Assembly (NCBI GenBank): GCA_020444065.1
Contig: JAHLLQ010000002.1
Location: 558,001-622,000 of the forward strand
Source of the DNA: a bacterium
Lineage (GTDB): Bacteria > Sumerlaeota > Sumerlaeia > SLMS01 > JAHLLQ01
Direction of reading: 5' to 3'
DNA length: 64,000 nucleotides
The position numbers and the translations under genes are program-made. Under the pieces are notes generated by a model, which saw only the letters and a list, made by a program, of their open reading frames with translations, had not been told where the DNA came from and did not search any database. This document shows, piece after piece, positions 1 through 64,000 of the stretch; positions within the stretch are counted from its first letter, which is position 1, and each line of letters opens with the position of its first letter.

Positions 1-287
1 GCCAACGCCGCCGTCTTCAGTTTTGTCACCATGTCATCGTAGCTGACTCGCTCGATTTCGATATCGAGGACCTTGCCAGGATTCTTCGCCTCCCACTCCT
101 CTTTGAAGCGGTCGGCGATTTCCTCCATCACGGTGACTTCTTCGAACTTGAATCCCTGCCACACACGCAGCTTGACCTCATTCTCGGCTGCGAACTTCAC
201 GCCCCCCTTGGGGAAGAGGACAATGCCCGCCGCCACGATCAGAAAGGCCACTGTGAATAGCAGAGAGGAAAGAACTTGTTTCTGCAT
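1..287 (-). CDS. ABC transporter sugar-binding protein, N-terminal fragment
   Basis: The first ~95 residues of an extracellular solute-binding protein run off the window edge. An N-terminal hydrophobic signal/anchor (about residues 5-25) is followed by the typical CUT1 opening strand (KLRVWQGF) and a helix containing MEEIADRFKEEW, which in this family lines the ligand cleft. No lipobox cysteine is visible. The ATG lies 7 bp after the stop of the MalG-like permease, and an AAGGAG ribosome-binding site sits in the end of that gene. It is therefore the third gene of the transporter operon and should deliver oligosaccharide to the permease pair. Family assignment rests on the N-terminus plus context; the substrate cannot be told. 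Confidence 0.72.
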   Translation of the reverse strand, partial: MQKQVLSSLLFTVAFLIVAAGIVLFPKGGVKFAAENEVKLRVWQGFKFEEVTVMEEIADRFKEEWEAKNPGKVLDIEIERVSYDDMVTKLKTAAL

Positions 288-294
288 CGTTCGT

Positions 295-1737
295 TTACTC
301 CTTCACCGCGCCGGCCGTCAGGCCCTCGAGGAAGAATCGCTGTGTTGCCAGGAACAGAAGAGCAATCGGGATAATCGAGAAGCAGGCTCCCGCCATGATG
401 CGTTCCCAGTCCTGTCCGTACTGGCCCTTGAAAGCCTGCAGACCCACCGGCAACGTCGTTACGGCCGAACTGGGCTGCGTGACGATCAACTGCCACAAGA
501 AGTTCGACCACTGCGTCACGAATACCAGCAGAAAGAGCGTCACCATGATCGGCAGGCAAAGCGGAATCACGATGTTTTGGAAGACTCGCAACTCAGACGC
601 ACCGTCGATTTCGGCCGCATTGAAGAGGTCGCGTGGCACCTGGCTGATGTACTGCCGCAGCAGGAACAACCCGAAGACGTTCGCCAGGTGGGGGAGAATC
701 AACCCGCGGTACGTGTCTATCCATCCCAACTGCAATGTTATCGAGAACTGGGGCACCATGTAGATCATGCCCGGTACCAGCATCGACGAGAGCAGCAGGC
801 CGAAGATCACTTCGCGATAGTGGAATTGCTTCACCGCGAACGCGTACCCGGCCATCGTACAGATGACCACCGTCAGCAGCGCTGCCAAACCCGCGACAAG
901 CAGCGAGTTGAATCCGTACTTGCCGAACGGGAAGTCCTTGTTCTTCAGAATCGCCATGAAATTGTCGGTCGTGTAGAGAGCGTCGACCGCTTCTCCGAAC
1001 GACCGGTGCGTGACGACCTTGAAATACGGTCCCTCCGGTTCCTCATCCGCGTTCCTGGGTGGAATCGGAGCCGGATCCCACTGCGCGATTGTCCCACGAT
1101 AGGCGCCGTCGGAATAAGCAAGCTGTACTTCATTCCCGCGATGATCAACTGCCGACAGCGTCTGACCTTCCGGCAGGCGCAACACGACTTGCAGACCCTT
1201 ATTGGTCTCCTCAGTCGCGTTCATTGGCGGGCGATTGTAGGCAATCTCGCCCTCTTTGGCCTCGATCACGGAATTGCCGTCGGATGTTGCCCAATCATTG
1301 TCCGGATCGGCCACCCATTCGCTGCCGCTGATGACGAACTTGTAGGCATATACGCCGGGATCAGCGTTCTGGATCTCCCCGACCCAGACCCCGCCGACTG
1401 CCTGGGACAGTGGATTCGCATCCTTATCCCAGCCGTTGAATTCGCCGGCAACGTTCACCGTCACGGCATTTGGGTCAGTGTATTCGAAGTGAAGCGTCGT
1501 TGCTCCTTCCGGCATCGTCTCGACAGCGATCGGCTCGCTTGCCTGAGCCGTGCTGGGCAGGAACTGCAGGCGGAAAGCCGTACCTGGCTGCTTCAGAGCG
1601 GTGATGATCATCCAGATCAACGGCAACTGGACAAAGACCAGCATGCACGACAGCACGATGATCAAGACAGTCAGCTTGATAGCTTTAATTCCTCTGCCCG
1701 GAAGGGGCTTCCATGGTTCGCGCAGGGCTTCAGGCAT
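295..1737 (-). CDS. MalG-type sugar permease with CBM48-like insert in first periplasmic loop
   Basis: Inner-membrane permease of a CUT1 carbohydrate ABC transporter, 480 aa where MalG proteins are usually 270-300. Residues 20-47 form the first membrane helix. The MalG core resumes at about 255 (a TDNFMAIL segment, then NSLL at the second helix). The EAA loop that contacts the ATPase is at about 371-395 (NAAEIDGA). Between about 62 and 250 is an inserted region. Residues 82-160 read like a CBM48/AMPK glycogen-binding domain (VNVAGEFNGWD, then GVYAYKFVISG, then WVADPDN), followed by a second beta-rich stretch to about 240. By topology the insert faces the periplasm. It is transcribed between the MalF-like permease (3 bp upstream) and the binding protein. 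Permease identity is secure; glycan binding by the insert is inference. Confidence 0.9.
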   Translation of the reverse strand: MPEALREPWKPLPGRGIKAIKLTVLIIVLSCMLVFVQLPLIWMIITALKQPGTAFRLQFLPSTAQASEPIAVETMPEGATTLHFEYTDPNAVTVNVAGEFNGWDKDANPLSQAVGGVWVGEIQNADPGVYAYKFVISGSEWVADPDNDWATSDGNSVIEAKEGEIAYNRPPMNATEETNKGLQVVLRLPEGQTLSAVDHRGNEVQLAYSDGAYRGTIAQWDPAPIPPRNADEEPEGPYFKVVTHRSFGEAVDALYTTDNFMAILKNKDFPFGKYGFNSLLVAGLAALLTVVICTMAGYAFAVKQFHYREVIFGLLLSSMLVPGMIYMVPQFSITLQLGWIDTYRGLILPHLANVFGLFLLRQYISQVPRDLFNAAEIDGASELRVFQNIVIPLCLPIMVTLFLLVFVTQWSNFLWQLIVTQPSSAVTTLPVGLQAFKGQYGQDWERIMAGACFSIIPIALLFLATQRFFLEGLTAGAVKE

Positions 1738-1740
1738 GAT

Positions 1741-2685
1741 CTATGATTCCTTCGGGCTGAGAAACTTGAAGTTGAAGTACGCAATGACCAGCGCAATTGC
1801 CAGCAGCACAAAACTGATCGCTGCCGCCTGGCCGTAGTAGGAATCGTCGAATACTCGGAACAGATGATAACCGGAGATGCGGCCACTCTGCAGCGTATGA
1901 CCGGCGATCTGGATACTCGCGCCGCCGGTGTTATCGGTCATGGCGTAGATTTCACTGAACGCGTTCAGCGTACCCACCATACCCGTGATACTCAGGAACA
2001 GAATGATTGGCCGAAGCAGCGGAACGGTGACATGAACCAGCTGCTGCCACTTCGTCGCGCCATCCACCTCTGCCGCCTCGAAGATCGAAGTCGAGATGTT
2101 GTTGAGCGCGGTCAAGAACAGGATCATTCCGAAGCCGGCGTTCTTCAGCACCATCGCCAGCGCAACGCAGGGCAGGGTCAGCTTCGGATTGTTCAGGAAG
2201 CCCTGTTGAGCCAGGGAATCCAAGCCGATCATATCCGCGATCTTCACGAACAGACCTGCGTTCGGGTTATAGAGGAACAACCAGATGACGCCCACGACGT
2301 AGATATCGAACACATTCGGGATGAAGAATCCCGACCGGAAGATGCCGAAGCCCTTTGTCTTTCGATTCAGCGTGATCGCCAGGAACAACGACAGGGCCAT
2401 CGTCGGGAAGATCGTCAAGATGGCATAGATGAATGTTAGTAGAATCGAGAACAGGAACACCGGATCCTGGAGGATTTCGATGTAGTTCTGAAGTCCAACG
2501 AACCGCATTGTCCCGAAACGATCGTACCAGGACGAGTAGATATCGGTCCGGAGCAGACTGAGATAGAAGGAGTAGACCAGGGGCCAGGCAATGTAGACCA
2601 GGAAGATTGCCATGAATGGCAACAGGAAGGGCAAGGCCGCCAGGTCCTTCTTAAAGGAAATCCGTTCGGCACTGTTTTTCGCCAT
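1741..2685 (-). CDS. MalF-type sugar ABC transporter permease
   Basis: Inner-membrane permease of the CUT1 family, 314 aa with this start. About six membrane helices are visible, starting near residue 15 (LPFLLPFMAIFLVYIAW). The EAA loop FEAAEVDGATKWQQL followed by VPLLRPII is the contact site for the ATPase. It is the first gene of a three-gene minus-strand operon (this gene, the MalG-like permease, the binding protein). No MalK ATPase is adjacent, so a shared ATPase elsewhere is likely. An in-frame ATG at 2694 and a longer frame to 2844 exist. The ATG at 2685 is preferred because AAGGA lies 8 nt before it, and the ATG at 2694 would overlap that ribosome-binding site. Confidence 0.9.
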   Translation of the reverse strand: MAKNSAERISFKKDLAALPFLLPFMAIFLVYIAWPLVYSFYLSLLRTDIYSSWYDRFGTMRFVGLQNYIEILQDPVFLFSILLTFIYAILTIFPTMALSLFLAITLNRKTKGFGIFRSGFFIPNVFDIYVVGVIWLFLYNPNAGLFVKIADMIGLDSLAQQGFLNNPKLTLPCVALAMVLKNAGFGMILFLTALNNISTSIFEAAEVDGATKWQQLVHVTVPLLRPIILFLSITGMVGTLNAFSEIYAMTDNTGGASIQIAGHTLQSGRISGYHLFRVFDDSYYGQAAAISFVLLAIALVIAYFNFKFLSPKES

Positions 2686-2991
2686 GCTTGTCATCCTTCG
2701 CAACCGGCGGGGGATCGAACGGGAGCTTGGAACACCGGGCGAAGACAAAAGAAGGCAGAAGACGCCAGATTCTGCGATTCGGTCCGGTTCCAAGGCCTCC
2801 GTATGCTGCAGATTCGGGACGGGAACGGCAAAATACCGCCCCATCTTCGAGTACCGTCGCTAACGGTCAAACTCCACAGGACGGCCGAGGGGGGGTCAAT
2901 ACCCAATTGGACCGGTCAAGGCACTTTTCCGGAGGGTAAGTCGACTAAATTCAGAATCAAACGCTTTACCGAGTCGCGCCGGCAGGCAATC
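2686..2991. other. Intergenic region upstream of the sugar transporter operon
   Basis: 306 bp without a convincing gene, between speA and the permease operon, both on the minus strand. It should hold the transporter promoter. On the minus strand three TTGACC/TTGACT-like hexamers occur between 2865 and 2925. One of them (2870 to 2865) abuts a perfect inverted repeat, ACCGT-cgcta-ACGGT, at 2853-2867, which could be an operator for a sugar-responsive repressor. No good -10 hexamer pairs with it, so no promoter is called. No hairpin terminator for speA is visible. Confidence 0.4.
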
Positions 2992-4920
2992 CTACTCCAG
3001 GTAAGTATAGCCCGCCAGTCCGTCTTCATAGAAGCGCATGAATCGCGCGGATTCCTCGATTGTGATCTTCCCGCCGCGCAGAGCCAGTTCCGAGGCCCGC
3101 CGCACGCGCGAAAGCAGCGATTGCGGGCTGTATTGGACGTAGCTGAGTACCTCGTTCACCGAGTCGCCCTTCACGACGTGCTCGATCACCGGCTCGCCAT
3201 CCTCGTCGACGCTCACATGGACAGCATTGCTGTCGCCCAACAGATTGTGCAGATCGCCCAGGATCTCCTGGTAGGCGCCGATCAGGAACGCGCCCAGGTA
3301 ATACGGCTTCGAACCATCGAAGGGATGAAGCTCCAGAGTCTTCTTCACGTCGCGCAGATCGATGAACTGGTCGATCTTGCCGTCCGAATCGCACGTGATA
3401 TCCGCCAGGATGCCGCGCCGAGCGGGCTCTTCTTTCAGGCGATGAATCGGCATCACCGGGAAGAGCTGGCGGATCGCCCAACTGTCCGGCATAGACTGGA
3501 AGACCGAGAAATTGCAGAAGTAGATATCCGAGAGTAGCTCCTCGAGACCTTCCAACTCGTCCGGCGCGTAAGCCATCTCGCGTACCTGGCGCAGCGTCTT
3601 GGTGCAGATTGTCCAGAACAGCGCCTCGGCCTTCGCGCGCGAATCCAGCGTCAAGTATCCGAGATTGAACAGGTTCGCGCACTCCTCACGCGCCTGCACG
3701 GCGTCGTGATACCCCTCGATGAAGTTCTTGGGATTGTGCTCCTGATAGATGTGCAGAAGATCATGGAGCGGATCCGGGGCATCCTCCGGGATCTCGTCGG
3801 GCACCTGGAAGCGATCAAACTGCGAAACGCCCAGAACATTGAAGACCAGGAGGCTGTGATACGAGACCAGGGCTCGACCCGACTCGGACAAGATCGTCGG
3901 GTGCGGCACGCCGGCCTCGTCGCAAATCGACATCAGGCGGAACACGACGTCGTTGGCGTACTCTTCCAGCGTGTAGTTCATGCTGGAGTCGAAGTTCGTC
4001 TGCGAGCCGTCGTAATCCACGCCCAAACCACCGCCCACATCGATGACCTTCATATTCGCGCCCAGGCGATGCAACTCGACGAAGATGCGGCCCGCCTCGG
4101 TCATTGCGCTCTTAATGAAGCGGATATTCGTGATCTGGCTGCCCATGTGGAAGTGCAATGTCGTCAGGCAGTCCAGCATGTCGTGCTCTTTCAAGTACTT
4201 CACGGCGCGCAGGATTTCCGGCAGCGTCAGGCCGAACTTCGACCGCACGCCTGCGGATTGTTCCCAGCGCCCCGAGCCGCGGGCCGCCAGCTTCGCGCGC
4301 AGGCCGATCTGCGGCTTGCAATCGTGGTGCTTGGCGTACTTGACGATCATCTCCAGTTCGCTGAACTTCTCGACGATCGGAGTGATGTCCTTGCCCATCT
4401 TCGAGGCCAGCACGACGAACTCGATGAACTCGTCATCCTTGAAGCCGTTGCAGATGATCGGCATGTCGTTCTGATTCGGGCTGGTCATGGCCAGAACGGC
4501 CAGAAGCTCCGGCTTCGAGCCCGCCTCGATGCCAAATCCCAGCGGACCGCCGAAGCGGATGTACTCGTCCACGACGTGGTGCTGCTGATTCACTTTGATC
4601 GGGTAAATGCACTTGTAGCTGCCCTGATAGCCGTACTCTTTGCGGGCGCGCTCGAACGCATCGTACATGTCCTGCAGGCGATGCTTCAGGATGTCGGTGA
4701 AGCGGAGCAGAATCGGGAGAGAGAGCCCCCGGCGCTCCAGGCTATCGATCAGGTCTTTCAAATCCAGCGAGACGTCCCTGTCCTTCGTCGGCCTGACAAC
4801 CACGTGCCCGGCCTTGTTCACGCCGAAGTAACCGCCGCCCCACTTCTCGATATTGTAAAGATCGACCGAGTCCTGAACACTCCACTTCTCGATCGACTTC
4901 ATTGCCTGACCAGTCGCCAA
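2992..4920 (-). CDS. speA: Biosynthetic arginine decarboxylase SpeA
   Basis: PLP-dependent decarboxylation of arginine to agmatine, the first step of the agmatine route to putrescine and spermidine; cytoplasmic. 642 aa, close to the 630-660 usual for SpeA. The N-terminal alanine-racemase-like barrel carries the PLP lysine in YPIKVNQ (K109). GGGLGVDYDGS binds the cofactor phosphate, and the C-terminal CDSDG cysteine segment completes the active site across the dimer. The start is a TTG: AAGGAGG lies 9 nt before it, whereas the internal ATG (4902) has no ribosome-binding site. It appears monocistronic and divergent from the DUF255 gene. No agmatinase or agmatine deiminase is nearby. Confidence 0.96.
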   Translation of the reverse strand: MATGQAMKSIEKWSVQDSVDLYNIEKWGGGYFGVNKAGHVVVRPTKDRDVSLDLKDLIDSLERRGLSLPILLRFTDILKHRLQDMYDAFERARKEYGYQGSYKCIYPIKVNQQHHVVDEYIRFGGPLGFGIEAGSKPELLAVLAMTSPNQNDMPIICNGFKDDEFIEFVVLASKMGKDITPIVEKFSELEMIVKYAKHHDCKPQIGLRAKLAARGSGRWEQSAGVRSKFGLTLPEILRAVKYLKEHDMLDCLTTLHFHMGSQITNIRFIKSAMTEAGRIFVELHRLGANMKVIDVGGGLGVDYDGSQTNFDSSMNYTLEEYANDVVFRLMSICDEAGVPHPTILSESGRALVSYHSLLVFNVLGVSQFDRFQVPDEIPEDAPDPLHDLLHIYQEHNPKNFIEGYHDAVQAREECANLFNLGYLTLDSRAKAEALFWTICTKTLRQVREMAYAPDELEGLEELLSDIYFCNFSVFQSMPDSWAIRQLFPVMPIHRLKEEPARRGILADITCDSDGKIDQFIDLRDVKKTLELHPFDGSKPYYLGAFLIGAYQEILGDLHNLLGDSNAVHVSVDEDGEPVIEHVVKGDSVNEVLSYVQYSPQSLLSRVRRASELALRGGKITIEESARFMRFYEDGLAGYTYLE

Positions 4921-4929
4921 TCCACCGGC

Positions 4930-4936
4930 CCTCCTT
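4930..4936 (-). promoter_or_regulatory. Shine-Dalgarno AAGGAGG fixing the TTG start of speA
   Basis: A full AAGGAGG complement to the 16S rRNA tail lies 9 nt upstream of TTG 4920. The only nearby ATG, seven codons into the frame, lacks such a site. This decides the start. Confidence 0.75.
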
Positions 4937-5097
4937 CTCTGAGAGTCACCTTGCCTTCACTAAGGACAGGATACAGCAATCGCTGCGGTCTCTGTGAAGG
5001 GCTTTTTCCGCGCGCAGGTCAAGGGCGATTCGCTCCACCGCCGCCAAGGAACGCGACTTGCTCCCCTCTTCGGCCCATACTCCGGAGATAGACCGTC

Positions 5098-7257
5098 ATG
5101 AGCACAACCCCAACTCGCCCCACCATTCCAACGTCTGACCAGATCGAGCAACTTCCGCCCGATGGCGGTCCCGAGTGGAATCGCCTCGTGTTCGAGCAAA
5201 GCCCCTACCTGCTCCAGCACGCTGCCAACCCTGTTGATTGGTATCCTTGGGGGGAAGAGGCTTTCGATCGCGCCCGCGAGGAAGATAAGCCAATCTTCCT
5301 TTCGATCGGCTACGCCACCTGCCACTGGTGCCACGTCATGGAGCACGAGTGCTTTGAGGACGAGGAAGTGGCCGAGATCCTGAATCGCAATTTCATCCCC
5401 ATCAAGGTCGATCGCGAGGAACGCCCCGACATCGATCGAGTCTATATGTCGGCCGTGACCCAGGTTCTCGGCGGCCAGGGTGGCTGGCCGCTGACCGTGA
5501 TCTTGACGCCCGACCGAAAGCCCTTCTTCGCCGGAACGTACATTCCGAAATGGGGCCGATTCGGTCGTCCCGGTTTGATGGATCTGGCTCCGGAACTCGG
5601 CCGAATCTGGCGCGAGGAGCAGAAGAAGGTTACCAACTCGGCGGATCAAATCGCGGAGGCACTTGCCGAGGCAACGGGCGGCGCGCCCGGAGAAGCACTC
5701 GACCTTTCCTCCGTCGACCAGGCGCTCGCCCAGTTCGGCAGCCAGTTCGATCCGATCCACGGCGGCTTTGGCCAGGCGCCGAAATTCCCCGTTCCGCACA
5801 ACCTGTCACTCCTGCTTCGCGTCGCAAACCGCACCAGCAAGGAGCGCCCTCGTGGAATGGTGGAGGCGACGCTCCACGCCATGCGACAGGGCGGGATTTT
5901 CGACCACATCGGTTTTGGATTTCACCGGTACTCGACCGACGAGCAGTGGCTCGTGCCGCACTTCGAGAAGATGCTCTACGATCAGGCACTGCTCGCGATC
6001 GCGTATACCGAGGCCTTCCAGGCGACACAGAAGCCCGAATACCGCCGCACGGCCGAGGAGATCTTCACCTATGTTCTGCGCGACATGACCTCGCCCGAAG
6101 GCGCATTCTACTCCGCAGAAGATGCCGATAGCGAAGGCGTTGAGGGCAAGTTCTACGTTTGGACGCCGGACGAAGTGAACGCCGTGTTGGGTGAGGAAGA
6201 TGGTGGACTCTTCTGTCGCATCTTCAACATCACGCTTGAGGGCAACTACCACGACGAAGCCACCGGCGCGTCGACGGGAAGCAGTATTCCGCATTTGACA
6301 AAGACGATTCACGAGTTCGCCACGGAACTGTCGATCACGGAAGAGGAACTCCACGCGCGCCTCAATGAGATGCGCACGAAGCTTTTCGCCGCCCGGGAGC
6401 AACGCATCCACCCGCTGAAAGACGACAAGATTCTGACGGACTGGAATGGCCTGATGATCGCCGCGTTGGCTCGCGGAGCGATGGCGTTCGGCGAGCCGAA
6501 GTACGCTGCCGCCGCTACTCGTGCGGCCGATTACGTACTCGACCACCTTCGCGCAGACGAGGGCCGCCTCCTCAAGCGCAGCCGACTTGGGAAGGCGGGC
6601 CTGCCAGCGCATCTCGAAGACTATGCTTTCCTGATTTGGGGCCTGACCGATCTCTACGAAGCCACGTTCGATGTGCGATACCTGCGCGAAGCGCTCGATC
6701 TGCAGGAGATCCTCAATGCCCACTTCTGGGACGATCAAAACGGTGGCTACTTCCAGACCGCGGACGACGCCGAGGGACTCCTCGTTCGCGCGAAGGAGGT
6801 CTACGATGGAGCAACACCTTCCGGGAACTCCGTTTCCGCATTCAATCTGCTTCGACTGGCGCGCATGACAGGGCGCAGCGAGTACGAGGAACGCGCCGAT
6901 CGCACAATGAAGGCCTTCTCCGCGATGATCGAACGCATTCCGCACGCGCACCCATTCATGTTGATGGCAGTCGACTTCGCCGCCGGTCCGACGCGCGAGA
7001 TCGTCATCGCCGGCGATGAAGGTGCGAAAGATGTTCAAGCCATGGCCGACATCGTACGGCGCGCGTTCCTGCCTCGAGCCGTCCTACTGCACCGCCCCGA
7101 AGGAGAAGCCGGTCCGATCGGAGAACTGGCGCCATTCATCGCAGAACAAACATCACAAAGCGGCACCGCAACGGCCTACATCTGCGAGGATTTCACCTGC
7201 CGCGCGCCAATCACCTCGCTCGAAGAATTGCAGCGCGCTCTCGAGGAAGCCCGCTGA
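5098..7257 (+). CDS. DUF255/YyaL thioredoxin-domain protein
   Basis: 719 aa, full length for the YyaL/SPATA20-type family. Residues about 25-190 are a thioredoxin-like DUF255 domain with the signature [10 protein letters not shown] (C75, C78) and the NPVDWYPW entry motif. The rest (about 200-700) is an all-helical six-hairpin (alpha/alpha barrel) domain like N-acylglucosamine 2-epimerases. There is no signal peptide, so it is probably cytoplasmic. Biochemical role in bacteria is not established; a redox or sugar-processing function is usually proposed. GGAGA precedes the ATG. It stands alone, divergent from speA. Confidence 0.93.
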
Positions 7258-7345
7258 GCGACATACGGCTGGACACTTGCTCTCGCATTCGGAATAAACG
7301 CGGGTTCTGATCGTAGGGGTAGTAAGCTCCCTGCGCGAGGGGTCC

Positions 7346-7894
7346 ATGCACATCGCACGTCTTTCCCACTATTGCATGATTCTGCTGCTGGCACTGCTCG
7401 CGGTGCCAGTGCTTGGAGGGCGGATTCCGGATCCGGGCCCTCAGGTTGGGACCGTCTATGATTATGCTGATGTTCTCGATGCTGACACAGAAGCACGCGT
7501 GGAGGAAGTCCAGCACCAAGCCCTCGAGAAGTACAACACGCCCATCGTCGTTGTGACGATTCCCAGCATCGCCGATTATGGTTTCGAGGACGAGACCATC
7601 GAGTACGTTTCACACCGCTGGATTCGCGATTGGAACATTGGAACGCTCAATCGCCCGGATGAACCAAGCAATGGAATCCTCGGCGATGTTGGCGTGATGG
7701 AAAGCGTGGGCGGGGACTTCATCGTCAATACAAGGGATGACGTCCTCAGCGCGATCAACTCTTCTCAGTCGGCCGATCAACTTGCCTCTGCAATTCTCGA
7801 TGCTGCCAAGACGCTCTCAAAACAATTGCCTCACAAGGACGGTCATTCCGATCGCCTGCCCAATCAACTTGTGATTATTCACCCCCGGCCCTGA
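7346..7894 (+). CDS. Exported TPM-domain-like protein, divergent or shortened
   Basis: 182 aa with a signal peptide (residues 1-24, ending VLGG). The mature part begins like a TPM domain (PF04536): VYDYADVLDADTEARVEEV, a vvVVTIPS strand, then WIRDWNIG and NGIL. In typical TPM proteins NGIL is followed by a hydrophobic strand and an RIEVG segment. Here those are replaced by a different sequence and the domain ends early. It is either a divergent member or a decayed one. TPM proteins act in the periplasm or are membrane-anchored, and some are phosphatases or PSII repair factors. GAGGGG before the ATG supports the start. A strong hairpin follows. Confidence 0.6.
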   Translation: MHIARLSHYCMILLLALLAVPVLGGRIPDPGPQVGTVYDYADVLDADTEARVEEVQHQALEKYNTPIVVVTIPSIADYGFEDETIEYVSHRWIRDWNIGTLNRPDEPSNGILGDVGVMESVGGDFIVNTRDDVLSAINSSQSADQLASAILDAAKTLSKQLPHKDGHSDRLPNQLVIIHPRP

Positions 7895-7901
7895 AAGAAA
7901 A

Positions 7902-7925
7902 CCCCCGCCCGAAGTCGGGCGGGGG
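7902..7925 (-). terminator. Intrinsic terminator between convergent genes
   Basis: An 11-bp perfect stem CCCCCGCCCGA/TCGGGCGGGGG with a 2-nt nominal loop. On the minus strand it is followed by TTTTCTTTC, so it mainly terminates the metallopeptidase gene. On the plus strand it lies 8 bp after the TPM gene but has no U-tract. Confidence 0.85.
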
Positions 7926-7953
7926 AGCTTGATTCGAGTTTGTTCGAGATATC

Positions 7954-10341
7954 TTACTGGGTGACGTTCAGGTAGTACTCGCCTTCGCCGCCGAAGTCGA
8001 TCTCGACGATGTAGGCGCTGAACGGGTTGAACGGCAATGTCGCAGTTCCTGTCAGGTTGCCGGCGCTATCGGGCGTCAGCAGAGCGAACGGGCGAATGTC
8101 GCCTTCGAAGCCATTGAGCGTGTCGCCCTGGAGGTCGTAGGTCCAGACGACGGCGCGCTGAACCGTCGCGGCGCTCGTGCTCGGGTGCGACACCGAAAGG
8201 CTCATCGTGGCGCCGGGATTCATGCCGAAGTGATAGTAGTGGGTCACCGGCTCGTTCGAGAGCAGCTCGGCGGGACGGACGACTTCAGACTGCAGCGACG
8301 TGCCGTCGTTGACCCAGTGCAACGGGCCACCGGTCGTCAGGTTGCCGGTGTTCTCGTCAATGTTGAAGAGAGCGATGTTGACTTCTTCGTCGAAGATCAC
8401 GACCGGAACCATCGGCTCGCCCGACTCATTTGCCGTGGCATTTCCTTCGGGCTCCAGATCATCGCCATTCGCAGTGAACGGAACTGACGCCTGGCTGGTT
8501 CCAGGAAGAAGGACCTGAACAACCCACGCGGGCGATGCGCCAGTGACGACCACATCGCAGCGATCCACATCGGTGATGTCCTGAATCGCGCCGGCCAGGG
8601 TCGTGTTATCGGCATTGTAAGGAATGCTCGTGAATGAATCGCCAAAGCCGAGCGTGAAGCTGCCGCCCGTCGGTTCGCCACCAACGGAGATCGAGATCGT
8701 GCGGATCGTGGCAACTTGCTCGTTCTCTTCGATCATGCCCAGTCCGCTCATGCCATGCTTGGCAAAGATGCCCAGCCAGGCTGCGCGGCGATCTGCAGGC
8801 GCAACCGAGTAAATCGCGTTGACTGAACCGGCCAGCGGCGAATTCGGAAGCGTCGCCTGAAGACCGGCGAATACGTCGTCCGCGGCCAGTGGACCGAGCT
8901 GCTGGTAGGCGCTCCAGAGCATTGCGCCCCAGACACGGCCGCCGTGATGCGGCTCGGGGCCGCGACGGGCCAGATAGGCGTTGCCCGCAGTGCCCAGGAT
9001 GATTGGGCCCTGAAGGCAGAGGTTCTCAGTGAACGTGCTGTCGTACGGGGTGGTTGGATAAACCAGACGATCGGTCAGAACGCGAACCGCTTCGTGCGCC
9101 GAACCTGTATCATAGAAGAGGTGCTTCTCGACCGGGCTGCGAAGCAGGCCGATCGTCGGATCGCCGGAAACCACAGCCGACCAGAAGTCCGAGTTACCCT
9201 CGTTGCGCGAGCCGGCTTCGGTCGCTTCATAGAGGTACTCGTTCGGCAGCGTGTTCGCGTAAACGAGGTGCGCGTATTCATGATAGATGACATCCGGATC
9301 CTTGGCGAAGTCACCGACCTTCACGGTCTGTGTGACGCCCGGAGCGACGAGGAGATCGTAATATCCCCAATCGCCGAATGTCATCATCGTATTCCCCAGC
9401 GCATACGCGTTCGGGGATTCGAAGGCGACGTTTGAATAGGCAGTCGTGGGATATGGGAATCCCGCGGGTTCGTAGTTCGTATTCCAGAACTGTGCCACTT
9501 GCCCGACGTGATAAAGCATGTGAACCACGTCGAATTCCGGCACATCGAAGGAAGGACCCTCGATCGGCTGATAGCGGAAGTCCTGGTCGACTCTCACCAG
9601 CGGATCGCCACTGGGCGAATCCCCGGTCGAGCCGGTTCCGTCGTTTGAAATGACCCACTCGCTGGACGACTCGTACAACGGCAGACTGTTGCGGCTGCCC
9701 TTCAGGGTCACCTCGGTCGTCCGGCCATTAGCTAGTCCATCGTGCGTGTTCAGGAAGACATTCGCCTTGTAATCGGGCGCCGGAGTCGGCACCGGCGAAG
9801 GCGTCGGAGTGGGGTTTGCCCACCAGTCCGAGCGCCGCATCGAACCACTGAACAGCACATCGCCTGTTTCTGCGTCCACAAACATGCGAACGACATCGGG
9901 TTCTGGCTTGGCGGTTGGCACGGTGACTTCATAGACGGCGCGAAGGCCGTCCTTGGTCTCCCAGGCGACGGCTTCAGGTTCTGTCGCCATGTCGGTGAAT
10001 GGTCCACCGACGCTCAGGCCGGGCCGGTTCATCACCAGGAAGCCCATGGCCTGTGAGAGGGCCTCGTCGCCGGTGAGCAGCACCTGGTTCTCCAGGGTCA
10101 GCCCCTCGGCTCTTGCGAGCCCCATCGAGGCGGTGGCCTTGCCGGTCTTCTGGTCGATGACTTCAATCAATGGTCGATTGACCACTCGCAAGCCGTCGAC
10201 GACGGCCGTTGAGCGGACCAGTTGGCGTCCACCGGAAATATCGTAAGATTCGCGGACCCATTCGGTGGCCGCGAAGGACGTACCTGCCAGAGCGAAGGCA
10301 AGCAGCGCTCCACTGATCATTCTCAGCTTCTGACGTCCCAT
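7954..10341 (-). CDS. Exported thermolysin-fold zinc metallopeptidase
   Basis: 795 aa secreted protein with signal peptide 1-24 (cleavage after SFA). An N-terminal propeptide-like region (about 25-175) precedes a PT-rich linker (about 180-190). The catalytic part has the zinc motif HEYAH (354-358) and a downstream NEGNSDFWSA helix whose Glu (381) would be the third ligand, as in M4/M36 gluzincins. The C-terminal ~150 residues are beta-rich and resemble a pre-peptidase C-terminal domain. The substrate is presumably extracellular protein. AAAGGGG lies 10 nt before the chosen ATG; the longer frame starting at 10365 would cover that site. It is the last gene of a three-gene minus-strand group of exported proteins. 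Confidence 0.82.
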   Translation of the reverse strand: MGRQKLRMISGALLAFALAGTSFAATEWVRESYDISGGRQLVRSTAVVDGLRVVNRPLIEVIDQKTGKATASMGLARAEGLTLENQVLLTGDEALSQAMGFLVMNRPGLSVGGPFTDMATEPEAVAWETKDGLRAVYEVTVPTAKPEPDVVRMFVDAETGDVLFSGSMRRSDWWANPTPTPSPVPTPAPDYKANVFLNTHDGLANGRTTEVTLKGSRNSLPLYESSSEWVISNDGTGSTGDSPSGDPLVRVDQDFRYQPIEGPSFDVPEFDVVHMLYHVGQVAQFWNTNYEPAGFPYPTTAYSNVAFESPNAYALGNTMMTFGDWGYYDLLVAPGVTQTVKVGDFAKDPDVIYHEYAHLVYANTLPNEYLYEATEAGSRNEGNSDFWSAVVSGDPTIGLLRSPVEKHLFYDTGSAHEAVRVLTDRLVYPTTPYDSTFTENLCLQGPIILGTAGNAYLARRGPEPHHGGRVWGAMLWSAYQQLGPLAADDVFAGLQATLPNSPLAGSVNAIYSVAPADRRAAWLGIFAKHGMSGLGMIEENEQVATIRTISISVGGEPTGGSFTLGFGDSFTSIPYNADNTTLAGAIQDITDVDRCDVVVTGASPAWVVQVLLPGTSQASVPFTANGDDLEPEGNATANESGEPMVPVVIFDEEVNIALFNIDENTGNLTTGGPLHWVNDGTSLQSEVVRPAELLSNEPVTHYYHFGMNPGATMSLSVSHPSTSAATVQRAVVWTYDLQGDTLNGFEGDIRPFALLTPDSAGNLTGTATLPFNPFSAYIVEIDFGGEGEYYLNVTQ

Positions 10342-10366
10342 GGTCGGATAGCCCCTTTTTAACATG

Positions 10367-11581
10367 TCACGGGTTTACAGGAATGTTCTGCTGTTCGGCG
10401 TTGAGGCGCAAGAGGTTAATGTCACTGCCCCTGGAATTCGGCACCTGCGACATCATGCGCCAATCCTTCAACTGCCGGAGGATCATTTGAACAGTTGGCA
10501 CCAGTTCCTCTGCCTGCTCACGCCCTCCAGCCGGATAGCTGGCAAGATTCTCCTGAATTTCCTGGCGCTTCTTCAACGCCGGAGGTTCCAGGCTTTCCCA
10601 GATCTTCTCCAGATCCGCGATCCTCTGGCCAATCCTCTCCTGCTGCGCCGCAGCATATTCCTGAACGGCTTCAGGGGTCGTCTGCGAGAGGTCCCGGACC
10701 GGATTTGAGGCCATTTTCTCCAATTCAGCTCGATGGGCTGCCAATTCCTGGATTTTTCCGCGCACTTCCTCAATCTGGATCGCTGCCTGGTCCCGCTCCG
10801 AGCGGATTTCGGCCGCTTTCTCACGAAGCTTCACCAATTCTTCGCCCGCTTCTGGATTCAAGCCTCCCATCGTGGCCGAGGTGAGCTGGCTCAGCTCATC
10901 CTCCGACTTTTTCAACCGCTTATTCCACTGCTCTTCACGGAACTCCAACTGCTCCAGGTTTGATCGCGCCAGATTCTCCTGCACATCCAATTCGACCAGA
11001 CCTTGTCTCGCGGCAGCAGTGGCCCTCCTTTTCTCATCACTTGTCAACAGGGTCGGATCTTCCTTCACCCGATCCCACTCGGCCAAAGCCATCTGGAGCT
11101 TGTCGAGTTGTCCCCGCAACTGATTGGTGCGGATCAGCTCCATCCTTGTTTCCTCCGCCATAAGTAGATCGACAATTCGCCCCCGCTGGACCGCCAGAGT
11201 ATCGAAGTCCGGGGCCCGGGGCGGCGCCAGGGCCTGGATCCGCTCTTCTCCGACCTTCTCGTCTGCAAGTGCCGTCAGTTGGGCGAGAATCCCCTCGACG
11301 TCCTTGCTTGTGTCGATGGCGGTCCATTCCTGGGCCACTTCCAACTCGCGCATCGTGTCCAGCCAGACGGTCAGCACCCAGATAGTTTCGGCAGTCGGCG
11401 AAGACAGGGAATCCATCGCCTGCGTGCGCAGGATATCCGACGCGAACTCCGACTTTTTCTCTCCGGACAGGAAGCTCGGATCCGGCGCAATCTCGCTGCC
11501 GATGACGTGTCGATGCTGAGCCCATGCAGGGCCGGACAGGACAAGAAGTGCAAGCGTCGTAACAACGAATGATCTAATCAT
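10367..11581 (-). CDS. Exported coiled-coil protein of unknown function
   Basis: 404 aa, signal peptide 1-22 (ending PAWA). The mature protein is highly charged and mostly helical. Long heptad-like stretches at about 150-330 (LEQLEFREEQW, KLREKAAEIRSERDQ, KIQELAAHRAELEK) predict coiled coils. No enzymatic motif is seen and I do not recognise a family. The start ATGA overlaps the stop of the upstream exported-protein gene by 4 nt, implying translational coupling. The metallopeptidase follows after 25 bp. A periplasmic scaffold or envelope-spanning role is possible but unsupported. Confidence 0.8.
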   Translation of the reverse strand: MIRSFVVTTLALLVLSGPAWAQHRHVIGSEIAPDPSFLSGEKKSEFASDILRTQAMDSLSSPTAETIWVLTVWLDTMRELEVAQEWTAIDTSKDVEGILAQLTALADEKVGEERIQALAPPRAPDFDTLAVQRGRIVDLLMAEETRMELIRTNQLRGQLDKLQMALAEWDRVKEDPTLLTSDEKRRATAAARQGLVELDVQENLARSNLEQLEFREEQWNKRLKKSEDELSQLTSATMGGLNPEAGEELVKLREKAAEIRSERDQAAIQIEEVRGKIQELAAHRAELEKMASNPVRDLSQTTPEAVQEYAAAQQERIGQRIADLEKIWESLEPPALKKRQEIQENLASYPAGGREQAEELVPTVQMILRQLKDWRMMSQVPNSRGSDINLLRLNAEQQNIPVNP

Positions 11582-12672
11582 TGGGCCTCGAAGGAAACAA
11601 TATCGACGTTGTGTAATGTCAGGCGAATCGTAGGGTCGTTTTGCTCCACGTCCGCCAGAAGGTAATCCCAGGTAGCTAGAAGGAAGCCACCAGCCAGTTC
11701 CGGTGGCACGTAGAAGAACGTGCTGTACGTGTACTTGATATCCCCGAATGGAACGTTCGAGTTGTTGTTGATCGATGAAACGTTCAGATACCAGGCGGCG
11801 CGGAACGTCTGGTCATGCAGCCGCATTCGCATCGTCGGCAGCAGATAGCGCTCCTCGTAAGGCTCGTCCGCCGACACCGTGTAGTTTGCGCGATAGAGGC
11901 GATTGCCCTCCAACGTCACCGGCGTCGTCGTCCCCCAGAATCCGAAGACCACGTCGTACGAATCGCCGGGATTCAGATAGCTGGACAAGGTCAGCCCTTG
12001 CTCCGTCACCGCGAACTTCGGCGGGTCGAACTGGTCCCACACATAGAAATCCCAACTGCTCGGGTTTGCGGTGAAATCGTACGTCGCCTCGAGCCGGCGG
12101 TTCGACAGCGTCCCCGTGCTCTGGCGCTCGACATTCGCCGAGTCCAGGCCTACCCAACTGGTCGCCGCATCCATCGGATCGAAGCCCAACACGTCGAAGG
12201 CCAGGCGAATGCCCTCCGTTCCGGGGGGAAGCGTCGTGTACAGGCGGTACCACTTGCCATTCTGGGTGGGGGAGAAGCTCGAATCGCCCGTCGAGGTGGC
12301 GGACATGACAGCATTCTGCTGCGAGTCAGCCGTTGCCAGGCGCATTCGGACGACCGGCACCAACGATGGGTCGGTCAAGTCCGTGCGCACCTGGAAAGCG
12401 GCATGCAGAAGCGTGCTTTCCGTCGATGCCGGACTGATTGCAATCTCCGGCGAATACCAGAATCCAAACGTGTTTGTATTGTCCGTCGTGCCCAGTTTCA
12501 ACTGGCCGCTGTCGTACTGGTGTTGCGGTGCAATGAACTGCGCGTCCGAGGCGAACGTCCAGCCGCCGTCATTGGCGTCGAACTGCTCGACGAAGATATA
12601 TTCAGCCGTTGCAGATTGGGTGGCGAACAGCGCCAAAAGGACGGCGCCCAGGCGCCAGGGGGAGAGCTTCAA
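11578..12672 (-). CDS. Exported beta-rich protein of unknown function
   Basis: 364 aa from the TTG start, with signal peptide 1-23 (ending QSATA). The mature part is rich in aromatic and beta-strand sequence (FDANDGGWTF, WDFYVWDQFDPP), with two copies of a similar layout, which suggests two jelly-roll or galactose-binding-like domains. No family is recognised. GGAGG lies 7 nt upstream of TTG 12672 and gives a compact signal peptide. An in-frame ATG at 12711 would add 13 polar residues with only a weak ribosome-binding site. It is first in the trio with the coiled-coil protein and the metallopeptidase, so the three are probably made and exported together. Confidence 0.75.
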   Translation of the reverse strand: MKLSPWRLGAVLLALFATQSATAEYIFVEQFDANDGGWTFASDAQFIAPQHQYDSGQLKLGTTDNTNTFGFWYSPEIAISPASTESTLLHAAFQVRTDLTDPSLVPVVRMRLATADSQQNAVMSATSTGDSSFSPTQNGKWYRLYTTLPPGTEGIRLAFDVLGFDPMDAATSWVGLDSANVERQSTGTLSNRRLEATYDFTANPSSWDFYVWDQFDPPKFAVTEQGLTLSSYLNPGDSYDVVFGFWGTTTPVTLEGNRLYRANYTVSADEPYEERYLLPTMRMRLHDQTFRAAWYLNVSSINNNSNVPFGDIKYTYSTFFYVPPELAGGFLLATWDYLLADVEQNDPTIRLTLHNVDIVSFEAQ

Positions 12673-12883
12673 ACGATGGCCTCCACAAGGGTCAGAGTCT
12701 CGCTCCGTCATTACCCCACAGGCCCCCCAGCCATTGCAAGCGCGAACGCACCTTTCTGCGCATCGCTCTTATCGTGCGAGTTCTTGGGAGCTACATTCTT
12801 CCGGCGATGCTTCGCTCGGAACGCATGCAGGGCAGAGCAGTCTTGGATCGACGTTGCAGAATTGGGCGTCTTCCTGGCGAAGG

Positions 12884-13660
12884 CTAGTTTCGCTTTCTTC
12901 TTCGCGGCACAGCCTTCTTTCTGACTGGCTTGTTCTCGCCCTCCGAAGAGCCAAGCGACAGTTGCCCGGTTTTCGCAAGGGTCCTTATGATTATGGAAGA
13001 CGTATCAGGGTCCTCGATCATCGCTTTCATCAGGTCCTGCTGAGAGACATCCTCGCCCGATGCTTGCTTGAGAAACAGCTCCAGAAAGTCAGGTGACTGA
13101 AACAGCTTCTCGAGGATCACAACTTCAGGTGGGGTCTCTTGCTCATCATGAATTCCCAGATCAGGAAACTTGTATTGAGTGAATTTCGCTTGATCCAGGA
13201 GTTGATTATCAGGTTGATCAGGGTTCCTCTCAAGATGGTCCATGTATTGAGCGAGCTCTTCTGCCAGTTGCTTCAATCCAGTGCTCGTATTCTCGTATTG
13301 TATATACCTGGTGTGGGCCAAATCGAATGGGATTTGAGGGGCAGACTTCTCGCGGACAATAATCGTGCCGATTCTGCATGCATGCCTCAGCCCAAGTTCG
13401 TAGAAAACATTGGGATTCGGGTATGAGACATCGGCGACCACTAGATCCGAGTGCAAGATTCTCATTACGATATCGGACCCGATACATCCTGGCATCGCGA
13501 CATCGTCGGCTCGTTTCACATCCAGATCTGGATCGGCTTTGAGGATGGCTTCTTTTATCAGGTCATCGTACTTCTGCCTAAGCTCTTCTTTCGTTACCGC
13601 GATGTCGCCGTACTTCTGATCCCCAATCGGCATGATAACGAAGCAGGTTCTCTTTGCCAT
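12884..13660 (-). CDS. TIR/nucleoside deoxyribosyltransferase-like protein
   Basis: 258 aa, cytoplasmic. Residues 1-125 match the TIR-like/nucleoside 2-deoxyribosyltransferase-like fold: CFVIMPIG (6-13), ADDVAMPGCIG (51-61), SDLVVADVS and NPNVFYELGLRHA, where E88 occupies the catalytic Glu position of NAD- or nucleoside-cleaving enzymes. The remainder is helical with a basic tail (KKAVPRRRKRN), possibly for nucleic-acid contact. AGGAG 7 nt before ATG 13660 fixes the start; the open frame upstream is spurious. Base composition is visibly more AT-rich than its neighbours, which could mean transfer. Such proteins occur as immune effectors or stand-alone signalling proteins. No partner defence gene is adjacent. 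Confidence 0.8.
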   Translation of the reverse strand: MAKRTCFVIMPIGDQKYGDIAVTKEELRQKYDDLIKEAILKADPDLDVKRADDVAMPGCIGSDIVMRILHSDLVVADVSYPNPNVFYELGLRHACRIGTIIVREKSAPQIPFDLAHTRYIQYENTSTGLKQLAEELAQYMDHLERNPDQPDNQLLDQAKFTQYKFPDLGIHDEQETPPEVVILEKLFQSPDFLELFLKQASGEDVSQQDLMKAMIEDPDTSSIIIRTLAKTGQLSLGSSEGENKPVRKKAVPRRRKRN

Positions 13661-13806
13661 TATCAAACTCCTGTCCCGCTGATGTCTTCTGTCGGTGGCG
13701 ACATTTCGCATCAGTGTGAAATGTGACAATGAAAGTGCGCAGGGCTGTGCCAAATTGCAAGCACTATGTAGTTCCTGCCTCGTTAACAGAAGGAGGCGAG
13801 ATCGAC

Positions 13807-15078
13807 CTATCCCCGCACCTGCCCCTCGCCCAGCACGATCCACTTCGCCGTCGTCAGCTCTCTCAATCCCATCGGCCCGCGGGCGTGGAGCTTGTCCGTC
13901 GAAATGCCGATTTCGGCGCCCAGACCGTACTCGCCGCCATCGCTGAATCGCGTCGAGCAGTTGATGTGGACGCACGCCGAATCGATGCGACGCATGAAGT
14001 CATTTGCTCGCTGGTAATCCTTCGTGACGATCGATTCCGTATGGTGCGAGCCATAGTGGTTGATGAACTCGATGGCATCCTCCATTGAATCCACCACGCG
14101 TACGGCCAGGATCAGATCGAGGTACTCTGCGTACCAGTCCTCCTCGTTGGCCTCCTTCATGTCCGGGACAATCGCGCGGGATCGCTCGCAGCCGCGCAGC
14201 TCAACGCCCCTCTCGCGCAAGGCTTCTGCCGCTATCGGCAGGAACTCTGCGGCTTCCTTCTGGTGCACCAGCAGTGTCTCCGCCGCGTTACAGACACCCG
14301 GGCGCGAAACCTTGGAATTCACGATGATCCGCACGCCGGATTCATGATCGCCGCCCTCATCAATATAGACTGAGCAATTGCCATCGAGGTGCTTGATCAC
14401 GGGAATCCGCGACTCGGCCGTGACCCGCTCGATCAGGTTCTTTCCGCCTCGCGGGATGATCAGATCCACGTACTTGTCGAGTTTCAGGAGCGCCCCGACC
14501 GCTTCGCGATCCGTCGTGGGGACCAGTTGCACAACACCGTCCGGGAGCCCGGCCTCGCGCGCTGCAGCGTTCAGCAGCTCCGCCAGAATCGTGTTGCTGT
14601 GAAAGGCCTCGCTACCGCCGCGCAGGATCACCGCATTTCCGGACTTCAGGCAAAGGGCGGCCGCGTCGACCGTCACATTCGGACGCGACTCGAAGATGAT
14701 CCCAATCACACCGACCGGAGCACGCACATGACCGATCCGCAGACCATTCGGCCGCACGCTCATGTTCTCAATGCCGCCAATCGGGTCCGGGAGCGCGGCG
14801 ATTTCGGCCAAGGCCTGTCGCATGCCGTCAATCCGCGCATCGGTCAGTGTCAGGCGATCGATCATGGCCGCGCTTAGGCCCCGCTCCCGTCCCGATGCGA
14901 GATCCTTGGCATTTTCCGACTGAATGCGGGCGCGCTCGCGGTCCAACGCCTCGGCCGCCAGGTCGAGCGCACGGTTCTTCGCTGCCGGCTGAGCGGCCAG
15001 CATGGCGCGGGATGCCTTGCGAGCGCGCTGTCCCAGATTCTCGATCATCTCAGTCACCGATACTTGCGGTCCGGTCAT
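13807..15078 (-). CDS. proA: Glutamate-5-semialdehyde dehydrogenase ProA
   Basis: NADPH-dependent reduction of gamma-glutamyl phosphate to glutamate-5-semialdehyde, second step of proline synthesis; cytoplasmic. 423 aa, the usual length. The aldehyde-dehydrogenase-type active-site cysteine is in SRPGVCNAAETLL (C263), and APVGVIGIIFESRPNVT (about 120-136) forms the nucleotide site. ATG 15078 has AGGAAGGA 6 nt upstream and is preferred over the frame's ATG at 15105. proB is not adjacent. Confidence 0.97.
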   Translation of the reverse strand: MTGPQVSVTEMIENLGQRARKASRAMLAAQPAAKNRALDLAAEALDRERARIQSENAKDLASGRERGLSAAMIDRLTLTDARIDGMRQALAEIAALPDPIGGIENMSVRPNGLRIGHVRAPVGVIGIIFESRPNVTVDAAALCLKSGNAVILRGGSEAFHSNTILAELLNAAAREAGLPDGVVQLVPTTDREAVGALLKLDKYVDLIIPRGGKNLIERVTAESRIPVIKHLDGNCSVYIDEGGDHESGVRIIVNSKVSRPGVCNAAETLLVHQKEAAEFLPIAAEALRERGVELRGCERSRAIVPDMKEANEEDWYAEYLDLILAVRVVDSMEDAIEFINHYGSHHTESIVTKDYQRANDFMRRIDSACVHINCSTRFSDGGEYGLGAEIGISTDKLHARGPMGLRELTTAKWIVLGEGQVRG

Positions 15079-15361
15079 CGTCGTTCCTTCCTGAATTCTC
15101 TGCATTTGCCCTCGGGCTTCCGGAAGATTGTCCTGCCCTCAGCCGCCACGCAAGGGCGGAGATGGATTTAGGACAGGACCGATCCGCTCTTCCCGGGAAT
15201 TGGCTCCGCTTGTCATCTGCTCAAAGGCAAACTATTCTCCAGGGCGCATGGTCAATAGGGTGTCGGCTTGACTCGGCAGTCCGGATGGGGTCGCCTAGCC
15301 GACGGTCTGGGGTCGCTTCAGATCCCTCAAACCACAGATATAAGGATGCATTCTACCAAAC

Positions 15362-16372
15362 ATGAGACGATTTGCTGCGATTCTCCTGATTTGCCTCATC
15401 ATCCCTGTCCTCGGCCGGGGAGCAGAGGTGGAGCCGAAGAAGGTCTATTTCACCGCCACTGACGGAATGAAGGTGCGCGGGGATCTGTATATGCCCTGGC
15501 AAAATGATGCACCATTCATCGTCTTGTTTCACCGGGCGGGCTGGAGCCGGGGTGAGTATATTCCGATCGCCCCCAAGCTCAACGAAATGGGCTACAACTG
15601 CCTGGCCGTCGACCAGCGGTCCGGCTCGCGCGTGTACGGCTTGATGAACGAGACTGCTGTGCTGGCCTCACAGACTGGGAAGAGTGTTGAATACATCGAT
15701 GCCGTCCCGGACATGGTCGGGGCTCTTCAGTTTGTCCGCGACAACTACGCCACCGGAAAGCTTATCGGCTGGGGGAGTTCCTATTCTGCCGGATTGATCA
15801 TGGTTATTGCCACAGAGACCAAAGATGAAGGTCTCGTGGATGGCGTCGTGGCTTTCTCGCCCGGCGACTACTTCGATCGGTTTGGAATGAGCGAAACGTA
15901 CGTAGCCGATCATGCCGCTCAAATGGACAAGCCCATCTTCATGGCATTCCGCCAGGTGGAAAAGGGCGAGATGGCAAAGCTCTCCAAGGCCCTGCCCAAA
16001 GAGACTCCGTCCAAGACCTTCATTCCCGAAGGCATTGGCGGAACCCACGGATCGCAGGCCCTCTGGCCGGAATCCGAAGGGGCGGACCAGTATTGGGACG
16101 CCTTGAAGTCCTTCCTGAACACCTATTTCCCCTCGGAGAATCCCGTACCTCGGACCGACGATCTCCCTGCTAAGCTGCGAACTCGCACCGGCGGTGGCAT
16201 GAACGTTGGGCCGGCTAATCCAGGAGACAAGGACCGTCAACACATCAATCCAAGATACCAAGTCCCAAGCATTGGAGCGGGCGCACAGACGGAACCTGTT
16301 CAGGAGGATCCCGAGGCCATCCCGGCAGGCAAACCCAAGGAAGAGAAGAAATTGGGGCCAAGCTTGAACTAG
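15362..16372 (+). CDS. Exported alpha/beta hydrolase
   Basis: 336 aa with signal peptide 1-20. The alpha/beta-hydrolase core shows FHRAGWSRGEY (oxyanion region, about 57-65), a nucleophile-elbow-like GWGSSYSAG (S140 is the likely nucleophile, pattern G-x-S-x-S) and a C-terminal GGTHGSQ that could carry the catalytic His. Similar to dienelactone hydrolase/esterase families; substrate unknown. The C-terminal ~70 residues are low-complexity and Pro/Lys-rich. No clear ribosome-binding site precedes the ATG. A terminator follows. Confidence 0.75.
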   Translation: MRRFAAILLICLIIPVLGRGAEVEPKKVYFTATDGMKVRGDLYMPWQNDAPFIVLFHRAGWSRGEYIPIAPKLNEMGYNCLAVDQRSGSRVYGLMNETAVLASQTGKSVEYIDAVPDMVGALQFVRDNYATGKLIGWGSSYSAGLIMVIATETKDEGLVDGVVAFSPGDYFDRFGMSETYVADHAAQMDKPIFMAFRQVEKGEMAKLSKALPKETPSKTFIPEGIGGTHGSQALWPESEGADQYWDALKSFLNTYFPSENPVPRTDDLPAKLRTRTGGGMNVGPANPGDKDRQHINPRYQVPSIGAGAQTEPVQEDPEAIPAGKPKEEKKLGPSLN

Positions 16373-16399
16373 CGCTTTCCTGGCTCAGATTGGAATCGA

Positions 16400-16434
16400 G
16401 GCGACGGGACGTTTCCCGTCGCCTTTTCCTTTTC
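16400..16434 (+). terminator. Intrinsic terminator after hydrolase gene
   Basis: A perfect 10-bp stem, GGCGACGGGA/TCCCGTCGCC, with a CGTT loop, is followed by TTTTCCTTTTC. It separates the hydrolase from the hdr-mvh operon. Confidence 0.9.
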
Positions 16435-16511
16435 TTCGCGGAGTGTGACAAAGGCCCTGATACGAGGGGTCTCCAACAATATTGACATGTGTGGCAAATG
16501 GGATTCATGGC

Positions 16512-16540
16512 TTGACACCCGCGATTCTGAACGCTATCCC
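16512..16540 (+). promoter_or_regulatory. Candidate sigma70-type promoter for the hdr-mvh operon
   Basis: TTGACA (16512-16517), a 17-nt spacer and TATCCC (16535-16540), about 100 bp upstream of hdrC. The -35 is perfect and the -10 weak. A second TTGACA lies just upstream near 16482. Confidence 0.4.
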
Positions 16541-16642
16541 GTGCGCAAAGACTGAAAAGATACCGATATCGGCACCTTTGGAGTGAGGGACCAATCGCCG
16601 ATCACAGTTTCAGCCGCAAAATCTTCGGAGGGAGGAGAGTTT

Positions 16643-17233
16643 GTGAAAAAAATCACAAGGCAGGTGAAGTACGAGGACGACCTCGAGCTCGGATTCGGAG
16701 CGGAGATCTCCGAAAAGCTCGGGTGCGAAAACCTCGATCGTTGTATTCAATGTGGGACATGTTCCGGCGTCTGTCCAATGAGTGTCTACATGGACCTGAC
16801 GCCCAGGCGCATGATCAACATGACCAGGGCCGGCTTGAAGGATGACCTCCTCGACAGCTATTCGATCTGGCTCTGCTCTTCTTGTTATGCCTGCACCGTT
16901 CAGTGTCCCCGCGAAATCAAAATCACCGACATCATCTACGCCCTGAAACAGAAAGCCATCCAGGAAGGGCGTCATCCCAAACGCTTCCCCATTCCTGTGC
17001 TCGCCACCGAGTTCCATCGGATGGTGCGCAATCACGGTCGCATCAACGAAGGCCTGCTCGCTGCGAAGATGTTCGCCAAGACCGACCCGCGCAAGCTCAT
17101 CTCCAACGCCAAGTTGGGGTTGGCCCTCATGAAGCGCGGCCGATTCGTTCTTGGACATGAGAATATCAAGGGGCGCGAGGAACTGCGCAAGATCCTCGAT
17201 GCAGTGGACGGAGAGCAGGAGGCGACCCGATGA
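16643..17233 (+). CDS. hdrC: HdrC-like iron-sulfur subunit of heterodisulfide reductase
   Basis: 196 aa with a GTG start set by GGAGGAGAG just upstream. Two [4Fe-4S] motifs are present, CIQCGTCSGVCP and CSSCYACTVQCP, followed by a helical tail, as in HdrC. The subunit passes electrons from HdrA to the HdrB active site. First gene of an eight-gene operon; its stop overlaps the hdrB start (ATGA). In methanogens HdrABC reduces the CoM-S-S-CoB disulfide. A bacterium should have another disulfide or acceptor, which cannot be read from the sequence. Confidence 0.93.
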   Translation: MKKITRQVKYEDDLELGFGAEISEKLGCENLDRCIQCGTCSGVCPMSVYMDLTPRRMINMTRAGLKDDLLDSYSIWLCSSCYACTVQCPREIKITDIIYALKQKAIQEGRHPKRFPIPVLATEFHRMVRNHGRINEGLLAAKMFAKTDPRKLISNAKLGLALMKRGRFVLGHENIKGREELRKILDAVDGEQEATR

Positions 17234-18138
17234 AATTCCATTACTATCCCGGTTGTTCTGTACGCGGTGCAAACTCTCCCTTCGAAGAATCCTTCCTCGC
17301 AGTCTGCAAAGCTCTTGGAATGGACATGCAGGAAATCGAAGACTGGAACTGCTGCGGCGCAACGGCCTACATGGCCATTGATGAGAAGAAAGCGCTGGCC
17401 CTCGCAGCACGCAACCTGGCGATCGCCGAGAAGATGGGGGACGAAGACATCGTTACGCCCTGCGGCGGTTGTTACCTCGTCCTGAAAAAATCCCATGATT
17501 GCTTCCACGGAAACGGCCACTCAGCGAAGCGTCGCGAGATCATCAAGAAAGCCCTCAGCGCTGCAGACCTCAGCTACAAAGGCTCGAATCGTCCGCGGCA
17601 CATTCTTGATGTCGTCGTGAACACGATGGGTCTTCAGGCTGTAAAGGACCGCGTCGTTCGTCCGCTCGAAGGCATCAAGGTGGCCCCCTACTATGGCTGC
17701 CAGATTGTTCGTCCACACAACGAGTTGGACGGCGTCTTCTATCCCATGGCGCTCGACCATCTGCTCGAAGCGCTGGGCGCGGAGGTCGTTGACTTCCCGA
17801 TGAAGGCACGCTGCTGCGGCGGCAGCCTGACCGGCACCGTCGGCAAGATCGGCCTGGAACTCAGCCAGATCCTGCTGACCGAAGCTAAGCGTCGCGGTGC
17901 AGATGTGATCGCGACAGCTTGCCCGCTGTGCCACTTCAATCTCAGTTCGTACCAGGACCAGGTCTCGAAGGAATTCGGTGGTGGGGGAATGCCCACGGCG
18001 TACTTCACCCAGTTGATGGGCGTGGCATTCGGAATGTCCGTCACCGAGATGGGACTCCAGAAGAACCTGGTAACCTGCGACAAGTTGATGAAGCTCGGCG
18101 CGAGCACTGCCAAAGCCCAGCCCGCGGAGGTGAACTGA
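17230..18138 (+). CDS. hdrB: HdrB-like catalytic subunit of heterodisulfide reductase
   Basis: 302 aa, normal HdrB length. It has the two cysteine-rich CCG domains that hold the noncubane [4Fe-4S] clusters: NCCGATAYM with downstream CGGC, and YGCQIV, RCCGGS and CPLC. HdrB is the subunit that reduces the disulfide substrate. The start overlaps hdrC by 4 nt and the stop overlaps hdrA by 1 nt (TGATG), so expression is coupled. Both cysteine sets look complete, which argues for a catalytically competent protein. Confidence 0.94.
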   Translation: MKFHYYPGCSVRGANSPFEESFLAVCKALGMDMQEIEDWNCCGATAYMAIDEKKALALAARNLAIAEKMGDEDIVTPCGGCYLVLKKSHDCFHGNGHSAKRREIIKKALSAADLSYKGSNRPRHILDVVVNTMGLQAVKDRVVRPLEGIKVAPYYGCQIVRPHNELDGVFYPMALDHLLEALGAEVVDFPMKARCCGGSLTGTVGKIGLELSQILLTEAKRRGADVIATACPLCHFNLSSYQDQVSKEFGGGGMPTAYFTQLMGVAFGMSVTEMGLQKNLVTCDKLMKLGASTAKAQPAEVN

Positions 18139-20213
18139 TGGAGTCGAACGGGGAGATTAGGATTGGTTTCTATGTTTGCCATTGCGGGTCGAACATCGGG
18201 CGCGTCGTAGACGTACCCAGAGTCGCCGATACCATGTCGAAGATGCCTGGTGTCGTCGTTTCCCGCGATTACAAGTACATGTGCTCCGAACCGGGCCAGG
18301 CCCTGGTCGAGCAGGACATCAAAGACCATCGTCTGAATCGCGTTGTGGTTGCCTCATGCAGCCCACTTCTGCACGAGAAGACGTTCCGCACAGCCGTCGG
18401 CCGCGCGGGGCTCAATCCCTTCTACTTCCAGATGGTCAACATCCGCGAGCACGTCTCCTGGGTGCATGAAGACTCGATGGAAGCAACCGAGAAGGCGATC
18501 GCGCTCTCCCGTGCGGCGATCCATCGCGTCGTCTACCATCGACCGCTGGAAACGCGTCGAGTCGATATCAAGTCGAGCGTCCTGATCGTCGGCGGCGGAA
18601 TCGCCGGCATTCACTCTGCGTTGAAACTCGCGGACGCCGGAGTGAAGGTTTATCTCGTGGAACGCGAGATGACCATCGGCGGCCACATGGCGAAGTTCGA
18701 CAAGACTTTCCCCACGATGGATTGCGCGGCGTGTATCCTGACGCCAAAGATGGCCCAGGTGCGCGAGCACCCGAACATCACGCTGTGGACAAACTCGGAA
18801 GTCACTGGACTCGACGGGCACGTTGGCAGCTTCAAGGCCACAGTCGTGCGGCATCCGCGTTACGTGAAGGAAGACCTTTGCGTCGGCTGCCTTGATTGCA
18901 TCGAAGGATGCGTCGTTCGGACATCCGACGGTCGCTCGTCGATGATCTCCGTCGACGCTTTCCGGAAGAGTCGCTCGGACAGCAATGGCGCCACGCCGAA
19001 GGTTGCGGTGACCAAACTGCCAAACGAGTTCGACGAAGGCCTCTCGACGCGCAAGCCCGTCTACATTCCCTTCCCGCAGGCTGTCCCGCAGATCGTCGCG
19101 GTGGACCCGAACTCCTGCCTGCAGATCAAGACAGGGAAGTGTAAACAAACCTGCGTCGAGCGTTGCGAACGCGACGCATTCGACTTCACACAAACAGATA
19201 CGACCGAAGAGATCGAAGTCGGCGCCATCATTGTTGCGACTGGCTTCAAGACATTCGATCCGCACCGGATTCCCGAGTATCACTACAACGACTACGAGGA
19301 AGTCTACACGGCGCTTGAAGTCGAGCGCATGGTGAATGCTTCCGGCCCGACCGGCGGCCACATCGAGATGAACAACGGCCAGCGGCCGAAATCCGTTGGC
19401 ATCGTTCATTGCGTCGGATCGCGCGATTTCCACTACAACCGGTGGTGCTCGCGCGTCTGCTGCATGTACTCGCTGAAGCTCGCTCACCTGATCCGCGAGC
19501 ACACCGGCGCCGAAATCTATAACTGCTACATCGATATGAGGTGCCCCGGAAAGGGCTACGAGGAATTCTACGATCGGCTTCTCGCGGAAGGCGTTCACTT
19601 CATCCGCGGGCGTGTCGCAGAGATCCTCGATTGGCCCATGAGCAAGGCGGAAGAAGGCAAACTCGTCCTGCGCGTCGAGGATACGCTGGCGGGCTTCGTG
19701 CGTCGCGTTCCGGTGGACATGGTTGTTCTTTCAACCGGACTCGAACCGCGGGCAGACTCCGAAGACGTTCGCCGACTGTTTGGCATCTCGTGCTCGACCG
19801 GCGGCTTCTTCTTGGAGAAACACCCGAAACTGGCGCCGGTCGAAACGACCAGCGACGGCGTTTATCTGGCCGGCTGCTGCCAGGGGCCGAAGGACATTCC
19901 CGACACCGTCGCCCAGGCCGGTGCGGCCGCCGCGGAAGCTCTGGCACTCATCAGCCGAGGGTACATCGAAATGGAGCCCAACACGGCCTCGATCGACGAG
20001 GAGGAATGCTCCGGCTGCAAGTCTTGCATTGGACTGTGCCCGTACAACGCGATTCACTTCGACGAGGAGAAGAACGTTGCAGTGATCGACGAAACGTTGT
20101 GCAAGGGCTGTGGCACCTGCGTCGCGGCGTGCCCGTCCGGCTCCATCAAACAGAACCTGTTCGAAGACGACCAGATCTTTGCCGAGATCGAGGAGGTGCT
20201 GGCCCATGTCTGA
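18138..20213 (+). CDS. hdrA: HdrA-like FAD/iron-sulfur electron-bifurcating subunit
   Basis: 691 aa, typical of HdrA. The N-terminal domain has FYVCHCGSN. The FAD-binding VGGGIAGIHS (151-160) is followed by GGHMAKFDKTFPTMDC. A mid-protein ferredoxin insert (CVGCLDCIEGC at about 248-258) and C-terminal ferredoxin motifs CSGCKSCIGLCP and CKGCGTCVAACP (about 623-660) complete the electron path. The FAD is where electrons bifurcate between the disulfide and ferredoxin. The ATG has GGAGGTG upstream; longer frames from 17919 lie inside hdrB and are not used. It overlaps mvhD by 8 bp. Confidence 0.95.
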   Translation: MESNGEIRIGFYVCHCGSNIGRVVDVPRVADTMSKMPGVVVSRDYKYMCSEPGQALVEQDIKDHRLNRVVVASCSPLLHEKTFRTAVGRAGLNPFYFQMVNIREHVSWVHEDSMEATEKAIALSRAAIHRVVYHRPLETRRVDIKSSVLIVGGGIAGIHSALKLADAGVKVYLVEREMTIGGHMAKFDKTFPTMDCAACILTPKMAQVREHPNITLWTNSEVTGLDGHVGSFKATVVRHPRYVKEDLCVGCLDCIEGCVVRTSDGRSSMISVDAFRKSRSDSNGATPKVAVTKLPNEFDEGLSTRKPVYIPFPQAVPQIVAVDPNSCLQIKTGKCKQTCVERCERDAFDFTQTDTTEEIEVGAIIVATGFKTFDPHRIPEYHYNDYEEVYTALEVERMVNASGPTGGHIEMNNGQRPKSVGIVHCVGSRDFHYNRWCSRVCCMYSLKLAHLIREHTGAEIYNCYIDMRCPGKGYEEFYDRLLAEGVHFIRGRVAEILDWPMSKAEEGKLVLRVEDTLAGFVRRVPVDMVVLSTGLEPRADSEDVRRLFGISCSTGGFFLEKHPKLAPVETTSDGVYLAGCCQGPKDIPDTVAQAGAAAAEALALISRGYIEMEPNTASIDEEECSGCKSCIGLCPYNAIHFDEEKNVAVIDETLCKGCGTCVAACPSGSIKQNLFEDDQIFAEIEEVLAHV

Positions 20214-20697
20214 TAAATGGCAGCCAACAATTGTGGGGTTCTTCTGCAACTGGTGCACTTACACGGCGGCGGATCTGGCCGGTGTGTCGCGCATGAAGTA
20301 TCCTGCCACGGTTCGCGTCATCCGGCTGATGTGTTCCGGACGCGTGGATCCGCAGTTCATTCTGAAAGCCTTCGCCGGCGGTGCCGATGGCGTGCTGATC
20401 GGCGGTTGCCATCCCGGCGACTGCCACTATCTCGAAGGAAACTACAAGGCGCTGCGGCGCTTTGAAATGATGAAGAAACTGATCGCCGGTTTCGGCATCG
20501 ACGAAAAACGCCTGCGGCTCGAGTGGATCTCCGCCGCGGAAGGCGAGAAGGTCAAACGCGTCATCGAGGAAATGACGCAGCAGGTTCAGGAACTCGGCCC
20601 GCTCGACGTGCCGAAGATCTTTGCCGGATGGGACGAGGAACTGGACAAGCTTGAGGAGGAAATCAAGAAGGAGGCGGAGGAACCAAGCCATGTCTGA
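20206..20697 (+). CDS. mvhD: MvhD-like [2Fe-2S] linker subunit
   Basis: 163 aa. Five cysteines in the MvhD arrangement (FFCNWCTY, LMCSG, GGCHPGDCHY) bind a [2Fe-2S] cluster that transfers electrons from the hydrogenase small subunit to HdrA. The C-terminal third is an acidic/basic helix. It overlaps hdrA by 8 bp and mvhG by 8 bp. It is separate here, whereas in some organisms it is fused to HdrA. The start is set by GGAGG 9 nt before ATG 20206. Confidence 0.93.
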   Translation: MSDKWQPTIVGFFCNWCTYTAADLAGVSRMKYPATVRVIRLMCSGRVDPQFILKAFAGGADGVLIGGCHPGDCHYLEGNYKALRRFEMMKKLIAGFGIDEKRLRLEWISAAEGEKVKRVIEEMTQQVQELGPLDVPKIFAGWDEELDKLEEEIKKEAEEPSHV

Positions 20698-21658
20698 CAA
20701 GCCCAAGATCGCAATGTATTGGTGCGCATCCTGTGGCGGGTGCGAGGAATCGGTCGTCGACCTGGCGGAGGACATCCTCTTCGTCGTCGAGAACGTCGAT
20801 ATCGTCTTCTGGCCCGTTGCATTGGACTTCAAGAAGAAGGACGTCGAAGCAATGGAGGACGGTTCGATCGTTGCCTCCTTCATCAACGGCGCCATTCGAA
20901 CCACCGAGCAGGAAGAGATGGTTCGCATGCTTCGCCGCAAGAGCCAGATCGTCATCGCATACGGCTCCTGCGCACAGACGGGCGGCATTCCCGCCCTCGC
21001 GAACCTCTGCGAGCGCGAAGCCATCCTGCAGTACGTCTACCACGACGCGCCGACAGTCAAGAACCCGGAAGGCACTCGCCCGCAGTTGGAAACGCGAGAG
21101 AATGGGTTTCGAGCCACGTTGCCGGAATTCCACAACGTGGTTCGCACACTCGGCCAGATCGTCGATGTGGACTACTACCTGCCCGGATGCCCGCCGAGTC
21201 CGAAGCTGCTGAAGGAAGCGGTCATCGTGCTGCTCTCCGGCAATCTTCCGCCGAAGGGTACGGTGCTTGCGCCCGACAAGGCGTTGTGCGACGAGTGCGC
21301 TCGCAAGGAGACCAAGCCCGAGACGATGGAGATCGAAGCCTTCCATCGCCCGCACAACACGCCGGTGGATCCGGAGCTCTGCTTCCTGGCCCAGGGCATC
21401 GTGTGCATGGGACCGGCGACACGTGCCGGATGCGGAGCAGCCTGCACCTGTGGAAACATGCCATGTACAGGTTGCTATGGCCCGACGTCGCGCGTCGAGG
21501 ACCAGGGAGCGAAGATCCTCTCGTCCCTGATGGCAAACCTTGCGCCAAAGGATGAAGAGGGCATTCGCAAAGCCCTCGAGGGTATTCCCGATCCCGTGGG
21601 AACCTTCTATCGCTATGCCGTGGCCGGTTCGTTGATGCGCGGCAAACTCACCAAATAA
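20690..21658 (+). CDS. mvhG: MvhG-like small subunit of group 3c [NiFe]-hydrogenase
   Basis: 322 aa. The N-terminal cluster motif CASCGGCEE, GSCAQTGG and PGCPPSP ligate the proximal cluster. The C-terminal region (CDECARK, then CFLAQGIVCMGP and CGAACTCGNMPCTGC) supplies ligands for further [4Fe-4S] clusters. It relays electrons from the Ni-Fe site to MvhD. There is no Tat signal, so the enzyme is cytoplasmic as expected for group 3. Start ATG 20690 overlaps mvhD by 8 bp. Confidence 0.94.
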   Translation: MSDKPKIAMYWCASCGGCEESVVDLAEDILFVVENVDIVFWPVALDFKKKDVEAMEDGSIVASFINGAIRTTEQEEMVRMLRRKSQIVIAYGSCAQTGGIPALANLCEREAILQYVYHDAPTVKNPEGTRPQLETRENGFRATLPEFHNVVRTLGQIVDVDYYLPGCPPSPKLLKEAVIVLLSGNLPPKGTVLAPDKALCDECARKETKPETMEIEAFHRPHNTPVDPELCFLAQGIVCMGPATRAGCGAACTCGNMPCTGCYGPTSRVEDQGAKILSSLMANLAPKDEEGIRKALEGIPDPVGTFYRYAVAGSLMRGKLTK

Positions 21659-21682
21659 ATACCGAGCGAGGAGTGGGGAGTA

Positions 21683-23206
21683 ATGGACGAACCCGTCAAA
21701 GAAGTCTTTAACGAAGCAAGAGAGCGAGCAGCCCAGGACTATAAGAATCAGCGCCGGATCACGATCGATCCCATCACTCGTCTGGAGGGGCACGGCAAGA
21801 TCGATGTGTTCCTGGACCAGAAGGGTGAGGTCGAGCGGGCGTACTTCCAGGTTCCCGAGCTGCGTGGCTTCGAGATCTTCAGCATCGGCCGGCCGGCGGA
21901 GGATATGCCGCAGATCACAAGCCGCATCTGCGGCGTCTGCCCGACGGCGCACCACATGGCAGCAACGAAGGCGCTGGACGATCTCTACAAAATCAAACCC
22001 ACCAGTGCGGGCCGCAAGATTCGCGAGTTGATGTACAATCTGTTCATGCTCGAAGATCATGCGCTGCACGTTTATGTTCTTGGTGGCCCCGACTTCATCG
22101 TTGGCCCGGATGCACCGGCTGCGATGCGGAATATCCTCGGCGTCATCGAGAAGACTGGACTCGACGTTGGCAAGAAAGTCATCGGCATGCGGCGTCGCAT
22201 CCGTGAAGCCATGGCATACCTCGGCGGCAAGGTCGTGCACCCGGTGCTTGGCCTGCCCGGCGGCGTCGCGAAAGGTGTGAAGGCCGATGATCTGCCGATG
22301 TTCAAGGAACTGGCAAAGGACGGGCTCGAGTTTGCCCAGTTCACGCTCCAGGTCTTCAGCGACATCGTTCTCAAGAACGAGAAGTATGTCGAACTTGTCA
22401 CATCCGAGAACTACACGCACCGCACGAACTACATGGGAGTTGTCGACGATCAGAATCGTGTCAACTTCTACGATGGCATGATTCGCGTTGTCGGACCCGA
22501 AGGTAACGAAGTCGTCAAGTTCAAGGCGCAGGATTACCTGAAGCATATCTCCGAACACGTTGAGCCCTGGAGCTACGTGAAGTTCACGTATCTTGAGGAC
22601 ATCGGCTGGAAGGGTTTCACCGACGGACCGGACAGCGGCGTGATCTCCGTTGCCCCGCTTGCGCGCTTGAACGCCGCGGATGCGATGGCTACGCCTCTGG
22701 CGCAGGAAGCTCGCGAGGAGTACTTCAAGATCCTCGGCGGTCGTCCGGTACACTACACGCTCGCGAATCACTACGCGCGTGTCGTGGAAATGATTCAGGC
22801 CGCGGAGACGATCCAAGAACTCGTCAATGATCCTGAAATCACCAGCACCGATCTTCGGAATATCCCGACCGAGACTCCCACTGTGGGCATCGGCGTTGTC
22901 GAAGCTCCACGCGGCACGCTTTATCACCACTACGAAACAGACGAGCGCGGCGTCCTGACAAAGGCCAACCTGATCGTCGCGACGCAGAACAACTCGGCGC
23001 GCATGGCCATGAGTGTCGAGAAGTCCGCGAAGGGCCTGATCCACGAGGGCAAGGTCGATGAGGGCCTGCTCAACATGGTCGAGATGGCCTTCCGCGCGTA
23101 CGATCCGTGCCATGCTTGTGCTACGCACTCCCTGCCGGGACAGATGCCGCTGCGCGCACGCGTGTACGACGCTGAAAAGAATATCATCCAAGAGTTCCAG
23201 AAATGA
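21683..23206 (+). CDS. mvhA: MvhA-like large subunit of group 3c [NiFe]-hydrogenase
   Basis: 507 aa catalytic subunit. The L1 motif RICGVCPTAH (C83, C86) and L2 motif DPCHACATH (C476, C479, H482) provide the four Ni ligands, so the active site is intact. A 25-residue tail after H482 should be removed by the maturation protease encoded next. It oxidises H2 in the cytoplasm. The 24-bp gap from mvhG contains GAGGAG. It overlaps the protease gene by 4 nt. Group 3c assignment follows from the operon and motif spelling. Confidence 0.95.
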   Translation: MDEPVKEVFNEARERAAQDYKNQRRITIDPITRLEGHGKIDVFLDQKGEVERAYFQVPELRGFEIFSIGRPAEDMPQITSRICGVCPTAHHMAATKALDDLYKIKPTSAGRKIRELMYNLFMLEDHALHVYVLGGPDFIVGPDAPAAMRNILGVIEKTGLDVGKKVIGMRRRIREAMAYLGGKVVHPVLGLPGGVAKGVKADDLPMFKELAKDGLEFAQFTLQVFSDIVLKNEKYVELVTSENYTHRTNYMGVVDDQNRVNFYDGMIRVVGPEGNEVVKFKAQDYLKHISEHVEPWSYVKFTYLEDIGWKGFTDGPDSGVISVAPLARLNAADAMATPLAQEAREEYFKILGGRPVHYTLANHYARVVEMIQAAETIQELVNDPEITSTDLRNIPTETPTVGIGVVEAPRGTLYHHYETDERGVLTKANLIVATQNNSARMAMSVEKSAKGLIHEGKVDEGLLNMVEMAFRAYDPCHACATHSLPGQMPLRARVYDAEKNIIQEFQK

Positions 23207-23703
23207 CTGGGACTCGACAGAAGCCGATCCTCGTCCTCGCCCTGGGTAACGACATCCTGGGCGATGACGGGATTGCGTTTTATGCCGCCCGCGCGCTGCA
23301 GGAGGAATTCTCCGCAGTCGCCGATTTCACCGAAACCGCCGAGGCCGGCCTGGCATTGATGGAAATGCTGGAGGGCTACGAGTACGCCCTCCTCATGGAT
23401 TCCGTCATGACCGGGCAATGCGATCCGGGCACCATCGTGGAATTTCAGACGGAGCAATTCAAGAAGGTCGTCGCCCCGTCGCCTCACTACGCCGGCTTGC
23501 CGGAAGTCCTTGAACTCTCGGCGCGCCTCGGCCTCGACATGCCGACCGGGATGCGCATCCTTGCCATGGAAGTCGCCGACCCATTTACGCTTCGCGAGGA
23601 GCTGACGCCAGACGTCGCACGCGCCCTTCCAAACCTCGTCGATGCCGCCCGCGCGATTCTCGAAGAATGGAGAGCTTCGGTTCCATGCACGAATACACAT
23701 TGA
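23203..23703 (+). CDS. [NiFe]-hydrogenase maturation protease
   Basis: 166 aa endopeptidase of the HycI/HybD family. GNDILGDDGIAFYAA near the N-terminus carries the conserved metal-binding acidic residue, and SPHYAGLPEVL carries the later conserved His. It should clip the MvhA C-terminal tail after nickel insertion. The start ATGA overlaps the mvhA stop, matching a dedicated protease for this enzyme. Confidence 0.9.
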   Translation: MTGTRQKPILVLALGNDILGDDGIAFYAARALQEEFSAVADFTETAEAGLALMEMLEGYEYALLMDSVMTGQCDPGTIVEFQTEQFKKVVAPSPHYAGLPEVLELSARLGLDMPTGMRILAMEVADPFTLREELTPDVARALPNLVDAARAILEEWRASVPCTNTH

Positions 23704-24074
23704 TGGAGAACGTGATCGAAACGGTCGAGCAGGATCTGGCCGCGCAAGGCCACGACACATCCGCCGGCATTTCGGCAATCAGCTTCCGCATCGGCATGCT
23801 TGAGATGCACTCCGTCGAATCGTTCCGCCAGGCATTCGATTGGATCACGAAGGGCACGATCCTCGAAGGTGCGGCGCTCGATTTCGAAGTCATCCCATCC
23901 CGCATTGCGTGCGAGAAGTGCGGGTACAAAGCGGACCTGTCTATGGGCGATGCCGATTGCCACGATCCTTCGCCTGTCATTGCCTGCCCGGAATGTGGAG
24001 CCGTTACGCCCGTCCAGGGCGGACGCGGCGTGACAGACATTCAACTGACCCTGCGAGAGACGGCCGATAAATGA
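23685..24074 (+). CDS. hypA: Hydrogenase nickel insertion protein HypA
   Basis: 129 aa. Translation from ATG 23685 gives MHEYTLM, placing the nickel-binding His at position 2 as HypA requires; the upstream in-frame ATG at 23667 would bury it. The zinc site is C76, C79, C101 and C104 (CEKCG, CPECG). It overlaps the protease gene by 19 bp and ends the operon. HypB to HypF are not in the window and must lie elsewhere if the enzyme is matured. Confidence 0.93.
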   Translation: MHEYTLMENVIETVEQDLAAQGHDTSAGISAISFRIGMLEMHSVESFRQAFDWITKGTILEGAALDFEVIPSRIACEKCGYKADLSMGDADCHDPSPVIACPECGAVTPVQGGRGVTDIQLTLRETADK

Positions 24075-24081
24075 AGCCTCG

Positions 24082-24109
24082 GGGCCGCTGAGTGATTGCT
24101 CCGCGGCCC
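24082..24109 (+). terminator. Probable terminator of the hdr-mvh operon
   Basis: GGGCCGC/GCGGCCC stem with a 14-nt loop, 7 bp after hypA, followed by a pyrimidine-rich TGCCTTCTCTCTTGCC rather than a clean U-tract. Confidence 0.5.
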
Positions 24110-24196
24110 TGCCTTCTCTCTTGCCTTCCGCGGGCTCCTTCGTATTGGCTGTGAATTTGCTGGCACTCTGCCAAGCCATTCGAGGAGCCCTCTTTC

Positions 24197-25390
24197 ATGC
24201 TATATCGCCGATTTGGCCGAACTGAATTGCAAATGCCTGTCCTGTCCTGCGGCGGCATGCGATACCAGCACAAGTGGGAGGACACGCCGCTCGCCGACAT
24301 TCCGGACGAGAATCAGCGCAATCTCGAAGCCACCATCGCTCGCGCGATCGGTGCCGGCATCAACCACATTGAAACGGCACGCGGCTACGGCAGCAGCGAA
24401 CGTCAGCTTGGCCAGATTCTGCCGAAGTACCCGCGCGAGAGCCTGATCGTCCAGACCAAGGTTGCTCCCGAAGCCGACAGCGGAGTCTTCCGCAAGAACG
24501 TCCTAGAATCCCTCGAACGGCTGAATCTCGATTACGTCGATCTGCTCGGCCTGCATGGGATCAACAATGACGAAACCTACGAATGGTCCGTGCGTGAGGG
24601 AGGATGTCTGCAAGTCGCGCGCGAGTTGCAAAGCCAGGGCCTCGTTCGACACATCGGTTTCTCGACCCACGCCACGCCGGAGTTCCTGCCCACCGCGATC
24701 AAGACCGACGTTCACGGCGGGTTCGACTACGTCAATCTGCACTGGTATTGGATCTACCAAAGAAACTGGGGCGCGATTCTCGAAGCGCGCAAACGCGACA
24801 TGGGCGTCTTCATTATCAGCCCGTCGGACAAGGGCGGAATGCTGTACAATCCTCCGGAGAAGCTTTGCCGTCTCACCGAGCCCGTCCATCCAATCATCTT
24901 CAACGACCTCTTCTGCCTGTCTCATCCCGAGGTTCACACGCTCAGCATCGGCGCAGCGAAACCCGGAGATTTCGACCTGCACGTCGAAGCCATTGAGAAT
25001 TGGTGGGACAAGCGCGACGAGATCGTCGCACCTGTCGAAGAAGCTCTTCGTGCAGAGATCGCGAAGACTTTCGATTCAGACTATCTGGAGAACTTCGAGA
25101 AGGGTGTTCCGGAATTCCGCCATCTGCCCGGCGATACCAATGTGCAGATTATCCTTTGGCTGCATATGCTCGCAAAGAGCTTCGACCTCGAGGAATACGG
25201 CAAGATGCGCTACAATCTGCTTGGCAACGCGGGCCACTGGTTTCCAGGAACGAACGCGGCCGATTTCGACGAAGCCGCCATGCGGGAGGCCCTCAGAGAC
25301 ACCGCCGATCCGGAGCGCATCATTCGGACGCTGCATGAAGCGCACGAGATGCTCGTTCGCGACCCAGTGAAGCGCCTCAGCGAGAGCTGA
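24197..25390 (+). CDS. Aldo/keto reductase family protein
   Basis: 397 aa. The N-terminal (beta/alpha)8 barrel begins MLYRRFGRTELQMPVLSCGGMR. Active-site positions are GINHIETARGYGSSERQLG (Tyr present; the usual catalytic Asp is Glu), TKV (Lys) and LHG (His). The C-terminal 120 residues are helical. In many relatives this region ends in a cysteine-rich ferredoxin-like segment; here those cysteines are absent. NAD(P)H-dependent carbonyl reduction is likely; substrate unknown. It follows the hydrogenase operon by 122 bp but is probably a separate unit. Confidence 0.85.
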   Translation: MLYRRFGRTELQMPVLSCGGMRYQHKWEDTPLADIPDENQRNLEATIARAIGAGINHIETARGYGSSERQLGQILPKYPRESLIVQTKVAPEADSGVFRKNVLESLERLNLDYVDLLGLHGINNDETYEWSVREGGCLQVARELQSQGLVRHIGFSTHATPEFLPTAIKTDVHGGFDYVNLHWYWIYQRNWGAILEARKRDMGVFIISPSDKGGMLYNPPEKLCRLTEPVHPIIFNDLFCLSHPEVHTLSIGAAKPGDFDLHVEAIENWWDKRDEIVAPVEEALRAEIAKTFDSDYLENFEKGVPEFRHLPGDTNVQIILWLHMLAKSFDLEEYGKMRYNLLGNAGHWFPGTNAADFDEAAMREALRDTADPERIIRTLHEAHEMLVRDPVKRLSES

Positions 25391-25408
25391 CAAATCGCCA
25401 CAAAGAAC

Positions 25409-25448
25409 AAGACGCACAGGGGCCAAGAACCGGTCCCCTCTGCGTCTT
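25409..25448. terminator. Bidirectional terminator between convergent genes
   Basis: The stem AAGACGCA-c-AGGGG pairs with CCCCT-c-TGCGTCTT (13 bp, one mismatch). T-rich tracts flank both sides on the respective strands. It sits between the aldo/keto reductase (ends 25390) and the minus-strand gene ending at 25470. Confidence 0.75.
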
Positions 25449-25469
25449 TGACTTTCATATGGGGGCTGC

Positions 25470-27038
25470 TCAATCCTCCCACTTGCTCTCTGTACCGGTG
25501 GTTGTTGTGCCGCCGCCTTGCCCTTTGCCGCGGGCCCGCATATCCTCGACCTTCTCCTTCAAGGCCATCATGTCGCGGTCGTTCTTCCGCATCAGCAGCG
25601 CCTGGTCGACGAAGATACCGGCGACAGAGGTATCGCCCGCAAGCAGGTAGGCCTTCGCGATGTGGCCATAGATCTCGAACGTCAGATCCGGAACCGTCTC
25701 CTTCACCGGCGACGCCACAATTCGCAGAACATCGCCCTCGAACTTCCCGCGCTTGTCCTCAAACGCGATCACATTCAGCCCGATTTCCACACAGTTTCGT
25801 ACGCCCTGGTAGAGCATGCGCATCAGGTCGAGCGGCAGCTTGCTGTGCACGCCGGTGCGCATGATATCCAGCAGCGAGCCGAAATCGCGCGGCTCGATCC
25901 ACCCGCGCCGCATCCACTTGTCGTTCGTCATCCGGAAGCGATATTCGAGCAACTTCCCGCAGTGCATCGTCCACGTGTAGTACACCATCTTCACGCAGCG
26001 ATACATGCGCGATGTTTGCTCGTCGGACTTCTCCGACAAGTGACTCATATCCGGAATATAGCGTGCCAGAATACACGCCAACTCCTCGCATTCCCAAAGC
26101 ATATTGAACGGCGCGCGTCCCTGCTCGCGATCGAAGTCGCTGGCCATGGCAATGATCTTCGTACAAGCCTCCAGCACCGATTCCTTCAGACCATGGTTTG
26201 CCAGGTAGTCCGCCGCCACGTAGTGCGCATCGTGATAGTAGCCCTTGTCACAGAGCTTTAGCGCCTCGCGAATCGATTCATCTGCTGTTGTGCCGACACT
26301 CAACTGCTTCTGCCGTTCCTGTGCTTCAAGCGGCGGCTTGATCGGTTCCAGAAACTGGCGATACTTGGCGCGTGGGTGCCCATCATCGGATTGCGATGAA
26401 TGGAGTTGTACCGCTGATTTCGGCCCTTCCGTGGGAACAGCCTTCGGGGGAAGCGGCCTGGGGTTCGGGTTCCTGATGGCGCCCTCTGGGATAGGGCGCC
26501 TGGGACGCACTGGACCAATGTCATCTAATGTGATTTCCGGCTTCCGTTTTGGCGGGGGAGCAGTCTTCTTTGGCAGCGGCTTCCCGCCGCCCGGCACGCC
26601 TGTTTTTTGAGCAGGACGCTGCTTGGCGACCGGCTTGGGCGCGGGTTTCATTCGCTCTTCCCGCGCCTGCGCCTCCAGAGCCTTCCTGCGCCAGGGACTG
26701 ACCGGAATGTTGGCGGGAATCTGGCCCGACTTCGTGCCCGTCGTATAGACTCCGGAAGAACGAGACGACATCCGCCGGCGCGTCTGTTCCTGGGCCAGCA
26801 ACTGGCGCAACTTATCGAGACCCGCCACTGCCAGCAGTCGGCGGACTTCGCGAAACTCCTCCGACCCCGGGTGAGGCGACGTGTCGTGCATGTTGTCCGG
26901 TGTGAGGTTGGCAAGAAACAGCGAGAAGAATCCGCGATGACTGAAGATCTGATGATCCGGTTCAGTCACTCCCAGCAGGCGCAGAGCTTCCACGCACTTG
27001 CGCTCTTCCTCTGGCGTCAGCGATCGTCCTGGGCTCAT
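25470..27038 (-). CDS. Tandem paralogue A of an unrecognised family
   Basis: 522 aa, no signal peptide. An N-terminal ~85-residue domain (SLTPEEERKCVEALRLLG, then HRGFFSLFLANLTPDNM) is joined by a long Pro/Lys/Arg-rich linker (about 110-230) to a helical C-terminal domain (about 265-500: SDFDREQGRAPFNMLWECEELA, NDKWMRRGWIEPRDFG). The same two domains, without the long linker, make up the gene immediately upstream at 27217-28533. I do not recognise the family. The C-terminal half has TPR-like helix pairs but no clear consensus. GGGAG precedes the ATG. Function unknown; duplication and divergence are evident. Confidence 0.85.
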   Translation of the reverse strand: MSPGRSLTPEEERKCVEALRLLGVTEPDHQIFSHRGFFSLFLANLTPDNMHDTSPHPGSEEFREVRRLLAVAGLDKLRQLLAQEQTRRRMSSRSSGVYTTGTKSGQIPANIPVSPWRRKALEAQAREERMKPAPKPVAKQRPAQKTGVPGGGKPLPKKTAPPPKRKPEITLDDIGPVRPRRPIPEGAIRNPNPRPLPPKAVPTEGPKSAVQLHSSQSDDGHPRAKYRQFLEPIKPPLEAQERQKQLSVGTTADESIREALKLCDKGYYHDAHYVAADYLANHGLKESVLEACTKIIAMASDFDREQGRAPFNMLWECEELACILARYIPDMSHLSEKSDEQTSRMYRCVKMVYYTWTMHCGKLLEYRFRMTNDKWMRRGWIEPRDFGSLLDIMRTGVHSKLPLDLMRMLYQGVRNCVEIGLNVIAFEDKRGKFEGDVLRIVASPVKETVPDLTFEIYGHIAKAYLLAGDTSVAGIFVDQALLMRKNDRDMMALKEKVEDMRARGKGQGGGTTTTGTESKWED

Positions 27039-27216
27039 CGCTCTCTCCCGGTATCGGTGCGAGGCCCCAATTGGCGAACTTGGGCTTTAAATGGGAACAA
27101 AGCACATAGGAGAAACCCCTGTCAAGACAACACGGAAGCAAAATAAGAGAATCGTGTACTAACAGCACACAGAACAGGGATTGATGTGGACATGTCCAGG
27201 TTTTTGGGGCGCAGGA

Positions 27217-28533
27217 CTACTTCTTCTTCCGGATTCCATCCCACCAGCGCTTCTTCTTCGGGGCGCCGGGCTTATCCGATTCCTCATCCGGGACATCCTG
27301 ATGGCGGGCGCGCTGCAGCCGCGCCCTCAATCGGTCAATCTCAGGATTATCCGGCAGAATACTGGAGGCCATCGTCAGGAAGTTGTTCGCATTCGTCAGA
27401 TCCCCGGCGCGATGGTACGCCCGGACGATATCGCAGGCGACGTCAAACGCCAGCTTCTCGTAGTTCTCGCGCAGTGGCGAGATGACGATCCGCAGGAACT
27501 CCGCCTCGAACTTGCCCTGCTTATCCGGGAAGGCGATGACATGCTCGCCAACTTCCATCACGTGACGCGCACTCTTATAGAGCCGCCGCATCATTTCCAT
27601 CGGCAGATTCGTTCGCGCCCCGGAACGGAAGACATCCAGCACAAACCCGAAGTCGCTCGGTTCCACCCACTGCCGGCGCATCCACTCGTCGTTGCGAATG
27701 CGGTACTTGTACTCCACCAGCGCGCGGCAATGACGCAGCCACGTCTCGTAAATGTGAGCAACCATGCGGAACTTGGTTACCGTTTCTGCATCGCCCTTCT
27801 TCGACAGGCGCGAGACCTCGGGAATGAAGCGCACGATCGTCGCGGCCAGGTGCTCGCACTCGTGAAGCATATTCACCGGCCCGACGCCTTGCTCGCGATC
27901 GAAGCTCGAAGCGCGCTCGATCACGCCCAGGCCCGCCTCCAACACACCACTGCTCAAGCCGACATTCTCAAAGTACGCCGTCACCACGTAGTACGCATCC
28001 TGGTAACGGCCTTCGTTGCGCAGTTGCAGGATGTAGGTAATCGCCTCTTCCGTATCGGCCGGATCCAGGCTCTTCACGTCCAGATCGCTCTTCGGAAGGT
28101 TCACCTTGTGAGGATGGGGAGTATGAGTCGCCTGATATTTCTCCTCCTCTTCCTCCTCATCACCCTCGACCAGCGTCACTTCGTCCGCGATTCCGGGCGT
28201 GGGCGTCCGGAAGGCCGAAGAGGGCGTCTCGATTCCCTCCACTCCGGTCGAGGGGCGGATTGGCTGCTTCTCGGCCTCCACTCGTTTTGCCAGCAGCTCA
28301 CGCAGCCGCTCGGCCCCCGCCCGGGACAGCAGCTTGCGGATTTCCATGAAGGCTTCCACGTCCGGATGGGCCGCGCCTTCCCCCATCTCATCCGCGGTCA
28401 AACCAGTCATATAAAGGGCGAAGTAACCGTGATTGCTGATCAATGGATGATCCGGCCGGGTGATCCCCAGCACTTCCAACGCGGCCAGACACTGATCCTC
28501 TTGATCCGGCGTCAACGGAGCCTTTTTGGCCAT
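27217..28533 (-). CDS. Tandem paralogue B of an unrecognised family
   Basis: 438 aa, no signal peptide. It aligns end to end with the gene at 25470-27038: PLTPDQEDQCLAALEVLG against SLTPEEERKCVEALRLLG; SSFDREQGVGPVNML against SDFDREQGRAPFNML; RNDEWMRRQWVEPSDFG against TNDKWMRRGWIEPRDFG. The linker (about 100-150) is shorter and acidic (EEEEEK). The C-terminus is basic (KKKRWWDGIRKKK). ATG 28533 is chosen because it matches the paralogue's N-terminus and has GGGGA 8 nt upstream; a frame extension to 28563 is likely untranslated. Conserved aromatic and charged positions suggest a shared fold and possibly a heteromeric partnership. Confidence 0.85.
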   Translation of the reverse strand: MAKKAPLTPDQEDQCLAALEVLGITRPDHPLISNHGYFALYMTGLTADEMGEGAAHPDVEAFMEIRKLLSRAGAERLRELLAKRVEAEKQPIRPSTGVEGIETPSSAFRTPTPGIADEVTLVEGDEEEEEEKYQATHTPHPHKVNLPKSDLDVKSLDPADTEEAITYILQLRNEGRYQDAYYVVTAYFENVGLSSGVLEAGLGVIERASSFDREQGVGPVNMLHECEHLAATIVRFIPEVSRLSKKGDAETVTKFRMVAHIYETWLRHCRALVEYKYRIRNDEWMRRQWVEPSDFGFVLDVFRSGARTNLPMEMMRRLYKSARHVMEVGEHVIAFPDKQGKFEAEFLRIVISPLRENYEKLAFDVACDIVRAYHRAGDLTNANNFLTMASSILPDNPEIDRLRARLQRARHQDVPDEESDKPGAPKKKRWWDGIRKKK

Positions 28534-28776
28534 CTCGATTGTCCCCGATGGTTTGTGGGCCATTCAGTCTCAAGGCTTACAAGCTCCTTCATCCACGCTT
28601 CGGTGCCGAGTGTCAAGCCGGGTGGCGGGAGGCCTCCCACTTGACTGAGGTTCACTCATGGAAATTGCGAAATCGATATGCTTTGAGAAATCGGGTTGCG
28701 GACCTGTCCTGACCACCCGCAAAATCCAGAAGCTGTCGGCGATTGGAACCGGCAGTTCAATATAGTCGGAGGGGAG

Positions 28777-30891
28777 ATGATTGTGTCTACAGCGTTTGGG
28801 ATGTATCGGGCGAGTGCGATGGCCGTCGCAGCCATCGCTGCGATCATTTTGATGGGTTGCGCCACCCAGGACACGGGTCCCGTCGAGGAGTGGCAGCAAT
28901 TGCGCGACGAAGCGCAGTCCTATTTCTGCGAATGGAAAATCGGATCTGCTATCAATTCAGAATCCCAGGCCTATGACCTCGCCAAGGAGGAATTCGGCGA
29001 GGATGATCTCAGGACCGCAGAGATTCTTCATGGCTTGGCGCAATTGCACCGCGCTCACGGAGATGACGAGGTCGCCGAGGAGTTGTATCATCGAGCGCTT
29101 CGACTCTTTGAAGAGCACTACACGGCCGACGATCCGGAGCTCGCCCAGATTCTGGCGAATATGGCCCAAATGTACGCCGACAGGGAGGACTTCGAGCAGG
29201 CAGAGGCATACGCCGACCGCTCGTTTGCAATCCGAGAGAAGGCCTTCGGACCGGATTCGCCGGAGGTTGGCCAGAACTACTTTCTATACAGCTACATCCG
29301 ACTTTCCGAGGAGAGGATCAACGAGGCGGAAGAATTGGCTCTCAGATGTTTCGAACTCCGCAAACCACTCGGCGATGACAATGAGTCTCTCTGCGATGAG
29401 CTCGGTCATCTTGCGACCGTGTACGAGTTCCAGGATCGATATGAGGAGGCGCTGGAGCTTCGAAAACGCGCCGTTGCCCTTTATGAAGACGAAATCGCAA
29501 TTGTCTACCCGGATGGATACATTAACGTGCTCAATGGACTCGTGAATACCGAGTTGATGCTCGGCATGAACGAAGAAGCCGAAGAGCACCTCCTGAAGGC
29601 CCTTGAGATCGCCCAGGACTTCTTCGGTCCATCCGATGCTCACACAGCTGAGGAGATGGTAGGGATTGCCGAGGTGCATACATTCGTCATCAAGAGCGAT
29701 CAGGCAAAAGACTGGATCGGGAAGGCCATGGAGGCGGTCGGCAAAGCCTTTGACCCGAACAGCCCGGAATATTCCGCAATGCATTGGAAACTCGAGCAGA
29801 TGCGCAGTTCACTCGATGACTCGGAAGGAGCTTTGGAACTGGCCAATGAATGGCTGGAGCATGCGAGGGAGAAGTATGAGACCGATGGAGATGCCAGAGG
29901 GATGATCATCGCCCATGACGCTGTTGCAGGCGCCCTGATCAGGCTGAAGCGCCGGGACGAGACAATACTCCATCTTGAGAAAATGCTCAAGTTCCAGGAA
30001 ATCCACTACGGTGCAAACCATAGCGAAGTTGGAATGACCCACCTCCTTCTAGCCTGCCATAGTCTTCTGAAAGGCGACAAGACACGAGTTGAGCAAGAGG
30101 TTGCCTGGGTTCGAGCAGTTTGGATGACGGCTCCAATCGATGAGAATCTGGAGAGGGTGGAACAATTGCAGCCATACATCCGGTATTTTGAATCCCAAGG
30201 CCGACACGATGTCGTGGCACTCATCCTGACACGCATCGTCGCGGTGTACGATGAGATCCTCGGTCCGACCGACGAGAAGACATTTGAAACCCTCTCCGAT
30301 CTCACCGAGGCCTACTCCAATGACGGAGATATGGAGGGCGCACTCGATGTCCTCAAGGACGTCGTAGCCCGACGACGCGAAAGCCCCGGGAAGTACCAGA
30401 TTAAAATGATCAGCGCGATGGATGATCTGGCTTCCTACTACGACTGGCTGGATATGTACGAAGAATCCGAACCGATCTACCGCGACGAGATCGATCTCCT
30501 CACTGCGAATGTTGGCCCTGAAGACTCTTGGACGGCCGATGCATGGAACAATCTGGGATATTCCCTCTGGCTCCAGGACAAAGACGAGGAAGCGGAAGAA
30601 GCCTATAAGAAATCCATCGCCATCTACGACTCGATCAGTCAAGACACACGCGGACGGCGAGCTTCTCCCACGTACAATCTTGCGCTTCTCTACGAATATC
30701 ATGACAGAGCGGAAGACGCAGAGCGTTGTTTCATGCAGTGCCTCGCCATGGAAGAAGGCGAACTCGGCCCCGACCATCCCGAAGTCGCCGCCACCCTGCG
30801 CAGCATCGCCACCTTCTACAGAAACCTTGGCCGCGACGCTGAAGCAGAAGAATTCGACCAACGCGCTACCAATATCGATGGGGAGGAGTAG
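28777..30891 (+). CDS. TPR-repeat lipoprotein
   Basis: 704 aa. Signal peptide with lipobox LMGC (C28), so it is membrane-anchored. The rest is almost entirely kinesin-light-chain-type tetratricopeptide repeats of about 42 residues (for example ALRLFEEHYTADDPELAQ, FAIREKAFGPDSPEV, LAMEEGELGPDHPEVAATL). It probably scaffolds protein contacts at the envelope. GGAGGGGAG directly precedes ATG 28777, and a GTG at 28783 has better spacing. A second TPR gene follows after 19 bp, so they form an operon. Confidence 0.85.
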   Translation: MIVSTAFGMYRASAMAVAAIAAIILMGCATQDTGPVEEWQQLRDEAQSYFCEWKIGSAINSESQAYDLAKEEFGEDDLRTAEILHGLAQLHRAHGDDEVAEELYHRALRLFEEHYTADDPELAQILANMAQMYADREDFEQAEAYADRSFAIREKAFGPDSPEVGQNYFLYSYIRLSEERINEAEELALRCFELRKPLGDDNESLCDELGHLATVYEFQDRYEEALELRKRAVALYEDEIAIVYPDGYINVLNGLVNTELMLGMNEEAEEHLLKALEIAQDFFGPSDAHTAEEMVGIAEVHTFVIKSDQAKDWIGKAMEAVGKAFDPNSPEYSAMHWKLEQMRSSLDDSEGALELANEWLEHAREKYETDGDARGMIIAHDAVAGALIRLKRRDETILHLEKMLKFQEIHYGANHSEVGMTHLLLACHSLLKGDKTRVEQEVAWVRAVWMTAPIDENLERVEQLQPYIRYFESQGRHDVVALILTRIVAVYDEILGPTDEKTFETLSDLTEAYSNDGDMEGALDVLKDVVARRRESPGKYQIKMISAMDDLASYYDWLDMYEESEPIYRDEIDLLTANVGPEDSWTADAWNNLGYSLWLQDKDEEAEEAYKKSIAIYDSISQDTRGRRASPTYNLALLYEYHDRAEDAERCFMQCLAMEEGELGPDHPEVAATLRSIATFYRNLGRDAEAEEFDQRATNIDGEE

Positions 30892-30910
30892 ACCGTAAGG
30901 GACACGCGAC

Positions 30911-32032
30911 TTGACCATGGAAGACCTGCGGAGTTTCAGGGAACGATTTGGAGACGATGAGGAAGCGCTTCGCCGCGAGCTTGAAGAACTGGAGAGCTCG
31001 GTCGCTCCGGATCTGTCTCGTCGACATGGGATCGTTGGTCGCCTGGCGGAGATCTGTCTGGAACGGAAGCAATTCGACGAGGCCGATCACTTCGCCGCAC
31101 GCCTCGTTGAACTCGCTGTCGAAGAATACGGTCCGATTCATATCCGCGTGGCGGGCAGCCTCTCAAGTCTCGCAACGATCCGTCGGAAGTGGGGGAACTG
31201 GGAAGAGGCCAAGGTGCCATTCTATCGGGCAATCGAGGTCGCGCGACAGGTTCCCGCAACGCGCACGCTCGAGCAAGGCCAGGAGTTCCTCCGCAATGCA
31301 CGTGATCTCTTCGCTCGCGGTTACGTGGAAGAAGCTGTCCTCGACCTGGAATTGGCCTGCCCGATTCTTCTCAGACACCTCGGCCCAGACCACCGAGATT
31401 ACCTGAGGGCACTCCAGTTCCTGGCCACTGCCTACTCAGAGATCCCGGATCTGGACAGCGCCCGGCCGATCCAGAAGGAACTGCTGGAACATTGGCGCCG
31501 GAACGGCGGCGAGCAGAATGGCATGCTCGAGACGGCCCTTCAAAATATGGCTCGTCTCGAATCGCGGGCTGGCGCGTTGGTTGAGGCTCTGGAGTACTTC
31601 CTGGAATGGCGAGACCTTTGCCTGCAGGCCTATGGGTACTACGACCTCCTGACGGCCAATGCCTACGCCGAACTCGGTGGGTGCCTGCGTTACATGAAGC
31701 GATGGGAAGAGGCGAAAGAAATCCTGGAGATGGCGCTTGAGATTTATAAGGAACTGGACGCCTCTCGCCATCCCGGCAGCATCGAGCCACGCCTGGACCT
31801 TGCCTGGGTCGAAGGGAATACGGGTGGACTGCAAGCCGCCCAAAGCCTCTACCACGAAGCGCTCGACATACAGATCGAAACCACCGGAGAGATCCATCCC
31901 GAGGTCCACCGCATTCTCAAGATCCTGGCCAGCTTTCACGGTATGCGTGGGCGACATGATATCGCCGACCAACTCGATGAGGATGTCAGGCGGATCAAGA
32001 AGGCCTTGGAAGATCGTCCGGCGAACGCGTAG
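30911..32032 (+). CDS. Cytoplasmic TPR-repeat protein
   Basis: 373 aa with no signal peptide. Six to seven TPR-like units of the same kinesin-light-chain type as the upstream lipoprotein (VELAVEEYGPIHIRVA, LEIYKELDASRHPGS, DIQIETTGEIHPEVHR). The TTG at 30911 has AAGGG 9 nt upstream; ATG 30917 is the alternative two codons later. It is probably co-transcribed with the TPR lipoprotein and may be its cytoplasmic counterpart. No catalytic motif is visible. Confidence 0.8.
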   Translation: MTMEDLRSFRERFGDDEEALRRELEELESSVAPDLSRRHGIVGRLAEICLERKQFDEADHFAARLVELAVEEYGPIHIRVAGSLSSLATIRRKWGNWEEAKVPFYRAIEVARQVPATRTLEQGQEFLRNARDLFARGYVEEAVLDLELACPILLRHLGPDHRDYLRALQFLATAYSEIPDLDSARPIQKELLEHWRRNGGEQNGMLETALQNMARLESRAGALVEALEYFLEWRDLCLQAYGYYDLLTANAYAELGGCLRYMKRWEEAKEILEMALEIYKELDASRHPGSIEPRLDLAWVEGNTGGLQAAQSLYHEALDIQIETTGEIHPEVHRILKILASFHGMRGRHDIADQLDEDVRRIKKALEDRPANA

Positions 32033-32116
32033 TCACGTTGCTCGCCGCCCTTCCCGCTTGCACCGGCGCCCCCGCCCGACTATCCCCCGTTGTCTTGACT
32101 CTGTGGAGGATTCGTC

Positions 32117-33172
32117 GTGGGCAAACGCGTCATCGTAACGGGCAGCAATGGACTGATCGGCTCGGAGTGCGTCCAGCACTTTGACGATCTCGGCTGGGAA
32201 GTCGTCGGCGTGGACAATAATATGCGCCGCCAGTTTTTCGGGCCGGACGGCGATACGCTTTGGAATCTGGAGCGCCTGCGCGCCGCGACGCGCAACTTCC
32301 GCCACTGCGACAGCGACATCCGCGACCGCGATTTCATCGACCGCCTGCTCGGCGAAGTCCGCCCCGACCTGGTCATTCACGCCGCCGCCCAGCCCAGCCA
32401 CGATCTCGCCGCCCGCATTCCGGTCGACGATTTCGAGGTGAACGCCAACGGCACTCTGAACCTCCTCGAGGCCACCCGCCAGCACGCTCCCGAAGCCGTC
32501 TTTGTCTTCATGAGCACCAACAAGGTCTACGGCGACGCGCCCAACTCGCTGCCTCTCGAAGAGCTTGAAACCCGCTGGGATTTCGCCGACGAGCGCCGCG
32601 GCGTGGGAATCGACGAGCGGATGTCGATCGACCAGTCAATGCACTCGCTCTTCGGCGTGTCGAAGGTCGCCGCCGACGTCATGACCCAAGAGTACGGCCA
32701 CTACTTCGGAATGAAGACAGTCTGCCTGCGCGGCGGCTGCCTGACCGGTCCGGCCCACAGCGGCGCCCAGCTCCACGGCTTCCTTAGTTACCTCGTGAAG
32801 TGCGCCATGCGGGGTGACAAGTACACCGTCTTCGGCTATAAGGGGAAGCAGGTCCGCGACAACATCCACAGTTACGACGTGTGCCGGGCGATCGAGGTCT
32901 TCGCAGCAAATCCTCGCCCCGGCGAGGTCTACAACATCGGCGGCGGCCCAGGGAACTCGGTTTCGATTCTCGAAGTCATCGCACGAATCGAGGAACTCTC
33001 CGGACGGCGTCTGGACTGGGAATACAGCGACAAAGCCCGCAGCGGCGATCACATCTGCTACTACACCGACCTCGGGAAATTCCGCCGCGACTACCCCGAG
33101 TGGGATATCACGAAGTCACTGGATGATATTCTGAAGGAAGAAATCGCCCAGGTAGAGAAGAGCCTGGGGTAG
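32117..33172 (+). CDS. NAD-dependent epimerase/dehydratase, CDP-paratose 2-epimerase-like
   Basis: 351 aa extended short-chain dehydrogenase. The Rossmann motif GSNGLIGS is at 9-16 and the serine/threonine site in MSTNKVYGD. The usual YxxxK is FGVSK (F179, K183), so the catalytic tyrosine is replaced by Phe. The pattern [25 protein letters not shown] and [12 protein letters not shown] resembles the CDP-tyvelose/paratose 2-epimerase branch. It should act on a nucleotide sugar for surface glycan. The start is GTG with GGAGGA 6 nt upstream. No sugar-synthesis partner is adjacent. Confidence 0.88.
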
Positions 33173-33239
33173 TTGGGTGGTTTGCCACAGATGGGGAGGA
33201 TGGACACAGCTTGAGAGCAAGGACTCGTCGCCACACCAG

Positions 33240-33629
33240 CTAGACCATTCGCTTCCAGTACTCCAAGACCTCCGGCGGCAGGGACTCTTCCTCTCGGCTG
33301 AGGCGTGCCTCGATGATCATTCGTTCGTGTCGAACTGCCTGCGCGAAATCCTCGTAATCCTGGATGATGTCCACTTTCTCGATTTCCCGCAGCCTCTTTG
33401 CGGCGAGTTCGAGTGTCTGATCGAGGCTTTCAATCGGCCACACATAGGCGCGGCACAGGAACAGTACGAGGGTCGTGACTGACCTGACCTCCTCGTGATT
33501 CCTTTCAGTAGCTTCAGTCTTGGCCAGGTATTCGGTGATGATCTCGGAGAACTCCGAGCCGCCAAAGAAGTCATCAAAGAAATCTACTGCCGAATCGGCT
33601 TCCCATGGCAGTTCGCCCCAGGCACCCAT
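33240..33629 (-). CDS. DUF4259-like protein
   Basis: 129 aa, cytoplasmic. It opens with MGAWGELPWEADSAVDFFDD, which matches the MGxWGxxpfenDxAxD start of DUF4259 proteins, followed by a helical remainder. Function is unknown for this family. AGGAG lies 10 nt before the ATG. It reads in the same direction as, and just downstream of, the receiver-domain gene, separated by 48 bp with short direct repeats. Confidence 0.72.
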   Translation of the reverse strand: MGAWGELPWEADSAVDFFDDFFGGSEFSEIITEYLAKTEATERNHEEVRSVTTLVLFLCRAYVWPIESLDQTLELAAKRLREIEKVDIIQDYEDFAQAVRHERMIIEARLSREEESLPPEVLEYWKRMV

Positions 33630-33657
33630 GACTTACGCGCTCCTACTCGCCACTCGT

Positions 33658-33696
33658 CACTAGCCACTAATCACTGACTATTCCCCACTAGCCACT
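33658..33696. repeat. Short direct repeat CACTAGCCACT
   Basis: The 11-nt sequence CACTAGCCACT occurs at 33658-33668 and 33686-33696, with the related CACTAATCACT between them. The second copy reaches into the 3' end of the receiver gene. Low-complexity CACT-rich spacer; significance unclear. Confidence 0.5.
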
Positions 33697-34082
33697 TCCC
33701 TCTTCGTCAACTCCGCAACCTTCTCCAGGAACGTATCCGGGTCGATGGGCTTGGTCATGAAGGCATCGGCTCCGATCGAGCGCCGCCATTCGTCGTCCGA
33801 ACGCCCCGTTTCCTGGGTCAGCCCTGTCAGGACCATGGCTGGGATGTTCTTCGTCGTCTCGTCCTTCCGTAGTTCCATCAGCAGCTGGTAGCCGTTCATC
33901 TTCGGCATCTTCATGTCCAGCACGACCAGGACGGGGAGCGTTGCCCGGATGCAGGCCAGCCCCGACTCGCCGTCGTGGGCGATGCAGCAGGCGAACTGGC
34001 GCGACTCCAGCATCAGCCGGATCAGATCGCACACCTCGCGCTCGTCATCGATCACACAAACCTTTGGCCGATCGGGCATCAT
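33678..34082 (-). CDS. Stand-alone response regulator receiver domain
   Basis: 134 aa, a single CheY-like receiver domain with no output domain. Acidic pocket D12/D13, phospho-acceptor D56 (VVLDMKMPKMNG), T86 and K111 are all present, so it should be phosphorylatable. AGGAG is 3 nt before the first ATG and 6 nt before a second ATG at 34079, which may be the true start. No histidine kinase is adjacent. It could act in a phosphorelay or bind a partner directly. Confidence 0.92.
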   Translation of the reverse strand: MMPDRPKVCVIDDEREVCDLIRLMLESRQFACCIAHDGESGLACIRATLPVLVVLDMKMPKMNGYQLLMELRKDETTKNIPAMVLTGLTQETGRSDDEWRRSIGADAFMTKPIDPDTFLEKVAELTKREVASGE

Positions 34083-34680
34083 GCGCTCCTATTCTCCCAT
34101 GGCGAAATCTTGCGGAGAGAGTCGGAACGGCTGCAACGAAAAGCCGCTTCGGCCTGTCGCACGAAGAGTGAGTCAACTTGCTCCGCAGGACGATGCAACA
34201 CGGCATCGCGGACACCAGGTGTCGCCCTTAGCTTTTTTCTAACATAGCTGAAAGTGCAGGGGGAAATGTTCAGATCAGGCGCGCTTTGGACGGAACTGGA
34301 CTTAAAGTGGGGCCGCCCCCCAGGTGGCCCAGGTGTCCCCCGCGAACCGTGATCCCGCGGCAGCCTTCTATGTCCAGTTGTGTCAGTATTTTTCCCTATG
34401 TTCTTCGATAGAGGAGAGGACGTTCCAACTACTGCCAGAATGTCATGAAAAGGTCCCCGGCTCCCGCAGGAATCGGCAGGACTTTTGGCCTCGGCTCGAA
34501 AGAACGCTTTATAGAAACGCACGCGCGAGGCTGCCAATCCGCTTGACCCCCCCGAGGGTGGCCCGCAAGGTGCGTCGCGAAGTCGGGAGGGCAATCCGGG
34601 GCAACGCGATAGCAGGACCCCAAAGTTGCGTACTTTCACTCAAAAAGAATAGATCCATTCCAATATAGGAAAGGTGCATC
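34083..34680. other. Long intergenic region upstream of gap
   Basis: 598 bp with no credible gene, between the divergent receiver gene and gap. Visible elements are a CGATGC-aacacg-GCATCG hairpin at 34191-34208 and an odd palindrome GACACC-a-GGTGTC at 34211-34223, a possible operator. Close to gap there is a weak promoter-like TTGCGT (34626-34631) with AT-rich sequence 17 nt on. AGGAAAGG at 34668-34675 is the gap ribosome-binding site. The middle 300 bp shows nothing I can assign. Confidence 0.4.
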
Positions 34681-35676
<996 letters not shown>

Positions 35677-35714
35677 TTCCGGCCCGTTCCAGTTTGGGTT
35701 CGGACGAACTCTCT

Positions 35715-35756
35715 CCGGCCCGGCGGACGGTCCCACGTCCCGCCGGGCCGGTTTTC
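35715..35756 (+). terminator. Intrinsic terminator after gap
   Basis: A perfect 12-bp stem CCGGCCCGGCGG/CCGCCGGGCCGG with a 13-nt loop, then TTTTCTTCT. Strong and correctly placed 38 bp after the stop. Confidence 0.93.
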
Positions 35757-35791
35757 TTCTCAGCAATCGCAAAATCTAAAGGAGTGTTACC

Positions 35792-36571
35792 ATGGCCCGC
35801 AGACCTTTCGTCGCCGGCAATTGGAAGATGAACAAGCTGCGCTCCGAGGCGGCCGATCTCGTCGGAGCATTGATTCCCAAGGTTCAATCGGTCAGTGAAG
35901 TCGACATCGCCGTTTGCCCCGTTTTCACGGCGCTGGACGTCGTGAGCGAGCGCGTCAAGGGCACCAACGTCATGCTCGGCGCCCAGAACCTCTACACCGT
36001 CGAGAAGGACGGCAAGCTGGTCATGAACGGCGCCTACACGGGCGAAGTCAGCGCAGAGATGCTGGCCGACGCCGGCGTGCAGTGGGTGATCCTCGGCCAC
36101 AGCGAACGCCGCCAGTACTTCGGCGAAACCGACGCCAGCGTGAACGCCAAGGTCCGTGCGGCCTGGGCGGCAGGCGTGAAGACCATCATCTGCGTCGGCG
36201 AGCTGCTCGAGGAGCGCAAAGCCGGCAAGACCAACGAAGTCGTCGAGACACAGGTCCGCGGCTGCCTCAAGGATCTGGACCCGGACAAGGTCAAAGAAGC
36301 CGTTATCGCCTACGAGCCCGTCTGGGCGATCGGCACCGGCGAAACCGCGACTCCCGAGCAGGCTCAGGAAGTCCACGCGATGATCCGCGGACTGCTGAAG
36401 GACCTGTTCGGCGACGCCGTGGCGGACGCCGTGCGCATCCAGTACGGCGGCTCCATGAAGCCCGGCAACGCCAAGGAACTGATGGCCCAGCCGGACATCG
36501 ACGGCGGCCTGATCGGCGGCGCCGCCCTCAAGGCCGACGATTTCTTCGGAATCATCGACGCCGCGCGGTAG
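35792..36571 (+). CDS. tpiA: Triosephosphate isomerase
   Basis: Interconverts dihydroxyacetone phosphate and glyceraldehyde 3-phosphate; cytoplasmic. 259 aa. Catalytic K12 (NWKMN), H103 (LGHSERR) and E175 (AYEPVWAIGTG) are present, as are the phosphate-binding loops. A few extra residues precede GAYTGEVS compared with short bacterial TIMs. AAAGGAG gives a strong ribosome-binding site. It sits between two terminators, so it is transcribed on its own or by limited read-through from gap. Confidence 0.98.
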   Translation: MARRPFVAGNWKMNKLRSEAADLVGALIPKVQSVSEVDIAVCPVFTALDVVSERVKGTNVMLGAQNLYTVEKDGKLVMNGAYTGEVSAEMLADAGVQWVILGHSERRQYFGETDASVNAKVRAAWAAGVKTIICVGELLEERKAGKTNEVVETQVRGCLKDLDPDKVKEAVIAYEPVWAIGTGETATPEQAQEVHAMIRGLLKDLFGDAVADAVRIQYGGSMKPGNAKELMAQPDIDGGLIGGAALKADDFFGIIDAAR

Positions 36572-36595
36572 GCGCACCATGCTGCAGAACTCACT

Positions 36596-36630
36596 CGGGC
36601 GCCCCATTGCGGGCGCCCGTTTGCTTGTTA
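36596..36630 (+). terminator. Intrinsic terminator after tpiA
   Basis: The stem CGGGCGCCC/GGGCGCCCG with a 6-nt loop, followed by TTTGCTTGTT, lies 24 bp after the stop. Confidence 0.8.
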
Positions 36631-36726
36631 TTCACACGCCAACTCCCCGACACGCCAATTGACGGGCTGCCCCTTGCGCAGGCTAGGATGCCCGCGACCG
36701 CTTGCTCCGGAAGGAATGCCTGCTCC

Positions 36727-37674
36727 ATGTCCGAAAAGCTCACCGTCGAAGGCATCGATCTTCACCTCGCTCATCCCGATGATGTGAAGACCCGCTGGAT
36801 CGGCAACGAACGCGTCCGCGAACAGCTCATTGCCGCCTGGACCGTCGTGGCCGAAGGCGACCTGCCGCTCAATCCGCGCCTGCTCGGCAAACCCGGCGTC
36901 GGCAAGACGACGCTGGCCTACAGTGTCGCTCGAGAGATGGGGCGCGAAGTCTATATTCTTCAGTGTACCATGGATACGCGGCCGGAAGATCTGATCGTCA
37001 CTCCTGTGATCGCGGGGGAGGGCAAGATCGCCTACCACGCGTCGCCCCTCGTAACGGCGATGCTGCGCGGCGGCGTCTGCATCCTGGACGAAGGCAACCG
37101 TATGAGCGAGAAGTCCTGGGCCTCGCTGGCTCCGGCGCTCGACATGCGACGCTACGTCGAATCCGTCGTCGCGGGTATCAAGGTCCCCGCCCATCCGGAG
37201 TTCCGCGTTGCCGTCACGATGAACGACGACGCGTCGACTTACGAGATTCCCGAGTACATCCAGTCCCGCCTTCAGCCGCAGATCGAAGTCGGCTTTCCGC
37301 GCCGCGATGAAGAGATCGAGATCCTACGCTTCAACGTGCCCTTTGCAGATGATAAGATTCTTGCCTACGTGGCGGACTTTCTCCAGAAGGCACATTCCGT
37401 GAACCTCCCCTTCAGTAGCCGCGACGGTGTGAACATCCTGCGCTACGCGTTGAAACTCGGCGCTCAGCGCAAGAATCCGCCCGAAGGTCACCTGGCCGAA
37501 TCCATCGAGGCCGTCCTCGGCGAGGAAGGCGCGGAGTTCCTGGACAGTGGCCTGCCCGCGGATCGGCTGCGCGGCGCGATGCGCGATCTGGAAGAATGGG
37601 AAGTCGAAGACGACGACGGCGAGTACTCCGACGATTTCTTCGACGAGGACGACGAGGACTCTCCCGACCGGTGA
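36727..37674 (+). CDS. MoxR-family AAA ATPase
   Basis: 315 aa. Walker A GKPGVGKT (54-61), Walker B GGVCILDEGNRM, the sensor-1-like VAVTMNDD and an arginine-finger region mark a MoxR-type ATPase, usually a chaperone for assembly of partner complexes. The C-terminal ~25 residues are almost all Asp/Glu. The usual DUF58 and von Willebrand A partners are not next to it; instead a lipoprotein gene overlaps its stop by 4 nt (GTGA). It is the first gene of a long coupled operon. Confidence 0.92.
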   Translation: MSEKLTVEGIDLHLAHPDDVKTRWIGNERVREQLIAAWTVVAEGDLPLNPRLLGKPGVGKTTLAYSVAREMGREVYILQCTMDTRPEDLIVTPVIAGEGKIAYHASPLVTAMLRGGVCILDEGNRMSEKSWASLAPALDMRRYVESVVAGIKVPAHPEFRVAVTMNDDASTYEIPEYIQSRLQPQIEVGFPRRDEEIEILRFNVPFADDKILAYVADFLQKAHSVNLPFSSRDGVNILRYALKLGAQRKNPPEGHLAESIEAVLGEEGAEFLDSGLPADRLRGAMRDLEEWEVEDDDGEYSDDFFDEDDEDSPDR

Positions 37675-39857
37675 ATCTGACGCGCGCATTTGCTCTCCGG
37701 TGGTTGGCGGCAACGCTGGTTGCCGGTAGTATCTTCTTTTTCGGCTGCGGAGACGATTCTGCGCCGGAAGAACCCGAAGACGTAGCGGCGGAGATTTCCC
37801 GTCGCGCCGATGAAATCATCGCGGCGTCCGATGCATCGTCGATGCCCGAGACTTTCGAGTATCCCGACGGCGAAGAGGGCGTGCGGTACGTTCCTTCGCC
37901 CCCCAACCTGAATCTTCCGCACGGAACATGGAGTCCCCCGACCCGCGACGATCAAACGACTCCGGGCGAGATCGTCCACACGTTCTCCATGGAGGGCTGG
38001 CCCGAGGATATCGCCATCGATGATCAGGGGACGGTGCTGATTGGGTGGGACGACAGTTTGCGAAGCTACAAAGTCAGTTCGGCGGAACCGGAGATGCTGA
38101 GCGACAAGGGCGCTCGTTCCCTGCAGTGGCATCCCGATGGCAATCATCTGCTCGTCTCCGGCCCTTGGCAGAACGCCATGTACGAATGGCCTTCCGGCCG
38201 CAAAATCAATGATATCGAAATCGCCGCGCCGGGCCTGCTGCAATTCGCTCCAGATGGGAAGAGTCTCTGGTCCGTGAAAAACGTGATCGGAGCCGAAGAA
38301 TTGCTCTCTGCCGAGAGCGAAGTGCGCGTCAGCCTTCAGGTCGACGTGTATCCCTTCGAAGGCGCGTCGACTGCCACGAAAGTCATGAGCACGTCCGCTT
38401 TCGCCATGATCGGCACCATGCCGAGCATCGGGATGGCCTGGGGGCACGCCGCAAAGGCCTTCCAACTCGACCCGTGGCCGGCGCCTCTGATCGAACTCGA
38501 TGAGAATCTCATCCAGGAATCTGTCCTGACCAGGCCCACCAATTCGGTGGACCTGGACCCGCACGCCGGGGCGCCCGAGTTCGTGTACTTCATCCGCGCG
38601 CGGCAGCGCGGTGGCCGCAGCAGTCGCGCCTGGGTCACGAGCGTCAACGACAGCAATCTTGAGCGATCCCTCACTGCAGAACCCACCTACGACATCGCGA
38701 TCTCGCCGGACGGACGCCGCGTGGCTCTGCTGGTTCTGCGCGACGATCAAGGCGTCCTTCTACGCACGACGCGCGAAGCCCTTTTTGCGCGCGATCTGAC
38801 CGATGCGCTCGCTTCGCGGGAAGAATTCAAAAAGCAGTCGCGTAAAGCTCTCGAGGCCGTGCGCGGTTCCTTCAGGCGTACCGAGATGGGGCAGACGCTC
38901 AAGCTTGGAGACTTCGGCTGGGAGGTCGAATGGCCTCCCGAAGAGGGGTTGATGTTCGTCATGGACGAAGCACTCCGTGCGGCGCTCAAGCGCGACGTCG
39001 GCTTGGACCTGCCGGATGGGTTCGAGGCTCTCGGGCAACTCGACGATTTCCTCGCTGAAAGCGATGGGATCTGGCCGGAGGAACCCGCGACTGTCGTGGC
39101 TGTGGCTTCGCTTTACGGAAATGTCCTGAACGACGAATCGGATGTGGATTGGTATCTGGCCACCAGCATGCCCGAGATGAGTTATGCACTGCGTGACTTC
39201 ACAGTCAGTGACGGCCTGATGTACTCCCTGCACTCGCCGTTCCTGGTCGCGCGCGAGCGCCTTCAAGGCCGTGCTCGACTCGATGCTACGGCGACCGATC
39301 TGCTGCTCCATTGGGAACGCCCGATCGCTCTCGTCGAGAACTTCGAGGAGAGTACGCTCAACGGTTTCCTGGGCGGACTCGCCGGCGAGGCAGGTATTCC
39401 AATCGGAGCGAAGGAAGACGCCATCTTCGAATCGGCAGCGCTCCGCGCGCCTCAGAATGACGTCGCACAGATGCTTGCGCGTTCCGTTGCGCAGCGATTC
39501 GGCGACCGGACGATGGAGATGGTCACTTCGTTTAACCTGGCGGAGAACAACCCGGCGAACGGCCGGGCTCTGGTCATGGCCGCGCAGGCAGCCCAACGCC
39601 TGCTGCAGGACAAGGCCGCCCTGCGCCTGTACGACCAGGCGGCAAAGCTCTCTCCGGACGATCTGGACGTGATGCTGGCCGTCGCGATCGGCTACTTCGA
39701 CGAGAACCTGTTCGACGAAGCCGAGGAGCGCTTCCTGCAGGCTCGCCGCATCGACGAAATCGGTCTGGCGCATGAAATCATCGACGAAAACCTGAAGCAA
39801 CTGCGCGCGCTGCGGGACGCAGAGAAAGCCGAAGACGAAAGCGAGGTTATTCCATGA
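37671..39857 (+). CDS. Large lipoprotein with propeller-like and TPR regions
   Basis: 728 aa. GTG start overlapping the MoxR stop; signal peptide ends with lipobox-like FFFGC (Cys at about 25). Residues about 90-370 contain repeated beta-propeller-like strands (EDIAIDDQGTVLIGWD, SLQWHPDGNHLLVSG, DIAISPDGRRVALLVL). The C-terminal ~130 residues look like TPR helices (AALRLYDQAAKLSPDDLDVML). The middle is unassigned. Likely anchored facing the periplasm. No enzymatic motif. Coupling to MoxR suggests the ATPase acts on this protein or its complex, which is inference. It overlaps acpS by 4 nt. Confidence 0.83.
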   Translation: MNLTRAFALRWLAATLVAGSIFFFGCGDDSAPEEPEDVAAEISRRADEIIAASDASSMPETFEYPDGEEGVRYVPSPPNLNLPHGTWSPPTRDDQTTPGEIVHTFSMEGWPEDIAIDDQGTVLIGWDDSLRSYKVSSAEPEMLSDKGARSLQWHPDGNHLLVSGPWQNAMYEWPSGRKINDIEIAAPGLLQFAPDGKSLWSVKNVIGAEELLSAESEVRVSLQVDVYPFEGASTATKVMSTSAFAMIGTMPSIGMAWGHAAKAFQLDPWPAPLIELDENLIQESVLTRPTNSVDLDPHAGAPEFVYFIRARQRGGRSSRAWVTSVNDSNLERSLTAEPTYDIAISPDGRRVALLVLRDDQGVLLRTTREALFARDLTDALASREEFKKQSRKALEAVRGSFRRTEMGQTLKLGDFGWEVEWPPEEGLMFVMDEALRAALKRDVGLDLPDGFEALGQLDDFLAESDGIWPEEPATVVAVASLYGNVLNDESDVDWYLATSMPEMSYALRDFTVSDGLMYSLHSPFLVARERLQGRARLDATATDLLLHWERPIALVENFEESTLNGFLGGLAGEAGIPIGAKEDAIFESAALRAPQNDVAQMLARSVAQRFGDRTMEMVTSFNLAENNPANGRALVMAAQAAQRLLQDKAALRLYDQAAKLSPDDLDVMLAVAIGYFDENLFDEAEERFLQARRIDEIGLAHEIIDENLKQLRALRDAEKAEDESEVIP

Positions 39858-40231
39858 TTTGCGGCACCGGAGTCGACATCGTTGAGATCGAGCGAATTGC
39901 GGCAGCCCTGGAACGCCACGAGGGACGGATGAAGCGCCGTCTGTTCACCGATCACGAGCGCGAATACTGCGAAGCGCGCCACACGGCGGTGCTGCACTAC
40001 GCCGCGCGCTTTGCCGCGAAAGAAGCCTTCAGCAAAGCCGTCGGCACAGGCATGACCCGTGGTCTTGGATGGAAAGATGTTGGTGTCGAGAACCTCCCGA
40101 GCGGCGAGCCGCGCCTGGAACTGTCCGAGCGTGCCATGGAGTTGATGGCCGAACGCGGCGCGAAGAGGGCCCACATCACGCTCTCCCACAGCCACACCGT
40201 CGCCGTCGCATTTGTGGTGATCGAGGACTGA
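39854..40231 (+). CDS. acpS: Holo-[acyl-carrier-protein] synthase
   Basis: Transfers the 4'-phosphopantetheine of CoA to apo-ACP, needed for fatty-acid synthesis; cytoplasmic trimer. 125 aa. Mg/CoA ligands D8 (GTGVDIVEIERI) and E57 (RFAAKEAFSKA) and the final HITLSHSHTVAVAFV strand are canonical. ATGA overlap with the upstream lipoprotein gene. The fatty-acid genes plsX-fabHDG are 9 kb away in the same direction but in another unit. Confidence 0.96.
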   Translation: MICGTGVDIVEIERIAAALERHEGRMKRRLFTDHEREYCEARHTAVLHYAARFAAKEAFSKAVGTGMTRGLGWKDVGVENLPSGEPRLELSERAMELMAERGAKRAHITLSHSHTVAVAFVVIED

Positions 40232-40233
40232 CG

Positions 40234-41082
40234 ATGCGGTTGCTGCGCACGGCGCTGCTCTTCGCCCTGTTGTTGCCCGGCCTTCTTGCGGCCCAGGGCG
40301 GGGGCGAAGTCGTGCTGCCGGGCGATGAAGCCACAACGCAGACCTGGCACGCCGTGCGGATGGGCCTGACCGCTGAAGTCAGCCCGCTGCGCTCTCTCGT
40401 TCGCCAAGGCCAACGTGAAGCGGAACTCGCAGAAGCCGTCGATGCGATCGAACGCGATCTCGATTTGTTCCAGAGGCACGCAGAGGCCCTGGCCATCGAG
40501 GAATCCGCCGCGATCAAGGAAGTCCGCGACAAGGTCGATAAGCTCCTCGACAACCTGGTGTATGACTACGCCAACGGTTATGGATCGCAGTTTCCAACCA
40601 CGCTTCGCCTACTCGAAGAATCGATGGCGCGCCTCGAAGATCTCGCCAAGCGATCCGATATTCGAATAGGCCGTCGCGGTCTGGGGCGCTATGCCTCGAT
40701 GCCGGATGACTGGCAGGCTCCGAAGTACCCTGAACCCATCATTCAACCTCAAATCGCCATGATGACCGGCAACGAGATTTGTCGGACGATCCGCGAACGC
40801 GCCGACATCATGCGGCGCGAGCCAAAGGATTCCCTCGAAAATGAGGGCGCAGTCGCTGGTCGTGAAATCGGCGAATTGGCTCGCGCTCTGATTCTTCGCC
40901 AGGGCGATGTTCCGCCGATTTCTCGCCGCGGGTTTCGCAACACGGCCCTGCAGATGGACGTGATTTCCGAAAACATGGTGGAGTTCGCGCAGAAGAACGA
41001 TTGGCCGAATTACCGCCGCCAGATTATTGTCCTCGACGAAGCCCTCGAACGCGCGTTCCTTTACCTCGAAATGGGTGAGTAG
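40234..41082 (+). CDS. Exported helical protein of unknown function
   Basis: 282 aa with signal peptide 1-20 (ending LLAAQ). The mature protein is nearly all helical and charged (LAEAVDAIERDLDLFQRHAEALA, KEVRDKVDKLLDNLVYDY), with no recognised domain. The ATG follows the acpS stop by 2 bp and the next gene begins 5 bp after its stop, so it belongs to the moxR operon. A periplasmic location is expected. Frames starting earlier lie inside acpS. Confidence 0.8.
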   Translation: MRLLRTALLFALLLPGLLAAQGGGEVVLPGDEATTQTWHAVRMGLTAEVSPLRSLVRQGQREAELAEAVDAIERDLDLFQRHAEALAIEESAAIKEVRDKVDKLLDNLVYDYANGYGSQFPTTLRLLEESMARLEDLAKRSDIRIGRRGLGRYASMPDDWQAPKYPEPIIQPQIAMMTGNEICRTIRERADIMRREPKDSLENEGAVAGREIGELARALILRQGDVPPISRRGFRNTALQMDVISENMVEFAQKNDWPNYRRQIIVLDEALERAFLYLEMGE

Positions 41083-41087
41083 CACTC

Positions 41088-42719
41088 ATGAGCCGCAAAC
41101 CGCAGACAGCGGATCCTCCCGGAAAGGTACCGCAGCCAATCTGGCGGCGTTGGCCCGCTTCGTTCTGGCGCGCGGCGGCGGCGGCCGGCCTCACGGCCAT
41201 GGCGCTCGGTCTGATGTCCTGGACCGGGCCGCGTATCACCGCGCCGGGATTCGCGCCGATGGGGTTGCTTGGGCTGGCGCTGCTGCTTTCTGGGCCTCCG
41301 CGAGCAATCGAACAGCGCACCGTGCGGCAGTCAGTCTTTCTCTACGTCGCGTTGGCAGGACTGATCTTTCCAGCCTTCGTCGCGTTGGGATTTGCCTCTG
41401 AGTCCGAGGCTGCCATTCTCACCCTTCCTTATTGGGCGGCGGTATTCGGATTTCTAGTGCTTGGATGGCGCTTTCGCCAGCAGGACGCCGATCTGCCCAT
41501 CATGACTGTCGGCGCGATGGCCGTGGTAGGACTGATTCTCTCGTACGCCTATGACGGCCCATCCGCGCGTGTCTGGTGGGCGGCCAGTCTGATCTGGATG
41601 GGCGGAGTCGTCGTCGCGGGCGGTTCCATGCGTCGCAAACTCGAGGATTCGCCGCCGCTTCTCGGTGCCGTGGGCTGGTTCGCCCTGGCAGTAGCGGCTC
41701 TCACAATCCAGGAACTCGGCAATGTGCGAACGCCCGCCGCCGTGGACGAGTTCCACGCGGCGATCATCCCGGAGGACTTCGGGGCCGCCCTCGCGGCGTG
41801 GAAGCTCCATGCCATTGCGGGGTGGGGGATGGGCAGCTTCACTCGCGTCATGTCGGAATTCTCCATGCGCCCTCCCGGCCTCTCGCCGTATATGACCAAG
41901 GGCGCCCTCCGGCTCCTTCTTGAAGTCGGCCTCGTGCCGGCCGTCCTTGTCGGCATCGGAGTTCTTGCAGGATTCGCAACGACGATTACGACTCGGGCCT
42001 GGGATCGCTCGCGCGTGATTGCACTCGGTTTGGCTGGGCTGTGGGTGATGGCAACGCTCACCGTTCGCCACGCGCCAATTCGTGAGTTGTACGTCGCCGC
42101 ATTGATCCTCCCCTCGGCATTCGGGCGCGTTCTGCCGCCGGAGGAATACGCTTCCGAGGATTTCATCCCTCCGACTGAACGGACTTCCTGGGCGACGGCG
42201 CTTCTGCTGATTGTTGGAATCGCGATCGCCTATCCGGCGGCACGCTGGGGTTACGAGCGCCAGGATCCTCGCGACGATCCGGAGGCCAGTTCCGTACTTC
42301 CCTATTGGACAGACCCCCTGCGGAGCCGCGCGTGGCACTATCGAACGCGTTGGCAGGAGGTTGAGCAGTACACGGATCCTGCGAAGCTGCTCCAGCCGAT
42401 CATCAAGGAGTGGCGTTCCTCGGCGCCGCACGACGAGTACGCGCACATTGAAGCCCTGCGCCTGGCTGCGCGACGCCCGGAATCGCCATGGGCCGATGAC
42501 GCAGTCGAACATGCAATCGCGCGCTTGCCATGGTCCGATACGACAGCCGCGTGGATTGTGCGCGTGCGCCTGGAACAGGGACGTCCTCGCGAGGCGCTGC
42601 AATTCCTTGGCGATTTGAGACGCCGACGCGGCAGCCTGCCGCCGATTCTGCAGCGCGAAGTTTCCACCATCCTTTCCGGACAATTCCAGGAGGCTCCTGC
42701 CGATGGCGATCGAGATTGA
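41088..42719 (+). CDS. Polytopic membrane protein, O-antigen-ligase-like layout
   Basis: 543 aa. About 10-11 membrane helices in residues 25-395, then a soluble C-terminal ~140 residues with paired helices. The segment AIAGWGMGSFTRVMSEF after a periplasmic loop resembles the region following the large loop in Wzy/WaaL-type polymerases and ligases, and a C-terminal helical-repeat tail is common in such proteins. The resemblance is weak and no catalytic residue can be assigned. It ends inside the CYTH gene (17-bp overlap). With the downstream glycosyltransferase it may belong to surface glycan assembly. Confidence 0.7.
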   Translation: MSRKPQTADPPGKVPQPIWRRWPASFWRAAAAAGLTAMALGLMSWTGPRITAPGFAPMGLLGLALLLSGPPRAIEQRTVRQSVFLYVALAGLIFPAFVALGFASESEAAILTLPYWAAVFGFLVLGWRFRQQDADLPIMTVGAMAVVGLILSYAYDGPSARVWWAASLIWMGGVVVAGGSMRRKLEDSPPLLGAVGWFALAVAALTIQELGNVRTPAAVDEFHAAIIPEDFGAALAAWKLHAIAGWGMGSFTRVMSEFSMRPPGLSPYMTKGALRLLLEVGLVPAVLVGIGVLAGFATTITTRAWDRSRVIALGLAGLWVMATLTVRHAPIRELYVAALILPSAFGRVLPPEEYASEDFIPPTERTSWATALLLIVGIAIAYPAARWGYERQDPRDDPEASSVLPYWTDPLRSRAWHYRTRWQEVEQYTDPAKLLQPIIKEWRSSAPHDEYAHIEALRLAARRPESPWADDAVEHAIARLPWSDTTAAWIVRVRLEQGRPREALQFLGDLRRRRGSLPPILQREVSTILSGQFQEAPADGDRD

Positions 42720-43185
42720 ATGGAAGTTTCTTGTGACGAAGCTGCCCGCACTGCCGAATGTCGCGCCGGTTCCCATCCTGCAGGCCTACCTCTCGGCTCA
42801 TCCGGCGATTCGCGCGCGCCTCAAGGGAGGCAAAGGCTACCTGACGGTCAAGATGCAGACCGGTGACGCGGAGGAAGGCAAAGCCGCACGCCGCTACGAG
42901 TTCGAGTACGAGATCCCCATCGACGATGCGCGACAGTTGATCGCCCTCAGCTCGCACCGCACCGAGAAGCAGCGCTACGTCTTGGCGAACGGCATCGAGT
43001 TGGATGTCTTCGAAGGCCCCCACTCAGGTCTTGTGGTGGCGGAACTCGAAGTCGAATCCGACGATGTCGAACCAATACCGCCGCCCGGTTGGGAGTGGAT
43101 CAACGTCTCCGACCGCGCCGAGTACACCAACCAATGGATGGCCCACAACGGGATGCCGCCGGATGCGGTTTGCGCTCTGCCATAG
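42703..43185 (+). CDS. CYTH domain protein
   Basis: 160 aa, one CYTH/triphosphate tunnel metalloenzyme domain. The N-terminal signature EIEWKFLV gives ExExK (E4, E6, K8); the usual Arg before Lys is Trp. Basic and acidic strands (IRARLKGGKGYLTVK, YEFEYEIP, ELDVFEGPHSGLVVAELEV) match the tunnel. Family members hydrolyse inorganic tripolyphosphate or, less often, cyclise ATP. It overlaps the upstream membrane-protein gene by 17 bp. Confidence 0.9.
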   Translation: MAIEIEWKFLVTKLPALPNVAPVPILQAYLSAHPAIRARLKGGKGYLTVKMQTGDAEEGKAARRYEFEYEIPIDDARQLIALSSHRTEKQRYVLANGIELDVFEGPHSGLVVAELEVESDDVEPIPPPGWEWINVSDRAEYTNQWMAHNGMPPDAVCALP

Positions 43186-43256
43186 CACGCCCTTGCATTG
43201 ACGCCACGCGTCTTACGAGACATTTCTTGATGTGAATCCTGTGGGAGTTCCGCGTC

Positions 43257-43874
43257 TTGCCGATCCTCGTCACCGCCTTCGAACCATTCAGCACGTACAC
43301 CGAGAATTCCTCGCAGTGGATTCTGGAGGAACTTCGCACGCTGAACGGTGGATCCGAAGACGTTCAGACACTGCTGCTCCCGGTCAGCTACGAACGTGCG
43401 GCCGACGTTGTTCTCGATGAACTCGCCAAAGGCTCCTACGATCAGATTCTGATGCTCGGAATGGCCGGCCCCACGTCAGAGGTGCGTATCGAGACGCTGG
43501 CTCGGAATCGGGACGAGGCAGAATTGCCAGATTGCGACGGCATTGTCCGCCGAGGATGCGAGATCCTGCCAGATGGGCCCGAGACGCTTCTTCCAAGTTT
43601 CCCCCGAGACGATCTGAAGACGATCATCTCCAATCACGGTTTCACCGTCGAGGTCTCCGAGTCCGCGGGGCGATACGTCTGTAATCACACGTACTTCCTC
43701 GTTGCGGCGGCCCTGACCGCCGGTGGCGGCCCTTTCGAAGCCCCCCTTTGTACCTTCATCCATGTGCCTGCGCCCGCCGGCACGCGCGGCTTCGGCGGCT
43801 GGAGTCGCCTTGACGCTCGCCGCTTCTCTCAGGCACTTGCGGAGTGGTTTCGCAAAGAGTCGGCCGATCAATGA
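43257..43874 (+). CDS. pcp: Pyroglutamyl-peptidase I (C15 family)
   Basis: 205 aa cytoplasmic cysteine peptidase that removes N-terminal pyroglutamate. The catalytic triad E79 (VRIETLARN), C142 (SAGRYVCNHTYF) and H169 (TFIHVP) is intact. The opening ILVTAFEPF matches the family. The start is TTG with GGGAG 9 nt upstream; there is no in-frame ATG that keeps the N-terminus. ATGA overlap with the glycosyltransferase gene couples it to the envelope genes, an unusual neighbour. Confidence 0.9.
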   Translation: MPILVTAFEPFSTYTENSSQWILEELRTLNGGSEDVQTLLLPVSYERAADVVLDELAKGSYDQILMLGMAGPTSEVRIETLARNRDEAELPDCDGIVRRGCEILPDGPETLLPSFPRDDLKTIISNHGFTVEVSESAGRYVCNHTYFLVAAALTAGGGPFEAPLCTFIHVPAPAGTRGFGGWSRLDARRFSQALAEWFRKESADQ

Positions 43875-44965
43875 GTGAACCGCTTGAACATGTTGTGATC
43901 GATGCCAGGATGCTGTCCCATTCCGGGATTGGCACGGCACTGCGTGGGCTGCTGCATGCCTGGGACCAGGCGCCGCCGCCGTTCCGCCTCACGCTGCTCG
44001 GCGATCTCAAGCTCCTCGACGCGCAAGTTCCCGGTTCGCTCAAGGCCGAGTTCATGGAGTTCGATCTGCCGATCTACTCGCCTGTTTCTTTTCTCTCTGG
44101 AGCCCCCACGGGCGATGCACAAGTCTTCCTCTCTCCGCACTACACTGCGCCGCTGCGCGTTGCTCAGCCCGTCGTTGCGATTGTGCACGACCTGATTCAC
44201 GTGACGCATCCGCCGCGCCGCGGGACCGCCTCCTACATGAAAGTCTATCTGGCGGAACTCCGTCGTCGCGCATCGTTCATTGTCACGCCATCGCGCCACA
44301 CAAAAGTTCAGCTTCAAACGCTGCACGGCTTCGATGCGCATCGCGTGCTGACGCTTCCCTGGGGACCTGGAATCATCGGGCTGACCAAGCCGGAAGATCT
44401 GCCGCCGGATGCGCTGCCCGGGGGGGATTTCATTCTGGCCGTCGGCATTAACAAGCCGCACAAGAACTGGGGCTTCCTGCTCGAACGCCTCGCGGGCCTT
44501 TGGAAGTCCGGACGCCTCGAGATTCCACTCGCCGCCGCAGGACTCGACGAGGAAGGGCGAGAAGCTCTCGCAACGCGCGCGGCGGAACTCGATGTTCCGG
44601 GATGGGTTTCCTTCGTTCCCCATGTGACAGATGGCCAGATGGCATCGCTATACAAGAAGGCCCGCGTCCTTGCGTTCTGCTCCCTCGTGGAAGGTTTCGG
44701 CTTCCCTGTTCTCGAAGCGATGGCCTCCGGCACACCCGCCATCGTAACGGACCTCGCGCCCATGAATGAAATCGCCGGTGACGCCGGATTACTCTTCGAT
44801 CCGGACGATGGTGAGTCATTCGACGAGGCACTTATCCAGGCTGCCACCAACGACGATGTACGCGAACGCTGTCGCGAACGTGGCCTTGAACAAGCCAAAC
44901 GGTTTCGTTGGGAGAAGATTGCTCGTCAGATGGAAGAAGTCCTGGAGCGCACACACGCCGAATGA
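43871..44965 (+). CDS. GT4-family glycosyltransferase
   Basis: 364 aa GT-B glycosyltransferase. The N-terminal acceptor domain is followed by a donor domain with ILAVGINKPHKNW, a sugar-nucleotide-binding FGFPVLEAMASGTP with the family Glu, and DLAPMNEIAGDAGLLFDP. There is no membrane helix, so it acts at the cytoplasmic face. Donor and acceptor unknown. ATG 43871 overlaps the pcp stop (ATGA), and its own stop overlaps the PA14 gene likewise. Confidence 0.9.
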   Translation: MSEPLEHVVIDARMLSHSGIGTALRGLLHAWDQAPPPFRLTLLGDLKLLDAQVPGSLKAEFMEFDLPIYSPVSFLSGAPTGDAQVFLSPHYTAPLRVAQPVVAIVHDLIHVTHPPRRGTASYMKVYLAELRRRASFIVTPSRHTKVQLQTLHGFDAHRVLTLPWGPGIIGLTKPEDLPPDALPGGDFILAVGINKPHKNWGFLLERLAGLWKSGRLEIPLAAAGLDEEGREALATRAAELDVPGWVSFVPHVTDGQMASLYKKARVLAFCSLVEGFGFPVLEAMASGTPAIVTDLAPMNEIAGDAGLLFDPDDGESFDEALIQAATNDDVRERCRERGLEQAKRFRWEKIARQMEEVLERTHAE

Positions 44966-45609
44966 TCGACGCCCAACACCAGCACCATGCCGAGCGTGAT
45001 GAACGTCGCCGTCGCCGGCCGATGTCCGCTTGGACATGGAGCGCGGTGGTCATCGCAATGGTGATCCTGGCCGGCGAGGCTTTCTGGTTTGGAAACCAGT
45101 GGGGCGAGATGCGTCCGCAGGAAGAGATCCTGCACTACAGTAATCCCACCGGCCAGGGCGAGAGACTCAGGGGACTCGCGATGACGTTCTATCGCGGCGT
45201 GAACTTCGAGACCCCCATCGAGACGCGCATCCTTCGGGGCGAACTGCGTTTTCCGCTCAACGATGAACTCGGCGAAGGCATGCCGTGGAGAAGCATCTCC
45301 GTCCGTATGAGCGGTCAATTGATCGTTCCGAAGACTGGAGACTACCGCTTCTTCCTGTACTGCGATGATGCTGGACGCGTGACGGTGGGGGACACGTTGG
45401 TGCACGACGCCTGGCCGCGGCAGACTCGCGCGGGACAGGCCAGCGAACCCATCCACCTTGAAAAGGGCACCGCGCCGATCACGGTTGAAGTGCGGAACGA
45501 TTACGCGAGTGGCTGGATCGCGATGGAATGGGCCGGACCCGGTTTGGGGCGGCGCTACATGACGACCGACGACTTTTTCGCGGACCCCAATCCGGGAGGC
45601 GTGCCGTGA
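44962..45609 (+). CDS. Membrane-anchored PA14-domain protein
   Basis: 215 aa. A short basic cytoplasmic N-terminus, one membrane helix (about 25-45: AVVIAMVILAGEAFWF), then a PA14 domain (about 65-205) with GLAMTFYRGVNFE, GDYRFFLYCDDAGRVTVGD and APITVEVRNDYASGWIAMEW. PA14 domains generally bind carbohydrate. It is presented on the periplasmic side, between a glycosyltransferase and a polytopic membrane protein with 4-nt overlaps on both sides. This suggests recognition of the glycan being built or moved. Confidence 0.86.
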   Translation: MIDAQHQHHAERDERRRRRPMSAWTWSAVVIAMVILAGEAFWFGNQWGEMRPQEEILHYSNPTGQGERLRGLAMTFYRGVNFETPIETRILRGELRFPLNDELGEGMPWRSISVRMSGQLIVPKTGDYRFFLYCDDAGRVTVGDTLVHDAWPRQTRAGQASEPIHLEKGTAPITVEVRNDYASGWIAMEWAGPGLGRRYMTTDDFFADPNPGGVP

Positions 45610-47735
45610 AGACTCGTTTCTTTGCCGCGTGCGGCCTCCTGCTCGTGCTCTTCTGGTGGTTCGTCCTGGCCTTTCAGTCGGAGTACGGCGACGGCGCGCG
45701 CATCCAAGCGGCTTTCCGGAATCGACCGGATTTCGGCGTCGAGGCCGCCTGGAAGTACATCGGGCCGCGTCCTCAGGAAGGCGAGAAGCTTGTCATCTAC
45801 GGTCGCCAGGGCCTCGGCGACAAAGGATCGCGCATTACTCTGAAGGCCTATCTCACCAATCCGGGGAAGCCGCCACCGCACACATCGGTCTGGAAGAGCG
45901 CATCCGTCCAGACGCCGGACATTTTCACTTTCAGCCAACTTGTCCTTCCCGATTGGCCGAAAGGCAAAGACCTCTACATCGGCCTGTCATGGAATATGCA
46001 CGCCCCCATCTGGTGGGAGCGCGGTCCGTGGCCGCATGGGATGCTGGAATCGAAGCCTTTCATCCGCGAGAAGACGAACGCCCGCTTCACTCCCGGTACC
46101 CGTGGAGATGAATTCGCCGGGCTGGATGTCCGAATTATCCCGGAGTCGAGAATCGCATCGCAGCCGGACGTCGACGCTCTTCCGCCCGCGTCGCAGGGCT
46201 TCACCCTCCCGTGGACATGGCTTCTTGTCTGGGCCGCCATGATCTGCGCCGGACTCTGGAGGCTGCCAAACTACAGAACGATCTGGCTTGTCTACAACGC
46301 CTTCATGGGAGTGCTTGTTTTGAAGGCCATGGAAGCCCTTCTGCCCAATCAATACCTGTGGGGCGGCTATTTCCTTCAGCGCACCGGCGAGCGCGCTTTC
46401 TGGATCGGCTTGATCCTGCTACAGGTTCTCTCCTTCCCGCCTCTGGCGCCGATCTGGAGACGTCTCTCTGTTCGGATCTGGAAGTTTGCCTACTGTATCT
46501 ACAGGCCCTGGTTGCTGATTGGGATTCTTCCGATCATCGCTTCAATAGTCTGCGTGGCTATCTGGAAGTTCCCTGTTCGTATGATGTACGGCGATGGATT
46601 CGGCGCGCTGGCTATTCCGGGTTACGATTACCACAACCCGCTGGCGGTCGCGCTTTATCGCGTGTTCCGCGCAGTCGAGCCTATGATCACAACATTTGTG
46701 AACGCAAAACTGGGGACGCAGTTCGTCCTGCGCCCCGGTTACGCCGACATGGAACTCCTGCCGTACTTCTTGATTCTCTTCTCGCCGCTGTTCATTCTTG
46801 GCACCTGGGGAATTGCCTGGGAAATTGGACGGAACCTGCGTGAGCGCACCATGCTCTGGGCGATTCTGCTCTCGGCCAAGACGCTTCTGCTTCAGTTCCA
46901 GTACATCGAAGTCTACGGACCGGCCGTTGCCATTACGACTGTCACCGTGTGGTTGGTCCTCCGCGCGTACTTGAAGCATCGCGACGTCGTCCTCTGCACT
47001 GTGGCGGCCTTCTTCGCCTATCTGTTCCACATGTCCTTCGCTCCGGCACTTCCGATTTTGGCCCTACTGTGGTTCCGCAGAGCGATCGCCTTCCGATTTC
47101 ATCCGGGATGGTGGGCACCCAGACTGCTGGCCGTCGCGGCGCTGGCGGGATTCATCTGGTTGAACACCTTGCTGGTGCTGTTCGTGATGAAGCACCACTA
47201 CGACGTCGTAGCCTTCGGGCGCGCCGTTCCCGAAAACGGCCTCGCCATGCTGAAGGGCTCGACGGGCCTTCCTCACGAGCAGGTCTTCCTGCAGTGGTCC
47301 GAAGTCAACTACACGCACTTCTACACACTGCCGACATGGGAGCACTTCTCCCAATGGGCCGGCTCGTTGATCTTCCTCACCGGACCGGGGCTCTTCTGGC
47401 TCGGGCTCTGCGCCATGCGTCGCATCAAGACGTGGGGCCGAACGGCCATTGGTTGGGGATTCCTGATCGGGGCCGTGGCATTTCTTGTCGCGTCGTTCTT
47501 CCTGGCAACCAGTTTCCCGAATCCGAAGGACTGGGACGTCTTCTCCGAGGCGTGGGTGATCTGGTGCGTCGCGTCGCTGCTCTTCATGACGCGACTGCGG
47601 ACACTGCCGCCGCACGTCACGCGTTGGGGACTGCTGGCGCTGTTGATGTACCAGCTTTGGGACACGGGCCTTTGGCTGGTGTACAACCTGTCCTGGGGGC
47701 CACCAGTGGGGCAGAGGATCTTCCTCTTCTATTAG
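45606..47735 (+). CDS. Large polytopic membrane protein, glycosyltransferase-like
   Basis: 709 aa. GTG start overlapping the PA14 stop (GTGA). One N-terminal helix (about 5-23), a periplasmic beta-rich domain (about 25-195), then about 11-12 membrane helices to the C-terminus. The topology suggests a C-superfamily glycosyltransferase or flippase. However, I see no clear DE/DD motif in the first loop, so the family is left open. Last gene of the operon that begins with moxR. Confidence 0.75.
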   Translation: MKTRFFAACGLLLVLFWWFVLAFQSEYGDGARIQAAFRNRPDFGVEAAWKYIGPRPQEGEKLVIYGRQGLGDKGSRITLKAYLTNPGKPPPHTSVWKSASVQTPDIFTFSQLVLPDWPKGKDLYIGLSWNMHAPIWWERGPWPHGMLESKPFIREKTNARFTPGTRGDEFAGLDVRIIPESRIASQPDVDALPPASQGFTLPWTWLLVWAAMICAGLWRLPNYRTIWLVYNAFMGVLVLKAMEALLPNQYLWGGYFLQRTGERAFWIGLILLQVLSFPPLAPIWRRLSVRIWKFAYCIYRPWLLIGILPIIASIVCVAIWKFPVRMMYGDGFGALAIPGYDYHNPLAVALYRVFRAVEPMITTFVNAKLGTQFVLRPGYADMELLPYFLILFSPLFILGTWGIAWEIGRNLRERTMLWAILLSAKTLLLQFQYIEVYGPAVAITTVTVWLVLRAYLKHRDVVLCTVAAFFAYLFHMSFAPALPILALLWFRRAIAFRFHPGWWAPRLLAVAALAGFIWLNTLLVLFVMKHHYDVVAFGRAVPENGLAMLKGSTGLPHEQVFLQWSEVNYTHFYTLPTWEHFSQWAGSLIFLTGPGLFWLGLCAMRRIKTWGRTAIGWGFLIGAVAFLVASFFLATSFPNPKDWDVFSEAWVIWCVASLLFMTRLRTLPPHVTRWGLLALLMYQLWDTGLWLVYNLSWGPPVGQRIFLFY

Positions 47736-47833
47736 TCTCTCGCATGCCTATATGCCCATTTTTCCTTGCCGAATCAGCATTCCAGCCCCCATTCTTAAGC
47801 TCAGACTGATACCAACCGCGCAAGGACCGTACA

Positions 47834-48115
47834 ATGAACCGGCTTCTCCCCGGCGCCGTTATGGCGCTGCTTTGTCTTTCGTATCCATTTCTTTCAATTG
47901 CCTCGGAGACACCCGTTTTTGGCGATATCGGGAAATCGTCAGCCGTGAATCTGTCGGACGCCGTCCTGATGCAGCGCGAGCTTAACGTCGGACCGCTCCC
48001 GTACGATCAGTTTCTTGACATCAACCTGGATGGGCAGCTCACCTCCCGGGATGCGGAGCTCCTCTATCTCTGGTCCATTGGGGCGATTCCCGTGATTCCA
48101 TATCTGGAGGACTGA
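47834..48115 (+). CDS. Small secreted dockerin-like protein
   Basis: 93 aa with signal peptide 1-24. The mature ~69 residues are essentially one type-I-dockerin-like unit: VNLSDAVLMQREL, then DINLDGQLTSRDAELLYLW, two calcium-binding EF-hand-like loops each followed by a helix. The first loop lacks the initial Asp-rich part seen in the second. There is no catalytic module attached, unlike cellulosomal dockerin proteins. It may be a free adaptor or a leftover of a larger protein. No cohesin gene is in the window. Confidence 0.75.
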   Translation: MNRLLPGAVMALLCLSYPFLSIASETPVFGDIGKSSAVNLSDAVLMQRELNVGPLPYDQFLDINLDGQLTSRDAELLYLWSIGAIPVIPYLED

Positions 48116-48135
48116 TCTGAAAGCACTTACGGCCC

Positions 48136-48179
48136 GCGCCTCCGAAATGCCGACCAACATGGGTCCATTTCGGGGGCGC
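48136..48179. other. 44-nt near-perfect hairpin upstream of rpmF
   Basis: A 14-bp stem (one G-T pair), GCGCCTCCGAAATG/CATTTCGGGGGCGC, with an inner 4-bp GACC/GGTC extension and a short loop. No U-tract follows on either strand, so it is not a standard terminator. It lies between the dockerin-like gene and rpmF. Confidence 0.75.
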
Positions 48180-48309
48180 AGGGAACCGTTGCAGCCCAAT
48201 AGAGCCAGCCTGGAAGATAGCCGGAAATTGCCTCGCAGGCGCATTCCCCCTTGACGCGACAAGGGGATTGCCTTCACAAGCACACGTCTTTTTCGGAGGT
48301 TACCGACCA

Positions 48310-48492
48310 ATGCCAGTACCCAGAAGACGCCACTGCTCCTCCCGCCAGGGGAAGGACCGGGCGCATAAGAAACTCTACCGCAAGCTGACCGTTCCGTGCG
48401 AAAAGTGCGGCGAACCGAAGCTGCGTCACCGCGTTTGCCCCGCATGCGGTACCTACAAGAAGCGGGATGTAAAGCCCGTCGTCACCACCTGA
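48310..48492 (+). CDS. rpmF: 50S ribosomal protein L32
   Basis: 60 aa, typical L32: MPVPRRRHCSSRQGKDRAHKK followed by a zinc-ribbon (CEKCGEPKLRHRVCPACG) with all four cysteines. GGAGG is 10 nt before the ATG. It leads into plsX 40 bp later, the common rpmF-plsX-fab arrangement. The DUF177 (YceD) gene that usually precedes rpmF is absent here. Confidence 0.96.
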   Translation: MPVPRRRHCSSRQGKDRAHKKLYRKLTVPCEKCGEPKLRHRVCPACGTYKKRDVKPVVTT

Positions 48493-48532
48493 TCGTGGCG
48501 ACCCCCTAGCACTCTGAAAGAGAGTCGAATAC

Positions 48533-49570
48533 ATGCGGGTCGCTCTCGATGCGATGGGTGGGGATCTTGGTCCCCGGCCGGCGGTCGAGGGGGCGGTTCT
48601 TGCTGCCCGGCGCTACAACATTGAAGTCGCGCTGGTTGGCAAGCCCCGCTACCTGGAACGCTTTCTTGCGGCGATGAAGGTCAATGATCGCCGGATTTCG
48701 ATCGTTGAAGCCAACGACGTGATCCGGATGACCGATTCGCCCAGCGAAACGCTGCGCCGTCGGAACTCCTCGCTCGCCATTGCCGCTGGCCTCGTCAAGA
48801 ACGGGGAGGCGGATGCCCTCGTTTCCGCAGGGAACACGGGGGCAGTGCTAGCTCATTGTCTGCTGTCCTGGCGAACACTGCCAGGCATCAAGAAACCCGC
48901 AATCGCGACCTTCCTACCGACGCTCGAGGAATCGATCATCGTCCTCGACGCCGGCGCGAACGTCGATTGTAAGCCCCCCCAATTGATCAATTTCGCGATC
49001 ATGGGGTCGGTTTACTGCCGCTATGTTTTGAAGCGCCAGAGCCCGCGCGTCGGGCTTCTTTCCATTGGCGAAGAGGAAACAAAGGGCAACGAAGTCACCG
49101 TCGCGTCCCACAAGCTGCTCCGGGAAACAGACCTGAATTTCCTGGGCAACGCAGAGGGGCGCGATGTCTTTACCGGGGACTTTGACGTGATCGTGTGCGA
49201 CGGATTCGTCGGCAACGTCTTGCTCAAGACGGCCGAGGGCGTTGCCTCGATGGTTTTCAGAACGTTGAAGAACGAAGTGCGAAAGAGCGTCATCGCGTCG
49301 CTCGGGGCGGCCGCCATGCGGCCCGCAGCCAAGCGCGTCAAGGCCCGTACCGATTACGACGAGTACGGCGGCGCGCCGTTGCTTGGCGTAAACGGCATCT
49401 CGATTATCGCCCATGGACGGTCGAATCGAAAGGCCTACATGAACGCTCTTCGCGTGGCCGCCGAGTGCCACAACCGCGAGTTGGTTCGGCATCTGAGTGA
49501 GGAGCTGGAGCGGGTGAATAAGCAGATTGCCCCTCTTCAGCAGAATGCCGAGGCTGGCGCCGAATCGTAG
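48533..49570 (+). CDS. plsX: Phosphate acyltransferase PlsX
   Basis: Converts acyl-ACP to acyl-phosphate, the donor for PlsY in glycerolipid synthesis; peripheral membrane enzyme. 345 aa. Signatures: VALDAMGGDLGP at the start, SAGNTGAVLA, GLLSIGEEETKGNE and DVIVCDGFVGNVLLKTAEG. The ~30-residue polar C-terminal tail is longer than in some homologues. Second gene of rpmF-plsX-fabH-fabD-fabG. Confidence 0.97.
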   Translation: MRVALDAMGGDLGPRPAVEGAVLAARRYNIEVALVGKPRYLERFLAAMKVNDRRISIVEANDVIRMTDSPSETLRRRNSSLAIAAGLVKNGEADALVSAGNTGAVLAHCLLSWRTLPGIKKPAIATFLPTLEESIIVLDAGANVDCKPPQLINFAIMGSVYCRYVLKRQSPRVGLLSIGEEETKGNEVTVASHKLLRETDLNFLGNAEGRDVFTGDFDVIVCDGFVGNVLLKTAEGVASMVFRTLKNEVRKSVIASLGAAAMRPAAKRVKARTDYDEYGGAPLLGVNGISIIAHGRSNRKAYMNALRVAAECHNRELVRHLSEELERVNKQIAPLQQNAEAGAES

Positions 49571-49642
49571 GGATGAGTCTTCCCCCGCCTGCCCGCGATT
49601 TGCACACCAGTTCAATTTTGCTCAAAAGGTGGATCAACAAAA

Positions 49643-50641
49643 GTGAATCTCCCGACACGTTCCGGCATCCTGGGAGTAGGTACCGGAATCCCTGAGACAA
49701 TCCTGTCCAACGCCGACCTTGAGAAGATGGTCGAGACCAGCGACGAGTGGATCACAAGTCGCACGGGCGTTCGCGAACGCCGCATTCTGGCTGAGGGCGA
49801 GACGAACGCGCAGTTCGGCGCCGAAGCCGTCCGGAATGCCGTGAAGAACGCCGGCCTGACACTCGATGACATCGACCTGATCATTTCCTGCACGTTCACA
49901 CCGGACTACACGGCTCCGAACGCGGCGTGCATGGTGCACAGCAATCTGGGCCTCAAGCAGCAGGCCCCTGCCTTCGACCTGAACGGTGCTTGTTCCGGGT
50001 TCGTTTATGGATTGCAGGTTGCCGATTCGCTCGTTCGCACGGGCGTTTATCGCAACATCGCCGTCATCGGCATGGAAGCGATCACCCGTGGCGTCGACTT
50101 CACCGACCGCAACACGTGTGTTCTGTTTGGTGACGGTGCCGGCGCGGCCATCGTTGGCGCGATGCCCGAAGGCAGCAACCGCGGCATCCTCAGCACCTTC
50201 TGCGGTGCCGATGGCCAGGGCCACGACCTCATCACGCTTCCCGCATCGGGCAGCGCCGAGCCGATCAACGAAGAGCGTCTACGCGACAAGATGCACTGCC
50301 TCCGCATGAACGGTCGCGAAGTCTTCAAATTCGCCGTTCGCATCCTCGGCACCGCCATGGACGAAGCCATGAAGCGCGCCGATATGACGATCGACGACAT
50401 CGATCTGCTCATTCCGCACCAGGCGAACATCCGAATCATGGACGCCGCCGTGGATCGCTTCGGCATTCCGCGCGATCGTGTTGTTTGCAACGTCGAGCGC
50501 TTCGGAAATACCTCTGCCGCCAGCATTCCGCTCGCCCTCGGTGAGATCGTCGAGAGCGGTCGCCTGAAGGAAGGCATGACCGTTGGACTCGTTGCCTTCG
50601 GCGCGGGCCTGACTTACGCCGCCTCGATCGTTCGCTGGTAA
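49643..50641 (+). CDS. fabH: 3-oxoacyl-[ACP] synthase III FabH
   Basis: Condenses acetyl-CoA with malonyl-ACP to start fatty-acid elongation. 332 aa. Catalytic C117 (DLNGACSGF), His in LIPHQANIRIMD and Asn in VERFGNTSAAS are intact. GTG start with AAGGTGG upstream. 72 bp separate it from plsX and 27 bp from fabD, consistent with one operon. Confidence 0.97.
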   Translation: MNLPTRSGILGVGTGIPETILSNADLEKMVETSDEWITSRTGVRERRILAEGETNAQFGAEAVRNAVKNAGLTLDDIDLIISCTFTPDYTAPNAACMVHSNLGLKQQAPAFDLNGACSGFVYGLQVADSLVRTGVYRNIAVIGMEAITRGVDFTDRNTCVLFGDGAGAAIVGAMPEGSNRGILSTFCGADGQGHDLITLPASGSAEPINEERLRDKMHCLRMNGREVFKFAVRILGTAMDEAMKRADMTIDDIDLLIPHQANIRIMDAAVDRFGIPRDRVVCNVERFGNTSAASIPLALGEIVESGRLKEGMTVGLVAFGAGLTYAASIVRW

Positions 50642-50668
50642 TCGGAAACCGACCGAAGAGGAGTTGTC

Positions 50669-51607
50669 ATGACGAAGATTGCCTACATCTTCCCCGGGCA
50701 GGGCAGCCAGGCCGTCGGCATGGGCAAGGATGCCGCCGAGCACAATGCTGACGCGAAGCAGATGTTCGCCAAGGCTGACGAAGTCCTTGGCTACCCGCTG
50801 GCCCAGATGTGCTTCGAAGGTCCGGAAGAGGATCTGAAGCAGACGCAGAACACGCAGCCGGCGCTGTATCTTTCCAGCGCCGCCACGCTGGCCGTGCTGA
50901 GCGCCGCGGGTATCGAGCCCATGGCCGTGGCCGGTCACTCGCTCGGCGAGTACACCGCACTCTACGCCGCCGGATCGTTTGATTTCGAAACTGGCCTGAA
51001 GCTGGTCCGTCACCGCGGATTGGCCTTTGCCGACGCCGGCAACAAGCGCCAGGGCGCGATGGCCGCGATCATTGGGTTAGACGGCGCGAAGGTCGCCGAA
51101 CTCTGTGAGCAGGCGAGCGGCGATCACGGTGTCTCCGTCCCCGCGAACTTCAACGATCCGACACAAACCGTCATCAGCGGCGATCCGCCGGCTGTCGAGA
51201 AGGCTTGCGAGCTCTGCAAGGAAGCCGGTGCGCGACGTGCGCTTCCGCTTCCCGTCAGTGGCGCGTTCCACTCGCCACTCGTCGAGCCCGCCCGCGATGC
51301 CATGCAGGAAGCTCTCGCCGACGTGACGTTGGCCGCGCCGAAGTACGGCTTCGTCAACAACGCCGATGCCAAGGCGCTGTCCGATCCGGATGCGATCAAG
51401 GATTCCCTGATCCGCCAGGTTACCAGCAGCGTCCGGTGGGTCCAATGCGTTGAGCAGCTTCTCGCGTTGGGGGCGGAAGCCTTCGTCGAAGTTGGTAGCG
51501 GCAAAGTCCTGGCCGGCCTGGTGCGTCGCATCAATCGTGACATCCCCGTTCACACGACGGAAAGCTGGGATGCGATCGAGAAGACCATCGCTGCATTGAA
51601 GGGCTGA
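50669..51607 (+). CDS. fabD: Malonyl-CoA-ACP transacylase FabD
   Basis: Loads malonyl groups onto ACP. 312 aa. YIFPGQGSQAVGMG at the N-terminus, the nucleophile S91 in GHSLGEYTAL and the histidine in GAFHSPL are all present. GAGGAG precedes the ATG. Operon member between fabH and fabG. Confidence 0.97.
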   Translation: MTKIAYIFPGQGSQAVGMGKDAAEHNADAKQMFAKADEVLGYPLAQMCFEGPEEDLKQTQNTQPALYLSSAATLAVLSAAGIEPMAVAGHSLGEYTALYAAGSFDFETGLKLVRHRGLAFADAGNKRQGAMAAIIGLDGAKVAELCEQASGDHGVSVPANFNDPTQTVISGDPPAVEKACELCKEAGARRALPLPVSGAFHSPLVEPARDAMQEALADVTLAAPKYGFVNNADAKALSDPDAIKDSLIRQVTSSVRWVQCVEQLLALGAEAFVEVGSGKVLAGLVRRINRDIPVHTTESWDAIEKTIAALKG

Positions 51608-51654
51608 CCCAGCCAACCGCAAAATCTGAAACGACTACCAATTGGAGTATTTCC

Positions 51655-52398
51655 ATGACTGATCTTTCTGGAAAAGTTGCTATCGTCACCGGCGGTGGTC
51701 AGGGCATTGGCCGCGCAATCGCGCTGCGGCTGGCCGCGTGCGGCGCTTCTGTCGTCGTCAATTCCTTCACTGAGAGTAGCTGCGGAGCCGTGGCGAAGGA
51801 AATCACTGACGCCGGCGGAACCGCCGTTGCCAAGAACGGCGACGTGGGCGATTCGGCCTTCTGCGCCGAGCTGATCGAATTTACTCAGCAGACCTATGGC
51901 GGCTTGCACATCCTCGTGAACAACGCCGGCATCACCCGTGACAATCTGTTGATGCGCATGAAGGAAGAGGATTGGGACGCGGTGTTGAACACCAACCTGC
52001 GTTCCGCGTTCCTGCTGGCCAAGGCCGGTTGCCGCCCGATGATGAAGTCCCGCTGGGGCCGCATCATCAACGTGACGTCGATCGTCGGCATCATCGGCAA
52101 TCCCGGCCAGGCCAATTACTGCGCCTCGAAGGCCGGCATGATTGGCCTGACCAAGTCGCTGGCGAAGGAACTCGCCTCGCGCAATATCCTCGTCAACGGC
52201 GTGGCCCCAGGCTTCATCCAGACGCGCATGACCGATGCCCTCGCCGAGGCTCAGCGCGAAGCGCTTCAGAAGGAAATTCCTCTGCAGCGGCTTGGCCAGC
52301 CCGACGACATCGCCGGCTGTGTCGAGTTCCTCTGCTCCGAGCAGGCTGCCTATATCACCGGCCAGACCATCGAAGTGACCGGCGGTTTGGGCATGTAA
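51655..52398 (+). CDS. fabG: 3-oxoacyl-[ACP] reductase FabG
   Basis: NADPH-dependent reduction of beta-ketoacyl-ACP. 247 aa short-chain dehydrogenase with TGGGQGIGR (12-20), NNAG (89-92), S142, Y155 and K159. The C-terminus YITGQTIEVTGGLGM is typical of FabG. GGAG precedes the ATG. It is the last gene of the operon: a strong terminator follows, whereas acpP and fabF usually come next in this arrangement. Confidence 0.97.
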   Translation: MTDLSGKVAIVTGGGQGIGRAIALRLAACGASVVVNSFTESSCGAVAKEITDAGGTAVAKNGDVGDSAFCAELIEFTQQTYGGLHILVNNAGITRDNLLMRMKEEDWDAVLNTNLRSAFLLAKAGCRPMMKSRWGRIINVTSIVGIIGNPGQANYCASKAGMIGLTKSLAKELASRNILVNGVAPGFIQTRMTDALAEAQREALQKEIPLQRLGQPDDIAGCVEFLCSEQAAYITGQTIEVTGGLGM

Positions 52399-52424
52399 TC
52401 CCAATCACAAATGAACGATCCGAC

Positions 52425-52464
52425 GGTGGGGGAGAGCCATTCGGCATCCCCCACCTTTCTTTTT
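52425..52464 (+). terminator. Intrinsic terminator after fabG
   Basis: A perfect 9-bp stem GGTGGGGGA/TCCCCCACC with a 13-nt loop is followed by TTTCTTTTT. It closes rpmF-plsX-fabHDG. Confidence 0.93.
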
Positions 52465-52554
52465 GCCCAGCGGACCCTTTTCGTCGTTGTGCCCGCCCTC
52501 TCCGGCTGGCACGTTGCACTGAACGAGATGTGATTTCCCGGAGTGCGACCTTCC

Positions 52555-53724
52555 ATGACGCCGTATCCCTTTCTCGATGTGAAAGCCAACACCGCCGCGA
52601 TTCGCGAGGATCTGGACAAAGCCATCGCGCGAGTCCTGGACCACTGCAAGTTCATCAATGGTCCGGAGCTGACGGAGTTCGAATCGCAGTGGGCGGAGTA
52701 CTGCGAAGCCAAGTACGCCATCGGCACCGCTAACGGCACCGCATCGCTGCAGACGATCCTTCATGCCCTGGGCGTCGGTCCCGGCAGTGAAGTTATCCTG
52801 CCTTCGCACACGTTTATGGCCACAGCCGAGGCGGTCGTTTTGCAAGGCGCGAAACCGGTCTTCGTGGAAGTTCTAGACAGCACCATGCTGATCGATCCGA
52901 CGGCCGTCGCCGAAGCGATTACCGACCACACGAAAGCGATCTTGGCCGTCGATCTGTACGGTCTGCCGGCCGACTACGAACGTCTTCACCAGGTTGCTGA
53001 CAAGCACGAGATTCCGATCGTCGAGGACGCCGCCCAGGCGCATGGCGCTTCGATCGGCGGAAAGACAGCCGGCACTCTGGGCGCGGCCGCGGCATTCAGT
53101 TTCTTCCCCGGAAAGAATCTCGGTGCATTCGGCGACGGCGGTGGCCTTACAACGAACGACGAGAAACTGGCCGATCGTTGTCGCGCGTTCGTCAATCATG
53201 GTCGCGAAAGCAAGTACGTCCACGATTTCATCGGCACGAACTTCCGACTGGATACACTACAAGCCGCAATTCTCACCGTGAAGCTGGCGCACCTCGATAA
53301 ATGGAACGAACGTCGCCGCGCGATTGCCGCGCGCTATGTCGAGCGCCTTTCGGCCGAACCCTTCGATGAGTACCCGATCTCGTGGCAGCGCATGCCGAAG
53401 AACGCCGTCAGTTCCTATCACCTGTTTGTGATCCGCGTGGAAGGCCTGCGCGATGCCGTGCGTCGCGCCCTCAGTCAGCGTGGCGTGACGACCGGCATGC
53501 ACTACCCCGTGCCGTGCCACCTGCAGCCGGCCATGGCCGCATACGGTTATCGCCCGGGTTCGCTTCCGCTGACCGAGCGCATTTGCGACGAACTGATTTC
53601 GCTGCCGATCGGGCCAGAGATGCCGGTCGAGCACGCCGATGAAATCATGGACATCCTGGCCGAAGAACTCGGCCGCCTTATGAGCTGGCGCCGTCGCCGC
53701 TCCGATCGCCCGAAGGGAGGCTGA
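52555..53724 (+). CDS. DegT/DnrJ/EryC1-family sugar aminotransferase
   Basis: 389 aa PLP enzyme that makes amino sugars from nucleotide keto-sugars. PLP lysine K187 (FFPGKNLGAFGDGG), the pyridine-nitrogen Asp D158 (IVEDAAQAHGA) and the C-terminal MHYPVPCHLQPA substrate loop are all present. ATG 52555 is chosen with GGAG 11 nt upstream; an in-frame GTG at 52543 overlaps that site. It likely supplies an amino sugar for surface polysaccharide. aroQ follows 2 bp later, so the two are co-translated. Confidence 0.94.
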   Translation: MTPYPFLDVKANTAAIREDLDKAIARVLDHCKFINGPELTEFESQWAEYCEAKYAIGTANGTASLQTILHALGVGPGSEVILPSHTFMATAEAVVLQGAKPVFVEVLDSTMLIDPTAVAEAITDHTKAILAVDLYGLPADYERLHQVADKHEIPIVEDAAQAHGASIGGKTAGTLGAAAAFSFFPGKNLGAFGDGGGLTTNDEKLADRCRAFVNHGRESKYVHDFIGTNFRLDTLQAAILTVKLAHLDKWNERRRAIAARYVERLSAEPFDEYPISWQRMPKNAVSSYHLFVIRVEGLRDAVRRALSQRGVTTGMHYPVPCHLQPAMAAYGYRPGSLPLTERICDELISLPIGPEMPVEHADEIMDILAEELGRLMSWRRRRSDRPKGG

Positions 53725-53726
53725 CC

Positions 53727-54155
53727 ATGCACGTCGCCATCATCAACGGGCCGAATCTGAACTTGCTCGGCACCCGCGAACCGGACGTCTATGGCGCTGA
53801 AACGCTGGCAGATGTGGAGAAGAAGCTCGCGGCGCTGGCGAAAGAGCTCGGCGTCAAAGTCTCATTCTTTCAGGGCAATTCGGAAGGCGCGATCATCGAC
53901 TATATCCACAGCCTGCGTGGCGTCGCGGACGCGGTTCTGATCAACGCAGGCGGCTATACGCATACGTCCGTGGCGATTCGCGATGCACTGTCGGGAATTG
54001 CGCTGCCCGTTTACGAAGTGCACATTTCCAACGTGCATGCCCGCGAAGAATTCCGCCATCGCAGCCTTCTCAGCGGCATCTCCGTCGGCGTGATTTGCGG
54101 CTTCGGCACGCGCGGATACGAATACGCCCTGCGAGAGGCTGCTGCGCGCGCCTGA
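53727..54155 (+). CDS. aroQ: Type II 3-dehydroquinate dehydratase
   Basis: Third step of the shikimate pathway; cytoplasmic dodecamer. 142 aa. The lid residues R17 and Y22 (GTREPDVYG), the NAGGYTHTSVAIRDAL segment and H99 (YEVHISN) match AroQ. GGAGG in the end of the aminotransferase gene serves as ribosome-binding site. Operon with the DegT aminotransferase and probably sfsA (7-bp gap). Confidence 0.97.
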   Translation: MHVAIINGPNLNLLGTREPDVYGAETLADVEKKLAALAKELGVKVSFFQGNSEGAIIDYIHSLRGVADAVLINAGGYTHTSVAIRDALSGIALPVYEVHISNVHAREEFRHRSLLSGISVGVICGFGTRGYEYALREAAARA

Positions 54156-54162
54156 CCTGCCT

Positions 54163-54969
54163 ATGTCTTTCCCGATTGTCATTCCGCGAAACCTGGACCT
54201 CCTCGAGGGTCGTCTTCTGCGTCGATACAAGCGCTTCTTTGCCGACGTCGAACTGACAGACGGCCGTGTCGTGACCGCCCATTGCGTGAACACCGGAACG
54301 ATGGAAGGCCTCACAAAGCCGGGCCTGCGCGTCTGGATCAGTCCCGCCGACAATCCGAATCGGAAGCTGAAGTTCACCTGGGAACTGACCGAGGTGAATG
54401 GAGAGATATGTGGCTCGAACACGGCTCTCCCGAACAAACTCGTGCACCGGTTGTTGCTCGGTCGGCAATTGCCATGGTTGGCTTCTTGGGATGAGCTGAA
54501 ACCCGAACAGAAGTACGCCGGCAATCGCCGAATCGACTTCTGGATGAAGCGCGGAAGCCGCGAGACCCTCGTCGAGGTCAAGAACTGCCACGTTGTGTAT
54601 CCAGACGGCCGGGGCTACTTTCCCGACACGGTTTCCGAGCGCGCCAGCCATCACCTGCGCGCCTTGGCTGAAAGCGCTGGGCCGAAGAGCCGCGCGCACG
54701 TCCTGTTCGTCGTTCAGTTTCCTGCAAAGGCGATTCGCCCCAGCGACGTACATGATCCGACGTTCGCCGAGACCGCGCGGGAAGTCCGCCGACAAGGCGT
54801 GACGTTTTCCGCGATTGCACTTCAGCACACATTGACGGACATCATTGTGCTCGGCCGCATTCCGGTCGATCTGAAGCCCTACCGCACGGAGCGCATCGTC
54901 CAGTGGCGCAAGAACTCGAAAGCCGAATTGGAAGACGCGAAGCGGCAATCCCCGCCGCCCTCGGGCTGA
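54163..54969 (+). CDS. sfsA: SfsA family DNA/RNA nuclease-like protein
   Basis: 268 aa. It contains CVNTGTMEGL, RRIDFWMKRG and LVEVKNCHVVYPDGRGYFPD, hallmarks of SfsA, whose C-terminal half is a restriction-endonuclease-like fold (Asp, then Glu-x-Lys). SfsA was named for stimulating sugar fermentation genes; its molecular role is unsettled. The C-terminal ~30 residues are an extension that overlaps the next gene by 67 bp. No clear ribosome-binding site. Confidence 0.93.
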   Translation: MSFPIVIPRNLDLLEGRLLRRYKRFFADVELTDGRVVTAHCVNTGTMEGLTKPGLRVWISPADNPNRKLKFTWELTEVNGEICGSNTALPNKLVHRLLLGRQLPWLASWDELKPEQKYAGNRRIDFWMKRGSRETLVEVKNCHVVYPDGRGYFPDTVSERASHHLRALAESAGPKSRAHVLFVVQFPAKAIRPSDVHDPTFAETAREVRRQGVTFSAIALQHTLTDIIVLGRIPVDLKPYRTERIVQWRKNSKAELEDAKRQSPPPSG

Positions 54970-56534
54970 TTGCCGCGATCGGCGTTCTGGCAACGGAGCG
55001 CTGGTTCGGCATGTGCTGGGACGAGGCCTACTACTATCCGACATATCAGGATGTCTGGGCCTGGGTGCGCACGTTTTTCCGCAATCCTCTCACTGCGCTC
55101 TCCCATGGCGGGGTGTTGGTGGGGTGGGAGACGATTCACGAACTTCCTCCAGTCACTAAATGGCTGATGGCTCCATTCGCCGCAATGGGCAGTGGCGGCC
55201 ATCCGCTCGAGATGGTTCGCATTGTCCCTGCACTTCTCTTCGGTGCGACTGTTGCGCTGATCTACATCGTCATTCGCCGAAGAACTACGATTCCGTGGGC
55301 GCTGCTTGCCTCGCTTTCCTACGCGTTTCATCCGCGGCTGTTCGGGCACGCGCACTTCGCGGCGACCGAGACCGTGTTTGCGTTTGTTACAATGCTCGCG
55401 ATCTTCGCGGCTGACGGCGATGTTCACAAGTGGGGACGGAAAGCGGCACTTGCACTCCTCGCCGGCGTGGCGATTGCCACAAAAGTCAACGGCCTCATTC
55501 TGATTGTCGCGTTGCTGATGTGGCTTGGGCTTCGCGGAGTCTTTCACTACCTGGCATCACGCACCGGCGATGTAGATGAAACGAAGCGCGCGCTCAGTCA
55601 CCTCATCACCGCCGGACTAATCGTCGTCGCTGCGCCAATCGTGGCGTTCCTGCTCTGGCCATGGATGTGGCACGACACCGGCGCTCGAATCGCGGAGTAT
55701 TGGCGATTCATTTCCGAGCACAGTCACCAGGGCGTCTGGTACCTCGGACGAAAGTGGAACTTCCCAGTCGACGTTGCACCGCGTGTTCCATGGCACTACC
55801 CGATCATCATGACAGCCGTCGCCAGTCCCGTCGCGTTCAGTCTTCTTGCTCTGACAGGAATCGGTGCGGCGTGCGTGCGCCTCTGGAAGAAGCGCGACGC
55901 CATCGACCCAATCGATGTGCTCCTGTTGTTGCTAGTCGCCGGACCGATCGCGGCGAACATGTTGCCCTCCTCGCCGAAGTACGACGGCATTCGCCTCTTC
56001 TTCCCGGCGTTTCTCCCGATGGCATTGCTGATTGGCCGACTCGGGCCAGTTGTACAGCGAACAGAAACCAGACCATGCGATTGGCGTATGGCCGGCGTGC
56101 TGGCATTGCTTGTTGTTCTGACGGGCGCCCCTGGGCTGACGCGTGGGCTGGGCTATTACAATCTGCCGACGCGCATTATTGCTCCGAAGGGCGAGGACTT
56201 CCCATTCGAAGTCACGTACTGGGGAGAGAGCCTGACGAACGATGTACTCGAAGACCTCGACGAGTTCTGCTCGCCTGACGCACGGATCAGAACACTAGCG
56301 CTCCACACCGACGTCTTGCTGCTCCAGCAAAAGTGGGGACGGAGACTTCGCCAGGATATCGTTTTCGATGGCGATCCACCGTACGATTATCACCTGATGC
56401 AGAATCGAAAGGGATTCTGGAGCAACACCGAGTGGTGGTTCCGCGCGAATCGCGAGCCGCTGGCCACGTGGCCGGAAGGTGTCGACCCGCCGCAGCTCTT
56501 CCTATTCGATGGCCGCCCCCCGTACGTTCAATAA
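54903..56534 (+). CDS. GT39-like membrane glycosyltransferase
   Basis: 543 aa. A first membrane helix (about 15-32) is followed by MCWDEAYYYP, where D40-E41 match the catalytic acidic pair in the first periplasmic loop of GT-C enzymes (protein mannosyltransferase/ArnT type). About 10 further helices to residue ~395 and a C-terminal periplasmic domain follow. It would transfer a sugar from a lipid carrier to an envelope acceptor. The GTG start lies 67 bp inside sfsA, an unusually long overlap; a later start would lose the first helix. Confidence 0.83.
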   Translation: MAQELESRIGRREAAIPAALGLIAAIGVLATERWFGMCWDEAYYYPTYQDVWAWVRTFFRNPLTALSHGGVLVGWETIHELPPVTKWLMAPFAAMGSGGHPLEMVRIVPALLFGATVALIYIVIRRRTTIPWALLASLSYAFHPRLFGHAHFAATETVFAFVTMLAIFAADGDVHKWGRKAALALLAGVAIATKVNGLILIVALLMWLGLRGVFHYLASRTGDVDETKRALSHLITAGLIVVAAPIVAFLLWPWMWHDTGARIAEYWRFISEHSHQGVWYLGRKWNFPVDVAPRVPWHYPIIMTAVASPVAFSLLALTGIGAACVRLWKKRDAIDPIDVLLLLLVAGPIAANMLPSSPKYDGIRLFFPAFLPMALLIGRLGPVVQRTETRPCDWRMAGVLALLVVLTGAPGLTRGLGYYNLPTRIIAPKGEDFPFEVTYWGESLTNDVLEDLDEFCSPDARIRTLALHTDVLLLQQKWGRRLRQDIVFDGDPPYDYHLMQNRKGFWSNTEWWFRANREPLATWPEGVDPPQLFLFDGRPPYVQ

Positions 56535-56539
56535 GTCGC

Positions 56540-58096
56540 TCAATCCACTCGATAGTGCGCCCCGCGGCTGACGCGATTGCGCAGTGCCGCATGGATTACA
56601 GCCAGCGCCGTCTGCGCACCGTTACGCAGACCGATTAGTTGATCCGTCAGAGCCGCCCGTCTGTAGAAACTTTCCACGTCGAACTGCAGACCACGCAGAA
56701 TCCGCAGCGCGCGGTTCATGCGCCGACGCGAACGGACCAGGCCAACGTAGTTCCACATCGTCTGCTTGATGGTCATCCAGTCCTGCTGAATCAGTGCCGG
56801 GTCGCCTTCTTCCTTCTCGAGGTGCCAGGGTTCGACATGATTCGCATTCGCGATGGGCACGTGCTTCAACGTTTCCGCAATACTCTCCGCGGCCTGAACG
56901 CCCCACACCAGACCTTCGAGCAGCGATGTGCTAGCCAGTCGATTCGCACCATGCAATCCCGTGCATGCCACCTCGCCGACAGCACGAAGGCCCTGCACAT
57001 TAGTACGAGCATGGAGATCCACCGCAACGCCGCCGCACGAGTAATGCGCGGCAGGCACGATCGGCGCCGGCTGCTTCGTGATATCGATGCCCCATTTCAT
57101 CATGGTTTCATAGATCATCGGGAAACGCCCACGCACCCAGTCCGAGTCCTTGTGGCTGATGTCCAGATACATGCACGTCTCGCCCGTGCGCAGCATCTCT
57201 TCGTGGATGGCGCGTGCAACCACATCTCGCGGCGCCAGCGGGCCGAGTTCATGATACTTCGCCATGAACTGCTCGCCGCTGCTTGTTACCAGTCGCGCGC
57301 CTTCGCCACGCATCGATTCGCTCAGGAGGAACCGTGGCGCGACGCGATGATAGAAGGCTGTGGGATGGAACTGAATGTACTCCAGATTGATCACGCGGGC
57401 TCCGGCGCGATAAGCCATCGCCAATCCATCTCCGCGAGCCAAAGCAGGATTCGTCGTGTGGAGATATATCTGACCCAACCCGCCCGTCGCCAGAATCGTC
57501 TCGCGCGCGATGTACGGTTCTACCTCGCCCGTTCCGTGATGCAGAACGTACGCGCCCAGACATCGAGGCGGTCCATAGATCGCAATCGGATCGGCCGTGT
57601 GATAACCCGCCATGATCAAATCCAACGCCGTCACGTGGTTGATCATCTGAATGCTCGGGTTCTTCTTGACTTCCGCGACGAGATGAACGGCGATCGCTTT
57701 GCCCGTATGGTCACCCACGTGAACGATTCGCGGGACGGAGTGAGCGCCCTCTTCCGTCAGATCCAGCGACCCATCTTCATGCCGATCGAACGGCACGCCG
57801 CAGCGTTCGATCAGAACGCTCTCGACCAGTTTGGGGCCCAGTGTCGCAAGCTGATGCGCGGCGCCCGGCTCGCAGATATTCACGCCGGCGAGTTGGATGT
57901 CCTTCTCCAGCAACTCCGGCTGATCCTCGACGCCGCGATAGATGATGCCGCCCTGGGCATAGCTCGTGTTCGAGCCGTCATCCGGCTGATCCAAGTTGGT
58001 CAGCAGGATCACGCTGAGTCCCAGGTCCGCTGCCCGCAAAGCCGCTGTGCAGCCGCCAACCCCACTTCCGATGATGAGAACGTCTGCTTCCGGCAT
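56540..58096 (-). CDS. nadB: L-aspartate oxidase
   Basis: FAD-dependent oxidation of aspartate to iminoaspartate, first step of de novo NAD synthesis. 518 aa, normal length. FAD motif IIGSGVGGCTAALRAA (8-23), SNTSYAQGGI, active-site QFHPTAFYH, RGEGARL and HGANRLASTSLLEGLVWG match NadB and the fumarate-reductase superfamily. nadA and nadC are not adjacent. The gene ends 5 bp from the convergent GT39-like gene with no visible terminator between. Confidence 0.95.
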   Translation of the reverse strand: MPEADVLIIGSGVGGCTAALRAADLGLSVILLTNLDQPDDGSNTSYAQGGIIYRGVEDQPELLEKDIQLAGVNICEPGAAHQLATLGPKLVESVLIERCGVPFDRHEDGSLDLTEEGAHSVPRIVHVGDHTGKAIAVHLVAEVKKNPSIQMINHVTALDLIMAGYHTADPIAIYGPPRCLGAYVLHHGTGEVEPYIARETILATGGLGQIYLHTTNPALARGDGLAMAYRAGARVINLEYIQFHPTAFYHRVAPRFLLSESMRGEGARLVTSSGEQFMAKYHELGPLAPRDVVARAIHEEMLRTGETCMYLDISHKDSDWVRGRFPMIYETMMKWGIDITKQPAPIVPAAHYSCGGVAVDLHARTNVQGLRAVGEVACTGLHGANRLASTSLLEGLVWGVQAAESIAETLKHVPIANANHVEPWHLEKEEGDPALIQQDWMTIKQTMWNYVGLVRSRRRMNRALRILRGLQFDVESFYRRAALTDQLIGLRNGAQTALAVIHAALRNRVSRGAHYRVD

Positions 58097-58189
58097 GATG
58101 CGCTCGTCCTTCGTAGACTATCGAAAAGGAAGCGCATCAGCCGAACTGGCGCAAGTGTTTGTGATCAGCGCGGAGCGCCCACCCTGAGC

Positions 58190-59901
<1,712 letters not shown>

Positions 59902-60059
59902 GGCGGGTTCAGTCCAATGTCGGTTTCAGTATTTCCGCACTAAAGGACCCATGCATCTACATGTGACCATGGAGTTTATGACACTTTTATGCTGGGCTCT
60001 CCCCGAATCGTGTCCTAAGACCATTGTCTCGGGGCATGCATTTCGCTTTTTCGAGGCGA

Positions 60060-60146
60060 CTGTCGAAGACAGCCGTGGCCAGGTAGAATGCGGGCGGCAC
60101 CGATCAAGGTGAGAGCTAACCAGATTAGCCACAGGACTGAAAGTCC
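60060..60146 (+). ncRNA. Candidate structured RNA with three tandem hairpins
   Basis: CTGTC-gaa-GACAG (60060-60072), GCTAA-ccaga-TTAGC (60115-60129) and GGACT-gaa-AGTCC (60134-60146) are perfect 5-bp stems, two with GAA loops, in an otherwise empty region on the strand of the lipoprotein gene. It could be a leader domain or a small RNA. The pattern is suggestive but short stems arise by chance in GC-rich DNA. Confidence 0.3.
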
Positions 60147-60318
60147 CAGTCTTGCAGGTGGAGAATCATGGGGGATATTCGTGAGTAGCCTTCCGGCCGG
60201 GGGCTCCTCCGTTATCCAGATTTAACAAACTCAGCGGACAAACAGGGATACCGAAAGCGGAATCCTATTGCCCCTTCGGATGCGCCTGACAAACGTCATT
60301 TCAAGAGGTTGCGCACAG

Positions 60319-60366
60319 GAATTACGGATCGATTTGGGATGCTAAAGCTGCGTAATTCAGCATCCC
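60319..60366 (+). promoter_or_regulatory. Two interleaved 8-bp inverted repeats
   Basis: GAATTACG (60319-60326) pairs with CGTAATTC (60351-60358), and GGGATGCT (60336-60343) pairs with AGCATCCC (60359-60366). The order a-b-a'-b' means the two stems are interlocked: a pseudoknot or two alternative hairpins. It lies 88 nt before the lipoprotein start. Confidence 0.6.
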
Positions 60367-60453
60367 GCATGGTGTCAGTTCAAAATGCAGTACAGCAGGA
60401 CAAAAGCTTTATCGTACGAATTTCGTCACAATTTTCATGAGGAGAGTGACCGC

Positions 60454-62049
60454 ATGACAGTAAGAGATCGTTTGAAGCTCGTCTTGATCGCCGCGCTCGC
60501 GCTGAGCGCAATGGTCTTCACAGGCTGTTCGAAGAACCAGTACGCGTACACCTATCAGGTTAACGACCTGGATGCACGCGTGTCTGCACTTGAGGGCCGT
60601 AAGACTGTTACCACCACTGGAACCTACGTCTCCGTTCTCGGCGACGTCCCCGACGGCTACCGTCGCACCTACATGGCTCTGCCGACGGGCGTCGAGTCCA
60701 CCAGCAGCATGTTGGTTGAGAAGATGTTCCCCGAGAAGGTCACGGCCGGCCAGACCTTCGACTATTTCCTGCGCATCACGAACCTGACGGGCGGCGTCTA
60801 CATGTCCGACGTGACGGTTCGCGACCAGATCTCCGAGAACTTCAGCCTCGCGTCTTCCAGCCCTGCCGCACAGGTCCAGGGCGACACGCTCGTTTGGAAT
60901 CTCGGCACGCTGGCTCCGGAAGAGACCCGCACCATCACCGTGACTGGCTCTGCCTCCGCCACTGGCGAGAGCGCAACCTGCGCCAGCATCGACTGGGTCC
61001 CGACCCTGTGCCTCGGCACCGTGGCCGTCCAGCCTGACCTGTCCGTCACCTTCGACGGCACCGACTGGCTGACCGCTTGCGACGTCGCCACCTACCGCGC
61101 GACCGTCACCAACAGCGGCACCGGCGTCGCCCAGAACGTTCGCGTCATGGGCAGCCTGCCCTCCGGTCTGAAGACCGTTGACGGCTCCGCCAGCCTGAGC
61201 GCCGACCTCGGCGACATGCAGCCCGGCGACAGCCGCGACATCAGCTTCAGCGTCCAGCCCGAGCGCGCTGGCTCCTACGAGGCGATGATCCGCGTGACCT
61301 CCGACAACGTTGCGACCCTCGAGTCCAGCGTCGTCAACACGGTCGTCTGCCAGCCGGCACTTGCCCTTGAGGCCAGTGGAACCGAGCTGCTGTACCTCGG
61401 CAACGAAGGCTTCTTCATCGCCAGCGTCTCGAACCCGAGCGACTGCAATGTTGAGAACGTCGAAGTCGTCGCCACGCTGCCCGCGTGCCTCGACGTCGTG
61501 AACGTCTCCGACAACGGCTCGGCAACCGGCCGTACCGTCACCTGGAACCTCGGCACTCTGGCCGCCGGCGCCAGCCGCGACGTCACCGTCCGCATCGCCG
61601 GCAACGCCAAGTGCAACGACGACGTCAACTTCGTGGTCACCGGCGTTTGCGCCGACCGCCAGGCTGACAGCGTCCCGGTCGAGATCGCCGGTATCCCGGC
61701 TATCCTGCTCGAGGTGATCGACATCACTGACCCGGTCAAGGTTGGCCAGTCCAGTACCTACGTCATCACCGCCACGAACCAGGGCTCTGAAGTCGGCACC
61801 GGCATCAAGATCACTGGCTCCGTCGAAGGCATGACGATCACCAGCACCAGTGGCGCCACCACCGGCAACGTCAGTGGCAACACCGTCAACTTCGCTCCGC
61901 TGGCTTCCCTGGATCCTGGGGCCAAGGCTGAATGGCGTGTCGAAATCCGCGCCAACGAGCCGGGCGACAAGCGCTTTGCAATCGAGATGACCAGCGATCA
62001 GTTCCCGCGTCCGGTCAACGAGACGGAATCCACCTACCTGTACGAATAA
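60454..62049 (+). CDS. DUF11-repeat lipoprotein, OmcB-like
   Basis: 531 aa. Signal peptide with lipobox VFTGC (C25), a short LDARVSALEGRK coiled segment, then about four DUF11-type beta-sandwich repeats, each with a TFDYFLRITNLTGG- or TYRATVTNSGTG-like strand and a closing WNLGTLAPEETRTITVT-like strand. Layout and regularly spaced cysteines (for example TCASIDW, CLGTV, LTACDVATY, CQPALAL, SDCNVENV, KCNDDV) recall chlamydial OmcB, a disulfide-linked envelope protein. Codon use is strongly C-ending, like gap, implying abundance. A structural outer-envelope role is likely. Start ATG 60454 with GGAGAG upstream; a terminator follows. Confidence 0.85.
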   Translation: MTVRDRLKLVLIAALALSAMVFTGCSKNQYAYTYQVNDLDARVSALEGRKTVTTTGTYVSVLGDVPDGYRRTYMALPTGVESTSSMLVEKMFPEKVTAGQTFDYFLRITNLTGGVYMSDVTVRDQISENFSLASSSPAAQVQGDTLVWNLGTLAPEETRTITVTGSASATGESATCASIDWVPTLCLGTVAVQPDLSVTFDGTDWLTACDVATYRATVTNSGTGVAQNVRVMGSLPSGLKTVDGSASLSADLGDMQPGDSRDISFSVQPERAGSYEAMIRVTSDNVATLESSVVNTVVCQPALALEASGTELLYLGNEGFFIASVSNPSDCNVENVEVVATLPACLDVVNVSDNGSATGRTVTWNLGTLAAGASRDVTVRIAGNAKCNDDVNFVVTGVCADRQADSVPVEIAGIPAILLEVIDITDPVKVGQSSTYVITATNQGSEVGTGIKITGSVEGMTITSTSGATTGNVSGNTVNFAPLASLDPGAKAEWRVEIRANEPGDKRFAIEMTSDQFPRPVNETESTYLYE

Positions 62050-62075
62050 ACCGTACAGAAAAACCTGAACCTCTC

Positions 62076-62108
62076 GCCGCCCCGGGCTTGCCCCGGGGCG
62101 GCTTTTTT
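62076..62108 (+). terminator. Intrinsic terminator after the DUF11 lipoprotein
   Basis: An 11-bp perfect stem GCCGCCCCGGG/CCCGGGGCGGC with a 5-nt loop and TTTTTT. It lies 27 bp after the stop. Confidence 0.95.
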
Positions 62109-62151
62109 GATGCACTTCCAACCGCAACATTTGCCTAATGGGAGACTCGCA

Positions 62152-62607
62152 ATGGCACTCGCAGAACAGATTACCGAAGACATGAAAACGGCCATGAAGG
62201 CCAAGGACGCGGAGCGCCTGGGCGCCCTGCGTATGATTCGCGCCGAGATCCTCAAGCGCGAGAAGGAGGAGGCGGGAAAGAAGCTCACCGATGCTGAAGT
62301 CCAGGCCGTACTCCAGACGCTCGCCAAACAGCGCAAGGACTCCATCGAGCAGTACACTGCCGGTGGCCGCCAGGATCTCGCCGACAAGGAAGCCCGCGAG
62401 CTCGAAGTCATTCAGTCCTACCTGCCGGAAGAGCTCTCCGACTCAGAGATCGTGGCGGCTATCGATGCCGTCATAGCCGAGACTGGGGCCTCGGCCCCCA
62501 ACGAGATGGGAAAAGTGATGGGGCCCGTGATGGCCCGATTGAAGCAGACTGGCAAACCCTTCGATGGCAAGAAAGTGAACGGATTGGTCAAAGATCGCCT
62601 GAGTTGA
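62152..62607 (+). CDS. YqeY/GatB-like domain protein
   Basis: 151 aa, the standard length of stand-alone YqeY proteins. AMKAKDAERLGALRMIRAEI at the N-terminus and NEMGKVMGPVMARLKQTGKPFDGKKVNGLVKDRL at the C-terminus match the family, which shares the tail domain of the GatB amidotransferase subunit and may bind tRNA. GGGAG is just upstream of ATG 62152. It is cut off from the lipoprotein gene by a terminator. Confidence 0.92.
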   Translation: MALAEQITEDMKTAMKAKDAERLGALRMIRAEILKREKEEAGKKLTDAEVQAVLQTLAKQRKDSIEQYTAGGRQDLADKEARELEVIQSYLPEELSDSEIVAAIDAVIAETGASAPNEMGKVMGPVMARLKQTGKPFDGKKVNGLVKDRLS

Positions 62608-62635
62608 TCGCTCGGCCAGCTTCCGACAAAAGAAA

Positions 62636-62669
62636 ACCGCCGGCGAAGGGAGATTCCCTCGCCGGCGGT
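62636..62669. terminator. Bidirectional terminator between yqeY-like gene and gyrA
   Basis: A 15-bp stem with one bulge (ACCGCCGGCGA-a-GGGA against TCCCTCGCCGGCGGT) and a 3-nt loop. The minus-strand side is followed by TTTTCTTTTG, ending gyrA; on the plus strand it follows the YqeY gene by 28 bp. Confidence 0.9.
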
Positions 62670-62703
62670 TCTGTCTGTTGATTTGAGAGATCGTGGGGAG
62701 CGC

Positions 62704-64000
62704 TTACTCCTCGCCGCCCTCTTCGGTCTCACCGATCATCTCTTCGCCGTTTGCCTCGTCGTCATCTTCTTCATCGGACTTCTCGCTTTCTACGCGAGAA
62801 ACGGCGGTGATGCGGTTGCCTTCGCTGACATTGAAGAAGCGCACGCCCTGTGTCGCACGGCCGATGATGCGGACGTCCTTGGCCGTGAAGCGAATCGACT
62901 GTCCCGCTTCCGTCATCATGATCAACTCGTCCTCATCGACGACTTCGTTGATACCGACGACTTCGCCGTTCCGTTCCGTGACCTTGATGTTGATCACACC
63001 TTTACCACCGCGCTTGATCAGGCGATAGTCTTCGACCTGACTGCGCTTGCCGTAGCCATGCTCGCACGTCGTCAGGATTGTCGATCCGCTTCGCACGACC
63101 TCGGCACCGACGACTTCATCGCCCTTCTGCAGCGAAATGCCGGCGACGCCCTGCGTAAAGCGGCCCGCTGCGCGGACATCGCTTTCCTTGAAGCGAATCG
63201 CCATGCCCTTGCGCGTCCCGATGAACAGCTCTTCTTCGCCGGTCGTCTGCTTCACCGTCACGAGCTCGTCGCCGTCGGTGATCTTGATCGCCTTGATGCC
63301 GACCTTGCGTGGGTTGCTGTACAAGTCTAACGAGTTGCGCTGCACACGTCCCATCTTCGTGAAGAAGACGAGGAAGCGATCCTCCTCGAACTTACTGACA
63401 GGCACGACCGACTCGATCTTCTCGCCCTTGTCGAGATTCTCCAGAAGGTTCACGACCGGGCGGCCCTTGCTGGCGCGGCCGGCCTGCGGCAACTCGTAGA
63501 CCTTCAGCCAGTGCGCCATGCCCTTGTTTGTGAAGAACATCAGGTAGTCGTGGGTCGTGCCCACGAACAGATGCTCGACCCAATCCTCGTCCTTCGTCTC
63601 GGCGCCGATCACACCCTTGCCGCCGCGACGCTGGCGACGGTACAGCGCCGTATCCGTGCGCTTGATGTATCCCTGATGGCTGATGGTGATGACCATCCGC
63701 TGCTCGGCGATCAAGTCTTCGATCGTCATCTCGCCCGGGTTGTCGATGATCTCCGAGCGGCGTGCATCGCCGAACTTCTTCTTCATCGCCAGGAGATCGC
63801 GCTTGATCACCTGGTATTGCTTCTTTTCCGAGGCCAGGATCGATTCCAGTTCCTCGATCAGGGTCTTCAACTCCTTGCGTTCCTGCTCCAGCTTATCGAC
63901 TTCGAGAGCCGTCAACGTGCGCAGGCGCATCTCAAGGATCGCATCGGCCTGTCGCTTCGACAGCAGGAAGCGCTCGATCAAGCGTTCGCGGGCATTATCC
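62704..64000 (-). CDS. gyrA: DNA gyrase subunit A, C-terminal part
   Basis: The last 431 codons of GyrA; the gene continues past the window. The start of the visible part (ERFLLSKRQADAILEMRL) is the coiled-coil tower of the breakage-reunion domain. The C-terminal beta-pinwheel follows and carries the GyrA box QRRGGKGV, which distinguishes it from ParC and is needed to wrap DNA and introduce negative supercoils. Pinwheel blades repeat the LMFFTNKGMAHWLKVYELP- and FLVFFTKMGRVQRNSLD-type strands. The final ~28 residues are strongly acidic, a tail also known in other GyrA proteins where it tunes wrapping. Confidence 0.96.
   Translation of the reverse strand, partial: DNARERLIERFLLSKRQADAILEMRLRTLTALEVDKLEQERKELKTLIEELESILASEKKQYQVIKRDLLAMKKKFGDARRSEIIDNPGEMTIEDLIAEQRMVITISHQGYIKRTDTALYRRQRRGGKGVIGAETKDEDWVEHLFVGTTHDYLMFFTNKGMAHWLKVYELPQAGRASKGRPVVNLLENLDKGEKIESVVPVSKFEEDRFLVFFTKMGRVQRNSLDLYSNPRKVGIKAIKITDGDELVTVKQTTGEEELFIGTRKGMAIRFKESDVRAAGRFTQGVAGISLQKGDEVVGAEVVRSGSTILTTCEHGYGKRSQVEDYRLIKRGGKGVINIKVTERNGEVVGINEVVDEDELIMMTEAGQSIRFTAKDVRIIGRATQGVRFFNVSEGNRITAVSRVESEKSDEEDDDEANGEEMIGETEEGGEE

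Follow-up and report, generated by a model that had tools for sequence, protein, structure and literature searches.

In the window, as we call the whole 64,000-nucleotide stretch of DNA analysed, a minus-strand operon carries genes for a MalF/UgpA-type permease, a MalG-type permease with a CBM48 insert, and a sugar-binding protein of the SBP_bac_1 type, in that order; all window features given below by position lie on this strand. The partner permease (1744–2844; Pfam, NCBIfam and hydropathy), whose real start is probably near 2694, has no enlarged P2 loop. The second gene is an intact ORF of 480 aa (295–1737 including the stop codon, coding part 298–1737), and its assignment as a CUT1 permease draws on the ORF, Pfam, NCBIfam, solved-structure relatives, a structural model and Foldseek. 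The 5′ part of the binding-protein gene occupies positions 1–287, and the gene runs past the window edge to contig position 556881. Among solved structures, its product best matches a substrate-binding protein for which no sugar is named; the many other matches include several maltose-binding proteins. A gene assigned by its sequence to the SpeA-type decarboxylases lies upstream of the operon. Genes for the MalF-type partner and the binding protein accompany the permease gene in every relative whose contig is long enough.

In core, topology and association with MalF and binding-protein genes, the permease resembles CUT1 permeases of the MalG/SugB/UgpE type (E. coli MalFGK2, 2r6g; LpqY-SugABC, 7cad and 8ja7). 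It differs from them in that no ATPase gene adjoins the operon: the genome contains a single OB_MalK match, elsewhere (C3:562294, spanning 562294–562464), against more than 20 CUT1-like permease matches. We infer that the importer uses a shared ATPase.

A MalG-type permease with an enlarged periplasmic loop

The permease core, from the YTTDNF helix on and including the EAA-type loop, spans residues 255–480 (298–975) and is delimited by Pfam, solved relatives, the model and Foldseek. The Pfam family BPD_transp_1 matches residues 296–465 with 48.3 bits (cut-off 26.4). SugB and MalG are the best solved relatives of the C-terminal half, while those of the insert are GlgB branching enzymes; in a Foldseek comparison with SugB and MalG the full-length model reached an E-value of 6e-12 and a TMt of 0.67 (8hpm_B). 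The first-pass annotation, made from the letters of the window, had spoken of a MalG-type permease. This stands as membership of the CUT1 MalG/UgpE/SugB type but does not extend to MalG itself: the score against the NCBIfam MalG equivalog NF008231 is 100.7 bits against a cut-off of 261, and that against the UgpE equivalog is likewise below cut-off, which is why we write of a MalG type and not of a MalG orthologue.

Hydropathy and charge counts give five K/R residues in the N-terminal 22, hence a cytoplasmic N-terminus, followed by TM1 at residues 23–41 (1615–1671; helix 15–47 in the model) and then by an acidic loop. Together with the structural homology of the full-length model to MalG and SugB, this pattern supports the assignment of the enlarged loop to periplasmic loop P1, outside the membrane and not in the cytoplasm, the placement that the first-pass annotation had named as fatal to its reading.

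The spacing between TM1 and the YTxxNF motif is about 205 residues in the window protein and 18–29 in insert-free Sumerlaeota orthologues, which are 60% identical to it. The insert thus measures about 187 residues, in agreement with the nearly 190 first proposed. Against the roughly 20 residues usual for P1 in permeases of the MalG/SugB/UgpE type, the 205 residues of the window protein add a CBM48 domain and a second beta domain.

The insert combines a CBM48 domain with a second beta domain

A CBM48/AMPK-type glycogen-binding domain occupies residues 78–162 (1252–1506). Both motifs by which it had first been noticed were located, AGEFNGWD starting at residue 97 and VYAYKFVISG at residue 129, and Pfam CBM_48 matches residues 83–145 above its threshold (E 5.5e-7; 30.3 bits, cut-off 22.4). 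The AMPK1_CBM family (PF16561, cut-off 26.8) scored 25.3 bits by hmmscan and 27.8 in a whole-genome scan. With a mean pLDDT of 83, the full-length AlphaFold2 model contains TM1, two beta domains and the permease core; pLDDT is about 90 in the CBM48 domain and low at residues 50–58. When the loop was modelled alone, Foldseek matched it to AMPK glycogen-binding domains (TM 0.77–0.81, about 2.2 Å), including 1z0n and 1z0m (TMt 0.77, 91 columns, 2.3–2.4 Å) and 4yef, which contains glucosyl-cyclodextrin (TMt 0.78–0.81). The predicted structure is therefore an Ig-like beta-sandwich of the CBM48/AMPK kind, and the identification of a CBM48-like domain holds at the levels of both family profile and predicted fold.

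The beta-rich stretch reported to follow it is modelled as a separate, juxtamembrane beta domain at residues 163–246 (1000–1251), with strands at 165–245 and a pLDDT mostly of 84–91, falling to 59–67 at residues 221–240. Pfam does not recognise it in the window protein; a weak match to GlgB_N appeared in one orthologue only (L009, E 0.0075). Descent of this second domain from a duplicated CBM48 was considered but is not supported by profile comparison, which gave a probability of only 1.5–15%.

That the resemblance arose by chance, that the gene is an assembly chimera, or that the loop is cytoplasmic we hold to be practically negligible, given a score above the Pfam cut-off, the predicted fold, the same architecture in independent genomes and a MalG-like topology. 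In particular, three other genomes (L009, L048 and L051) have the domain at the same place, which argues against a chimera.

The domain shares its fold and the sugar contacts described below with the glycogen-binding domain of AMPK beta (1z0n, 4yef) and the N-domains of GlgB and isoamylase; those belong to a kinase subunit or to enzymes, whereas here the module is part of a transporter's periplasmic loop. The same genome gives 19 AMPK1_CBM matches, several of them in proteins of amylase type whose N-terminus resembles a leader. Further CBM48-like domains occur there in other settings: a likely lipoprotein of 163 aa with one AMPK1_CBM domain (L075:5208-5696), a protein of the endonuclease/exonuclease/phosphatase family fused to CBM48 (L077:15733-16962), and four proteins that contain several CBM48-like domains and end in a stretch of thioredoxin-like appearance (L079:6978-8888, L080:5770-7386, L084:1287-2780 and L085:1988-3307), of which L079, the one scanned, gave a weak Pfam Thioredoxin match below cut-off.

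A predicted sugar site

In AMPK, W100, K126, W133 and N150 stack on and hydrogen-bond to beta-cyclodextrin (PMC9788615). Alignment to the AMPK sequence, which was verified against PDB entries, places at these positions W103 (1429–1431) and W141 (1315–1317), the equivalents of the sugar-stacking W100 and W133, together with K133 (1339–1341) for K126 and N155 (1273–1275) for N150. AMPK L146 and T148 find no match in the window protein. All four equivalents are kept in the L048 and L051 orthologues as well, and L009 has Q in place of K. The domains of these four proteins are only about 30–50% identical, yet both tryptophans and the asparagine are retained throughout and the lysine in three of the four. 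In PTST, a starch protein with CBM48, changing both equivalent tryptophans to alanine abolished starch binding (PMC4339375). Judged from the aligned residues and the modelled fold, the window protein is likely to bind glucan.

Distribution and loss of the site among orthologues

Among 40 Sumerlaeota genomes surveyed for orthologues at E-values up to 1e-60, 22 have one. We aligned 13 distinct full-length inserts: four have an intact site (the window, L009, L048 and L051) and nine are without both tryptophans. The nine degenerate domains have kept a similar length, and profile comparison shows their homology to the intact ones (probability 97.8%, E 7e-13). Two further orthologues have loops of about 110 residues with no CBM, the L011/L053 orthologue ends at its contig edge, and the f13 group, without the insert, has a loop of 18–29 residues. 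The fold has thus outlived glucan binding in the sampled relatives, and with both tryptophans gone from the retained domain in nine orthologues, and the domain itself gone in two, glucan binding is not the sole role of the loop.

These nine domains bring in the main rival explanation, that the insert is a docking arm for the binding protein, an Ig-like spacer comparable to MalF-P2 but placed on MalG-P1, whose CBM48 ancestry is incidental and which binds sugar weakly or not at all. MalE of E. coli makes contact with both MalF-P2 and MalG-P1, to judge from the title of Daus et al. 2007 as it appears in PMC3150292; on that basis the insert sits in the loop equivalent to the one touched by MalE. 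The partner MalF has no P2 domain of its own, and the full model also aligns with E. coli MalF over about 450 columns in Foldseek, but at an rmsd of 17–19 Å. As in E. coli MalF-P2, a large beta-rich periplasmic insert belongs to a maltose-type permease pair and lies at the binding-protein face; unlike MalF-P2, it is located in P1 of the MalG-type subunit and has a recognisable CBM48 sequence with a predicted sugar site. The retention of that site in four such divergent domains speaks against a pure spacer. Moreover, the insert-free orthologues have the same type of binding protein and the same operon, so the insert is not needed for docking as such. We consider the docking arm, taken as the whole explanation, rather unlikely.

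In permease-core trees, which have moderate support at several nodes and some long branches, the four intact-site proteins fall outside the degenerate and shortened ones and do not form one clade (AU P-value 0.018, the group having been picked after the first tree was seen). The simplest reading is a single gain with the site intact, after which a derived clade lost the site and a deletion arose in one branch; under it the f13 group would be without the insert by loss or because it never gained it. A tree of the CBM48 domain itself (86 columns) resolved neither a single origin of the domains nor their derivation from an amylase encoded nearby. Outside the permeases, the closest match to the CBM of the window protein is a CBM48-GH13 amylase (L112, 43%, E 5e-16).

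A scan of 84,980 species, made with peptide patterns and so of limited sensitivity, returned CBM48-bearing permease relatives from Sumerlaeota only, apart from the record of L015, which states no phylum. Orthologues in Wallbacteria have no insert, and that in Mcinerneyibacteriota has a 100-residue loop with no detectable relation to it. The possibility that this latter loop (L035) represents the second beta domain alone is not supported, at a profile probability of 1.2%. About 5 kb upstream of the same Mcinerneyibacteriota permease lies a gene for a stand-alone CBM48-like protein of 140 aa with a leader-like N-terminus (L035:499-921). In plasmid and phage records no fusion covered at least 80% of the query, and in the literature accessible to us (most subscription papers being out of reach) we found no report of CBM48 in an ABC permease.

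Amylase genes beside the operon

Where the upstream side of the locus is visible, GH13 amylase genes adjoin the operon in nine of ten checkable cases with a degenerate or shortened insert (L100, L101, L102, L107, L108, L109, L110, L116 and L117, but not L113), in none of three with an intact site (the window, L009 and L111) and in none of four without insert (L103–L106); because the clades are few, these counts do not amount to a test on independent samples. The CBM48-GH13 amylases of Sumerlaeota, often encoded beside the operon in these relatives, carry the same module as the permease insert but are enzymes, whereas the window protein is a membrane protein. All six CBM48-bearing amylases compared keep the W/K/W/N set. 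The pattern suggests that the sugar-binding task may have moved from the permease to the amylase.

By its gene context the importer family is linked to the use of alpha-glucan; the importer is most likely of the CUT1 ABC type for malto-oligosaccharides. As no amylase gene is present in the window's own operon, its substrate is read from the relatives. At the L111 locus, where the permease CBM is intact, the MalF partner (L111:1311-2696) is longer by about 150 hydrophobic residues placed between its two halves.

A model for the role of the insert

In importers of this class the binding protein is held to recognise the substrate, and the permease to receive it. The CBM48 fold can also act in protein–protein contact. 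With the CBM48 and second beta domains inserted in P1, the loop equivalent to the one contacted by MalE in E. coli, the CBM48 domain would bind periplasmic chains of alpha-glucan or maltodextrin and could retain their ends, or long oligosaccharides, close to the docked binding protein. The outcome would be a higher local substrate concentration or a stabilised loaded complex. We put at slightly better than even the chance that the window protein captures glucan or maltodextrin beside the binding-protein dock. Against capture stand the restriction of the intact site to four orthologues, the lack of conservation at AMPK positions 146 and 148, and an operon without its own amylase.

A sensor or gate, in which glucan on the CBM48 domain shifts the loop and switches transport much as glycogen inhibits AMPK, appears very improbable. 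The low pLDDT at residues 50–58 may indicate a flexible hinge under the domain, and in AMPK the CBM acts as an allosteric site (PMC9788615), but the window protein shows no element that would couple the domain to the pore, and many relatives have lost the sugar site.

Returning to capture beside the dock, in relatives with a CBM48-amylase encoded next to the operon the permease domain would have lost its sugar site and been retained for structure or docking, or deleted. Capture and docking may therefore both hold, in sequence during evolution. The full course, in which the membrane subunit itself bound polysaccharide at the dock and this function was later dropped, the fold being kept as a docking arm once a CBM48 amylase had joined the operon, we put forward tentatively, at somewhat less than an even chance.

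Permeases of this type and CBM48 are both familiar; outside Sumerlaeota, the papers, plasmids, phages and genomes searched contained no case of the two joined in a periplasmic loop of a permease. If the capture reading is true, a permease CBM facing the dock would be a second recognition site, linking polymer capture to uptake. The natural series of proteins with no insert, with an intact CBM48, with a CBM48 lacking the sugar site and with a partly deleted one makes the question testable within one orthologous group.

Other permeases of the phylum depart from the usual layout as well. Further MalG-type permeases of Sumerlaeota have P1 loops of about 300 residues (L122, G018:C3; L123, G023:C102), and two more have loops of about 100 residues (L127, at C6:49469 of the same genome as the window, and L128); the two scanned, L123 and L127, gave no Pfam match in P1. 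Enlargement of P1 is thus recurrent in Sumerlaeota. In three Sumerlaeota genomes (L119, L120 and L124), MalF-type and MalG-type permeases are joined in one fused ORF, with frames of 637–682 aa.

Follow-up and report, generated by a model that had tools for sequence, protein, structure and literature searches.

The window, a stretch of 64,000 nucleotides from a genome of the phylum Sumerlaeota, carries two adjacent minus-strand genes (A and B), the products of which consist of an N-terminal and a C-terminal domain joined by linkers of opposite charge (Table 1). For B, the ATG at position 28533 was taken as the start, and the mechanical open reading frame begins 10 codons upstream (28563). The codon-position GC pattern is gene-like in both genes, with GC3 values of 0.73 (A) and 0.76 (B), and a spacer of 178 bases separates them.

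Table 1. Coordinates of genes A and B and of the parts of the encoded proteins (positions within the window)
Feature	Position	Strand	Description	Basis
Gene A	25470-27038	(-)	522 aa; slower-evolving copy with ancestral-like basic linker	ORF, homologs, tree
A, N-terminal helical domain (residues 1-87)	26778..27038	(-)		Alignment; model helices 9-21, 35-44, 59-94
A, basic Pro-rich linker (residues 88-235)	26334..26777	(-)	pI 11.3	Mostly low pLDDT
A, C-terminal predicted TPR-like alpha-solenoid (residues 236-508)	25515..26333	(-)		AlphaFold model, pLDDT mostly >90; fold comparisons
Gene B	27217-28533	(-)	438 aa; apparently fast-evolving in-paralog of A	
B, N-terminal domain (residues 1-87)	28273..28533	(-)		Alignment
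B, short acidic linker (residues 88-158)	28060..28272	(-)	pI 4.6	
B, C-terminal domain (residues 159-417)	27283..28059	(-)		Alignment; own single-sequence model of low confidence
B, basic C-terminal tail	27220..27282	(-)	21 aa, net +6, ends KKKRWWDGIRKKK	ORF, composition

When we compared the two proteins by BLASTP, we obtained a score of 286 bits and an E-value of 1e-95 (35% identity across 480 alignment columns, gaps counted). This is in line with an earlier note on this DNA, which had described two adjacent genes aligning over an N-terminal domain of about 85 aa and a helical C-terminal domain. Both domains are 44% identical (over 85 and 254 aa, respectively), and the linkers share 23% identity over 73 aligned residues. 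Since the alignment runs from end to end with the exception of the linker, the duplicate is real and far beyond chance, and A and B constitute one small protein family. The conserved strings listed in the note were recovered from both proteins, namely FDREQG and the MRR..EP.DFG stretch, which reads MRRGWIEPRDFG in A and MRRQWVEPSDFG in B. Its description of the linkers was also accurate: that of A is long, basic and Pro-rich (148 aa, net charge +20, 19% Pro), whereas that of B is short and acidic (71 aa, net charge -9, 13% Pro). The C-terminal tail of A is acidic and the 21-residue tail of B is basic-aromatic.

An aldo/keto-reductase-like gene (24197-25390, +) flanks the pair on one side. It lies downstream of an Hdr/Mvh-type hydrogenase cluster (16583-24074, +), which appears to encode HdrC/HdrB/HdrA, the subunits D, G and A of an Mvh/Vhu-type [NiFe] hydrogenase, a maturation protease and HypA. 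Together, these genes of a Sumerlaeota genome apparently form a hydrogenase-heterodisulfide-reductase-like set of the electron-bifurcating kind. On the other side there are two TPR genes in tandem (28696-30891 and 30911-32032, both +), which are rich in TPR_12 repeats. The product of the first one (731 aa) starts with an apparent lipoprotein signal, as judged by eye, and no homolog of this protein was detected at E ≤ 1e-30 in the 11 other genomes of the order. Farther away, three frames of 186, 378 and 753 aa (34079-35772, -; 37596-39857, +) adjoin genes for a response regulator and an AAA ATPase and have no Pfam match at E ≤ 0.001. The strongest 2-kb step of AT skew in the window (-0.228) is located at 46001-48000.

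In the region 25300-28850, we did not find any promoter-like sites, and five terminator-like stems were detected vs. 2.6 expected from shuffled sequences. One of these stems is located in the gap between A and B, and such stems occur in shuffles too.

Distribution and genomic context of the family

A whole-genome search with B detected the family in 5 of 99 genomes. All five carriers belong to the window's own order of the Sumerlaeota (5 of 12 genomes), with one of five genomes in the window's own family and four of seven in the other family of the order. A profile constructed from the six proteins (A, B and four relatives) matched 6 of 39 genomes of the class, which were the same five with strong scores and a weak one (G014, E 2.7e-4 with the full profile) that was not counted because the match covered the TPR-like end. 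With a profile of the C-terminal domain 34 of 386 genomes were matched, five of which carry the family. We did not accept the remaining 29 matches (E 7e-4 to 0.1) as family members; most of them cover the last 40-60 or so profile positions, which form the TPR-like end, and four fall elsewhere in the profile. Four weak matches of the N-terminal domain elsewhere in the phylum (E 0.006-0.099, other frames) were treated as chance, with the surrounding frames inspected for L031 only.

When 84,980 species genomes were scanned with a pattern, a method that requires near-exact peptides for a match, only the same four relatives were returned. The records of these relatives bear the names of Candidatus Sumerlaeota or Sumerlaeia MAGs, with one titled 'bacterium' only. 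No relatives were found in viral contigs (pattern scan), in plasmids (tblastn with A) or, in a search that lacked a positive control, in 195 genomes of one other phylum. Taken together, these data show that within the genomes searched the family is restricted to one order of Sumerlaeota.

Each of the four other carriers has one copy, with genes flanking it on both sides. Because these genomes are 75-91% complete, a second copy may have been missed elsewhere, but none is present beside the first one.

When we compared the gene neighborhoods, no gene other than A/B was common to the window and the loci L010, L011 and L012/L013. The latter two, which come from two species of one genus, have one flanking gene in common. 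The aldo/keto-reductase-like gene is present in 9 of 12 genomes of the order, and in the six stretches compared, out of the eight others carrying its homologs, neither A/B nor any other of the 21 window genes compared was found alongside. Since no compared neighbor from the window adjoins the family in other genomes, the context does not indicate a pathway, and the hydrogenase/Hdr cluster next door does not provide a link.

Predicted fold and relation to known families

The structure of A was modeled with AlphaFold on the basis of the six-row alignment. The model has a mean pLDDT of 74.7, with values mostly above 90 in the C-terminal domain, of about 64-91 (by block) in the N-terminal domain and mostly below 50 in the linker. 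It can be seen that the C-terminal domain is all-helical and consists of five hairpins (252-264/268-282, 286-300/314-327, 340-368/383-398, 403-423/427-442, 450-466/470-483) and a capping helix (488-507). The prediction thus shows tandem helix-turn-helix hairpins that form a solenoid, and the C-terminal domain of A is a confidently predicted TPR-like solenoid. For this domain, the model bears out the conclusion of the earlier note that the conservation implies a defined fold, and its extent (about 250-270 aa) is close to the 230 aa or so estimated there. A single-sequence model of B reached a pLDDT of 51.7, which is too low to test anything. The hydropathy maximum over 19 residues ranged from 0.84 to 1.34 in the six proteins, which indicates no strong hydrophobic segment.

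Foldseek comparison of the A model with the PDB and with viral models yielded no match at E ≤ 0.001. The weaker Foldseek matches and the VIA-align matches were mostly TPR proteins, designed repeats, VPS35 and eIF3/PCI-type solenoids, with Sel1/TPR-type proteins among the top (weak) viral models and with some further helical proteins, including 14-3-3. The best VIA-align match (rmsd 5.8, 238 residues aligned) had a Z-score of 14.0, but values up to this level are unspecific since helical repeats reach them by their common arrangement. Within this helical-repeat range are also the matches to VPS35 and eIF3 PCI-type solenoids (Z 9.9-12.3, rmsd 4.0-7.2, 7-10% identity).

No family above cut-off was obtained for A, B and the four relatives in Pfam, PHROGs and PADLOC, nor for A and B in NCBIfam, which agrees with the earlier statement that no family could be recognized. 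The curated cut-off was not reached by any Pfam TPR model: the best one for B was TPR_19 (14.4 bits vs. a cut-off of 25), and none was listed for A. Over the six members, TPR_14 was the best TPR match (E 0.012, in three members). The family profile matched consensus TPR proteins at the last hairpin (about residues 452-485; 7obi, E 0.0015), and this hairpin (IYGHIAKAYLLAGDTSVAGIFVDQAL in A) fits the TPR sequence pattern. The profile match to the 34-residue TPR pattern is confined to this hairpin, and hairpin 1 looks TPR-like by eye. Comparison of the family with the two neighboring TPR proteins gave a profile alignment of 38 columns at the same end, with a probability of only 2.2%.

The family shares with TPR and Sel1-type solenoids the row of stacked helical hairpins (A model), the TPR-like last hairpin, the sub-threshold scores for TPR_14, TPR_19 and TPR_2 and a consensus TPR as top PDB sequence match. 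In contrast, the hairpins in its middle part are longer than those of TPRs and lack a TPR sequence, an N-terminal domain and a long linker are added, and the curated cut-off is not reached. Because the last hairpin and the predicted fold are TPR-like but no TPR model attains its cut-off, we call the C-terminal domain TPR-like and not a member of the TPR family. Ordinary TPR character of both domains, which the note had named as the finding that would speak against an unrecognized family, therefore applies in part: the C-terminal domain resembles TPRs in predicted fold and last hairpin but remains below the Pfam cut-offs, and the N-terminal domain has no assignment by sequence.

A 26-residue segment of the N-terminal domain profile could be aligned with a repeat of the designed PPR 6een (E 5.5e-6 for the whole sequence). 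However, this score is a sum over numerous similar repeats, and no individual stretch passes on its own; moreover, none of the Pfam PPR models matched A, B or the four relatives at E ≤ 10. A PPR or L-PSP-like nature of this domain, suggested by a short stretch only, was taken as chance. The same applies to single weak matches to Legumain prodomain (0.29), Harakiri, WAV3_C, YfdX, ANAPC3, a tape-measure phrog and the sigma-factor PRK12511, and to the only PADLOC match pointing to a known anti-phage defence protein (NsnC, E 0.046, in one of the six members).

In all six proteins 59 positions are invariant. Their frequency per residue is 0.03, 0.29, 0.15, 0.24 and 0.15 in hairpins 1-5, near nil in the cap, 0.18 in the N-terminal domain and 0.00 in the linker. 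Many of the invariant residues in hairpins 2-4 are polar or aromatic (D303, N312, E316, E318, W356, H359, E365, Y366, R378, W380, K429, R439), so that the central part of the solenoid may present a specific surface or pocket.

Duplication history and divergence of B

For phylogenetic analysis, we used 353 columns of the two domains from the six sequences. In the resulting tree A is the sister of B with a support of 100/99, and testing of alternative groupings rejected both A+L010 (p-AU 0.004) and A+L011 (p-AU 0.010). B has a longer end branch (1.31) than A (0.23). Tajima-type counts of unique changes in A/B with the four outgroups were 33/65, 25/62, 33/55 and 35/54 (p = 0.0012, 7e-5, 0.019 and 0.044; these tests are not independent). 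Of the sites at which all four relatives agree, 25 have changed in B only and 8 in A only. These data show, within the limits of six sequences and of long branches that can mislead, an apparent lineage-specific tandem duplication after which B changed more, and the adjacency of the two genes agrees with it.

The linkers of the four relatives, all of which come from genomes that lack B, are basic (pI 9.6-12.0) and contain 20-23% Pro. Because they resemble the linker of A, the basic Pro-rich form appears to be ancestral and the acidic linker of B derived. Between the A relatives of two species of one genus, we calculated dN values of about 0.10-0.11 and dS values of about 1.3-1.4 in both domains, and this difference points to strong purifying selection on these genes. 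In the same comparison the linker gave a dN of 0.40, with dS near saturation.

Discussion

We somewhat favor the interpretation that one soluble, most likely intracellular TPR-like adaptor or scaffold protein, which has a conserved groove and a tethered N-terminal domain, was duplicated in this lineage to give A and B. Judging from fold and conservation, solenoid hairpins 2-4, where the invariant residues are densest, may form the surface at which a conserved partner binds. The N-terminal domain of about 85 aa might contact a second partner, and the flexible basic Pro-rich linker would tether the two domains and allow them to reach over some distance. B has retained both domains, and its exchanged linker and its own basic-aromatic tail make a changed partner or a different localization probable, so that it may have been neofunctionalized. 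What counts against an adaptor is that no Foldseek match at E ≤ 0.001 and no TPR cut-off was reached, that different genera have no neighboring gene in common and that only six sequences are available.

The earlier note had suggested that A and B might be a complementary pair that always co-occurs. In its strict form, an obligate heterodimer held together by the basic and acidic linkers and by matching solenoids, this suggestion would account for two adjacent genes on the same strand with opposite linker charges (+20 vs. -9). However, four of the five genomes carrying the family have a single copy with genes on both sides, and the linkers of these single-copy relatives are basic even though no B is present. 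The 178-base gap with its terminator-like stem also speaks against a pair, though shuffles give such stems too. The tree placed B with A as a lineage-specific copy, and because the basic linker appears ancestral and the acidic one derived, an obligate pair is not supported and we regard it as improbable. Slightly less so, but still unlikely, is that selection on B is relaxed and that the gene is decaying as a duplicate with no separate function. Its longer branch and the 25 vs. 8 changes at conserved sites would be expected from such a gene, but its frame is intact over 438 codons, its GC3 is 0.76, and 59 positions, hairpins 2-4 included, are still invariant across all six proteins.

The invariant polar residues could also mean catalysis. 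Their concentration in the middle hairpins would suit an all-helical enzyme or a small-ligand-binding domain, in which D303, N312, E316, C317, E318, H359, E365, R378, K429 and R439 might line the site. Yet no enzyme family above cut-off was found in Pfam, NCBIfam, PHROGs, PADLOC or PDB sequences, and the fold comparisons gave mostly solenoids, which leaves this explanation with a small probability. Equally doubtful is that mobile elements carry the family as cargo: its patchy presence (one of five genomes in the window's own family vs. four of seven in the other) and the different neighbors in different genera may be read this way, but neither the pattern scan of viral contigs nor the tblastn search of plasmids yielded a relative, and in one genus a neighboring gene is common to two species. 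We consider it very unlikely that the N-terminal domain and the invariant center of the C-terminal domain are new folds or sites specific to the order and that A and B have evolved into subunits of one machine of this lineage, a scaffold that would carry a novel ligand pocket.

If A and B are indeed tethered adaptors, the family would combine a common kind of architecture with one unfamiliar front domain and would not by itself open a long-standing question. For a phylum whose protein content is little characterized, it provides one additional well-bounded family, restricted to a single order. The duplicate, in which the charge of the linker is flipped while the domains are kept, may serve as a natural small-scale test of the way in which tethered adaptors diverge.
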